A DNA stretch of 36,597 nucleotides from a virus. Positions 1-36,597 of this stretch are shown piece by piece (position 1 is the first letter of the stretch; each line of letters starts with the position of its first letter). The position numbers and the translations under genes are program-made. The notes under the pieces are model-generated. The model did not search any database and had not been told where the DNA came from. It saw nothing but the letters and a program-made list of their open reading frames with translations. The DNA is taken from IMG/VR virus record IMGVR_UViG_3300032053_000238, positions 1 to 36,597 of that record; one strand, given 5' to 3'.

Positions 1-3000
1 TCCGAAAGAACCGGTTTGTACTATTATTTCGGCAGCATTTACGTTGATATATCCGTAAGAACCTGTTTGTGAAACAACTAAACTCCCGGTAATATAAATA
101 TCATGAGTGGTCGCCATATAACTACCAGAATCAGACCATTTTCCATCTCCCGCCGCACCAGAAGTTCCGCTTGTTCCGCTACTACCTCCGGTTCCTGCGG
201 TACCGCTACTACCACCCGTTCCCGCCGTACCCGAAGTTCCGCTACTACCACCGGTTCCGGCTGTACCGCTCGAACCACCGGTTCCAGCAGTTCCGCTTGT
301 TCCGCTACTACCTCCAGTTCCTGCCGTACCAGATGTTCCGCTACTTCCACCCGTTCCAGCAGTTCCGCTCGAACCGCCTGTACCAGCAGTTCCGCTTGAA
401 CCACCTGTACCGGCAGTTCCAGAAGTTCCGCTACTTCCACCAGTTCCTGCGGTTCCGCTTGTTCCACTCGTACCAGATGCCCCCGTTTGTTTTCTCATTA
501 TCTGGCCGCTTCCAGACTCCCAAACTAGTACGTCAATAAGACCTTCGTTGATGCTCATTGTTGAAACATAAAACGCACTCGCCGAAACCATTCCGAAAGA
601 CCCAGACCCAACCACACTAGAAGTATAGGCTTGCAGTTCATTTACACTAAATATATCACCGGCGACTTCTAGATGATTAAATGAACCGGTAGCACTTACA
701 TATAAACTTCCGGTAATATAAACATCATGAGTTGTCGCCAAATAACTTCCAGAGTCACTCCACGAACCAGCCCCGCCAACCCCTGAAGTACCAGATGTTC
801 CGCTACTACCACCTGTGCCAGCAGTTCCGCTGCTACCACCCGTTCCAGCAGTTCCACTTGTTCCGCTGCTACCTCCAGTTCCAGCAGTTCCACTACTACC
901 ACCCGTTCCAGCAGTTCCACTTGTTCCGCTACTACCACCTGTGCCAGCAGTTCCGCTGCTACCACCCGTTCCAGCAGTTCCACTTGTTCCGCTGCTACCT
1001 CCAGTTCCAGCAGTTCCACTACTACCACCCGTTCCAGCAGTTCCGCTTGAACCACCGGTTCCAGCCGTTCCGCTACTACCACCAGTTCCAGCAGTTCCGC
1101 TCGTCCCACTCGTTCCACTAGTACCAGACGCACCGGTCTGTTTTCTCATAATTAAACCGCTACCGCTATCCCAAACCAATACGTCAATAAGACCTTCATT
1201 GATGCTCATTGTGGATAAATAAAATGCGCTACCGGATATTATTCCGAAAGAACCGGTTTGAACAATAATTTCTGTTCCGATAATATCTAAATAACCAAAA
1301 GACCCCGTTGCGGAAGCATATAAACTTCCAGTAATATAAACATCGTGAGTTGTCGCTAAATAACTTCCGCTATTAGCCCATATACTACTTGCAGCATCTA
1401 TTCCAGAAGTTCCGCTGCTACCACCCGTTCCCGCAGTTCCGCTACTACCACCAGTTCCAGCCGTACCAGATGTTCCACTTGAACCACCTGTGCCAGATGT
1501 TCCTGATGTTCCACTACTACCACCTGTGCCAGATGTTCCTGTTGTGCCGCTACTACCGCCAGTTCCAGCAGTACCGCTACTACCGCCAGTTCCAGCAGTA
1601 CCGCTTGTTCCACTACTACCTCCAGTGCCAGCAGTTCCGCTACTACCTCCCGTTCCCGCAGTTCCACTTGTACCAGATGTTCCGGTACCACCACCGTTTA
1701 ATGAATAAGACGCGGTTACGGCGAAAGATGCCGTACCATAGTAATTTGCAGATTTTATTACTCCATTATCATAAACTTCAAATACCGGAACACCCCCAAC
1801 ATCTTTTACGGCGAATAACGAACCTGATAGTCCATCATCAACTTGAAATAAAGTTCCGGCTGAGCCAACAACTTTGAAAACGGTTGAACCTGATTTATAT
1901 ATTTCTACACTTCCAGTAATTTGCACATCATGGGTTGTCGCCAAATAACTTCCCGAATCTTCCCATACTCCAGCACCACCATCGACCCCCGAAGTTCCGC
2001 TACTACCTCCGGTTCCTGCAGTTCCACTAGTTCCGCTACTACCACCAGTTCCAGCAGTACCAGAAGTTCCACTACTACCGCCAGTTCCAGCCGTACCGCT
2101 TGTTCCGCTACTACCTCCAGTTCCAGCAGTCCCGCTTGTACCACTGCTACCGCCAGTTCCTGCAGTACCACTACTGCCTCCAGTTCCAGCCGTTCCAGAA
2201 GTTCCGCTACTACCGCCGGTTCCGGCCGTACCACTAGTCCCATCAGTTCCGCTACTTCCGCCTGTACCTGCGGTACCACTTGTTCCTGAACTGCCACCCG
2301 TACCGGCAGTTCCGCTACTGCCTCCAGTTCCTGCAGTTCCACTAGAACCACCAGTTCCCGCAGTTCCGCTTGTACCACTGCTGCCTCCAGTTCCAGCCGT
2401 ACCGCTTGTACCACTAGTTCCGCTACTTCCTCCAGTCCCTGCCGTACCCGATGTTCCGCTACTTCCACCAGTTCCCGCCGTACCCGATGTTCCGCTAGTT
2501 CCAGACGTTGATGTAGAATATGCGAGATATTCTGCTAATGTAAGGTGATAATACTCATTTGATGAACCGCCTTGCAATCCTGCCAAATTATTATGTAATG
2601 TTATTAACGGTGTTTCAAAACTAGATGCGTGTGTAGTTCCACCGTGCACAAAATAAACCGTTGTCGTATTGTTTGATTGCCCAAACAGAATTTGACCGAT
2701 TTTATCTGTACTGTTTATTGTATATGCTCCCCGAGTTTCTGCTATCGATTTTAATGCATAGTTTGTCGTCAATGCAGTTATTGGCTCAGTTACTATACCA
2801 AATAATCTTTTCCATATTTGATAAGGGGTCGCACTCTCCGTTACATAAGTCGCCGGAACCGTTATTTTTACTAATGTTGAACTCGTATATTGAGTTATCG
2901 GATATAACCCAAAATTAGTTTGGATATAACTACTCCCTGTAATGGACACGGGAGAACCTGTATAACTTGCTGAAAAAGGCAAAGCATCAATTGCATTTAC

Positions 3001-6000
3001 CGTACCAACCGTTCCGCTTCCAGTTATGTTTAATGTTCCAGAACCAGATATTACCTGATATATATTTGAAATTATACGAGATATTCTACCGCCACCCGTA
3101 GAAGACACCGACGTATATATATTAAACGCCCACACTCCAGCATCGAGCGACGTTCTTCCCAAAGCCGTATTGTATAAATATGCTTCGCCAAATACTATAT
3201 TACTAGTACAATTCCAGGAATCTACTGATTCGGTATCCGTTGAAGGCGTTTTTAATAATGTTACAACTTCATTACTGTTATTGTTTCCAGTATCCAAAAT
3301 AACTGGAGAGTCTATATTGTAAAAATATATACCAACAGACCCACCCTGAACAACCGCAGATTTATTTATCCATATATTTCCATTATATCCTAAAAATTGG
3401 TCAATGGTTGGACTTGTTATTGTTACGTCAATTATATCATCAAGTCGCGACGCTTCCCACTTTCTTAGATTGATTTTACCAACCGCCGCATCTTTTACTA
3501 AAACTCTGCCCATTCTTACCACATACGCAGGTGAATCCGGTGCAGTTGTTTGTAATTCACCACTTGCGGTACCGACATATAAAATATCGTTTACATTCCA
3601 CGCAGTAGTATCAAAATCATTTACGTCGCCTCTCGTACAGACATAACCGAGTTGCCCATCTAAAATATCTTCAGTCGCCAATCCGATTGCTCTATAAGAT
3701 TCTGAACCCGTTGTATTGGCAAGTGCTACAGTTCTATATCCACTGGCGACTCCTGTCACATAAACGCATTTACCGTTCGGAATTGTAACACCTGTATTAT
3801 TTAATACACGGTCTAATTCTTCAAATCCAACCTGTAACGTAACGTCTTGACTTCCCAAATCAATCGCAAGAGTTTTGTTATTTGAATCGTAGTATATTTG
3901 ACCGTCGGTATGCGGTAAAGTTCCTGACGTTGTTGTAATAAATCTCAAACCACCGCTTATATTTAACGGTATGGCGACATTTGTACCATTGTCGTATATG
4001 CTACTTGATACTAACGTTGTAGCATTGCTAAACTTTGAAACGTAATTAGCGGTTCCACCAAGTATAGTTCCAGCGCCAGAAGTTCCGCTTGTACCACTAG
4101 TACCGCTACTGCCACCAGTTCCTGCGGTTCCGCTTGTTCCGCTACTACCCCCAGTTCCAGCAGTTCCACTAGTACCGCTACTACCTCCAGTTCCAGCAGT
4201 ACCGCTTGAACCACCTGTACCGGCAGTTCCACTAGTACCGCTACTACCTCCAGTTCCAGCAGTACCGCTTGAACCACCGGTTCCCGCAGTTCCACTTGTA
4301 CCGCTAGTTCCTGAAGTTCCGCTGCTACCTCCAGTTCCAGCAGTACCGCTTGTACCACTACTACCACCCGTTCCAGAAGTTCCACTAGTTCCTGACGCAC
4401 CAGTTGTTTTATATTTTATTACTTTACTACCACTATCCCAAACCAAAACCATATCCAATCCTTCATCGTTTTCTGGCGAATCCATATATAATGAACTCGC
4501 AGAAATCGATCCAAAAACATGAAGTTTAGTAACAGGATTTACGGTTCCGATGCCAACTTGATTTCCTGAAACAAATAACGCAAACTCTCCTTGTCTACCC
4601 ATAACCACAGTATCATTTTCATAAACTTCAAAAATAGAATCTCCTGATATATTTTTAATGGCGAACAAAGAACCTGATAATTCATCATATACTTCAAATA
4701 ATGCTCCTTCCGAGCCAACAACTTTGAATACTAATGAACCAGATTTGTAAATTTGCGTACTTCCAGTGATCTGAACATCTTTTGTCGCAATAATATGAGT
4801 TCCATCATCATAAATGTCTGATATTCCAATACTAGAACTACTATACCATTTAGTAACATAATTTATAGAACCGGTTCCAGTAACAGAACCAGATGCCGAA
4901 GAAAATACCTGATTATCAACATAAGTTTTAATTGCTCTTTCTGTCGGGATTGCCGCATCACTGTTTCCACCTAAAGTTATATCAATAGAAAATTCATCTA
5001 CGGCGACACCATATAATAATCCCAATGAACCTGTAATTTGCACATCATGAATAGTAGCAATATAACTTCCAGAATCTGTCCATATTCCACTCGCACCATC
5101 AATCCCGGAAGTTCCACTTGAACCACCCGTTCCCGCTGTTCCTGACGTTCCGCTACTACCTCCAGTTCCTGCAGTTCCACTAGTACCGCTACTACCTCCA
5201 GTTCCAGCTGTTCCGCTTGAACCGCCTGTGCCTGCCGTACCCGAAGTTCCGCTACTACCTCCAGTTCCAGCAGTTCCACTACTACCACCAGTTCCTGCTG
5301 TACCTGAAGTTCCGCTACTCCCACCGGTTCCGGCCGTACCGCTCGAACCTCCAGTTCCAGCAGTACCGCTCGAACCACCGGTTCCAGCAGTTCCACTTGT
5401 TCCGCTGCTACCACCCGTTCCCGCAGTTCCGCTACTACCACCAGTTCCGGCTGTACCAGATGTTCCGCTACTACCACCCGTTCCAGCAGTTCCGCTACTG
5501 CCTCCAGTTCCGGCAGTACCCGATGTTCCGCTACTACCTCCAGTTCCCGCTGTACCGCTACTACCTCCAGTTCCAGCAGTTCCGCTCGTCCCACTTGAAC
5601 CCCCAGTTCCAGCAGTTCCGCTACTACCGCCAGTTCCAGCAGTTCCGCTTGTTCCACTAGTTCCGCTACTGCCACCAGTTCCCGCGGTACCGCTTGTACC
5701 ACTACTACCGCCAGTTCCAGCAGTTCCGCTTGTTCCACTAGTTCCGCTACTGCCACCAGTTCCCGCGGTACCGCTTGTACCACTACTACCGCCAGTTCCA
5801 GCAGTTCCGCTTGAACCACCGGTTCCAGAAGTCCCACTAGTCCCACTCGCGCCAGAAGTTTTATATTTTATTGCGTTACTACCACTATCCCAAACTAAAA
5901 ATATATCCAACCCCTCATTATTTGCCGGTAAGTTCATATAAAAAGTACTGGCTGATATATTAGTTCCTATTACATAAGTCCCATCATCATAAAGGTTAGA

Positions 6001-7446
6001 TAATCCGATACTAGATGAACTTTCCCATCTAACAATATACCCATAAGAGCCAGAACCAATAACCGATCCCGATGCTGCAGCAAAAACTTGAGTATCAACA
6101 TATGTTTTTACCGCTTTTTCTGTAGGCACAACCTCGTCACTGTTTCCACCTAGAGTAGTATCGGTAGAAAACTCATCTACCGAAACTCCGAATTGTAACC
6201 CCAACGAACCAGTAATCTGTACGGAATGTGAAGTTGCGATATAACTTCCGCTATCTACCCACATACTAGATGCCGCATCAATTCCAGATGTTCCACTTGA
6301 ACCACCAGTACCTGCGGTTCCGCTTGTTCCGCTGCTGCCTCCAGTTCCTGCCGTACCGCTTGAACCGCCAGTACCTGCCGTACCGCTAGTTCCACTCGAA
6401 CCACCGGTTCCCGCAGTTCCGCTTGTTCCGCTACTACCACCCGTTCCAGCAGTTCCGCTACTACCACCAGTTCCCGCAGTTCCACTTGTACCACTTGAAC
6501 CACCCGTTCCCGCAGTTCCGCTACTTCCCCCAGTTCCAGCAGTTCCACTAGTACCGCTACTACCTCCAGTTCCAGCAGTACCGCTGCTACCTCCGGTTCC
6601 TGCAGTTCCACTCGTTCCTGAACTGCCACCCGTTCCAGCAGTTCCGCTTGAACCACCAGTTCCTGCAGTTCCGCTTGTTCCTGAACTACCACCAGTCCCT
6701 GCCGTGCCACTTGAACCACCGGTTCCGGCTGTTCCGCTTGTTCCACTCGTTCCTGAAGTTCCACTATAACTTAATGCATAAGATGCGGTTACGGCGTAAC
6801 TAGAAGTGGCATAAATCGTTCCGGTTGTATACAAACTTCCAGTAATTCGTATGTCGCCCTCGTGAGTAATAGAACCATCCGCACTACCAGTCCAAACTCC
6901 ACCTGCTCCCAAAGTTTCATCTAATGTACTACCAACGTATTGAAACACATTTACTTTATATGGTCGCGGATAAGAACCACTACCAGGATCGGCGACATGA
7001 AGAATACCGGTTTTATAATCAAATATCCAATGTATATTATCGGCTTTATAAATTTGACTTCCACTTGCATCATATAATTCAACTTCATAATCTGCGCCAT
7101 ATTTATCACCTATAAAATTGGCTTGAAACAAACTGGCCGAACCTGCGGCAGTCAAATCTCCGGCAGAAAGAGATGATGTTCCGGGAGTAAATTCGGCGCC
7201 AGATACGAAATAAAACGCGTATGTTGGAAAGGTTGGATCCGCCGTCAAAATAAATTGATTGTGAAAAACGGCCACCCCCTGTAATATTGCACTAGCCGAA
7301 TCAGCGGAAACGGTATCCGTCCAAACTTCTCTATAATTTACATTAAGAGTATCAGCACCAACTTCCTGATAGAAGTTTCGTTGATTAGTAGTAAATTTTT
7401 TATTGATAAGAATCTTAAAACTCTTATCGGTCTTATCAATAGCCAA
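1..7446 (-). CDS. Giant collagen-like tail-fibre protein (3' end beyond window)
   Basis: The frame is open from a TTG start at 7446 to position 1, giving at least 2482 residues without a stop; the C-terminus lies outside. The TTG (MAIDKTDKSFKI) sits behind AAGGAG, which overlaps the stop of the preceding fibre gene. Residues 1-225 are a unique N-terminal domain, probably the virion-attachment end. After that, seven Gly-x-y arrays made of GTS, GTA, GTG and GSS triplets alternate with beta-rich modules. Recurrent module motifs are WxDSGSYxATxHDxxITGSL, LFEVxDxLSGSLFAIK, VLVWDSGS..I..K(Q/T)TGASG and an LGGNSD..(I/V)PTE(K/R)A(V/I)KTYVD motif. About 520 non-repeat residues (nt 2510-4070) include GLQGGSSNEYYHLT, a motif common in phage fibres. 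No proline occurs in the array triplets, so a collagen fold is inferred only from Gly periodicity. It is probably a long tail fibre or whisker. Confidence 0.85.
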   Translation of the reverse strand, partial: MAIDKTDKSFKILINKKFTTNQRNFYQEVGADTLNVNYREVWTDTVSADSASAILQGVAVFHNQFILTADPTFPTYAFYFVSGAEFTPGTSSLSAGDLTAAGSASLFQANFIGDKYGADYEVELYDASGSQIYKADNIHWIFDYKTGILHVADPGSGSYPRPYKVNVFQYVGSTLDETLGAGGVWTGSADGSITHEGDIRITGSLYTTGTIYATSSYAVTASYALSYSGTSGTSGTSGTAGTGGSSGTAGTGGSSGTSGTAGTGGSSGTAGTGGSSGTSGTAGTGGSSGTAGTGGSSGTSGTAGTGGSSGTAGTGGSSGTSGTAGTGGSSGTAGTGGSSGTSGTAGTGGSSGTSGTAGTGGSSGTAGTGGSSGTSGTAGTGGSSGTSGIDAASSMWVDSGSYIATSHSVQITGSLGLQFGVSVDEFSTDTTLGGNSDEVVPTEKAVKTYVDTQVFAAASGSVIGSGSYGYIVRWESSSSIGLSNLYDDGTYVIGTNISASTFYMNLPANNEGLDIFLVWDSGSNAIKYKTSGASGTSGTSGTGGSSGTAGTGGSSGTSGTAGTGGSSGTSGTSGTAGTGGSSGTSGTAGTGGSSGTSGTSGTAGTGGSSGTAGTGGSSGTSGTAGTGGSSGTAGTGGSSGTSGTAGTGGSSGTAGTGGSSGTSGTAGTGGSSGTAGTGGSSGTSGTAGTGGSSGTAGTGGSSGTAGTGGSSGTSGTAGTGGSSGTAGTGGSSGTSGTAGTGGSSGTAGTGGSSGTSGTAGTGGSSGTSGTAGTGGSSGTSGIDGASGIWTDSGSYIATIHDVQITGSLGLLYGVAVDEFSIDITLGGNSDAAIPTERAIKTYVDNQVFSSASGSVTGTGSINYVTKWYSSSSIGISDIYDDGTHIIATKDVQITGSTQIYKSGSLVFKVVGSEGALFEVYDELSGSLFAIKNISGDSIFEVYENDTVVMGRQGEFALFVSGNQVGIGTVNPVTKLHVFGSISASSLYMDSPENDEGLDMVLVWDSGSKVIKYKTTGASGTSGTSGTGGSSGTSGTAGTGGSSGTSGTSGTSGTAGTGGSSGTAGTGGSSGTSGTAGTGGSSGTAGTGGSSGTSGTAGTGGSSGTSGTAGTGGSSGTSGTSGTSGAGTILGGTANYVSKFSNATTLVSSSIYDNGTNVAIPLNISGGLRFITTTSGTLPHTDGQIYYDSNNKTLAIDLGSQDVTLQVGFEELDRVLNNTGVTIPNGKCVYVTGVASGYRTVALANTTGSESYRAIGLATEDILDGQLGYVCTRGDVNDFDTTAWNVNDILYVGTASGELQTTAPDSPAYVVRMGRVLVKDAAVGKINLRKWEASRLDDIIDVTITSPTIDQFLGYNGNIWINKSAVVQGGSVGIYFYNIDSPVILDTGNNNSNEVVTLLKTPSTDTESVDSWNCTSNIVFGEAYLYNTALGRTSLDAGVWAFNIYTSVSSTGGGRISRIISNIYQVISGSGTLNITGSGTVGTVNAIDALPFSASYTGSPVSITGSSYIQTNFGLYPITQYTSSTLVKITVPATYVTESATPYQIWKRLFGIVTEPITALTTNYALKSIAETRGAYTINSTDKIGQILFGQSNNTTTVYFVHGGTTHASSFETPLITLHNNLAGLQGGSSNEYYHLTLAEYLAYSTSTSGTSGTSGTAGTGGSSGTSGTAGTGGSSGTSGTSGTAGTGGSSGTSGTAGTGGSSGTAGTGGSSGTAGTGGSSGTSGTAGTGGSSGTDGTSGTAGTGGSSGTSGTAGTGGSSGTAGTGGSSGTSGTAGTGGSSGTSGTAGTGGSSGTSGTAGTGGSSGTSGTAGTGGSSGTSGVDGGAGVWEDSGSYLATTHDVQITGSVEIYKSGSTVFKVVGSAGTLFQVDDGLSGSLFAVKDVGGVPVFEVYDNGVIKSANYYGTASFAVTASYSLNGGGTGTSGTSGTAGTGGSSGTAGTGGSSGTSGTAGTGGSSGTAGTGGSSGTTGTSGTGGSSGTSGTSGTGGSSGTSGTAGTGGSSGTAGTGGSSGTSGIDAASSIWANSGSYLATTHDVYITGSLYASATGSFGYLDIIGTEIIVQTGSFGIISGSAFYLSTMSINEGLIDVLVWDSGSGLIMRKQTGASGTSGTSGTSGTAGTGGSSGTAGTGGSSGTAGTGGSSGTAGTGGSSGTSGTAGTGGSSGTAGTGGSSGTSGTAGTGGSSGTAGTGGSSGTSGTAGTGGSSGTAGTGGSSGTSGTSGVGGAGSWSDSGSYLATTHDVYITGSLYVSATGSFNHLEVAGDIFSVNELQAYTSSVVGSGSFGMVSASAFYVSTMSINEGLIDVLVWESGSGQIMRKQTGASGTSGTSGTAGTGGSSGTSGTAGTGGSSGTAGTGGSSGTAGTGGSSGTSGTAGTGGSSGTSGTAGTGGSSGTAGTGGSSGTSGTAGTGGSSGTAGTGGSSGTSGTSGAAGDGKWSDSGSYMATTHDIYITGSLVVSQTGSYGYINVNAAEIIVQTGSFG
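166..483 (-). repeat. Gly-Thr-Ser array G (collagen-like, in-gene)
   Basis: About 106 codons of imperfect G-T-S, G-T-A, G-T-G and G-S-S triplets. The array follows the module ending IMRKQTGA and precedes AAGDGKWSDSGSYMATTHD. Confidence 0.9.
781..1134 (-). repeat. Gly-Thr-Ser array F, with a 126-bp tandem duplication
   Basis: About 118 codons of Gly-x-y triplets. A 122-bp stretch at 797-918 is repeated exactly at 923-1044 (period 126 bp, 42 codons, in frame), showing recent in-frame expansion. Confidence 0.9.
1402..1689 (-). repeat. Gly-Thr-Ser array E
   Basis: About 96 codons of Gly-x-y triplets, preceded in the protein by TASYSLNGGG and followed by IDAASSIWANSGSYLATTHD. It contains some variant GTT and GTS triplets. 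Confidence 0.9.
1987..2502 (-). repeat. Gly-Thr-Ser array D
   Basis: About 172 codons of Gly-x-y triplets, preceded by LAEYLAYSTSTSG and followed by VDGGAGVWEDSGSYLATTHD. It occasionally has GTD in place of GTS. Confidence 0.9.
4075..4401 (-). repeat. Gly-Thr-Ser array C
   Basis: About 109 codons of Gly-x-y triplets, preceded by VIKYKTTGAS and followed by GAGTILGGTANYVSKFSN, which opens the long non-repeat domain. Confidence 0.9.
5104..5853 (-). repeat. Gly-Thr-Ser array B (longest), with an 81-bp tandem duplication
   Basis: About 250 codons of Gly-x-y triplets, the longest array here. The 112-bp stretch 5621-5732 recurs exactly at 5702-5813 (period 81 bp, 27 codons, in frame; the copies overlap). 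Confidence 0.9.
6283..6765 (-). repeat. Gly-Thr-Ser array A
   Basis: About 161 codons of Gly-x-y triplets; the first array after the N-terminal domain. It is preceded by SSYAVTASYALSYSG, which is nearly identical to the sequence before the array of the neighbouring fibre gene. Confidence 0.9.
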
Positions 7447-7457
7447 TTATTATCTCC

Positions 7458-9770
7458 TTATACATTAAAAGTCATAGTTAGTTGCGTTATATAATCTGTT
7501 GCTGACGCACTTATGTATCTTACGGCGGCGACAAACGGATCCGTGCTAGTTACTTGTTTACCCGCAGGTAACGCCCAGGTAAGAACATTTCCAGACGCAC
7601 CGCCATCTCTAACTCCATAAATACTTCCCAAATCGTCGCCAACCGCTCGTCCCAAATCGTATGTAGCCGATCCCGATTCGCTTGGTAAATAAAAAACCAT
7701 TTGTAGAGAACCGGTGCTATTCCATTTGTCTACTATATTTGTTTTTCCAGCAAATCCGGTTTTTACAACTGTTATAGTTCCACCAACATTATTATTTGTT
7801 GGCGTAAAAACTCTATAATAATAATTATCATATCCAAAACTTGCATAGTCCGCATGTCTTCCGTCTATCAACCGTTCATTTTGTACCTGAAGCTGACTAC
7901 TACTTAAACTACTCGTTGGATCCCACGACGATGAATTAATTCCATTATATCTTCTGTATTCGTCGTCAAAATACTCTATTAACGCAGTACCTCTAGTCCC
8001 GTATGTGTTTATTGCTTTAGTTCCTATATTAAAATTTGACGTGACATTTGTTTTTAATGTAGTTTTATAAAGCGTTACAGTCCCAGTTCCAACATTATTA
8101 TACGTGGAACTCAAATTATTAGTTAGTGTTCGCGATTGAGTTACAGTTAAAATGCTACTTGTCAATGGAATCCCGGTATAACTTACGTTTGTCGTACTAA
8201 AATATGTACTGGTTATCGCAGATTCTCTAGTCGGATCGTATACTGGCGCGTATAATCCTTGAGCGCTATAATAAACATTCATAATTGTTCCGGCTCCATA
8301 ATACGAAATTCCACTTAACCACTTAGTTCCCATTGTCGTAATACTTGCCGAAGATACATTTATAAAAGTCGCGGCTGGGAAAGTTGTTGTATCTCCGGCA
8401 TACCACAATGTATACGGTGTAGTTTCTCCCGCTTCTATTGGCGAAGATACTTTATAAGTAAGAGATCCGGTTTGAGTTATCGCTCCAGAAACTTTAGCCG
8501 AAGCAGATACCCAAATACTACCATATATTCCTAAAGTCACTATACTTGCACTATAAGTAGAACCTGTTCCGCTCGTAAATGCGCGATCTCCAATAGATAC
8601 AAAAGACCCAGTTCCAATTTGTAAAGATGCTGTTACTCCACCGATCAAAACATTTGTCGGAGTATAATCTCTTTTCTTTCCGGCTCTAAATCCACCGGTA
8701 TTTAATACAAGAGTTGTACTTCCCGCCAATGCGGTAACTGTAGAACCGGATTGATAAGAACCGCTATACCATTGATAATTCAACTCCGCCGCTAATTTCG
8801 CCGAAACAACTGATGGACTGGATAGCGACAATGATACCAATAAAGGCGCTTTCGTTGGCGCAATATCCAAAAATGTTTCGGAAATATCATCTATCGCATC
8901 AGCCAAATAAGTAGTACTGACAAATGTATCAAAAAATCCATCAGAATATAATCCATCCGTCGGAGTTCCTATGTTTATAGAAACCGCCGTAATGGAACTA
9001 GAAACATATAAACTACCAGTGATTTGTGTATCGTTAATAGTTGTGATATAACTTCCGCTATCAGACCATATTCCGCTCGCAGCATCTATTCCAGAAGTTC
9101 CACTTGAACCACCGGTTCCAGCAGTTCCGCTAGTACCGCTTGAACCACCTGTACCAGCAGTTCCACTACTACCTCCAGTTCCAGCGGTTCCGCTTGTACC
9201 GCTACTTCCCCCAGTTCCAGCAGTTCCACTCGAACCGCCTGTGCCAGCAGTTCCGCTTGTTCCGCTACTTCCTCCAGTTCCAGCAGTTCCGCTTGTACCA
9301 CTAGTACCCGATGTTCCACTATAACTTAATGCGTAAGATGCTGTAACTGCATAAGATGCCGTACCATAGTAATTTGCGGCGACTATTACTCCATTATCAT
9401 AAACTTCAAATACGGCATTTCCACTAATATTCCTTATAGAAAATAAAGAACCTGATAATCCATCCGCTATTTCAAATAAAGTTCCGGCCGAACCGACCAC
9501 CTTGAATACAGATGAACCCGATTTGTATATTGCTAAACTTCCAGTGATTTTTACGTCACCTTCACGGCTAATATATGTAACACTACCTGTCCAATAACTT
9601 TCGCCAATACCACCCGAACCACTAACATTTATTGTTATGGCTTCGAGTGCGTCAGCAATAGACATACTTTTATTCAGATATGTATAATAGGTATAACTTC
9701 CCCCGGTAGGAATACCGGTTTGAATATCGCTACCACTAAGGTTTAATTGTTTATATTCTGTTTTGCCCAT
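7458..9770 (-). CDS. Tail-fibre or whisker protein with a short collagen-like array (770 aa)
   Basis: ATG at 9770, 15 bases after the preceding stop, with a weak GAG ribosome site. Residues 1-150 contain beta modules (EGDVKITGSL, LFEIADGLSGSLFSI, VFEVYDNGVI) almost identical to modules inside the larger fibre gene downstream. About residues 151-227 form a Gly-Thr-Ser array. The array is followed by IDAASGIWSDSGSYITT and about 520 residues of Ser/Thr/Gly/Tyr-rich beta-type sequence ending TDYITQLTMTFNV, with no recognised enzymatic motif. The gene overlaps the SD of the next fibre gene, so the two are probably translated together and may act in one fibre. The fibre call rests on the modules and context; the C-terminal domain is not recognised. 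Confidence 0.8.
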   Translation of the reverse strand: MGKTEYKQLNLSGSDIQTGIPTGGSYTYYTYLNKSMSIADALEAITINVSGSGGIGESYWTGSVTYISREGDVKITGSLAIYKSGSSVFKVVGSAGTLFEIADGLSGSLFSIRNISGNAVFEVYDNGVIVAANYYGTASYAVTASYALSYSGTSGTSGTSGTAGTGGSSGTSGTAGTGGSSGTAGTGGSSGTSGTAGTGGSSGTAGTGGSSGTSGTAGTGGSSGTSGIDAASGIWSDSGSYITTINDTQITGSLYVSSSITAVSINIGTPTDGLYSDGFFDTFVSTTYLADAIDDISETFLDIAPTKAPLLVSLSLSSPSVVSAKLAAELNYQWYSGSYQSGSTVTALAGSTTLVLNTGGFRAGKKRDYTPTNVLIGGVTASLQIGTGSFVSIGDRAFTSGTGSTYSASIVTLGIYGSIWVSASAKVSGAITQTGSLTYKVSSPIEAGETTPYTLWYAGDTTTFPAATFINVSSASITTMGTKWLSGISYYGAGTIMNVYYSAQGLYAPVYDPTRESAITSTYFSTTNVSYTGIPLTSSILTVTQSRTLTNNLSSTYNNVGTGTVTLYKTTLKTNVTSNFNIGTKAINTYGTRGTALIEYFDDEYRRYNGINSSSWDPTSSLSSSQLQVQNERLIDGRHADYASFGYDNYYYRVFTPTNNNVGGTITVVKTGFAGKTNIVDKWNSTGSLQMVFYLPSESGSATYDLGRAVGDDLGSIYGVRDGGASGNVLTWALPAGKQVTSTDPFVAAVRYISASATDYITQLTMTFNV
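9090..9320 (-). repeat. Gly-Thr-Ser array H (in the 770-aa fibre gene)
   Basis: About 77 codons of Gly-x-y triplets of the same types as arrays A-G. It is the only such array outside the giant fibre gene in this window. Confidence 0.9.
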
Positions 9771-9785
9771 TTATTTATCTCGTAA

Positions 9786-11033
9786 TTAACTGTCGAATTT
9801 CCCCCAAATAATTACTTCATCTGTACTGTCCAAAGAATACCCCAAACTTCCGGTGTCTACTGTCACAATAAAATTTGCTCCGTTTTGTTGTATTGCAAAT
9901 GCATCATATTCCATATATTGACTGTTAACAAATATCAAGAAATCATTTTTACTTGTCGCCGTATATCCAACTGGCGCAGACGCAGTATAAACAGCCGGAA
10001 AAGTCACTACGTCATTAACAATTGTAGCGCTTGATAAAGTTAAACTAGAATATGAATACATTTTTCTCAAATATGTTATAACTACTTCCAAAGTAGCGAT
10101 TTGCTGATCAATATAATTCATAATTGATATATTTGCGCCACCGACCGGTTGAGTTGTTCCAGTAACAGTTATTCTTTTTATTGTCGGATCTTGTGAAGTC
10201 AAAGACAATATATCAATATCGGTCTCGTTATCTATTATTATTTGTTGGCGACTAAATCCCTTTTGAGTATTCACTAAATCATTAAAGTATTCTGGAATTA
10301 AAAATCCGCGAATAGATAATGTAAAATTGCTCCTCACCAATCTTCCGCGAGACGTATCAACTTCTACTGTCTGATCAAAACTATCTATACTTGCTTTAAA
10401 CTTGAATCTTTTTTGGTCTCCCCAGTACAATCCTTCACTAAATTGTATAGGTTCAATTATTTTATTCATCTGGCTAACAAACGATGTCCAGATAACACAT
10501 TCGTATGTTATGATAACATAATCAGGAACTACTACATTATATATCTCATACGCCGGTTTCAAATTATTTAACCTGGAAAATCTATCGTATCTATTTTTCG
10601 CCGACCATTTTTGCGGAAATGTGTGAACCAGATTCCTGTCTATGTGATTCATCGGCATATCCTGGTCTTTCGATATATTATTTTTGCGAAACATAATAAT
10701 TGGCGCAATAATTTGCCCCTTTTGGTCGCGAATAAATCCCTGCTGTTGAACCGAACTCCAAAATTCCGAATTTCCATATATAATCGGGACATCTATCACC
10801 AAATCATTTTCTATAACTTTTGGCTGAATAACATTCTTAAAATAAAAAAGGATTGCTTCGTCTATATCTTGCAATTCTATTGATATATTCTTAAATGTAT
10901 CGTCGCTTCTTTTTATCTGTTGGGCACGGTTTTCCCTATTTGGAATATCAGCAAATCTGTTGCTACCATCATATTTTTCGCGTCTAGTTCGAGGCAGTGG
11001 CTTTTGCCTTTTTGGCATGCTATCTATTGCCAT
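9786..11033 (-). CDS. T4 gp15-like tail terminator / sheath stabiliser (415 aa)
   Basis: I choose ATG at 11033 (GGAG eight bases upstream) over an in-frame TTG at 11036. The central part follows the layout I recall for T4 gp15: a helix, then IDVPIIYGNSEFW (T4 has a similar VPITYAS-type strand), a segment ending APIIMFRKN, then VPDYVIITYECVIWTSFVSQMNKIIEPI, and a strand pair ending LVRSNFTLSIRGFLIPEYF. The C-terminal third (from about residue 270) is an extra domain with Ser/Thr-rich beta sequence. In T4, gp15 caps the tail tube and sheath and docks on the neck. The position immediately after two neck-like genes fits. The assignment is from remembered architecture, not a search. Confidence 0.6.
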   Translation of the reverse strand: MAIDSMPKRQKPLPRTRREKYDGSNRFADIPNRENRAQQIKRSDDTFKNISIELQDIDEAILFYFKNVIQPKVIENDLVIDVPIIYGNSEFWSSVQQQGFIRDQKGQIIAPIIMFRKNNISKDQDMPMNHIDRNLVHTFPQKWSAKNRYDRFSRLNNLKPAYEIYNVVVPDYVIITYECVIWTSFVSQMNKIIEPIQFSEGLYWGDQKRFKFKASIDSFDQTVEVDTSRGRLVRSNFTLSIRGFLIPEYFNDLVNTQKGFSRQQIIIDNETDIDILSLTSQDPTIKRITVTGTTQPVGGANISIMNYIDQQIATLEVVITYLRKMYSYSSLTLSSATIVNDVVTFPAVYTASAPVGYTATSKNDFLIFVNSQYMEYDAFAIQQNGANFIVTVDTGSLGYSLDSTDEVIIWGKFDS

Positions 11034-11048
11034 CAAATTTTCTCCAAA

Positions 11049-11531
11049 TTATATTCTTTCATTGTTAGTGGCAACTCTTACGTTTTCGATTTGAAGTACA
11101 TCACGGCGAGTCATATTGGCCGTACATACTATGCTAAAGTTTTTATACCACGAACCGCCGATAAGTTGGTTCTCAACCACGGAATTTATCTCATAATATG
11201 CTTCATCCCACTCTATTATGTCGCCGATTTCCGGATAAAATCCCTTATCACCAATCATCCCGCGATGGAAGGCGACAGTTATAGTACGGTTAACATCGGG
11301 GCCAAATCCTTCACTCGATTCAGTAGTCTGCGGTTCTCTTCTGATCAGACATCCAATCTGAATTCCGCGAGTATATGTTTTACTAGTTGATTCGCCGTAT
11401 ATGTTTGCGCCGCTCTCAACATGCACTTTATACGCTATAACAGGCGTCTGAATCACGCGATTCAGAAGCTCGTCGTTTATGCTATTGAACATTCGCAAAT
11501 CTCGGGGGCGATTAAATAGCGGATTGACCAT
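11049..11531 (-). CDS. T4 gp14-like neck / head-completion protein (160 aa)
   Basis: ATG at 11531 behind GGAG. The sequence begins NPLFNRPRDLRMFNSINDEL. The part FYPEIGDIIEWDEAYYEINS followed by GGSWYKNFSIVCTANMTRR resembles the T4 gp14 element in which a PxxGDLIYFP-type strand is followed by an FEIN strand and a xxFxIxxxKF strand. It is shorter than T4 gp14 (256 aa). It lies between the gp13-like and gp15-like genes, the order used in T4. Role inferred: closing the head and receiving the tail at the portal connector. Confidence 0.55.
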   Translation of the reverse strand: MVNPLFNRPRDLRMFNSINDELLNRVIQTPVIAYKVHVESGANIYGESTSKTYTRGIQIGCLIRREPQTTESSEGFGPDVNRTITVAFHRGMIGDKGFYPEIGDIIEWDEAYYEINSVVENQLIGGSWYKNFSIVCTANMTRRDVLQIENVRVATNNERI

Positions 11532-11548
11532 TCAGAATTTCTCCAAAA

Positions 11549-12745
11549 TTATCCAATATAAATTTTTAACGGAACCCTCTTCAGAACATTTTCTATGGCT
11601 TCATTTTCAGTTACCATTCTTTCGTACTGGCGAGTTCGGCTTGCTTCTTCTAGCGTTTCTCTTAATTGAGTAATTAACACTTCCTTTTCGGCTTGCGATT
11701 CATTTCTTAAAGTTTCGCCGTCCAAAGTTATTTCGGCATCTGGAATTGGGATTTGTTGATATTTTGAACGAACCAATCCTAACGTTTCTTTAGCACAGGC
11801 CAATCCGTATTTTCGTATCCACTGGATTCCGGTCTCGTTGATTTTTGAGTATTCCAGAAAATTATATTGTATATTAGAAAAATCGGATTGTATGTTGCTG
11901 GTAGTAGATGATAATGTTTGCGCTAACGTAGAACCGCTATTCGGTTGAATCATCGCATTATCTCTTTCTTCCACTACAATATATTGAATCCATAACTTAA
12001 AATCTGCGCTTGGGCGAGGAAAAATTCTTAACTTATTATTTATTATTTCAAACGAATATGCTGAACGGCGAATCTGATCATTCAATTCTACCGCCTGAAC
12101 TCTTAACAAATCTTCATAAATCGGAAATAGAACGTATTCAATAGCGGGAGTCCACCCGGCCCATCCAAACTCGCCCATTAAATTATTTCTTGCCAAACCG
12201 GTTTCAACAAATGGGTCGTAGTATCTTGAAACTGCCGGGCGACCATAATGATGAATTCGTTTAACTTCTATTGGTTTATCTACTCCGATATTTACCGATG
12301 CCCATGCATCCAAATCATAATCTTGCTCGTTGGCGTGAATATCAATGCTAGCAGAATGCCAGGTAACGTTTCCTCCTGCACCAACTTCCGCTGCATACGT
12401 ATGCGCAACTCGTATAACCTGGTTTAACCCTATTCCCAATAAATTTCGCTGATTTAATTTTATATTGGTGGACATTCCTTTCGCATTCAACAGATTTTCG
12501 CGAATTAAAAATTGATTTATCTGTAATGTATAGTCGCCAATCGCTTCTTCATAACACGCATAAAGAGAACCAGATGTTAATTCAATTTCTACAATTGGGT
12601 ATCCAAGTCTTCTAGTGGCCCATTTTGCAAACTTTGGGGCATCATTTTGAAAGCGAGAATCACTATCATATATTCCATACGGGGTACTTCCAGATACAGG
12701 ACCTGGATTATCATCCCATATAAGAGTTTCTTCAAACATTGCCAT
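11549..12745 (-). CDS. T4 gp13-like neck protein (398 aa)
   Basis: ATG at 12745 with GGAG nine bases upstream, first gene of the neck cluster. Near residues 40-85 the stretch ATRRLGYPIVEIELTSGSLY followed by CYEEAIGDYTLQINQF matches the helical start seen in neck proteins of T4-like phages, where G-x-P-x-(V/I)-x-(V/I)-E-L is followed by an acidic helix. The middle carries an IHHYGRPAVSRYYDP segment and strands LRIFPRPSADFKLWIQYIVVE. The C-terminal helix is rich in Glu and Arg (QAEKEVLITQLRETLEEASR). A candidate late promoter element lies 75 bases upstream. The gp13 assignment is by architecture and by its place before gp14- and gp15-like genes. Confidence 0.55.
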   Translation of the reverse strand: MAMFEETLIWDDNPGPVSGSTPYGIYDSDSRFQNDAPKFAKWATRRLGYPIVEIELTSGSLYACYEEAIGDYTLQINQFLIRENLLNAKGMSTNIKLNQRNLLGIGLNQVIRVAHTYAAEVGAGGNVTWHSASIDIHANEQDYDLDAWASVNIGVDKPIEVKRIHHYGRPAVSRYYDPFVETGLARNNLMGEFGWAGWTPAIEYVLFPIYEDLLRVQAVELNDQIRRSAYSFEIINNKLRIFPRPSADFKLWIQYIVVEERDNAMIQPNSGSTLAQTLSSTTSNIQSDFSNIQYNFLEYSKINETGIQWIRKYGLACAKETLGLVRSKYQQIPIPDAEITLDGETLRNESQAEKEVLITQLRETLEEASRTRQYERMVTENEAIENVLKRVPLKIYIG

Positions 12746-12819
12746 AATATTTCTCCAATAGTTATCAAGTTTGAATTACTGCGCCCTAAAGAAGGACATA
12801 GCTTTTCTTTTAACTACAA

Positions 12820-12829
12820 GTATAAATAT
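12820..12829 (-). promoter_or_regulatory. Candidate late promoter element ATATTTATAC
   Basis: Minus-strand ATATTTATAC followed by TTGTAG, 75 bases ahead of the gp13-like start. The same 10-mer class occurs ahead of four other genes. No TTGACA-like -35 is evident on this strand. Confidence 0.4.
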
Positions 12830-12860
12830 AGATATACCTGGTTTTATACTAAAAAATAAC

Positions 12861-12889
12861 TTGACTTTAATAAAATAATTTGTTATATT
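12861..12889 (+). promoter_or_regulatory. Sigma70-like promoter TTGACT-N17-TATATT
   Basis: -35 TTGACT at 12861-12866, a 17-base spacer and -10 TATATT at 12884-12889, placed 24 bases before the ATG of the only plus-strand gene. Both hexamers and the spacing are identical to the promoter at 29325-29353. Confidence 0.8.
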
Positions 12890-12913
12890 TAGTATAGTAA
12901 GTGGAGAAATGAA

Positions 12914-13093
12914 ATGTTGAACGAAAAGATGAGCTGGAGAATGAAATTTCTTCTGGCGAAAAACAAATACCTATTCGACAGAGAAGTCGAAGAAGAAATT
13001 AAAAGAAGGAATGAAAAAATTCACGCGATAAAAACACTGCTGATGTGTAATAAACTAATCACCGATAAACCGACCAACATATTTAGGTTTTAA
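12914..13093 (+). CDS. Small basic helical protein of unknown function (59 aa)
   Basis: The only plus-strand gene I can support. ATG at 12914 has GGAG nine bases upstream, a consensus promoter just ahead and a strong terminator just behind, so it is a complete single-gene unit. The product (MLNEKMSWRMKFLLAKNKYL start, IFRF end) is charged, rich in Lys, Arg and Glu, and predicted helical, with no membrane segment. It resembles the small early-expressed host-interaction proteins that many phages carry, but I recognise no family. Its orientation and host-type promoter separate it from the late genes on both sides. Confidence 0.75.
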   Translation: MLNEKMSWRMKFLLAKNKYLFDREVEEEIKRRNEKIHAIKTLLMCNKLITDKPTNIFRF

Positions 13094-13102
13094 TATAATA
13101 AA

Positions 13103-13127
13103 AAAACCCCACTCAAAGTGGGGTTTT
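13103..13127. terminator. Bidirectional intrinsic terminator
   Basis: 11-bp perfect stem AAAACCCCACT / AGTGGGGTTTT with a 3-base loop and T-runs on both sides. It ends both the plus-strand 59-aa gene and the convergent homing endonuclease gene, whose stop is at 13133. Confidence 0.95.
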
Positions 13128-13132
13128 GTTTT

Positions 13133-14833
13133 TTAATATTTTTTTTCGTACTTAAAATTGCCGCTATCCCAAATCCTATCATAATCGTTCAGTTGCATAT
13201 TTTGCCATTCGGTCAATGATGAATCATATTTCTCAACCTTTTCGCGTAAAACATTTTTACGAAATCCGAATCTATGAAATCGTTGACCATCTTTAATGTA
13301 CCAATAATTAGGAGTTCCATCGGATACTCTATTAAAACCGAGTTTATCATATAAATTGTTCTGATTATATGTCCATCTTCTATCCGCGTAACTGATTATT
13401 TTATTCGGATTATATTTTTTAATAAAATATGTTAATAATTTATTCGCCAACCCCGACGAAGAAACCGATGATGCAAAACGAATCAATTCATATTCATCAT
13501 TTTTAGATATATTTCCAGTAGATATTCGTAATCCACCAAAAGTCATTACGGCAACTAATTCGTTTTCATAAAATGCGCCTAATTTGGTATGGCTTTTATC
13601 CTCGCCTTGAATATGATATTGGTTGAGAAAATTATTCTTCTCCATATTGGTAATTTCTTTTATCGTAGTCTCTCTGGCGAAAATTGTTCTATCACTCAAT
13701 CCTAATATATGTTTTAATCGTGATTTCACTATATTTTGTTTGTATAACCACTCGTCCTCAAATATCTGAATCAAACGAATATTTTGATTTTCGCATTCAA
13801 GAGTCTTATTTAGATGGTATTTTTTATCTTTGTTTCCACCGATTTCAGAATGCCAAAAAAGACCATTAAACTCTATAGCGACATTTTTATCAGGAATAAA
13901 AATATCCAATTCTCTTCCGCTAGATAATATAAATCGGTTGTTTTCAATAATTTTACCTGTATAAATACTTTTTAGATATTCAACTATTTCTTTTTCTGCA
14001 TCGGAATAGTATTTAGTTAATGGATAACATCGAATACACCGCGGTATTTTACCACTATACAAAGTATCTGTAAACTCATTGTTGCATTTAATACATTGGA
14101 ACTTATATTTCTTTTTTCTACTTTTACTTCCATCATATTCATCTTTTGTAAATAATGGTTTTACTAATCCCTTTAATCTTTCTGAATTAAATAATCTATC
14201 ATACATTAAAGAAAAAATGGTTTTTCTTTTTTCTTCTTTCACACTTTCCAATTGAGATATATTCGTAACATTGTTTCTTTTGAGAAAGTTTTTATATTTT
14301 TCGGACTTAAATCCTATTATCCCTTTAGACGATAATTCTTTTGTTCTTTTAATGGTAGCAGGATGGCAAGCCGAGCCATATTTTTCAATCATTGTTTCTC
14401 TGAATTTATTTCTATTATTATATGTTTCGTCGCCGTACTTTTCCAATTTTGTTTGTTTATTTTTTTCCGAATTATTATAGGTTTCATTTCCATATTTTTT
14501 TAATAATGTTTTTTTCGTATTCGCGATCATATTATTATATGCGCCTATTTTTCTTTTTTCTCTTATTTTTTCCTTTACGCTTTTTAACTGGGATTGATGA
14601 ATGACGCCATATCGTTTCATCAAAGTCTTTTTAGCTTTTTCTGCTCTCAACTTTCCAACATCATTCGCGGCACACTGATTAGAACAATATATTTTTTTAT
14701 TATTTTTTCCAACCACTATCTCTTTTTCACAGTGTTTGCATTTTATTGTTTTGATAACAGAAGAATGATAACATTCTCGGCTACAAAACTTTTTAGTTTT
14801 TTCTATTTTCTTTCCGCAATTTTCACAATTCAT
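13133..14833 (-). CDS. Free-standing homing endonuclease, EDxHD/Vsr-like with zinc fingers and Mom-like C-terminus (566 aa)
   Basis: ATG at 14833 behind AAAGGA. Two N-terminal zinc-binding knuckles are visible: C3-x2-C6...C17-x3-C21 and C32-x2-C35...C50-x3-C54. Residues about 70-170 hold repeats of the type KKTLxKKYGxxxYNN, which look like DNA-reading NUMOD-type units. A further CxxC...CxxC follows at about 245-270. The nuclease core contains RELDIFIPDKNVAIEFNG, LFWHSEIGG and RLIQIFEDEW, the pattern of the Vsr-related EDxHD homing endonucleases (I-Bth0305I type). The last about 160 residues (LGAFYENELVAVMTFGG, SYADRRWTYNQ, PNYWYIKDGQRFHRFGF) resemble the Mom/GNAT-like domain often attached to these enzymes. 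It would cut DNA lacking the insertion and spread by repair. It sits between late structural genes and is flanked by terminators on both sides. Confidence 0.85.
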   Translation of the reverse strand: MNCENCGKKIEKTKKFCSRECYHSSVIKTIKCKHCEKEIVVGKNNKKIYCSNQCAANDVGKLRAEKAKKTLMKRYGVIHQSQLKSVKEKIREKRKIGAYNNMIANTKKTLLKKYGNETYNNSEKNKQTKLEKYGDETYNNRNKFRETMIEKYGSACHPATIKRTKELSSKGIIGFKSEKYKNFLKRNNVTNISQLESVKEEKRKTIFSLMYDRLFNSERLKGLVKPLFTKDEYDGSKSRKKKYKFQCIKCNNEFTDTLYSGKIPRCIRCYPLTKYYSDAEKEIVEYLKSIYTGKIIENNRFILSSGRELDIFIPDKNVAIEFNGLFWHSEIGGNKDKKYHLNKTLECENQNIRLIQIFEDEWLYKQNIVKSRLKHILGLSDRTIFARETTIKEITNMEKNNFLNQYHIQGEDKSHTKLGAFYENELVAVMTFGGLRISTGNISKNDEYELIRFASSVSSSGLANKLLTYFIKKYNPNKIISYADRRWTYNQNNLYDKLGFNRVSDGTPNYWYIKDGQRFHRFGFRKNVLREKVEKYDSSLTEWQNMQLNDYDRIWDSGNFKYEKKY

Positions 14834-14894
14834 AATGTAATCCTTTCTTATAATACACCATACATCATATAGTATAATATACGAAAGAAAATAA

Positions 14895-14920
14895 AAAAAG
14901 TTCCCCGAAGGGAACTTTTT
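14895..14920. terminator. Intrinsic terminator after the sheath gene
   Basis: On the minus strand the stem AAAAAGTTCCC / GGGAACTTTTT closes a TTCG tetraloop (C-TTCG-G) and is followed by a T-run. It lies 28 bases beyond the sheath stop, and plus-strand symmetry makes it bidirectional. Confidence 0.95.
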
Positions 14921-14947
14921 ATTTGTAAATTATTTAGAACGGGTCAA

Positions 14948-17263
14948 TTATTCAGGAAATGTGGCACCAGTCGGTAAAATGTTAAAATCAATCAGAATAA
15001 ACTCTGCGGTCTTGGTAGGTTGTAAGTATATCTGACCATATAATTGATTTTTATCAATTATGTCGGGAGTATTATTCGTTTCGTCCATAATTACCTTGAA
15101 GGCATACAGCCCAGCTCGATTCTGCACACTTTCCAGATACGGATTAACAATGTTGATGAAACGATTTCTCGTTGCCGTCACATTTTGTTCAAAGACTAAG
15201 TAGCGAGTTGAAGACGCAATATATTTCTTCACCGCAATTAACAGCCTTCTTACGTTAATCCTATCAAGAGCCGATGCTTTTGCTTGAAGTGTTTTTTGAC
15301 CCCACGCAACAACACCCTGTCCTGGGAAATATGCAATAGGATTGATTCTATTGTTATACAACGAATCGCGATCCGTCTGATTTAATTTTGTATAGACATC
15401 AGTTGCGGAAGAAATTCCACCACGATTCAGACCCGCAGGAGCGAACCATTCTTGAGCGACTTTATCGTTGAATGAAAAAACACCGCACATGACAGCTGAA
15501 GGTGGTAGCCAGAACGGTTTGCTTGTACTTGGATCGAGTATTTTAACCCACGGATAATAGACACCAACATAATTAGTATCTAGTGTATTCGCCGTAGTTA
15601 TTGCAGACGCGATAGTAGTGTCTATTCCGCACAAATCCATAATATAGAAGCAATCACCACGTTCTTCGCAGATATTTATTGCGTACTTCGTGACATAAGA
15701 ATGATATTGATGAATAATACCTGGCAGGACTATTAAATTAATATCAACTTCGTCCGGATTGGCAACTATATCCAATGCTCTTTTATATCCCGTACTTCCA
15801 GTCGCAACGGAGTTCGAACAATCATACCCCTGTGTATTGGTTGCAGAAATCGATGTACCCTGAGCATTCGCCGTTCTCGGATCCATACCATCGGCTCCTC
15901 CCTGGAATCCAAACATAAATTTTCTTGTTGGAAATAATGCTCTAATTGCGGCACTCGAAGTGAAATCGATATATGTGTCTAGATGGAAAGCTTGATTGCT
16001 ACCAGTAGAAGACGGCGAACCGGTTTGTAATCCTAAATTAGTAAAATATTGTCTTGAATCTTCAGAATCGAAATTAACTCCACGATATGCTCTAGTACTT
16101 GTTTCGCCACTAATCAATTGAGAACGTGCGTAACTCATCGTTGGATAAGTTGATGCGGTAATAAGAGCCGTTATTATAGGAACGGTGTATCCGACAAATC
16201 CCATCGGAACGGCACTTTTTGGAAATGCGTCACCGGCCATCTCTACTCGAACATAAGATGATTTGTTATTCCAATCACCGGTATAAACCAATCTAGTTTC
16301 TCCGGCAACAGTCTTATATTCAGAATGTTTGTCGCCCATAAGTCTTGGCAAATAATTTATACTGGTCGGGTCTAATGTAGCATTAGCAAAAGATTCCAAT
16401 ACTTCGGGTCTAGAGTCGGTGTCAGAATACCTTCTTACCACGACACTAAACTTTCCATAATCAGAACTAGGAACTTCGTCGTCGGCAGTAATATCAAATA
16501 TACCAACTTTTACGTCCGTGTTGGCATTTTTTCCATGCGCCAATGTATGGAATCTAAATAAATTATAATAAACCGTAGTGGTAGAATTAGGCCCCATATT
16601 CTGTGATATTACCCACGGCGTTTTAGCACTCGCGTATCCTTCACCATCTCCTGCAAATGTTGCAACAACGGAATTTGACCATTGCGCAACAATTGGTAAA
16701 AGCCCATCAGTAGAAGCTGATGCTATACTTCTACTCTGTTGAGTTGAAAAATTTAAAATAACTTCTACCGGAACGGTTGATTGACCAGAAAATACTTTGG
16801 TAATATAATTTTGACGAGCTGAATTGAATGACGCAGTATACGCAACACTATTAACCAAAAAATGCGCCTCGTCAACACTACTTGACAGCATCGTAAATGT
16901 ACTCAATGTTGAATCACTTCCACTCGCTCCAAGAACCGCTAAAATTGTGCTTGGATACGCACCCACCGTATTGGTTTCTACGGCGACAAATCTCCTATTC
17001 CAGCTTGACATCCCCAAAACTCTAATAACAGTTACCGTTCCTGCGCTCTTCAAATATTCCTGAACGGCATAATTTGTATAATAATTTGAAGTTCCAAATT
17101 TAGTCATAAACTCATTTTGAGACCCAATCGTAATAGGAACGAACGCAGGCCCTTTTTCTGTCGGCCCCACTATTGTCGCTCCTATTGCAGAAATACCCTG
17201 CGCAAGGTATGTCAGGTCCTTTTCGTAAGTAAATACGCCAGGCGATACAATTTTCTCAGACAT
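14948..17263 (-). CDS. Contractile tail sheath protein, gp18-like (771 aa)
   Basis: ATG at 17263 behind TTAGGAGAAATTTT. The N-terminus (SPGVFTYEKDLTYLAQGISA, then GATIVGPTEKGPAFVP) is the classic sheath start. The C-terminal domain (WGQKTLQAKASALDRINVRR, then LLIAVKKYIASSTRYLVFEQ, ending LQPTKTAEFILIDFNILPTG) is the conserved polymerising core that wraps the tail tube and contracts at infection. It is longer than T4 gp18 (659 aa); the extra length probably lies in the variable outer domains between about residues 100 and 420. It has its own candidate promoter element upstream and a terminator downstream, which fits high-level independent expression. No tail-tube gene follows directly; the homing endonuclease occupies that place. 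Confidence 0.97.
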   Translation of the reverse strand: MSEKIVSPGVFTYEKDLTYLAQGISAIGATIVGPTEKGPAFVPITIGSQNEFMTKFGTSNYYTNYAVQEYLKSAGTVTVIRVLGMSSWNRRFVAVETNTVGAYPSTILAVLGASGSDSTLSTFTMLSSSVDEAHFLVNSVAYTASFNSARQNYITKVFSGQSTVPVEVILNFSTQQSRSIASASTDGLLPIVAQWSNSVVATFAGDGEGYASAKTPWVISQNMGPNSTTTVYYNLFRFHTLAHGKNANTDVKVGIFDITADDEVPSSDYGKFSVVVRRYSDTDSRPEVLESFANATLDPTSINYLPRLMGDKHSEYKTVAGETRLVYTGDWNNKSSYVRVEMAGDAFPKSAVPMGFVGYTVPIITALITASTYPTMSYARSQLISGETSTRAYRGVNFDSEDSRQYFTNLGLQTGSPSSTGSNQAFHLDTYIDFTSSAAIRALFPTRKFMFGFQGGADGMDPRTANAQGTSISATNTQGYDCSNSVATGSTGYKRALDIVANPDEVDINLIVLPGIIHQYHSYVTKYAINICEERGDCFYIMDLCGIDTTIASAITTANTLDTNYVGVYYPWVKILDPSTSKPFWLPPSAVMCGVFSFNDKVAQEWFAPAGLNRGGISSATDVYTKLNQTDRDSLYNNRINPIAYFPGQGVVAWGQKTLQAKASALDRINVRRLLIAVKKYIASSTRYLVFEQNVTATRNRFINIVNPYLESVQNRAGLYAFKVIMDETNNTPDIIDKNQLYGQIYLQPTKTAEFILIDFNILPTGATFPE

Positions 17264-17287
17264 AAAATTTCTCCTAATTAATATATT

Positions 17288-17301
17288 TTACAACGTTGTA
17301 A
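17288..17301. promoter_or_regulatory. 14-bp perfect palindrome in the sheath 5' leader
   Basis: TTACAACGTTGTAA lies between the candidate promoter element (17323-17332) and the sheath ribosome site. It could be an operator or an RNA hairpin; no function can be assigned. Confidence 0.35.
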
Positions 17302-17322
17302 GTAAAAATAAAAAAATTACAT

Positions 17323-17332
17323 ATATAAATAT
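17323..17332 (-). promoter_or_regulatory. Candidate late promoter element ATATTTATAT (sheath)
   Basis: Minus-strand ATATTTATAT followed by ATGTAA, 60 bases before the sheath ATG in a very AT-rich non-coding gap (17264-17380). Confidence 0.45.
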
Positions 17333-17380
17333 AATAAAAATTCCGAAAAGAATATTTTTCAAATAAAAAGAATTATTTTA

Positions 17381-17665
17381 TTAGGATACTGTTGGTAAGG
17401 GAGTAAATGTACCGTCCTCTAAATTAATATTTCCGTTACCGTATTTTGTCCTTAGTTCTGTCGCCAGTTTATTTTCTTCTTCTCTCAATCCCTTATATTT
17501 TAACTCTATTTCTCCAGATAATTTTTCCAATTGATTAATTGTTTCCTGAACGTCCATAATTTGAAATGTAATTTGACCTTTTTGAAATGCTAGATTTCTA
17601 TAAACGTCTCTAAGACCGGTTATCTTCTGAATATCTTCTTGTAAAACTTTAACGGATTCTGGCAT
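17381..17665 (-). CDS. Small coiled-coil protein of unknown function (94 aa)
   Basis: ATG at 17665 with AAAGGAG upstream, three bases after the glycosyltransferase stop. Residues about 5-75 look like a long heptad-rich helix (EDIQKITGLRDVYRNLAFQK, then QETINQLEKLSGEIELKYKG). The tail is KYGNGNINLEDGTFTPLP. Proteins of this build, a short coiled coil ending in a Y-G-x-G-x-(I/N)-(D/N)-L-E-x-G element, are common in myovirus late regions. I know of no established function. The position just before the sheath suggests a virion or assembly role. A candidate promoter element lies within the end of the preceding gene. Confidence 0.75.
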   Translation of the reverse strand: MPESVKVLQEDIQKITGLRDVYRNLAFQKGQITFQIMDVQETINQLEKLSGEIELKYKGLREEENKLATELRTKYGNGNINLEDGTFTPLPTVS

Positions 17666-17668
17666 AAT

Positions 17669-18661
17669 TCATACTCCTTTTGTTAGTAATTTAAATAAGT
17701 TTTCATATATATAAATATTAAAATTTAATCCAAACTCTCGCACAGCGATGTCCCGAGACATGGTTTTTGGCGAAATTATTTCTTCAATTATCTTATCTAT
17801 TTTTTCATTTTCGCCAACTTCTTTATAATCGCGAGTCGTATAATTATCTTTTCTCAATTTTTCAACATTATTTTCAGTAACCCACCCAGCAAATCCCGTT
17901 TTAAATAATAAAACCGGAAGGCCACATAAAACCATTTCCATCATTGAACGTCCGACACCGATTCCCAATTCGTGCCTATTTATTATACTTAATTTTTTAT
18001 TTTCGGTGTATTCGCCTAAAAAATTTATATTTTTACTTTTTATTGATCGTTCAACTTCTTTTTTATCTTCTTTATCTATATAACCAACTATGTTTAAATG
18101 ATATTCTTTCAGCTTAGGCATTGCTTTAACTAAAGGTATAAGTGTTTTAAAATTTGCCTTTTCAACTCTACCTAAATATAAAATAGATTTTTTTATTTTT
18201 TTCGCCTTGGTCTTTTTATAAAAATTTTCATCCACGCAATTTGGTAAAATAAAAATTTTACTCATATCAAACGGGTAACCACTATTAATAAATTGTTGTC
18301 TTTGGTATTCACTGTTTACAGTAAAAATAGGAATTTCTTTTTCTAACAAATACCACGACTCGTATAATAATTTGGAATCCAACCGTATCGTATTAAAATT
18401 ATGAACGTGTCTAACCACTGGCGAAAAAATATCATAATTATCATATTTCTGAAAAAGTTGATTTGTAAAAACTATGTCGCAATCACTATATAGTTTTAAT
18501 AGTTTTTCCAACCCATTTAAATCAGTAGAAATTCCCCCATCATAAACGGTATGACCAACCCCCTTTAAAACCGTTGATAAATCTTTAATATATGTAAAAA
18601 CCCCATCTCGGCGAAATTCATAATTTTTCTTTTTTATTATTGGTATCATTAAAATTTTCAT
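17669..18661 (-). CDS. GT-B glycosyltransferase, GT4-like (330 aa)
   Basis: ATG at 18661, with only a weak ribosome site. The first half has the Rossmann start KILMIPIIKKKNYEFRRDGV and DIVFTNQLFQ. VVRHVHNFN and FTVNSEYQRQQFINSGYP (the typical S-E-Y/F-x-R step) lead to ILPNCVDENFY. The second half has KSILYLGRVEKANFKTLIPL, LNIVGYID, INFLGEYTENKKLSIINRHE and GRSMMEMVLCGLPVLLFKTG, the nucleotide-sugar binding E-x7-E-like region of GT4 enzymes (here S-M-M-E-M-V-L-C-G-L-P-V). It is predicted soluble and cytoplasmic. Acceptor unknown: possible targets are virion proteins such as the Thr/Ser-rich fibre arrays, or host surface sugars. It lies among late genes, which favours a virion target. Confidence 0.85.
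   Translation of the reverse strand: MKILMIPIIKKKNYEFRRDGVFTYIKDLSTVLKGVGHTVYDGGISTDLNGLEKLLKLYSDCDIVFTNQLFQKYDNYDIFSPVVRHVHNFNTIRLDSKLLYESWYLLEKEIPIFTVNSEYQRQQFINSGYPFDMSKIFILPNCVDENFYKKTKAKKIKKSILYLGRVEKANFKTLIPLVKAMPKLKEYHLNIVGYIDKEDKKEVERSIKSKNINFLGEYTENKKLSIINRHELGIGVGRSMMEMVLCGLPVLLFKTGFAGWVTENNVEKLRKDNYTTRDYKEVGENEKIDKIIEEIISPKTMSRDIAVREFGLNFNIYIYENLFKLLTKGV
17710..17719 (-). promoter_or_regulatory. Candidate late promoter element ATATTTATAT (94-aa gene)
   Basis: Minus-strand ATATTTATAT followed by ATATGAA, inside the 3' end of the glycosyltransferase gene and 45 bases before the 94-aa gene start. Confidence 0.35.
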
Positions 18662-18698
18662 AGATAACCGTTATATTTTATCCGATTTTTATTTTTTA

Positions 18699-19388
18699 TC
18701 AATCGAAGGCACCTTCCGGCCCCATACGAGCTATGTCCCAACTAGCAACTTCCAGTGCTCTCATTACCTTTCGGTATACTACCAGTAAGTCTAAAAGTTC
18801 CTTTGCCTCCTTAAAAGTTTTGGCGAAATAAAAATTAAACCTATCATATAAATAAGTATCATTATTTATTTCTATTATATAATATATTTTATCCGTACTA
18901 CTAAATAAAAGTTTCCCCGGAACATTTTTTATATTCTTCGTATCAGTTTTGCATTTACGACTATCCATAAAATTACTAATAAGTTTTACTGCTTTTTCAG
19001 CATCTTCTTTTGTTTTTATTATTTTAACGTTCACTTTTGGAAGAGGCTTTATATTATTCGGAGGCATTATCTTAAAATATTCTTCATAGTTTTTTCCGTA
19101 ATCTCTGGCGTTAATATACTGTTTTCCTTTGGTATAAACGTCGCCAAAAACTTTCTTGAACTCGGCGACGATCTTATCAAAGTTTTTTATACCATCCCAT
19201 CGATCTATTACGACTATTCCGTGCCCTATGTTTATTTTTGTTTCGTCTTCCAACTCAACATCTAATCTATCATTTTTAATTTTCTTTTTAGGTAATGAAA
19301 TACCAATTATGCGCCCGATAAGAGAATAAATGTTTTTAATATCTTGGTCGGAGAATTGTTCAGTAATCAATCTTTTTAGTTTAATCAT
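18699..19388 (-). CDS. Unknown protein with predicted capsid-targeting leader (229 aa)
   Basis: ATG at 19388 behind AAGGTGATAGA. The leader MIKLKRLITE|Q is the same tag found on eight or more proteins further upstream; a cut after E10 would match an (L/I)-x-E prohead-protease site. The body is Lys-rich. VELEDETKINIGHGIVVIDR, KNFDKIVAEFKKVFGDVY and a C-terminal ALEVASWDIARMGPEGAFD are visible, with no motif I recognise. The gene lies just after the terminator of the 581-aa gene, so it is the tagged gene separated from the main cluster. No promoter is evident in the short gap; readthrough or reinitiation may express it. Confidence 0.8.
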   Translation of the reverse strand: MIKLKRLITEQFSDQDIKNIYSLIGRIIGISLPKKKIKNDRLDVELEDETKINIGHGIVVIDRWDGIKNFDKIVAEFKKVFGDVYTKGKQYINARDYGKNYEEYFKIMPPNNIKPLPKVNVKIIKTKEDAEKAVKLISNFMDSRKCKTDTKNIKNVPGKLLFSSTDKIYYIIEINNDTYLYDRFNFYFAKTFKEAKELLDLLVVYRKVMRALEVASWDIARMGPEGAFD

Positions 19389-19409
19389 TCTATCACCTTA
19401 TAAAATTAA

Positions 19410-19437
19410 AAAAGACACCATCTTCATGATGTCTTTT
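19410..19437 (-). terminator. Intrinsic terminator after the 581-aa gene
   Basis: On the minus strand, a 12-bp stem AAAAGACATCAT / ATGGTGTCTTTT with one G-U pair and a GAAG loop is followed by TTTTTTAATTTT. It lies 33 bases past the stop of the 581-aa gene. Confidence 0.9.
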
Positions 19438-19469
19438 ATATTATTTAACGTTTCTCAACCATAATAATC

Positions 19470-21215
19470 TTATGGAGTAAAATAAGAAACTAATCTAAAC
19501 ACATATTGACCGGTACTTCCAGTTTGAGCATATCTCAACCTCATATATGTAGTATACAAATCCTGAGTAAAAGATATTCCTGTACCATCATACACGGCAG
19601 TTGCGCTTCCAGTATAGTCGGCTGACGTGGTAACAGGTGATTGCTGAATCCAGAGAGTTCCATTGGAGCCCAAACCTCCTGGCGCCGCACGAGAAAGAAG
19701 AAATTGCGTACTACCCGATTGAAATCCTATCCCATCACCCGCCGAACTTGAAGGAATTGCGTAAAAATCAAAAACGTTGGTGTCATTTGTAACTGTCATA
19801 AAAGTACCAACAACGGAATTGTTAATTTCCTGTCTCAGATATACGCAACTTCCACTTAAAACAGTTCCGAGAGGAAAATAATAAATTCTATTAGGTATGT
19901 CCGGAGGAAGAGAACTTCCATTGGAAAGGTCGACTTGTGTACTACCCGATTGAAATCCGACATTATTATATTGAGATCCGGAAAGAGTGGCGTACAGATA
20001 TAAAATATTCGTAGTTGCGGAAGAGGTAAGAAACCCATTTACCGACGAATTATTAATTTCGTTTTTCAAATTATTGACTGTGGTGTTTAGTAAAAAATCC
20101 AATCCCATCGGAAAATAAAAAACATTGTTGGCATCGGAAGGTACAACACCACCCCGTGCAAATGAACTTTGTGTACTTCCTGATTGAAATGATATATTAT
20201 TTGCACTATTGGCTTTAGTCCACAAAAGTAGTGTAGCCGAATTCAGAGACGCCGTAATAGACGAACTAATAGATGAATTATTTATTTCATCTTTTAAATT
20301 TATTACACTATTTGCTAAACTAGAACCGGTTGAAAAATAAAATATTCGATTACTCCAATCATCGGATGGAATAGTTCTACCACCCGTAAACGAAACTTGT
20401 GTACTTCCTGATTGAAATACTATAAGATTTCCAGTTGAACTGGCATCTTTAGCCCACAAAAGTAGCGTAGCCGAATCCAGAGAAGCTGTGACGGATGAAC
20501 TAATGGATGAATTATTAATTTCATCTTTTAAATTTATTACGCTATTTGCCAGACTGGAACCGGTTGGAAAATAAAATATTTTACTGACCCAATTATCGGC
20601 CGGAACAGGTGCAATTGACGCCGAATAAGTATATTTCGTAGTCCCATCAGACGCAGTAATATAAAATTTGTCCGCATTACTACTTGTTGTTATAGCTATT
20701 GCTAAAGATGCCGTAGAATTCCAAGACGAGGAATAAATATAAATCAAAGAATCAGATCCCGTGATAGCAAATTTATCGTCAGAATTACACGCTGTTATAC
20801 CTTGTACTAACGATGCGGTTGCTCCCCACGATGCAGAATACGTATAAATTATAGAAGTCGAACCAGTAATATAAAATTGGTCTCCAATACTACATGAAGT
20901 TATAGTCATGCTCGTAGATGAGGTAATATTTCCAGACGCCGAAAATGTATAAATTGTGCTGTCAGAACCAGTAATATAAAAACTATCCCCGAGAGACATT
21001 GAAGTTATTGTTACTCCGTGCAAAGATGATGTAGCGTACGATCCACCCGAGACATAACAAGTTCCTACTACTTTAGCAAAATCCGATGCGTCAATCCATT
21101 CCGATGAGAATACGCCTCCAGATGTTAAAGGAAATGATGTTCCTGGGCCTCTTGTTTTAGCACTAAATGAAAATGCTTTTATTGCCGCAGTTATGTTTTT
21201 TTCGCCCAATGCCAT
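19470..21215 (-). CDS. Repeat-built virion structural protein (581 aa)
   Basis: ATG at 21215 behind GGGAG, with a double candidate promoter element 35 bases upstream and a terminator after the stop: an independent unit. Four about 35-residue repeats occupy residues 68-203 (core DxFYITGSDSxIYTYSAS). Four 76-80-residue repeats occupy residues 204-514 (core IFYFPTGSSLANSVINLKDE, then INNSSxSSS, ending FQSGSTQ). R1 and R2 are close to identical, R3 and R4 diverged. The repeats are flanked by an N-terminal FSSEWIDASDFAKVVGTCYV and a C-terminal TYMRLRYAQTGSTGQYVFRL, which look like two halves of one beta-sandwich domain. No enzymatic motif. It is likely a decoration, whisker or fibre-type virion protein; the exact location is unknown. 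Confidence 0.75.
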   Translation of the reverse strand: MALGEKNITAAIKAFSFSAKTRGPGTSFPLTSGGVFSSEWIDASDFAKVVGTCYVSGGSYATSSLHGVTITSMSLGDSFYITGSDSTIYTFSASGNITSSTSMTITSCSIGDQFYITGSTSIIYTYSASWGATASLVQGITACNSDDKFAITGSDSLIYIYSSSWNSTASLAIAITTSSNADKFYITASDGTTKYTYSASIAPVPADNWVSKIFYFPTGSSLANSVINLKDEINNSSISSSVTASLDSATLLLWAKDASSTGNLIVFQSGSTQVSFTGGRTIPSDDWSNRIFYFSTGSSLANSVINLKDEINNSSISSSITASLNSATLLLWTKANSANNISFQSGSTQSSFARGGVVPSDANNVFYFPMGLDFLLNTTVNNLKNEINNSSVNGFLTSSATTNILYLYATLSGSQYNNVGFQSGSTQVDLSNGSSLPPDIPNRIYYFPLGTVLSGSCVYLRQEINNSVVGTFMTVTNDTNVFDFYAIPSSSAGDGIGFQSGSTQFLLSRAAPGGLGSNGTLWIQQSPVTTSADYTGSATAVYDGTGISFTQDLYTTYMRLRYAQTGSTGQYVFRLVSYFTP

Positions 21216-21249
21216 TATTGTTCTCCCATTAAAATGTGTTTATTCTTAT

Positions 21250-21265
21250 ATATAAATATAAATAT
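21250..21265 (-). promoter_or_regulatory. Candidate late promoter element, doubled ATATTTATAT
   Basis: Two overlapping ATATTTATAT copies on the minus strand (21250-21259 and 21256-21265), starting 35 bases before the 581-aa gene in the 91-base gap after the preceding stop. Confidence 0.4.
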
Positions 21266-21306
21266 AATAATTTTATCTATATCATTCTATTTTTTTATCT
21301 TTTCTT

Positions 21307-21729
21307 TCAATACAAAACACTCTTAACAAAAATCAGTTTTGGATTTTTATGTTTAATTTTCGCCACATAATCGTCTATATACGGCATCAACTTATCGATA
21401 TACTCGTCGCCAACCGAATCACTCAAATAAAACCTATTAGTATCTCCGTATCTCATCCACGGTATGTATCCTTTTTTAACGGCGAAAAACACTCCTTTAT
21501 GAGTATCAAACCCAGAAATCTTAAAGTATTTATGCGCTAATTCATAATGGTTGGGTATATTGGAGTCCACAATATAAAGGTCGCCGTTTGGAAAACTCAA
21601 TCCGCGAGTTTCTTTCGGTAAAAAAGATATTTTTGTCGGATTTTTGTATACCCCGACATCCGCCTGTTCATATGTTGAGTATAAATACCCATCCAATTCT
21701 TCACTTAATATTTTTTTTAATCTGATCAC
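21307..21729 (-). CDS. Leader-tagged paralogous protein, member 1 (140 aa)
   Basis: GTG start at 21729 overlapping the TGA of the CCA-enzyme gene (GTGA), so translation is coupled. The leader MIRLKKILSE|E matches the shared tag. The body is a paralogue of the 143-aa protein at 23161-23592 and the frameshifted gene at 25285-25735. Shared elements are SFPNGDLYIVDSN, a KKGYIPWxRxG box, FYLSDS and a C-terminal KHKNPKLIFVKSVLY. Predicted alpha/beta fold, no catalytic residues I can name. It is the last gene of the main tagged operon before the independent 581-aa unit. Function unknown; packaging in the head is inferred from the tag only. Confidence 0.85.
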   Translation of the reverse strand: MIRLKKILSEELDGYLYSTYEQADVGVYKNPTKISFLPKETRGLSFPNGDLYIVDSNIPNHYELAHKYFKISGFDTHKGVFFAVKKGYIPWMRYGDTNRFYLSDSVGDEYIDKLMPYIDDYVAKIKHKNPKLIFVKSVLY

Positions 21730-23168
21730 TTCATCACTCCATCATATGCACGTTTCACAATCGCGAGCGCTTCTTTTTTCGTTATGTTCGGATTCTCAAA
21801 CCACGCCGTTTCTACCTGTTTTAATAATTGACCGATTATCGGTCCTGGTTTATTTATTTTCAAGTATTTCATCACATCGTTTCCGTCTATCGGCAATTTC
21901 GGTTTCGTCGGTTCTTTTTCCAGTGATTTTAACCGATCTTTTATCTTTGAAACCTGGAGAGGCATATTATATTCTTCTGCGTGCGCAATATTGTCGGCAG
22001 CAATAAGATCAAGTGTTGTGCGTAAATGGTCGCCCAATTCCGCTTTTAACTTTCGTATTGCCTTATCAGTAACCAGTTCGGCTTCTTTTCCAAATCCTTT
22101 TGTGCGCATATGGTTTCGTACAGTTGTTACTACCGCTTTTATTATGTCGTTTGGATAGCGTAATCTTTGTAAAATCTTTTCGGTCATATCAGCAGAAATT
22201 TCTTCGTGCTCCCAGAAAGTTATTTCGCCGTTAATAACTTTTTTTGCCGTTGCCTTGCCTATATCGTGAAACAGAGCCGACAGACGAGTTATCAGTTCAG
22301 GCGGAGTATTTTTCAGCACTTCCAGAGTGTGGCGCATCGCATCCACTTTGTGAAATTTATTTTGTTCCAAACCGCGCAAGCCGTCCAACTCCGCGGCGAC
22401 ATACTTATTCAGTCCAGTTATTTGCAGAAGGCGAATTGCTTTATCGGGATATTGAGTAACTAACATTTTACTGATCTCATCCCGTATTCTTTCTTCTGAA
22501 ATAGTTTTCAGCATATGCGCATTCCTTTTTAATGCTTTTATCATAAACATCGGTAGTTGCCAGTTATATTTTACAGTAAAACGTATCGCTCGAAGCATTC
22601 GTAGCGGATCATCGCGAAAAATAATGTCTGGATCGAGCGGTGTGCGAACGATTCCCTTCTTTATATCACTTTTGCCCATTCCCGTAAGGTCAAGTATTTC
22701 GCCAGTAGTTAAATCTTTTAATAAGCTATTTACAGTAAAATCCCGACGTTCCACATCGTCTTTGAGTGTGCCTGGGGCGACATCCGGCTTTCGGCTACCA
22801 AAGTGATATTGTTCTTTGCGCGTCATAACTACTTCCACAGAAATATCTGATAAATCGTAACCGCGATGTTTTATTCCGTTTAGTTTTAATGCGGCAGTTC
22901 CGAATGTCGGAAATATTACTGGATTGCTATCTTTTTTGTAGATTCCGAGTTCTTTTGTTAGCCACTCAGCAAACTGTATTCCACCTTGCGGAAGCTCCAC
23001 GACCAAATCCAGATCTTTTATATCCAGACCGAGTAATTCATCGCGAACCGCGCCACCTGCTAAAAAAACTTTTCCGCGAAACTTTGATTTCTTAATCAGC
23101 CCGGAAATCAAATCTAATGCGGCGCTTTCCTTAGCGCCTTCTAATAATAGTTGTTTTAGTTTAATCAT
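21726..23168 (-). CDS. CCA-adding enzyme / poly(A) polymerase family protein with HD domain and capsid-targeting leader (480 aa)
   Basis: ATG at 23168, sharing ATGATTAA with the stop of the previous gene. The leader is MIKLKQLLLE|G. A complete class II nucleotidyltransferase follows: FLAGGAVRDELLG (GGAVRD 38-43), metal-binding D52-L-D54, RRDFTVNS (141-148) and RDDPLRMLRAIRF (185-197). An HD-type domain then has H280, H301-D302 (FHDIGK) and H321. The C-terminus (GPIIGQLLKQVETAWFENPN) is the usual body and tail element. The family adds CCA to tRNA 3' ends or A tails to RNA; the two cannot be told apart here, though the HD domain resembles the E. coli-type CCA enzyme. The leader is absent from ordinary members of the family and suggests packaging in the head. 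Confidence 0.92.
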   Translation of the reverse strand: MIKLKQLLLEGAKESAALDLISGLIKKSKFRGKVFLAGGAVRDELLGLDIKDLDLVVELPQGGIQFAEWLTKELGIYKKDSNPVIFPTFGTAALKLNGIKHRGYDLSDISVEVVMTRKEQYHFGSRKPDVAPGTLKDDVERRDFTVNSLLKDLTTGEILDLTGMGKSDIKKGIVRTPLDPDIIFRDDPLRMLRAIRFTVKYNWQLPMFMIKALKRNAHMLKTISEERIRDEISKMLVTQYPDKAIRLLQITGLNKYVAAELDGLRGLEQNKFHKVDAMRHTLEVLKNTPPELITRLSALFHDIGKATAKKVINGEITFWEHEEISADMTEKILQRLRYPNDIIKAVVTTVRNHMRTKGFGKEAELVTDKAIRKLKAELGDHLRTTLDLIAADNIAHAEEYNMPLQVSKIKDRLKSLEKEPTKPKLPIDGNDVMKYLKINKPGPIIGQLLKQVETAWFENPNITKKEALAIVKRAYDGVMK

Positions 23169-23592
23169 ATATGCTCTTCACTATAAAATTATATTGCGGA
23201 TTTTTTGCGTTTGTTTTTTTCGCGTATTTTTTTATTGCGGAAATTACTTCATGCGCATCAAACGGATACATCCCCAACACATACGATTCGCCTAAATAAA
23301 AATCTTTGGAATTTCCTTTTCTCGCCCATGAAATGTATCCGCGTTCGGTAATCTTGGCTAATCCATCGGTGCCGTAACTTTCCGGTATTTTATATCCTTT
23401 TTTTTGTAAAAATGCGGCAATATCGTTATGCATTACATCATTACTATCAATCACAAATAAGTTACCGTCCGGATCGCTTATTGCTCGTAAATTATCTTCC
23501 ATACGAGATATTGATATCGGATTTTTAAACACTTCATATCCTCTAATTCTACCGATAAGATCTTCTTTTAATAAATTTTTAAGTTTTATCAT
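23161..23592 (-). CDS. Leader-tagged paralogous protein, member 2 (143 aa)
   Basis: ATG at 23592, one base after the previous stop; its own stop lies within ATGATTAA, the start of the CCA-enzyme gene. The leader is MIKLKNLLKE|D. The body follows the family pattern: NPISISRMEDNLRAISDPDG, NLFVIDSND, KITERGYISWARKGNSKDFY, LGES and a C-terminal KKYAKKTNAKNPQYNFIVKS. Closest relative in the window is the frameshifted gene at 25285-25735, then the 140-aa protein. Function not recognised. The presence of three copies in one operon argues for duplication and divergence of a cargo protein. Confidence 0.87.
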   Translation of the reverse strand: MIKLKNLLKEDLIGRIRGYEVFKNPISISRMEDNLRAISDPDGNLFVIDSNDVMHNDIAAFLQKKGYKIPESYGTDGLAKITERGYISWARKGNSKDFYLGESYVLGMYPFDAHEVISAIKKYAKKTNAKNPQYNFIVKSIYD

Positions 23593-23593
23593 T

Positions 23594-24010
23594 TTACTTT
23601 ATTTTAATATATACCGCTTCGCCCATCCTATTAACATTTAATGTCGCAAACCCATTTTTTACTAACCATATTAACTGATGTGATATATCCCTTCCAATAA
23701 AATATACCAAAATCCATACCGGAATATATTTGAACGGAGACTCAGAACCCAAAACATACTTATAAATATTTTTAATATCCCTTAATTCTTCTTGTGTCGG
23801 TTCTGTACCGGACGTTATCCTTGTATTTCTCGGTATATTAGGTAATCTCTCATCTTCGCCTCGTAATGGAAACTGATATGCTTTTTTATTTCCATAATTA
23901 ATCAAACGAGAATTCTCCTTTTGGAATTTGGTTTTGGGTTTATGTCTTTTACTATATTCTTCGCAATCAGAATAAAAATCTTCTCTTATTAATCTTTTAA
24001 GTTTAATCAT
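23594..24010 (-). CDS. Leader-tagged protein of unknown function (138 aa)
   Basis: ATG at 24010 inside ATGATTAA, which also ends the kinase gene (8-base overlap). The leader is MIKLKRLIRE|D. The middle is basic and polar (KRHKPKTKFQKENSRL). The C-terminal part, PVWILVYFIGRDISHQLIWL then VKNGFATLNVNRMGEAVYIK, looks like helices followed by a two-stranded wing, so a small winged-helix fold is possible but unproven. No catalytic motif. The tag and the coupled position place it with the other predicted packaged proteins. Confidence 0.8.
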   Translation of the reverse strand: MIKLKRLIREDFYSDCEEYSKRHKPKTKFQKENSRLINYGNKKAYQFPLRGEDERLPNIPRNTRITSGTEPTQEELRDIKNIYKYVLGSESPFKYIPVWILVYFIGRDISHQLIWLVKNGFATLNVNRMGEAVYIKIK

Positions 24011-24836
24011 GTTTTAATTTTCTCTTTAAAAAGAATTTATAATCATTTATCAATTTCCAAGTTCCTTTAATCGGCGAAGAACCCGTGGATTCCCACTTAA
24101 AGTGCATCAACCTATCAACTACCCCGTCAGATTTTTGCCCTTCACTTTTATAATCATTATACGCCTTATCCATCTGAGTTGCATAATTTAAAATCACATT
24201 TTCGCCTACCCCGCGACCTTGAGTATTTTTTCTCCACACATCGCGCTCAATTGCCAGATTGACATCTATATCCAAATATATGACGGTATTGTTAAATTTA
24301 TTTTGCTTAGTTCTAACTAATTTTTGTATAATACTATTGGAATGTGTCGCAGTCGTATCAATAACTAAAAGATTACCCGCTTCCACAATTTTTGTATCAA
24401 ACATTTTTGTTGTTAAAGATTGCGCCGCATCTCGTATATCAAAATAAGTTGAATAAAACCCTTTATAAAAAGTTTTATAAAAATATCTCAATCCTTTATT
24501 TTTATTGTTTTCCCACCACTCATACGTTATAGGCATCCTAACTTCGGTATCATTATTATTTATGTATTTGGAATCGTTTATAAATTTATTCAAATCTTCG
24601 TTGGATTTTATATTATCAGTCATCCAATTATATTGATTTTTGGCGTGTTGATATTGCGCAGCGATAACTTGAATATCAGATGCGCTTACCTTATATCCAG
24701 CAAAACTTGAAATATATCTTTGCACTTCGTTGTTGATAAAAGTAGATTTTCCGGCAGCGGGTAGCCCCATAAGAACGACGCATTGTTTCATCAAATCTTC
24801 TTTAAATTCAAAGTATATCTTTTTAAGTTTTATCAT
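24003..24836 (-). CDS. Zeta-toxin/polynucleotide-kinase-like P-loop kinase with leader (277 aa)
   Basis: ATG at 24836 in an ATGA overlap with the metallopeptidase gene. The leader MIKLKKIYFE|F is a looser form of the tag. KQCVVLMGLPAAGKSTF follows (Walker A, residues 24-32). Later GNLLVIDTTATHS is a Walker B-like strand, and VIYLDIDVNLAIERDVWRKN followed by TQGRGVGENVI forms the Arg-containing lid typical of zeta toxins and T4 Pnk-type kinases. Residues about 60-120 are an insert (SKYINNNDTEV, YEWWENNKNKGLRYF). The family phosphorylates either nucleotide sugars (zeta) or nucleic-acid ends (Pnk); the sequence alone does not decide. No phosphatase domain. Packaging in the head is inferred from the leader. 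Confidence 0.8.
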   Translation of the reverse strand: MIKLKKIYFEFKEDLMKQCVVLMGLPAAGKSTFINNEVQRYISSFAGYKVSASDIQVIAAQYQHAKNQYNWMTDNIKSNEDLNKFINDSKYINNNDTEVRMPITYEWWENNKNKGLRYFYKTFYKGFYSTYFDIRDAAQSLTTKMFDTKIVEAGNLLVIDTTATHSNSIIQKLVRTKQNKFNNTVIYLDIDVNLAIERDVWRKNTQGRGVGENVILNYATQMDKAYNDYKSEGQKSDGVVDRLMHFKWESTGSSPIKGTWKLINDYKFFLKRKLKHD

Positions 24837-25288
24837 ATTTTCATTCTTTTTTTAATTTGGTCGCCAGAAGTTTTTTCAAATTCATCGAGCGACACTTTCC
24901 AATGAATCTTAAAATATTTTTTAACTAAATCCGCGGCGCGGAAAAAATGATATTTTCTAAGCAGGAGATACCCACCATAATCCGCTTCTTTTTCTTGACG
25001 CGATTGCCAAGTAATATTGTGTTTAAGTAAATGATGCGCTATTTCATGCGCTTCAATAAATCTAATAGTATCTTCTGATGTATTATCAAGCTCTTCGCCA
25101 TCAACTATTATAATCGGCTTATCAGGAAGAGTTGCAGCAATATCCTTATCACCGATAAAACTTTTTAATTCTTCATATTTCGGATGCGCCTTGAAAACGA
25201 CAACTATATTATATCGTTTATCTATTTGCCCGTTAAATGAAACTATATCTTTAGTTTCTTCTTTTATCATATTTTTAAGTTTTATCAT
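24833..25288 (-). CDS. Zinc metallopeptidase (HEIAHH) with leader (151 aa)
   Basis: ATG at 25288, overlapping the ancestral stop of the frameshifted upstream gene. The leader is MIKLKNMIKE|E. The catalytic motif AHEIAHHLLKH gives H81, E82 and H85. Eleven residues past that motif, EKEADYGGYLLL supplies the probable third zinc ligand (E101) in the E-A-D form used by ImmA/IrrE-type and related gluzincin peptidases. It is small for a peptidase and has no signal peptide or membrane segment. ImmA-like enzymes cut repressors; if this one is delivered with the DNA it could act on a host regulator or defence protein, but the target is speculation. Confidence 0.85.
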   Translation of the reverse strand: MIKLKNMIKEETKDIVSFNGQIDKRYNIVVVFKAHPKYEELKSFIGDKDIAATLPDKPIIIVDGEELDNTSEDTIRFIEAHEIAHHLLKHNITWQSRQEKEADYGGYLLLRKYHFFRAADLVKKYFKIHWKVSLDEFEKTSGDQIKKRMKI

Positions 25289-25735
25289 CGTATCGACTCA
25301 AGAATAAAATTGTATTGCGGATTTTTTGCTTTAACCTTTTTTGCATATTTTTTATATAAGGCATAAGTTTTTTGCTAGTAAAATATGGTAAATCTTCTCT
25401 ATCAAGTTCTACGGATTCTGATAAAAAAACGAATTGGCTCTACCGTTTCTTTGCCATGGAATATACCCCCGCTTAATTTGTTCCGCTAATTCTCCTAGCG
25501 TATTTCCAACGGGAGTTGAATATCCGTGTTTATTTAACCAGTTCGCAAAATGGGTGTGAATCACATCCCAGTTATCATCTATCACGAATAAGTCGCCGTT
25601 GGGAAAACTTATTGCGCGTAAATCTTCCACCATTCTGGATATTGATTTCGGGTTCTTAAATATTTGGTTTCTGCCCGGATCCGTTCCGTAATATCCAATA
25701 AGTTCTTCTTTTAATAAATCTTTTAGTTTTATCAT
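25285..25735 (-). pseudogene. Leader-tagged paralogue, member 3, broken by two homopolymer frameshifts
   Basis: ATG at 25735 opens a 108-residue frame with leader MIKLKDLLKE|E that follows the 143-aa paralogue (FKNPKSISRMVEDLRAISFP, NGDLFVIDDN, KRGYIPWQRNGRANSFF) and stops at 25409. The missing C-terminus is present in other frames. A one-base loss in the run of seven A (25423-25429, plus strand) interrupts SFFLSESVELDRED. A second one-base loss in the run of six T (25348-25353) interrupts LMPYIKKYAKK. After both corrections the frame ends NPQYNFILESIR at a TGA overlapping the next gene's ATG, exactly as intact neighbours do. Either recent decay or sequencing error at homopolymers. Confidence 0.8.
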
Positions 25736-25736
25736 T

Positions 25737-26651
25737 TTATTCGCCAGTATGATTTATCAACGCTAAAATTCTTTTTCGCCAGCTAATTAGTTTGTCTTTA
25801 TATTTTCTTTTCAATGGTTCTTCAAATTCTTCTTGTCCGGGATCATCAACTTCTACGGAAAAAGATTCCGGCATCTGAAATCCTTGCGGCGCATCTCGCA
25901 TAGTATTTGACGATTCGTTTATTAAATTTTTTAATTTGATGGTATTGTCGCCCAAACCTTTACGAGTTCTAAAACGAGTTGCGACAGGTAATTCACCGGA
26001 TTTCGCACCCGGAACTTTATGACGAGAACCTGCGCCGTAAGGAACTGCAACACTTTTCTTTTTCATCGGCGACAACATATGTTGTATTTCCTTTCCAACT
26101 TGTTTTTCGCTTCCGATATATTCGTCTACTGGAATGAACTTAATTTTGCCACCCGCTTTTGCAACCGTTGTAGCATTCCAGGCCACCCACCCCGCAGCTT
26201 CTGGAGAATCATACCCGAATAAAGTTTCCGGTGCTTCATACTTTCCTTTTTTATCAATCACTTCAATTTTCCAATCTTTAAGATTTCCCATCGGGGTACC
26301 GAGTTTTTTAATATCTCTCATAACTTTCTGCAATTCATATTTTGGCGGGTATTCCCAGAAAGAAATAACTTTTCTTCTCAACCATACTCTTCCAGGATAT
26401 TTATACATATTCCGGCTCCATTCGTGGTCGGATAAATAATTATCCATCGGCAATCTTTTTTCTGGTGGGATGCTCCAATGAAGAGTGGTATGATTTCCTT
26501 TGCGTTCAATATACATTTTTCCGTTATAATAACCGAAAACATATGAATCATCGTCATTCCACGACAGATTTTCCATGTATTCAAACTCATCTTTAACCGC
26601 CGGCATATAGGCGTTATCAGGATTTTCTAGCAGTAATTTTTTTAATCTCAT
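25737..26651 (-). CDS. Two-leader fusion protein of unknown function (304 aa)
   Basis: ATG at 26651, five bases after the previous stop. The N-terminal tag is the shortened MRLKKLLLE|N. Residues 10-230 form a compact domain with VFGYYNGKMYIERKGNHTTL, WSIPPEKRLPMDNYLSDHEW, RVWLRRKVISFWEYPP and DKKGKYEAPETLFGYDSPEA, all unrecognised. At about residue 237 a second tag occurs inside the protein (NTIKLKNLINE|S), followed by a short acidic tail with EVDDPGQEEFEEPLKRKYKD. The ATG expected for a separate gene is replaced by ACC. This looks like two tagged genes fused in frame; cleavage at both L-x-E/I-x-E sites would release two polypeptides. Function of either part is unknown. Confidence 0.8.
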   Translation of the reverse strand: MRLKKLLLENPDNAYMPAVKDEFEYMENLSWNDDDSYVFGYYNGKMYIERKGNHTTLHWSIPPEKRLPMDNYLSDHEWSRNMYKYPGRVWLRRKVISFWEYPPKYELQKVMRDIKKLGTPMGNLKDWKIEVIDKKGKYEAPETLFGYDSPEAAGWVAWNATTVAKAGGKIKFIPVDEYIGSEKQVGKEIQHMLSPMKKKSVAVPYGAGSRHKVPGAKSGELPVATRFRTRKGLGDNTIKLKNLINESSNTMRDAPQGFQMPESFSVEVDDPGQEEFEEPLKRKYKDKLISWRKRILALINHTGE

Positions 26652-26656
26652 TTATT

Positions 26657-27064
26657 TTATTGCCCGATTTTCAGTTCAGTTAAAAATGCTTTCAATAATC
26701 TCAGATCTTCTTTACCTTCAAATGGCTGGGAAACCGCATTTCGTTCTTTGTCCGCAATCCATCCGTACTCAGCCGTAAAAGAAGCACACATGGAGACATA
26801 AACTACTTTATTTTTTTCGCCTTCATATGTTTCTTTGGTTAAATCTAAAACATATTTTTTATTATCATCAGATTTCCATTTCCATTGCGCAAGAAGTTTG
26901 GTTACTCCCTCTATAAATGATCTTTGAAATGACTTCGCAAAAGTCAATTCATTATTTGCGAAGGGCAAAGTTTTTCCTTTATGAATGTGATTTCTTTTTA
27001 ATATCGCGGCTTCGGATAATTTCTTTCCCTCGGTTAAAAATTGCTTCCATTTGTTGTCTTTCAT
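26657..27064 (-). CDS. Protein of unknown function with variant leader (135 aa)
   Basis: ATG at 27064 in an ATGA overlap with the 221-aa gene. The N-terminus MKDNKWKQFLTE|GKKLSEA keeps the K-x-x-F-L-x-E end of the tag and is closer to T4 internal-protein leaders (MKTYQEFIxEA) than the other tags here. The body contains KSFQRSFIEGVTKLLAQWKW, YVLDLTKETYEGEKNKVVYV and EDLRLLKAFLTELKIGQ: an alpha/beta protein without a motif I recognise. Tight coupling with its neighbours puts it in the same operon and probably the same role. Confidence 0.78.
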   Translation of the reverse strand: MKDNKWKQFLTEGKKLSEAAILKRNHIHKGKTLPFANNELTFAKSFQRSFIEGVTKLLAQWKWKSDDNKKYVLDLTKETYEGEKNKVVYVSMCASFTAEYGWIADKERNAVSQPFEGKEDLRLLKAFLTELKIGQ

Positions 27065-27726
27065 TTTTTATTCTCCCTGTATTTATATTCTGCGCGTGTC
27101 GCAAGTTCATGCGCCTTTTCGTATTCATATTTTTTATTTTTCATCAAATATCTTTCAACATATTCGTGAACCATCACCGCGCCATACTCGTCAGGTGCTA
27201 TCGTATTGTCTATCCAGATAGTATTCCCTGGAATATATTTATACACTAAGTCGTGACCACCTTGGCTAAAATCATCGTCTTTCAGATTTCTTACGGCGAA
27301 ACCGTTTACCAACATTACCGTCGTTTCGTTAATAGCCCCGATATTTTTTATTAAAATATCAGTTTCAGTAAACGTATTATATTTTTCGCGGATTTTTTTC
27401 TCAAACATTTTCGCCTTAACGTAGGCGACATTTTCGTTATATTGTTTTTTCTGCAATCGTAAATAAACTATTGCGCATTTTATCGCCGCACGTTTTTCAT
27501 TTTTATCAATCTCTTCCGCAATCCATATTTCGTCTTTTGGGATTTCTCTGAATCCCGAATAATTATTCTCAGAACTATAAACTCCAAAATCCAGAAAATC
27601 TGGTAGGCGACATCCTTTACGATAATCGTCTAAACTTACTGACTTTCTAATCTCCGAGCCATTTACTAAGCAAACTTTATATTCATCTATTTTTCCGATA
27701 TATTTTTTATCTGGATTTTTTATCAT
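27061..27726 (-). CDS. Duplicated HExxER-motif protein (221 aa)
   Basis: ATG at 27726, overlapping the previous gene by 20 bases, with a weak ribosome site. The protein is a tandem duplication. Copy 1 (about residues 15-115) has VCLVNGSEIRK, REIPKDEIWIAEEIDKNEKR and AAIKCAIVYLR. Copy 2 (about 130-218) has VMLVNGFAVRN, KYIPGNTIWIDNTIAPDEYG and AVMVHEYVERYLM, followed by YEYEKAHELATRAE. Only copy 2 keeps the HEYVER motif and the downstream KAHELA box seen in a common phage/plasmid protein family that may bind metal; copy 1 has lost both. No capsid leader is visible. Function unknown; possibly a metal-dependent enzyme with a degenerate partner domain. Confidence 0.82.
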   Translation of the reverse strand: MIKNPDKKYIGKIDEYKVCLVNGSEIRKSVSLDDYRKGCRLPDFLDFGVYSSENNYSGFREIPKDEIWIAEEIDKNEKRAAIKCAIVYLRLQKKQYNENVAYVKAKMFEKKIREKYNTFTETDILIKNIGAINETTVMLVNGFAVRNLKDDDFSQGGHDLVYKYIPGNTIWIDNTIAPDEYGAVMVHEYVERYLMKNKKYEYEKAHELATRAEYKYRENKK

Positions 27727-28099
27727 TATTTTTGAACCGTATTGTTTCCATCAACTGAGTTTTTAACCCGGCATATATTTCATTAAAGTCTGAAATAATT
27801 TCGTTTAATTCATCGTCTCTCAAATCTTTCGCGTCTTCCACACCCTGAGATTCTGGTGGTGAGTCGTGAAGTTCCGGATTCCAAATTGTTCTGTCTTTCC
27901 GATATATTTGTGCGTCTTCGTGTTTTATATTGTCCGCAATCGGAAAATCAACTTGCGTGTATTCTCCATTTTTTACCCAATCATAATCCAAATCCCTTTT
28001 CTTTCCGGGAAGGACATAACAGGAATCCGGTTCGTCACTAAATGCGCGTTCGCCCGAACCTAATTCAGAAGTTTCCTTTAACAGTTTATCTTTACTCAT
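27707..28099 (-). CDS. Acidic protein of unknown function with weak leader (130 aa)
   Basis: ATG at 28099, eight-base overlap (ATGAGTAA) with the M15 peptidase stop. The N-terminus MSKDKLLKE|TSELGSGE retains L-L-x-E but not the M-I-K-L-K part, so it is only a weak candidate for the tag. The middle is acidic with short Pro-containing stretches (NPELHDSPPESQGVEDAKDL), ending in a helix DDELNEIISDFNEIYAGLKT. There is no recognisable domain. Its coupled position in the operon favours a shared function with the tagged genes. Confidence 0.75.
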   Translation of the reverse strand: MSKDKLLKETSELGSGERAFSDEPDSCYVLPGKKRDLDYDWVKNGEYTQVDFPIADNIKHEDAQIYRKDRTIWNPELHDSPPESQGVEDAKDLRDDELNEIISDFNEIYAGLKTQLMETIRFKNNDKKSR

Positions 28100-28586
28100 A
28101 AATTATATTTCCATTTTTTATTTGCTCTTTGGTATAATGTTTATACACCGTTTGCCCGTCTACTTTTCTGGCGACAGTATTTCTCAATCTATTATTTCCA
28201 TTTCGTTTATACGATATATGAACCCATTCTAAAAATTCGCAAATAATCTGATCATAGATTAACTCGCTTTCTAAAACTATCCACTCAAATAGTCCGGTTG
28301 TTTTTACTGCAAAAACGTCTATGTCGGCAGCTTCTCCGAATGTGTGTTGAGATCTTTCGGCTCCGCCAATTAACTTATTTACTTCAGGACAACGATACCC
28401 CGAATGAACGATTATCGGCTTTTTGTAATGGCTGCGAATCGGTTCTAGAACATTTATACATAACACTTTCAGATTTTCTATTTGCGTATTATTTGGATTG
28501 TTGTCTATCATAAGACGAGTCGCCGTTTCCGACGTTACCATTTCACCATAAGTAAAATGTGGCGACAACTTATCTGTATATTGCAT
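28092..28586 (-). CDS. Peptidase M15-type murein hydrolase (164 aa)
   Basis: I place the start at ATG 28586 (MQYTDKLSPHFTYGEM) with AGGAG seven bases upstream; a longer frame from 28646 would run through the candidate promoter element. Motifs are those of the M15_3 group: HSGYRCPEVN (61-70), then S79-x-H81-x2-G84-x-A86-x-D88 (SQHTFGEAADID) and EWVHISY with H123. H81, D88 and H123 are the expected zinc ligands. The family cuts peptide cross-links in peptidoglycan. No signal peptide, so it could be an endolysin or a virion-associated lysin. First gene of the operon; a candidate late promoter element lies 29 bases upstream. Confidence 0.88.
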   Translation of the reverse strand: MQYTDKLSPHFTYGEMVTSETATRLMIDNNPNNTQIENLKVLCINVLEPIRSHYKKPIIVHSGYRCPEVNKLIGGAERSQHTFGEAADIDVFAVKTTGLFEWIVLESELIYDQIICEFLEWVHISYKRNGNNRLRNTVARKVDGQTVYKHYTKEQIKNGNIIYE

Positions 28587-28614
28587 TGTACATCTCCTGA
28601 TTTTATACATATAA

Positions 28615-28624
28615 GTATAAATAT
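28615..28624 (-). promoter_or_regulatory. Candidate late promoter element ATATTTATAC (cargo operon)
   Basis: Minus-strand ATATTTATAC followed by TTATATG, 29 bases before the M15 peptidase ATG. It would start the long operon running down to 21307. Confidence 0.4.
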
Positions 28625-28662
28625 ATCTTATTTTGAGTTTTAACACGGCCGGTAAAAATAAA

Positions 28663-28687
28663 AAACCCCGCAGATTGTGCGGGGTTT
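28663..28687. terminator. Intrinsic terminator after the lipoprotein gene
   Basis: 10-bp stem AAACCCCGCA / TGCGGGGTTT with a 5-base loop. On the minus strand it is followed by TTTATTTTTACC, 23 bases past the lipoprotein stop. Confidence 0.93.
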
Positions 28688-28709
28688 AGTGATTTTTTAC
28701 TTTTACGGT

Positions 28710-29300
28710 TTAATGACTTAACGATTTAATCGGATCGTCAATTGGTACTTTTGTTTCAGGTGGTTCTATCAATTCAACATATACTTTTATATTCATCGTA
28801 TAATGAAAGTTATAATTGGATTGTATCCAAAAATCCATTCGCTCAACGTAGTCGTTTATATCATAAGTTTTGGTCACGGTTTTATTAAGTACGTATCCGT
28901 GCCCACCATTTGAATCACGATATAAATTCGTCACGGTGTCAGCAGGAAAATCCGTACCTATCCAGTTCCACGTATTTACTAAGGTCAGGTATAAAGTAAC
29001 GTCTTCCGGAATCGTAAAATTTATCTCGACATCTATTTTTGTTATATATAATGGTCGAACCGATAAACAATTCCAAACAGAATCTTCATCCCAAATAAAA
29101 TCTATCCACGAACCCTGAAATTTGGGTTTATTATAATAAACTAAATCAAAGTCTCCATCCGTTTCTATTGCGTATGTATCAATACTGGGTTGGGTGCACG
29201 ACTTTTCGATAATGGGCGACATTCCATTATCAGTACATCCCAACAATAATATCATAATCGCAACCAAAAAACCAACAAAACCACACTTAAAACTAAACAT
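28710..29300 (-). CDS. Predicted lipoprotein (196 aa)
   Basis: I place the start at ATG 29300 (MFSFKCGFVGFLVAIMILLL) because the upstream ATG at 29336 precedes the predicted transcription start. AAAGGG lies upstream. The signal peptide ends in a lipobox L-L-G-C with C22, giving a membrane-anchored lipoprotein after cleavage. The mature part is beta-rich and Trp/Tyr/Asp-rich (YYNKPKFQGSWIDFIWDEDS, PLYITKIDVEINFTIPEDVT, MDFWIQSNYNFHYTMNIKVY), no known domain. It has its own promoter and terminator, unlike its neighbours, which is typical of morons. Phage lipoproteins often block superinfection or alter the host surface; that role is inference. Confidence 0.85.
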   Translation of the reverse strand: MFSFKCGFVGFLVAIMILLLGCTDNGMSPIIEKSCTQPSIDTYAIETDGDFDLVYYNKPKFQGSWIDFIWDEDSVWNCLSVRPLYITKIDVEINFTIPEDVTLYLTLVNTWNWIGTDFPADTVTNLYRDSNGGHGYVLNKTVTKTYDINDYVERMDFWIQSNYNFHYTMNIKVYVELIEPPETKVPIDDPIKSLSH

Positions 29301-29324
29301 ATTTTCCCTTTCACTTCTTAATAT

Positions 29325-29353
29325 AATATACAACATATTATACTAACAGTCAA
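29325..29353 (-). promoter_or_regulatory. Sigma70-like promoter TTGACT-N17-TATATT
   Basis: -35 TTGACT (complement of 29348-29353), a 17-base spacer and -10 TATATT (complement of 29325-29330). It begins 19 bases past the fibre-gene stop and sets the lipoprotein start at 29300. Confidence 0.85.
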
Positions 29354-29371
29354 GTAAAATTCTAAGTATTT

Positions 29372-32300
29372 TTAAGTTTCTATTTCTACAAGAATCGCTA
29401 TTTCATCAGCCGTAACAGATACACCCGCTTCCGTTTCTTGTATTTGCATTTCCACATTAATTGTTGAACCGGAAATAAATCCGAACGGATTATTCGTAGA
29501 AACCGCACCTATAAATCCATTAGGTTGCCATTTTGCTATATTAATAACAAACGATGCTGCCATAGACTGATTAACACCACCCAATTGAGGCGTTACTATA
29601 AATAAACCTTGCGCATCAGTTGATCCGGTACTTTCCACACACTGAACAGAAACACCCGTTACTCTTCCATTCCTAAACATTCTATATCCTTGTGTATTCG
29701 CCTGACTTCCTATCGTACATGCATCAGCTACTCTGGTTGCACCACCTACGGCCGTAAAAGACCCACTAAATCCGAATGATAATACAGAACGTGCCGGAGT
29801 ACAAATAGTTCCTGATATTTCGCCTTTAACTCTAAGACTTCCAGTAATGCTTCCACTGTTTGCAATAGAAATATAACTTGAACTAATTGGTGTAACAAAT
29901 CTATTCCACACGTTAGTATTACTACTTCCGGTTTGCTGAATAGAGCCGGTTACTTGATGAACTAAAGAAGCTGAATGCCCAATCTTTACATTTCCATCAA
30001 ACATTCCGGCCCACGAATTGCTCGGTTTGCCACTATCGGAACTAACTACTCCATAAATTCCAACCACTTTAGCAAGTCCGTCCGTATTATTTCCTACGGA
30101 ACCATATACACCATAAACAGACCCGCTATAAATGTCACTTGCACCAGCTTCCGCAAAAACTGCCGCTCCAACGGCCGTATTAATTGGATTTCCTGTACCG
30201 GGATATGAAATAGTCGTATTCGCTCTAATTCCATATACATAATTAGCATTGCTAGAAATGACCGATTCTACTCCGCAGTTAGGCCCATTTGCATATTCAT
30301 AAAAACCGGCAGTATTAGAATCATTTATTAAAAATATGTAAATTCCGTTAAGAAAGCTGGTTCGATTGAGCGTTTCACCAATGTTGGCGCTAATATCCAT
30401 GCCCACCCAATCATACGCACTTGGAATGATTTCATCTGGATATGTTATTTTTATATTATCATTTTTTCGATATGCCAACGGTTTAACGCTTATTATTCCG
30501 CCATAAGGAAATTCTATACCCGGGGCTTCATATGCGCCACCAAAAAATGGACTATATGCTGAAATGGTATCATCTATATTTATACAATAAGTTCCAACAG
30601 TTCCAATAGAACCTGTATAAAATCTCAATGTATTGTCTAAACTATTAATTACAATTCTTTTTCCTGTTTGAGAAGTAGCAATCTGCCCACCCATTGAACC
30701 GGTCAATCCAAGCGCACCAATTGCCCATCCGCCAATTCTACCGCTTTCGGCTGTAATAGAACCGCTTATACCAAGATTTTCGCCGTCGAAATATAATGCG
30801 GCGCCGGATCCGCTTCCACCGAGATGCATCGTTCCGTTTATCAGATCAATCAAACTACCATTATTAACGTTATCCCAATTCGTAGATTTGATAGTACCGG
30901 TTTTTATTTGGTCACCCGCTATCATTGTTCCACTGCTTCCACGTGGATTTGCGTATAATCCTTTTAGTTCGTTAGTTGGAATGGCTCCCTGATATACACG
31001 GAACTCATCAAAGATACCGGTATATGGTTTGTCGCCACCGGCTCCCGGAAGATTTACTTTTCCAATTGAAAACTTTAATTGCCCAACGGAAGGTATGTTT
31101 CCATTCAGCGAAGATAAGTCAAGAGTTTCGCAAAGTTCTCCGTATTTGTAAATTTTAACAGATTGAGCAGCAGCGGTTAAATCAATTTCTAGCGCAATAA
31201 ATGACCAGTTGTTGGCGATAAAATACGAACTGGATACGGTAGTCACACTAGCTGGGGCACCGCCTCCCTCATAAAAAGTTATTGAACCATTCGTTCCAAT
31301 AAGAATCTGTAAATAATCAGAAGTAGTAGGCCAGTTTTCTATGTAGAATAATCCGCCGTTTGAAGTCGTTAATGTTAACGGTTTTGCCCAGAAAGTCATA
31401 GTAAACTTATCAGTTACAGGGCCGATATTATGAATACGAACTCCCGATGTACCTGTCGCCGCATTTGCAAAGTTTAACGCATACCCAGATACAGATTGGC
31501 TGGTATATGTAATATAACTTGCGAGAGTAGACCCGCTTCTCACACTAATATCTGTAGAGCTTTGATCTAGCAAAACGGAACCGGTGCCTTCATCGAACGG
31601 ATAATAACATAATAACGGAGAAGTATGAGGCATTATAGCAAGAGAACCGGCGGATAATTCGCCTTCGAAATATCCGGATTTTGCGTTAATTGCACCGCTA
31701 ATCGTTAATACGTTACCGTCCCACTTTAATAGATTTGTCGCATTTCCGAGATGCAATTTCGCGACACCATCACCGTCAATACCTTCCCACAAACCGTTAG
31801 CAGTGTCAGCGAAAGAAGACTTTTTCATTCGGATATACGATTGGTTCAAGTTGAATTCGGTAGTTCTGTCTTCGGACATAATAGTTCCGGTACGGATTTT
31901 GTTTCCTGATATTGTTGTTGTTCCAGGAATTTCTATCGGAACTGGTGGGAACGTACCGTCATCTAATTTACGATTTACCGCATAAATTCTGTTAGTTGAT
32001 GACGCACTTTTAATCAAGTGTAATTCAGAGAATATCTGGCGATAAGTTATATTGGAATCTATTATAGCATTTGCTAAAGATGCGCTTATATTGTTAGTAG
32101 ATTCGTCGCTCCATATTTTCGTGGTGTAATTTATATTGTCTTTAGTCAGTGATAAAGTCGCGCCGATCTTTTTCAAAGTAATATTATCTAAAATGATTTT
32201 ACCGCCGGTAGTAAGAGCTAATTGAAGAGGTCGTGCCCCGCCCTGAGTAACCGGAAGTAATAATTTATTAGTACCAAGTTGCCGCGGTAATATTAATTCA

Positions 32301-35300
32301 CCAAACGAGCATCCACTATTGGTATATAAATCACCGGCCACACTGGACGTATACAATACATCGTAAGATAGTGCATAATATTCACCGGCCGTCAAGTTAA
32401 AAGTTTGATATATGTAAGGATAGTCGTCGGCACTACCACTTATATTAGCAGATTTGCTCGCGTATGTAGCATTGTTCCCAATTTCCCATCCATTAGTTGC
32501 CCCAATACCGGCATAGGAATACTCAAATTCAGAATCCTTGACAATATTTTCATATCCGTTTGCCCATTTGTCACTCTCACTAACTATATTAAAATCGTAT
32601 AGACTCTGCGCTTCACTTTGAGATATGAATCGGTTAAAGAATTGCAAATCGTGAGTTTCACCGTTCATACCCCACCAAATTAAACTTCCAGTTGTTGTAT
32701 ATCTACCGATTACCAACGGTTTCTTTGTATCAATATCAACTTCGCGAATGCTAAGTGATATACTATCCATTGATAAAACGGAACCGGTTAATGGCTTGAG
32801 CGAAATATTATCTAAGTAGAACGCGTCTTCTATAGCAGATGACGCGGACACCAGAAACGACAACTGATTATTACTATTTATTGCTCTCACTCTAGTTGTA
32901 TATGTAGATTCGCTTTCAAACGGCGTTTCTAAACTTTGAGTAAAAGACCCGGTAAGGAATAAAGTAAATCCACCTCCCGCAGTTGGATTAGTACTGTAAT
33001 CACCAACAAAGTATGAAAGTTGATACCAACTTTGACTTACTATATTTATACTTTGACTTAAAACTACTTTATTAGCGCCAGGATCTAAAATATTAAATGT
33101 TGCTCTAGACCCCGTCAAACTAATTCTGGTATTATTTGTATACCAACTAGATGTTACTGGCAATAAGGATACATTATCTAATATAAGAAGTCCGTTAGAA
33201 CTAGAATAATGAAAGGCTAATTTATTCGTACTGTTTTTCGCCTCAATGCTGGTGGTGTAATTTCCAACGGTTAGTGTCATAGCATGATTAAAAGATCCGC
33301 TACATATCAAATAATCTCCGGCAGTAGAATTAACAGTTGAAACCGAATATCTAAGAGAATATAAACTTCTACTAATAGCCGATATACTTTGACTTAGAAT
33401 ACCGTTCAATCCCGGTGATGGAGCATTAAAATATGCATACGAACTAGTTAAATTCATTCTGGCCGCGCTAGACGTATACCACGGCGATATTGTCGAAAAA
33501 TTACCATTGGTAACTAATTCGCTTCCAGAAGTATAATTGGAAAAATTGCCACTAGATACCATTTCCGCACCTAAACTGGTCAGTGTTCCACTTATTATGA
33601 ATTCTAATTTGTTGCTACTAGTAGTCGCAGTTATTAATTTATTAAAATAACTTTGGTGCGACTGACTTAAAGGTATGTAACCAAACGACCCCGTAGAAGA
33701 TAAATAAAGGGACGAACTTCCGATACTCTGTGATATGAAATATGATAAGTAATAATTTCGCCCGTTGTATATGGTTAGATTTTGTTTTAATAAACTAAGC
33801 GAGCCGGTCATACTATCAGAAAGACCCATATAATGTTTCGCCGCACCCCTAAATTCGGCTCCACTAGTAAACACCATATTACTAGATGTCCATTGACTGT
33901 GACTGACAGTAAAGTTTCCATTGGTTATTAAATCGGTAAAACTTCCAGTAGGAATAACCGTAGAATAACTTGCGACCGTCTGACCATTTACGTAAAACCA
34001 AGTTTTATCATTTCTATCATGCGAAACTATAATATCATATACTCTATCAGTAGTTAATGCGCTGGCAGTAGCGGCGACTTCATAATATAATCTATTATTC
34101 AAGTCATAATACGCAGATACAATACTTCCTGTCGCATCAACATAAATACCAAACTGTTTTCCGCTTCCACTGGATTCAACACCTGAACGAGATACCGGTA
34201 AAACTTCAAATTGCGATTTCCAGCGAATAGAATAATCACTATCATGCGGTTGAGTAGAACCTGTTGAGTTTGCAGATAATTCAATATATTGGCTACTAGT
34301 CAATACTAAAGTATATTTTTCATCTGCGCCTAATTTAATTGCGGTATTATTTATCTCTTTATCAGGTCTGTACAATAACGACTTTGATACTAATGCGATA
34401 CCATCTTCATAAATGTACGCCATTGCGGAACTAGAAACATACTTAAAAGTATACTTATGTAAAGCATAATCATCAGTGTAACTGGCGGTTACGTTATTAT
34501 TATATCCGAACCCGAAAGATAATTTTTTATCAGTTGTTATTCCGATACGATACGAACCGGTAGCGCTTATCTCATCATGTTTTGCGCTCAGTATGTCTTC
34601 AAACTCTTCTAAACTACCCGTTCTTTTTATTGAAATTGTTATCGTATGGTCATTCGTTAAATCCATATTTAATTCTGTCGGGGTGGGGTATACTAACATT
34701 CCGCGAGGTCGCGAAGAAGTAACAAAAGATGTCGCAATATTTTTTCTTTCCAATTGAACTTGGTCTAATCTATAAGAACCCGGCCCATTTAGCCAGAATT
34801 GCACTTGCCCATATGAAGAAGTTGGATTGAATGTGTAATAATACCTATCCCAAACAGTTGTTAGCGAAAAATCTTTTCCGCTTTCGCCAGATACTTTAGT
34901 ATGAAGACTGGCAGTCCCGGATAAAGTTTTTGCATAAAAACTTAAAGCGTGATGAGCACCAATTTGAATCGAACTTATTGACTGACTGAAATTATTATCG
35001 GTGTCGCCAACCGCCGTGTGAGTTATTTCTGCGCAACTACCTGTTGCAAATCCATTCGTAGAATATACTGAATACGCATTTCCGCTTGATGTCCAAGGCG
35101 TTAATGCGTCATTAAATGCGCCATTATAGATTAAATTATTAGTTACACTTTCAACAACAATTGCTCCATCATCAATATCATCGTCTTTGTATATCGTGTA
35201 TACTAAATTTTCAGTAGATGATTTCACTAATCCGAAAACGGATTCGTTTATCATATCCAATGATACGTTTGGTTTCGCACCCTGAATTGAATCATACGCA

Positions 35301-36597
35301 TTATCTACGAAGTGGAATAATAACGCTGTATTTTTATCAATATAAGGATTCGTACCGCCAATCGTTACTTCATTTTTAATCCATCCTCTATCCGCCGTTA
35401 TAATTCCAGAAAAATATCCGTTTTCAGTATAGATACCATGACCGGGTGAAGTAGCACCATAAAGTAATGCCGGCGACAGTCCAGACAAATCTCCAATTCG
35501 TGCTTTTAACTGCACGTCATAAACCCCACTACCCGTTCTTTCAATTATATCTATGTACGGAGTATACTGGTCGCGAGGATTTGCATTTAGTTTGATATAA
35601 CCAGTGCCAATCAACCCAGTAGAAACAATTACCTGACCTGGTTCGTAAGACCCAGTTATAGAACCACTGTCATGTACCAGTGGCGGGCCTCCAGGAATTA
35701 CTAATTGCGAATGCTCCCACTGTAAATTGCTTTGGTAACTTCTGGAAACGTAAAGTTTTCCGTTAAACTTAGTTGAACTATCTGTATCCAGAGAAGAACT
35801 TACTATTTTTACATATTCCGTAGTGAATCCTGTGTTATTCACTTTTTTAACTAGCGCAATTTCTCCGATCGACCAACCACTTGCATTTTCTACGCTCCAG
35901 GTAGCAAAAGTTGGAGATAATGGATTATCGCTGGCGGTTAAACTACCACTTAAAACGGTTGCGTTTGCAATCCATAACTGCCCACCAACGGCATTTACGG
36001 TTTCTTTCTCAAATACAGTTGTACGAAGAGTTCCACGAACCTTTACGTTTTCAAATTCTGCATAACCGTTAAAGTTGCTAGTTATTCTCCACCCCATTAA
36101 GTCGCTAACATAATTGGCGGTTTGAATGGTTCCGTTACTGCTAATAATTAAGTTACTTGCAGTTATTGAAGAACTATCAAAATACCAACCACCGATACTA
36201 TTAGTTGATCCCAAGTGAAATACCGTGCTTCCACCCCGAACACCCATTACTCCCCAATCATTAACATCTGTATAATACATCTTTGTATAGTCTGTCGCCG
36301 AGGAACTTACTTGAATATATCTATTCGCCGAATTGAGTTCTATTGCCCCAGACGAAAGTGCGTCACTGCGAATACTCCACCCACCAATTAAACCGCTTCC
36401 AGTCGCTATTATATTTGCAGCGTATAAGTTATTAGCGTGAATGTCTCCTTTTATTAAAGCAGCGGATGCAGTTATCTGACCGTTACTCCAAAGAATTAAC
36501 TGAGCATTTGAGCTGGAGATTGAACCGGAACTTACACTAAAACCGGCAATATATCCAGAACCAGTTGCTATTATATTTGCAGCGTATAAGTTATTAG
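29372..36597 (-). CDS. Giant lectin-like tail-fibre protein (5' end beyond window)
   Basis: The frame is open from the right window end to the TAA at 29372, at least 2407 residues; an internal ATG at 36280 is not the start, as coding continues upstream without a stop. Near the N-terminal side are repeats of the type ANIIATGSGxIxG(W/F)S(I/V) and SIGGWYFDSSSITAS. Several carbohydrate-binding-like units start NLIYNGAF...W, DLITNGNF...W or ELVTNGNFSTISPWY (about 35150-33470). A LamG/concanavalin-like domain lies at about 31630-30945 (CYYPFDEGTGSVLLDQS to FDEFRVYQGAIP), and a probable second one around 34700-34350. The C-terminal 1 kb (YGVYGS, NSWAGMFDGNVKIG, then a beta domain ending EIAILVEIET) looks like a receptor-binding tip. 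Likely a host-adhesion fibre; sugar binding is inferred. Confidence 0.85.
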   Translation of the reverse strand, partial: NNLYAANIIATGSGYIAGFSVSSGSISSSNAQLILWSNGQITASAALIKGDIHANNLYAANIIATGSGLIGGWSIRSDALSSGAIELNSANRYIQVSSSATDYTKMYYTDVNDWGVMGVRGGSTVFHLGSTNSIGGWYFDSSSITASNLIISSNGTIQTANYVSDLMGWRITSNFNGYAEFENVKVRGTLRTTVFEKETVNAVGGQLWIANATVLSGSLTASDNPLSPTFATWSVENASGWSIGEIALVKKVNNTGFTTEYVKIVSSSLDTDSSTKFNGKLYVSRSYQSNLQWEHSQLVIPGGPPLVHDSGSITGSYEPGQVIVSTGLIGTGYIKLNANPRDQYTPYIDIIERTGSGVYDVQLKARIGDLSGLSPALLYGATSPGHGIYTENGYFSGIITADRGWIKNEVTIGGTNPYIDKNTALLFHFVDNAYDSIQGAKPNVSLDMINESVFGLVKSSTENLVYTIYKDDDIDDGAIVVESVTNNLIYNGAFNDALTPWTSSGNAYSVYSTNGFATGSCAEITHTAVGDTDNNFSQSISSIQIGAHHALSFYAKTLSGTASLHTKVSGESGKDFSLTTVWDRYYYTFNPTSSYGQVQFWLNGPGSYRLDQVQLERKNIATSFVTSSRPRGMLVYPTPTELNMDLTNDHTITISIKRTGSLEEFEDILSAKHDEISATGSYRIGITTDKKLSFGFGYNNNVTASYTDDYALHKYTFKYVSSSAMAYIYEDGIALVSKSLLYRPDKEINNTAIKLGADEKYTLVLTSSQYIELSANSTGSTQPHDSDYSIRWKSQFEVLPVSRSGVESSGSGKQFGIYVDATGSIVSAYYDLNNRLYYEVAATASALTTDRVYDIIVSHDRNDKTWFYVNGQTVASYSTVIPTGSFTDLITNGNFTVSHSQWTSSNMVFTSGAEFRGAAKHYMGLSDSMTGSLSLLKQNLTIYNGRNYYLSYFISQSIGSSSLYLSSTGSFGYIPLSQSHQSYFNKLITATTSSNKLEFIISGTLTSLGAEMVSSGNFSNYTSGSELVTNGNFSTISPWYTSSAARMNLTSSYAYFNAPSPGLNGILSQSISAISRSLYSLRYSVSTVNSTAGDYLICSGSFNHAMTLTVGNYTTSIEAKNSTNKLAFHYSSSNGLLILDNVSLLPVTSSWYTNNTRISLTGSRATFNILDPGANKVVLSQSINIVSQSWYQLSYFVGDYSTNPTAGGGFTLFLTGSFTQSLETPFESESTYTTRVRAINSNNQLSFLVSASSAIEDAFYLDNISLKPLTGSVLSMDSISLSIREVDIDTKKPLVIGRYTTTGSLIWWGMNGETHDLQFFNRFISQSEAQSLYDFNIVSESDKWANGYENIVKDSEFEYSYAGIGATNGWEIGNNATYASKSANISGSADDYPYIYQTFNLTAGEYYALSYDVLYTSSVAGDLYTNSGCSFGELILPRQLGTNKLLLPVTQGGARPLQLALTTGGKIILDNITLKKIGATLSLTKDNINYTTKIWSDESTNNISASLANAIIDSNITYRQIFSELHLIKSASSTNRIYAVNRKLDDGTFPPVPIEIPGTTTISGNKIRTGTIMSEDRTTEFNLNQSYIRMKKSSFADTANGLWEGIDGDGVAKLHLGNATNLLKWDGNVLTISGAINAKSGYFEGELSAGSLAIMPHTSPLLCYYPFDEGTGSVLLDQSSTDISVRSGSTLASYITYTSQSVSGYALNFANAATGTSGVRIHNIGPVTDKFTMTFWAKPLTLTTSNGGLFYIENWPTTSDYLQILIGTNGSITFYEGGGAPASVTTVSSSYFIANNWSFIALEIDLTAAAQSVKIYKYGELCETLDLSSLNGNIPSVGQLKFSIGKVNLPGAGGDKPYTGIFDEFRVYQGAIPTNELKGLYANPRGSSGTMIAGDQIKTGTIKSTNWDNVNNGSLIDLINGTMHLGGSGSGAALYFDGENLGISGSITAESGRIGGWAIGALGLTGSMGGQIATSQTGKRIVINSLDNTLRFYTGSIGTVGTYCINIDDTISAYSPFFGGAYEAPGIEFPYGGIISVKPLAYRKNDNIKITYPDEIIPSAYDWVGMDISANIGETLNRTSFLNGIYIFLINDSNTAGFYEYANGPNCGVESVISSNANYVYGIRANTTISYPGTGNPINTAVGAAVFAEAGASDIYSGSVYGVYGSVGNNTDGLAKVVGIYGVVSSDSGKPSNSWAGMFDGNVKIGHSASLVHQVTGSIQQTGSSNTNVWNRFVTPISSSYISIANSGSITGSLRVKGEISGTICTPARSVLSFGFSGSFTAVGGATRVADACTIGSQANTQGYRMFRNGRVTGVSVQCVESTGSTDAQGLFIVTPQLGGVNQSMAASFVINIAKWQPNGFIGAVSTNNPFGFISGSTINVEMQIQETEAGVSVTADEIAILVEIET
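36405..36435 (-). repeat. 31-bp direct repeat, copy 1
   Basis: Identical to 36567-36597 (period 162 bp, 54 codons) within the giant fibre gene; it encodes NNLYAANIIAT. Confidence 0.9.
36567..36597 (-). repeat. 31-bp direct repeat, copy 2, at window end
   Basis: Second copy of the 31-bp repeat; the identity runs right to the last base of the window, so the full repeat length is unknown. Confidence 0.9.

Follow-up and report, generated by a model that had tools for sequence, protein, structure and literature searches.

The window analysed here, an entire viral record of 36.6 kb, encodes an intact enzyme of the CCA-adding/poly(A)-polymerase family with an extra ten-residue leader that ends at a conserved protease-type junction, matched by a protease and by capsid sites in its relatives. 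On these sequence features, the protein is strongly predicted to be packaged into the virion. The leader would load the enzyme into the prohead core of a T4-like phage, where an S77 (gp21-type) prohead protease would cut after Glu10 to leave a mature enzyme starting GAKESAAL. Ejected with the DNA, together with other tagged cargo, the enzyme would then be catalytically active and of benefit to the virus by restoring or maintaining the 3'-CCA ends of tRNAs from the opening minutes of infection, ahead of phage gene expression. Because the leader looks like a loading and cutting tag, the virus probably carries tRNA repair into the cell. Taken as a whole, the account of a packaged, ejected head protein with a cleaved leader and a part in early tRNA 3'-CCA upkeep appears to us to have a good probability of being correct. 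The open-access literature searched yielded no description of a CCA enzyme packaged in virions.

The gene and the sequence elements on which its assignment is based are as follows, with a slash marking a predicted or prohead-protease-type cut here and below:

21726..23168, minus strand: CCA-adding/PAP-family tRNA nucleotidyltransferase (480 aa, ATG start), recognised by profiles, fold and motifs
23139..23168, minus strand: predicted capsid-targeting leader MIKLKQLLLE (residues 1-10), with the predicted prohead-protease cut after Glu10 and before Gly11 (MIKLKQLLLE/G)
23040..23057, minus strand: GGAVRD catalytic motif (residues 38-43)
Residue 51 of the CCA protein: KDLDL motif
22725..22748, minus strand: RRDFTVNS motif (residues 141-148)
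22578..22610, minus strand: DPLRMLRAIRF motif (residues 187-197)
Residue 225 of the CCA protein: EERIRDE motif
22254..22268, minus strand: HDIGK of the HD domain (residues 301-305)

The N-terminus of the open reading frame (ORF) reads MIKLKQLLLEGAKESAAL, and the protein consists of a class II nucleotidyltransferase head, an RNA-binding region and an HD domain. A sequence-only reading of this DNA had described all catalytic motifs as intact, which was borne out at residues 38, 51, 141, 187, 225 and 301; the GG..RD, D.D, RRDFT.N and DPLR..RF motifs of the class II CCA/PAP head are all present. Pfam matches were obtained to PolyA_pol (7e-20), PolyA_pol_RNAbd (5e-12) and HD (5e-7), the PHROG match was to tRNA nucleotidyltransferase (5e-57), and a sequence search of the PDB also placed the protein in the CCA-adding/poly(A)-polymerase family. 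An AlphaFold model, with 29 related viral sequences as input, had a mean pLDDT of 91 and fell below 50 solely at residues 1-8, which belong to the leader. Its best Foldseek matches (9kma, 1miv, 6qy6 and 5hc9; E 1e-16 to 1e-14; query TM-score 0.55-0.68) were CCA-adding enzymes and tRNA nucleotidyltransferases, and the model shows the overall fold of solved CCA enzymes. The assignment is one of family, within which CCA addition and the addition of only A, only CC or poly(A) appear inseparable by sequence for this enzyme. A subgroup of the viral CCA enzymes (L037-L040) has kept an [LI]xE leader and lost the residues of the HD domain.

The ten residues are an extension relative to other members of the family. 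Nineteen bacterial homologues, restricted to unfused proteins and with the start taken as the first start codon before GGxxRD, begin 20-34 residues (median 26) ahead of that motif, compared with 37 in the window protein. Five other phage CCA enzymes begin 6-32 residues ahead of it and carry no leader, and in the Lak-phage enzyme the domain begins directly at the N-terminus. When the Bacillus stearothermophilus enzyme (1miv) was aligned with the window protein, its chain residue 10 paired with window residue 23. The sequence-only reading had placed the leader ahead of the normal family start and had named bacterial homologues with the same ten residues as evidence that would speak against it; the former held against the 19 bacterial and five phage homologues, and none of the latter was present among those sampled. 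We rejected a bacterial source for the leader, since the unfused bacterial homologues start approximately 11 residues later and the motif is absent there.

In layout, the leader corresponds to the capsid-targeting sequence (CTS) of T4. In T4, such propeptides span 10-20 residues (PMC5694885); residues 4 and 7 of the CTS direct targeting while residues 8 and 10 direct processing, and the gp21 prohead protease of T4 cleaves after (L/I)xE (PMC9026906). The N-terminus of both IPII and IPIII, as read in this analysis, is MKTYQEFIAE/A. The window leader likewise has hydrophobic residues at positions 4, 7 and 8 and Glu at position 10, and closes on (L/I)xE within the same span of N-terminal residues. 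Among 64 proteins with an [LIM]8-x-E10 leader from 27 related loci, Leu stands at position 4 in 55 and Leu, Ile or Met at position 7 in 57, positions 4 and 7 having been free and 8 and 10 the criterion by which these leaders were selected.

As with T4 IPI-III, otherwise unrelated cargo stands behind one leader with an (L/I)xE end, ten residues long as in IPII and IPIII. However, the leader sequence is different (MIKLK), the cargo set is larger, and whereas the T4 IPs are small proteins that inhibit GmrSD restriction, the cargo in the window is a large, housekeeping-type RNA enzyme. A 2025 paper on injected T4 proteins has Ip1-3 acting in anti-restriction, and its text makes no mention of tRNA. 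T4 Alt offers a second likeness, as a head-packaged enzyme with a short propeptide that is ejected, and a leader-bearing ART-PolyVal protein is present in one relative (L001); Alt, however, modifies RNA polymerase, whereas the CCA enzyme acts on tRNA. A leader that targets a site other than the prohead, such as a replication compartment or the membrane, might be expected to be basic with regularly spaced hydrophobic residues, as this one is. Yet it is only ten residues long and closes on the T4 head-protease motif, and the relatives have genes for T4-type protease and capsid proteins in which this motif recurs, which makes such a destination extremely unlikely.

The leader is not peculiar to the CCA gene. 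It is present in MIKLK-type form or as a close variant on nine ORFs of the window between 18.7 and 26.7 kb; those other than the CCA gene, together with an internal copy and a neighbouring variant, are:

18699..19388, minus strand: leader ORF, MIKLKRLITE/Q, 229 aa, without a Pfam match
21307..21729, minus strand: leader ORF, MIRLKKILSE/E, 140 aa, GTG start, overlapping the end of the CCA gene
23161..23592, minus strand: leader ORF, MIKLKNLLKE/D, 143 aa, overlapping the start of the CCA gene
23594..24010, minus strand: leader ORF, MIKLKRLIRE/D, 138 aa
24003..24836, minus strand: P-loop kinase-like leader ORF, 277 aa, with weak AAA_33/zeta/PNK matches
24833..25288, minus strand: metallopeptidase-like leader ORF, MIKLKNMIKE/E, 151 aa, M78/M48, PHROG metallo-protease
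25409..25735, minus strand: leader ORF, MIKLKDLLKE/E, 108 aa
25737..26651, minus strand: ORF with a short leader, MRLKKLLLE/N, 304 aa
25914..25943, minus strand: second, internal leader-like copy, TIKLKNLINE/S, at residues 237-246 of the 304-aa ORF, a fusion-type junction
26657..27064, minus strand: ORF with the variant leader MKDNKWKQFLTE/G, 135 aa

Eight of the nine match [LI]xE, the exception being ORF 24003-24836, whose leader MIKLKKIYFE ends in IYFE, with Tyr rather than Leu or Ile two residues ahead of the Glu. Seven ATG-Ile-Lys-Leu-Lys sites were observed in the window against 0.04 expected from shuffles (maximum 1 in 200 shuffles), and the repetition of the leader is not due to chance. 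Beyond residue 14, similarity was limited to a single pair of leader proteins, in a comparison that left out ORF 23161-23592, by eye a member of the same small family; ORF 21307-21729 is a paralogue of ORF 25409-25735. Gene duplication was therefore ruled out as the source of the common leader for most pairs, their bodies being unrelated past this point. The codons within the leader differ between genes (ATA, ATT or ATC for Ile; CTT, CTA or TTA for Leu), so it is the protein sequence that is kept. This bears directly on whether the common N-terminus might be a translational or recombination hitchhiker, a copied gene start without a role in the protein. Adjoining leader genes do share a few bases at their ends, and the leader proteins compared include two evident paralogues, but a hitchhiker would not be expected to hold its amino acids while synonymous codons vary, to precede bodies that are mostly unrelated, or to keep [LI]xE at the internal joints of fusions despite differing upstream sequence. 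We consider it very unlikely.

The junction is equally regular in viral relatives of the CCA enzyme. A profile scan of viral contigs for the CCA family gave 39 loci, and 30 non-redundant viral CCA proteins had a readable N-terminal junction. [LIM]xE was present within ten positions ahead of the CCA domain in 29 of these 30, 26 of which place the Glu exactly 28 residues ahead of GG, compared with 5% of comparable spans elsewhere in the same proteins; relative L018 is the exception. The corresponding binomial value of 1e-36 ignores shared ancestry and is not to be taken literally, since the relatives share descent and their junctions are not 30 independent events. The sequences ahead of the junction vary (MIKLKQLLLE, MTEIKQRIVE, MSIGLVYLLKE, MLLKYILNE and MKRLTE), and the constancy of the site while the preceding residues differ between groups is a stronger point than the binomial value.

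Several relatives carry the enzyme within a longer chain. In LR756501, the 735-kb phage of the huge-phage study, a CCA domain 60% identical to that of the window closes a chain of 1233 residues in which a cytidine-deaminase domain is also present, and IIQEN and MLNEA stand ahead of the CCA part. In L003, a phage lysozyme domain is followed by VILE/G, the CCA enzyme and a further LKE/S, while the enzyme is fused behind a deaminase domain in L004 and behind an acetyltransferase domain in L028, L030 and L031; [LIM]xE is present at the joints of all five fusions. Judging from these joints, the fusions look like protease-released polyproteins, although in-frame Met codons lie near the joint in several, and translation of some could begin internally. 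The polyvalent proteins known from phages and conjugative elements are likewise multidomain and predicted to be injected (PMC5512222, whose main text makes no mention of CCA-adding). Similar to these are the CCA fusions of L003, L004 and L031, whose joints, however, carry prohead-protease-type sites. Several unlike domains per chain, the hallmark of polyvalent proteins, were found solely in relatives L003, L004, L028, L030 and L031, the window protein being a single enzyme.

The window contains T4-type tail genes, namely a head-tail adaptor and a tail sheath:

14948..17263, minus strand: T4-type tail sheath protein (PHROG match), indicating a contractile-tail phage

The nearest named phages by tail sheath have Microcystis elabens and Flavobacterium as hosts. 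In Flavobacterium phage immuto 2-6A, a cultured relative, similar N-terminal [LI]xE leaders occur in the head-gene region. The record is probably a fragment of a larger genome, and no prohead protease or capsid gene was recognised within its 36.6 kb. A gp21-type S77 protease (PF03420) was found above cut-off on the contigs of 11 of 19 relatives, with GELDHP and SSRG motifs in all ORFs read; the PF03420 matches of LR756501 were under the cut-off, and the ORFs read there show sequence typical of the family. Capsid proteins of the gp23 type were above cut-off in 12 of 20 records, and those read have [LIM]xE sites inside the first ~70 residues, with positions around 51-55 and 60-64 conserved among the closer relatives. 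In LR756501 (L046:11914-14337, +), the prohead protease is apparently fused to a scaffold-like region rich in YIAE repeats, with gp23 adjoining.

Across the CCA-bearing loci, an N-terminal [LIM]xE at positions 8-14 was four-fold enriched (170 observed, 42 expected). There was no enrichment in bacterial loci (7 observed, 10 expected), nor in the tRNA regions of these phages (6 observed, 6 expected), and these two controls rule out a generic effect of N-terminal composition. The earlier proposal that the leader is a capsid-targeting signal is thus strongly supported at the level of sequence by the junction, the T4 CTS layout, gp21 and gp23 in relatives, the polyprotein joints and the controls.

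A scan of 89 leader-type proteins gave matches that included acetyltransferases, 2'-5' RNA ligase/Acb1-like phosphoesterases, zeta-like kinases, ART-PolyVal, HD_4, PPK2 and phage lysozyme; Acb1 (2e-8; L022:12343-12879) and Zeta_toxin (6e-11; L014:7682-8437) were over the cut-off. At least one of the 89, a terminase (L013), is probably not cargo. The ART, 2H/Acb1-like, zeta-like and HD_4 proteins would fit the pattern of injected effectors, of which T4 Alt is an example. The MIKLKTLLEG leader at L001:572-1051 (+) precedes an ART-PolyVal ADP-ribosyltransferase (3.7e-13), which parallels T4 Alt in function. Leader-bearing 2H phosphoesterases with an Acb1 (anti-CBASS) match over the cut-off occur at L020:13066-14139, L022:12343-12879 and L031:11415-12284 (+), which suggests that these Acb1-family proteins may be packaged anti-CBASS enzymes. 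Leader-type N-termini were also seen on HD_4 proteins, possibly alarmone hydrolases, at L014:12230-12715 and L009:14421-14975 (+). Large cytidylyltransferase-like proteins with an N-terminal [LI]xE lie near leader-bearing genes at L014:8437-10824, L018:6202-8190 and L148:1244-3163, and are possibly packaged nucleotide or NAD-related enzymes.

A packaged CCA enzyme may serve to mend tRNA 3' ends that host nucleases damage at an early stage of infection. The tRNAs of some relatives lack an encoded CCA, so the enzyme may instead simply mature and maintain the phage's own tRNAs, with the leader a by-product or a means of packaging a minor fraction. Among the tRNAs sampled, this applies to 21 of 22 in G006 and 35 of 40 in LR756501, where CCA addition would consequently be needed. 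CCA enzymes of jumbo and huge phages, which belong to the same family, are also classed with translation or tRNA- and RNA-repair genes, and packaging is not mentioned in the passages on them found in these reports (PMC7162821, PMC7824862). However, CCA is encoded in 23 of 25 tRNAs of G007 and all 19 of G008, and contigs G004, G005, G009, G010 and G011 show no tRNA gene, which fits the repair purpose and makes a function other than maturation likely for some of these phages. The [LI]xE junction is nonetheless present on the CCA genes with a readable N-terminus from G004, G005 and G007-G011. Maturation of the phage's own tRNAs also leaves the late cargo-gene position and the conserved protease site unexplained, and we consider it rather unlikely as the main role. 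Rfam and tRNA scans of the 36.6-kb window gave no matches.

The packaged enzyme might specifically counter host attack on the tRNA 3' tail, by Cas12a3 or by toxins that trim or modify the CCA end, which is a narrower form of the packaging explanation and not its opposite. Cas12a3 cuts 2-5 nt off the 3' end of tRNAs, and according to its discoverers viral resistance would need yet unknown means (PMC12851939). The CCA end can also be pyrophosphorylated by small alarmone synthetase toxins, a modification that a phage hydrolase undoes (PMC11559606), and the Acb1-like and HD_4 families are among the co-tagged cargo. CCA addition alone, however, cannot mend cuts that take off the discriminator base, nor does it itself remove a 3' pyrophosphate. 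A packaged CCA enzyme would be a natural candidate against those Cas12a3 tail cuts that leave the discriminator base, and we regard this narrower purpose as possible, if somewhat short of an even chance.

Delivery of a packaged CCA enzyme, if true, would mean that a core RNA-repair enzyme reaches the cell in the particle itself, and would suggest a candidate answer to the question of how phages withstand cleavage of the tRNA 3'-CCA tail by defence systems. A readable ten-residue code would moreover list the injected proteins of uncultured giant and T4-like phages from their sequence alone. More tentatively, and at clearly less than even odds in our view, T4-like phages of up to 735 kb may pre-load an enzyme kit that includes CCA repair against host defences such as Cas12a3; such a kit, its members bearing a common tag that the protease removes or joined in polyproteins that it cuts, would amount to particle-carried counter-defence.

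Elsewhere in the window, a 566-aa Cys-rich protein (13133-14833, minus strand) that appears homing-endonuclease-like by eye lies between the tail genes. Long collagen-like GTSGTSGTAG repeats occur in tail-fibre-type genes at 1-7000 and 7458-9770 (minus strand), and odd ORFs on both strands over these repeats resemble their frame shadows.

Follow-up and report, generated by a model that had tools for sequence, protein, structure and literature searches.

An internal copy of an N-terminal tag in a far-T4-type phage protein suggests a two-module head cargo polyprotein

The protein P0001 (304 residues; Table 1) is encoded on a 36.6-kb IMG/VR fragment of a far-T4-type myovirus (36,597 nucleotides in all, here called the window) and carries the same short tag twice, once at its N-terminus and once within the chain. 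We consider it quite probable, from sequence comparison, that P0001 is a two-module polyprotein with a tag before each module, and that it is cut in trans by a gp21-type head protease. Judged by its relatives, the fusion in P0001 is one case of a widespread arrangement and not a one-off. An initial annotation of this DNA had called the protein possibly self-separating; the separation proposed here would instead be carried out in trans by the head protease.

The tail sheath encoded in the window is 59–60% identical to those of three other IMG/VR contigs. Its best annotated relatives are the sheaths of Microcystis phage Mel-JY01 and Flavobacterium phage immuto, with that of Rhodothermus phage RM378 more distant. 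Nine genes of the window, that of P0001 among them, start with a tag of the form M-I-K-L-K-x-L-[LI]-x-E, and this N-terminal stretch of ∼10 residues is common to non-homologous proteins that include a CCA enzyme, a kinase, and a metallopeptidase. The tags are hydrophobic at positions 4 and 7, have Leu or Ile (Tyr once) at position 8, and Glu at position 10. The capsid targeting sequence of T4 consists of the first 10 residues, of which positions 4 and 7 serve in targeting and positions 8 and 10 in processing (PMC9026906). At nine residues, the N-terminal tag of P0001 falls one short of the 10-residue MIKLKxLLxE found in the neighbouring genes. The gene upstream of P0001 (window positions 26657–27064) starts with MKDNKWKQFLTE↓G (the arrow marks a predicted cut), a variant tag that has the same LxE end and is without IKLK. 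Three of the tagged genes are paralogues that encode domain B (KNPKSI...NGDLFVID).

Table 1. Features of P0001 and the other tagged genes of the window (positions are those of the window; ↓, predicted cut)
Feature	Position	Strand	Support
P0001 gene: tag, domain A, internal tag, C-terminal module	25737..26651	-	full-length 288-aa homologue, 37% identity, L083/L090
N-terminal tag MRLKKLLLE, residues 1–9, predicted cut E9↓N10	26625..26651	-	profile score 19.8; E9 invariant in 36/36 aligned copies
Domain A, ∼residues 10–231, globular	25959..26624	-	HMM match, 168.7 bits; AlphaFold2
Internal tag T237-IKLKNLINE-246, Thr (ACC) in place of Met	25914..25943	-	score 21.2; codons; model linker
Predicted scissile bond E246↓S247	25911..25916	-	[LI]xE↓S in all known carriers of the C-terminal module
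C-terminal module, residues 247–304, ending in a predicted 32-residue helix	25740..25913	-	separate tagged gene L002; AlphaFold2
Tagged neighbour MIKLKDLLKE, domain B, start 1 base past the P0001 stop	25409..25735	-	tag; domain B also inside the L093 polyprotein
Tagged gene MIKLKNMIKE, M78/M48-like metallopeptidase	24833..25288	-	
Tagged gene MIKLKKIYFE, P-loop kinase (weak polynucleotide-kinase match)	24003..24836	-	
Tagged gene MIKLKRLIRE, no assigned product	23594..24010	-	
Tagged gene MIKLKNLLKE, domain B	23161..23592	-	
Tagged gene MIKLKQLLLE, tRNA nucleotidyltransferase (CCA-adding type)	21726..23168	-	phrog_2244, 5e-57; PF01743
Tagged gene MIRLKKILSE, domain B, GTG start	21307..21729	-	
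Tagged gene MIKLKRLITE, no assigned product	18699..19388	-	

By virtue of their tags, the CCA-adding enzyme and the P-loop kinase are presumably packaged; a possible reading of these two enzymes and of the chains of relatives is that they could form RNA-repair and NAD-related cargo delivered at infection. Among the relatives, an NMN-adenylyltransferase-like domain occurs together with a region that matches DarB-like proteins in the chain encoded by L160:14761–17556. Elsewhere in the window, positions 78–6764 hold overlapping long low-complexity ORFs on both strands (VAELLE/PPVPAVPLV-type repeats) alongside GSSGTSGT-like fibre-gene repeats, and most of these ORFs probably result from reading the gene of a single long repetitive fibre protein in the wrong frame.

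A second tag devoid of its Met had been noted at about residue 237 of P0001, and our analysis confirms it. The sequence NTIKLKNLINE spans residues 236–246, and ACC stands at the position of the lost start codon. Scored with a profile of the window's nine N-terminal tags, the internal tag reaches 21.2 bits and thus exceeds one of the true N-terminal tags (19.8 bits), whereas the best score in 200 shuffles of the proteome was 17.0 bits and the runner-up internal window of the real proteome reached only 11.9 bits. The corresponding chance is ∼2.5e-8 per position and ∼2e-4 across the whole proteome of the window. P0001 contains exactly two [LI]xE motifs in its 304 residues, at residues 9 and 246, both of them tag ends, where ∼3 are expected at random.

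Were the internal sequence simply an ordinary conserved helix of domain A that resembles a tag by chance, the strong conservation of the upstream RKGLGD in one branch of the domain A family would be accounted for, but a score so far beyond chance would not. In addition, a second domain A gene on the contig of L089 retains RKGLGD and has no tag, most copies of domain A are without this segment, and the sequence past the tag differs from phage to phage. We give this reading next to no probability, and the module swaps and the stand-alone gene with its own tag, both described below, refute it. Because RKGLGD occurs without the tag in the second gene beside L089, it belongs to the domain A side and the tag to the module that follows; for the same reason a Shine-Dalgarno-like AAAGG in the RKGLGD codons was dropped as a candidate. 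A scan of IMG/VR with KGLGDxxIK returned mostly unrelated chance matches and is informative only for the relatives of P0001 and the L137/L145 pair.

In an AlphaFold2 model of P0001 (built with 36 sequences; mean pLDDT of 71), domain A is predicted with confidence (pLDDT ∼85–93 over most of residues 30–50 and 80–180). The internal tag is located in a low-confidence linker (pLDDT 56–59) between this globular domain and a separate helix (residues 271–302) of the C-terminal module. The position of the tag in this linker makes the predicted cleavage site look accessible. Of the cut proposed in the initial annotation, the Glu-Ser junction at the end of NTIKLKNLINE stands, whereas the numbering (Ser248) was off by one.

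A single-sequence search with P0001 against phage records and IMG/VR gave zero matches, and the first homologue was identified by searching the full records that had supplied the tail-sheath matches. This full-length homologue (G002/G003; 288 aa, 37% identity) reads RKGLGDGVIKISTLI-E↓SSRN where P0001 reads RKGLGDNTIKLKNLINE↓SSN. Homologues had been suggested as the place to look for a single conserved domain that lacks any likeness to the tag; in the nearest single-ORF homologue (L083), the internal tag is instead weaker and aligns with a gap of one residue (IKISTLI-ESS), and IKISTLIE↓SS is kept, with Leu at P3, Glu at P1, and Ser at P1′. Four other continuations follow the same RKGLGD-tag site, in L089, L137 (two sites), and L166. 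In L089, RKGLGDGLIKLKPLLLE↓S precedes ∼305 residues unrelated to the C-terminal module of the window. The order in L137 is MKLKKLLRE↓NPD-domain A-RKGLGDGTIKLGELLLE↓NPD-domain A-RKGLGDGVIRFKDLIRE↓third module, on a 168-kb contig that carries the same tagged cassette (kinase, CCA enzyme, and two domain B genes). In L166, on a 293-kb contig, KKGLGDNI-MKLKNLIKE↓KKD leads into another short module, and the internal tag keeps its ATG.

This retained ATG is what would be expected if a second product arose from internal translation initiation at the second tag, with no proteolysis. At the Met positions of the internal tags of the window, L083, L089, and L137, however, the codons are ACC, GTT, TTA, ACA, and GTA, none of which is a usual start, so internal initiation is no general explanation and we regard it as very improbable. 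The ATG of L166, together with a lone tagged gene in L002 (see below), favours fusion over fission as the origin of these chains.

The C-terminal module of P0001 exists as a gene of its own. A profile of residues 247–304 and the homologue identified a 63-aa ORF (L002:5695–5886; E = 7.5e-21) that reads MKSVKKNINE↓SSNIPTTKPIGTPRGKSSYMKTDGVSDLPKSWESKLIYWRKMIQKMIGYEVLE, such that its own 10-residue tag terminates in I-N-E at precisely the same residue as the internal tag of P0001 does. The contig of L002 carries the tail sheath most similar to that of the window, and a terminator-like hairpin (seen by eye and unscored) lies ahead of the ORF. This is the only stand-alone gene for the module that was found, on one contig. 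A further profile scan located the module in L165 behind an unrelated N-terminal domain, at the joint SESIIKE↓SNN. The residues E-S-S are invariant in the alignment of the module, and [LI]xE↓S marks its start in every known carrier (LINE↓SSN, TLIE↓SSR, NINE↓SSN, and IIKE↓SNN).

Cleavage at the internal tag might alternatively release the 58-residue C-terminal piece as a propeptide that aids docking or folding and is then discarded, with no second cargo. T4 Alt and gp21 are also processed at their C-termini (PMC9026906), and the piece is short and consists mostly of one predicted helix and disorder. Against this role, the same piece is an independent tagged gene in L002, albeit on one contig, it is joined to an unrelated partner in L165, and clearly larger modules occupy the same site in other phages (L089 and L137). 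We therefore consider a discarded propeptide unlikely and retain the reading of two cargo modules.

Domain A yielded no match in Pfam, PHROG, or NCBI PDB sequences, and a fold search of PDB and BFVD gave nothing better than E 0.7. Searches of annotated phages with three other seeds were likewise without a match at E up to 0.1–10; a match to Synechococcus phage B23 was too weak (E 0.9) and was set aside. An alignment-based scan, from which the family was built, recovered 82 IMG/VR stretches with domain A, in one to six copies per ORF. Stand-alone domain A genes occur in L089 (1642–2337), L106, L108, L111, L112, L113, and L116. Separate genes for the two halves of P0001, which the initial annotation had proposed to look for in related phages, are thus found both for domain A (for example in L089, L108, and L112) and for the C-terminal module (L002). 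With the boundary between the halves also serving as a swap point, the proposal that two tagged cargo genes had fused is well supported by the sequences.

On many contigs, copies of domain A form tandem arrays linked by short [LI]xE↓(S/N)P linkers. The 1,582-aa ORF L093 is composed of six copies of domain A, one domain B, and one further module, with linkers such as APFESYYPRLNE↓SPD and a drifted junction, YYPRLNE↓SPD. In L100, a nucleotidyltransferase is followed by a tag-like IKQLLLE, then by domain A, and last by a module that matches the C-terminal half of a Mel-JY01 protein. L100 and its homologue in G071 differ by an entire domain A, and this difference is bounded exactly by VMTE↓S and LLIE↓GG; at the equivalent junction, the cytidylyltransferase-ligase protein (L161) of Mel-JY01, the nearest cultured relative found with such a junction, reads IIAE↓GG.

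Several further arrangements were observed in this family. L182:3900–6900 (and also L183–L186) is a tandem array of domain A whose reading frame contains 21 TGA codons in 3 kb but neither TAA nor TAG, and TGA falls on the conserved Trp of ISFW-YP; the phages concerned therefore probably read TGA as Trp. The junctions of this array are LLTE↓DPD, IITE↓NPD, VLKE↓TPD, VLNE↓NPD, and TLIE↓HPD. A different type of tag occurs twice in one chain in L205:3899–5977, as ITKAQLEEVRNHLNE↓SPD at the start and as ITKEQLNEINKHLEEE internally, where it precedes a module that is a separate gene elsewhere. Many small head-region genes of L129–L131 start with a similar QLRxLI-type tag. In L108:556–6916, neighbouring genes beside a domain A gene share the N-terminal motif M-I-V-x-E-S-[LI]-x-F-x-R-G-x-D-P, which is possibly another type of tag.

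The residues ahead of domain A were compared in 87 non-redundant copies, with the P-D pair, rather than Glu, as the anchor; because this set includes related sequences, its counts are descriptive and do not represent independent trials. The residue before the domain (P1) is Glu in 83/87 copies, P3 is Leu or Ile in 74/87 (Met in another 7), and either Ser or Asn occupies P1′ in 69/87; P4 is free and P2 is broader. As domain A itself starts with E(S/N)PD, part of the conservation of Glu could be structural. Ahead of varied downstream modules, [LI]xE is present at 13/13 junctions, a count that is descriptive since these sites were hand-picked as junctions. The P1/P3 pattern of the domain A copies and the tags of the window match the processing determinants of T4 gp21. 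In T4, Asp in place of the Glu ahead of the cut stops processing and leaves targeting intact.

These residues also bear on whether P0001 might remain uncut, with domain A and the C-terminal module forming one two-part protein and the internal tag persisting as a fossil of the fusion or as a second core-docking signal. Both parts remain fused in two diverged lineages (37% identity), and a role in docking would agree with the still recognisable I, K, L, and K at the remaining tag positions of P0001. However, drifted tags keep the processing residues P3 and P1 and not the docking ones (TLIE↓S in L083; YYPRLNE↓SPD in L093), and the linker is unstructured in the AlphaFold2 model. An uncut protein seems to us quite unlikely, and cleavage at the internal tag is the reading that we carry forward.

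The window is a fragment with no head genes, and a gp21-type (S77) prohead protease is absent from its 36.6 kb; the phage's own protease is thus not seen there. A PF03420 (gp21-family, S77) protease is encoded on the contigs of L089, L100, L137, and L145, among others, and a gp21-type protease is present on those of the close relatives G051, G071, and G072 and of G058. The gp21-family proteases of the relatives themselves have [LI]xE↓S near the N-terminus. Alignment of the capsid protein to T4 gp23, which locates the cut only approximately, shows [LI]xE at residues 55 and 64, where the T4-equivalent position is ∼50.

Given that the modules occur separately or in longer chains in related phages, the phage probably makes one chain that is cut by the head protease, and separation of the P0001 modules by this enzyme is likely. 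From the T4 register of the tags and the gp21-family protease of the relatives, we propose that the N-terminal tag would dock the chain on the prohead core and that the gp21-type protease (serine peptidase family S77) would cut in trans after Glu9 and Glu246 during head maturation. Cleavage would yield domain A, with a short linker attached, and the C-terminal module of 58 residues, packaged as separate proteins that would then be ejected into the host; that the chain is packaged, cut, and ejected, and what either module does, we infer from the comparisons above. Such a chain probably originated through in-frame joining of neighbouring tagged genes, upon which the second tag lost its start codon and became a linker. 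In older-looking arrays, the junctions retain P3 and P1 and lose the rest of the tag, a loss that would fit docking by the first tag alone. On balance, we lean towards a broader picture in which this uncultivated T4-related lineage stores its head cargo as polyproteins. The tags would serve as universal separators between which cargo genes fuse, multiply, and swap, and the maturation protease would resolve chains of up to ∼8 units in the prohead, leading to a fixed ratio of injected cargo.

If this model is correct, head cargo could be read from sequence, as anything that follows [LI]xE at a tag would be a packaged protein, and the separators would give precise boundaries of the cargo. Many injected effectors would thereby be exposed, domain A (over 80 contigs and no known fold) being one example.

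The closest parallel is provided by the internal head proteins of T4. IPI–IPIII and Alt, like the proteins of the window, bear a 10-residue N-terminal tag on unrelated proteins, with hydrophobic residues at positions 4 and 7, [LI]xE at 8–10 followed by a small residue, and a gp21-family protease (found here in relatives). In T4 there is one tag, at the N-terminus of one protein (PMC9026906), whereas here tags also separate two to ∼8 modules within a chain; this use of the tag inside the chain is the difference from the loading and trimming of T4 internal proteins. The far-T4 phages (RM378-like; Roux et al., PMC4360716) are related to the window through the tail sheath, which groups with those of Mel-JY01, immuto, and RM378; the words protease, internal, fusion, and polyprotein are absent from the text of that article. 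No description of tag-separated head cargo was found in the open-access literature, which is weak evidence as subscription papers mostly fell outside this scope. The head proteins of phiKZ and SPN3US are similarly cut after Glu at a short motif, and SPN3US prefers Ser at P1′ (PMC5694885, PMC10052503). SPN3US differs in that its motif is AxE and in that the mapped cuts remove N-terminal propeptides and one C-terminal piece of the protease, with no multiple mature products.

The polyvalent proteins (PMC5512222) likewise place many effector-like domains in one chain delivered by the head or with the DNA, and Iyer et al. (2017) liken them to viral polyproteins. The N-terminal region of the G071 chain matches DarB-like/PLxRFG polyvalent proteins, and by sequence a multi-domain architecture of the polyvalent type fits L100, L107, and G071, while P0001 has just two modules. 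As in viral polyproteins, modules encoded together in one ORF also occur as genes of their own (L002 and stand-alone domain A). Processing of polyvalent proteins is proposed to be carried out chiefly by embedded metallopeptidases and in a few cases by C-terminal assemblin-like peptidases (PMC5512222). In contrast, Pfam identifies no peptidase domain in P0001 or the domain A arrays, and the repetition of targeting and cleavage tags suggests that cutting is done in trans by the head maturation protease. Should the predicted cuts take place, the chains would represent a phage version of the polyprotein strategy in which the protease is supplied by the maturing head and is not embedded in the chain.
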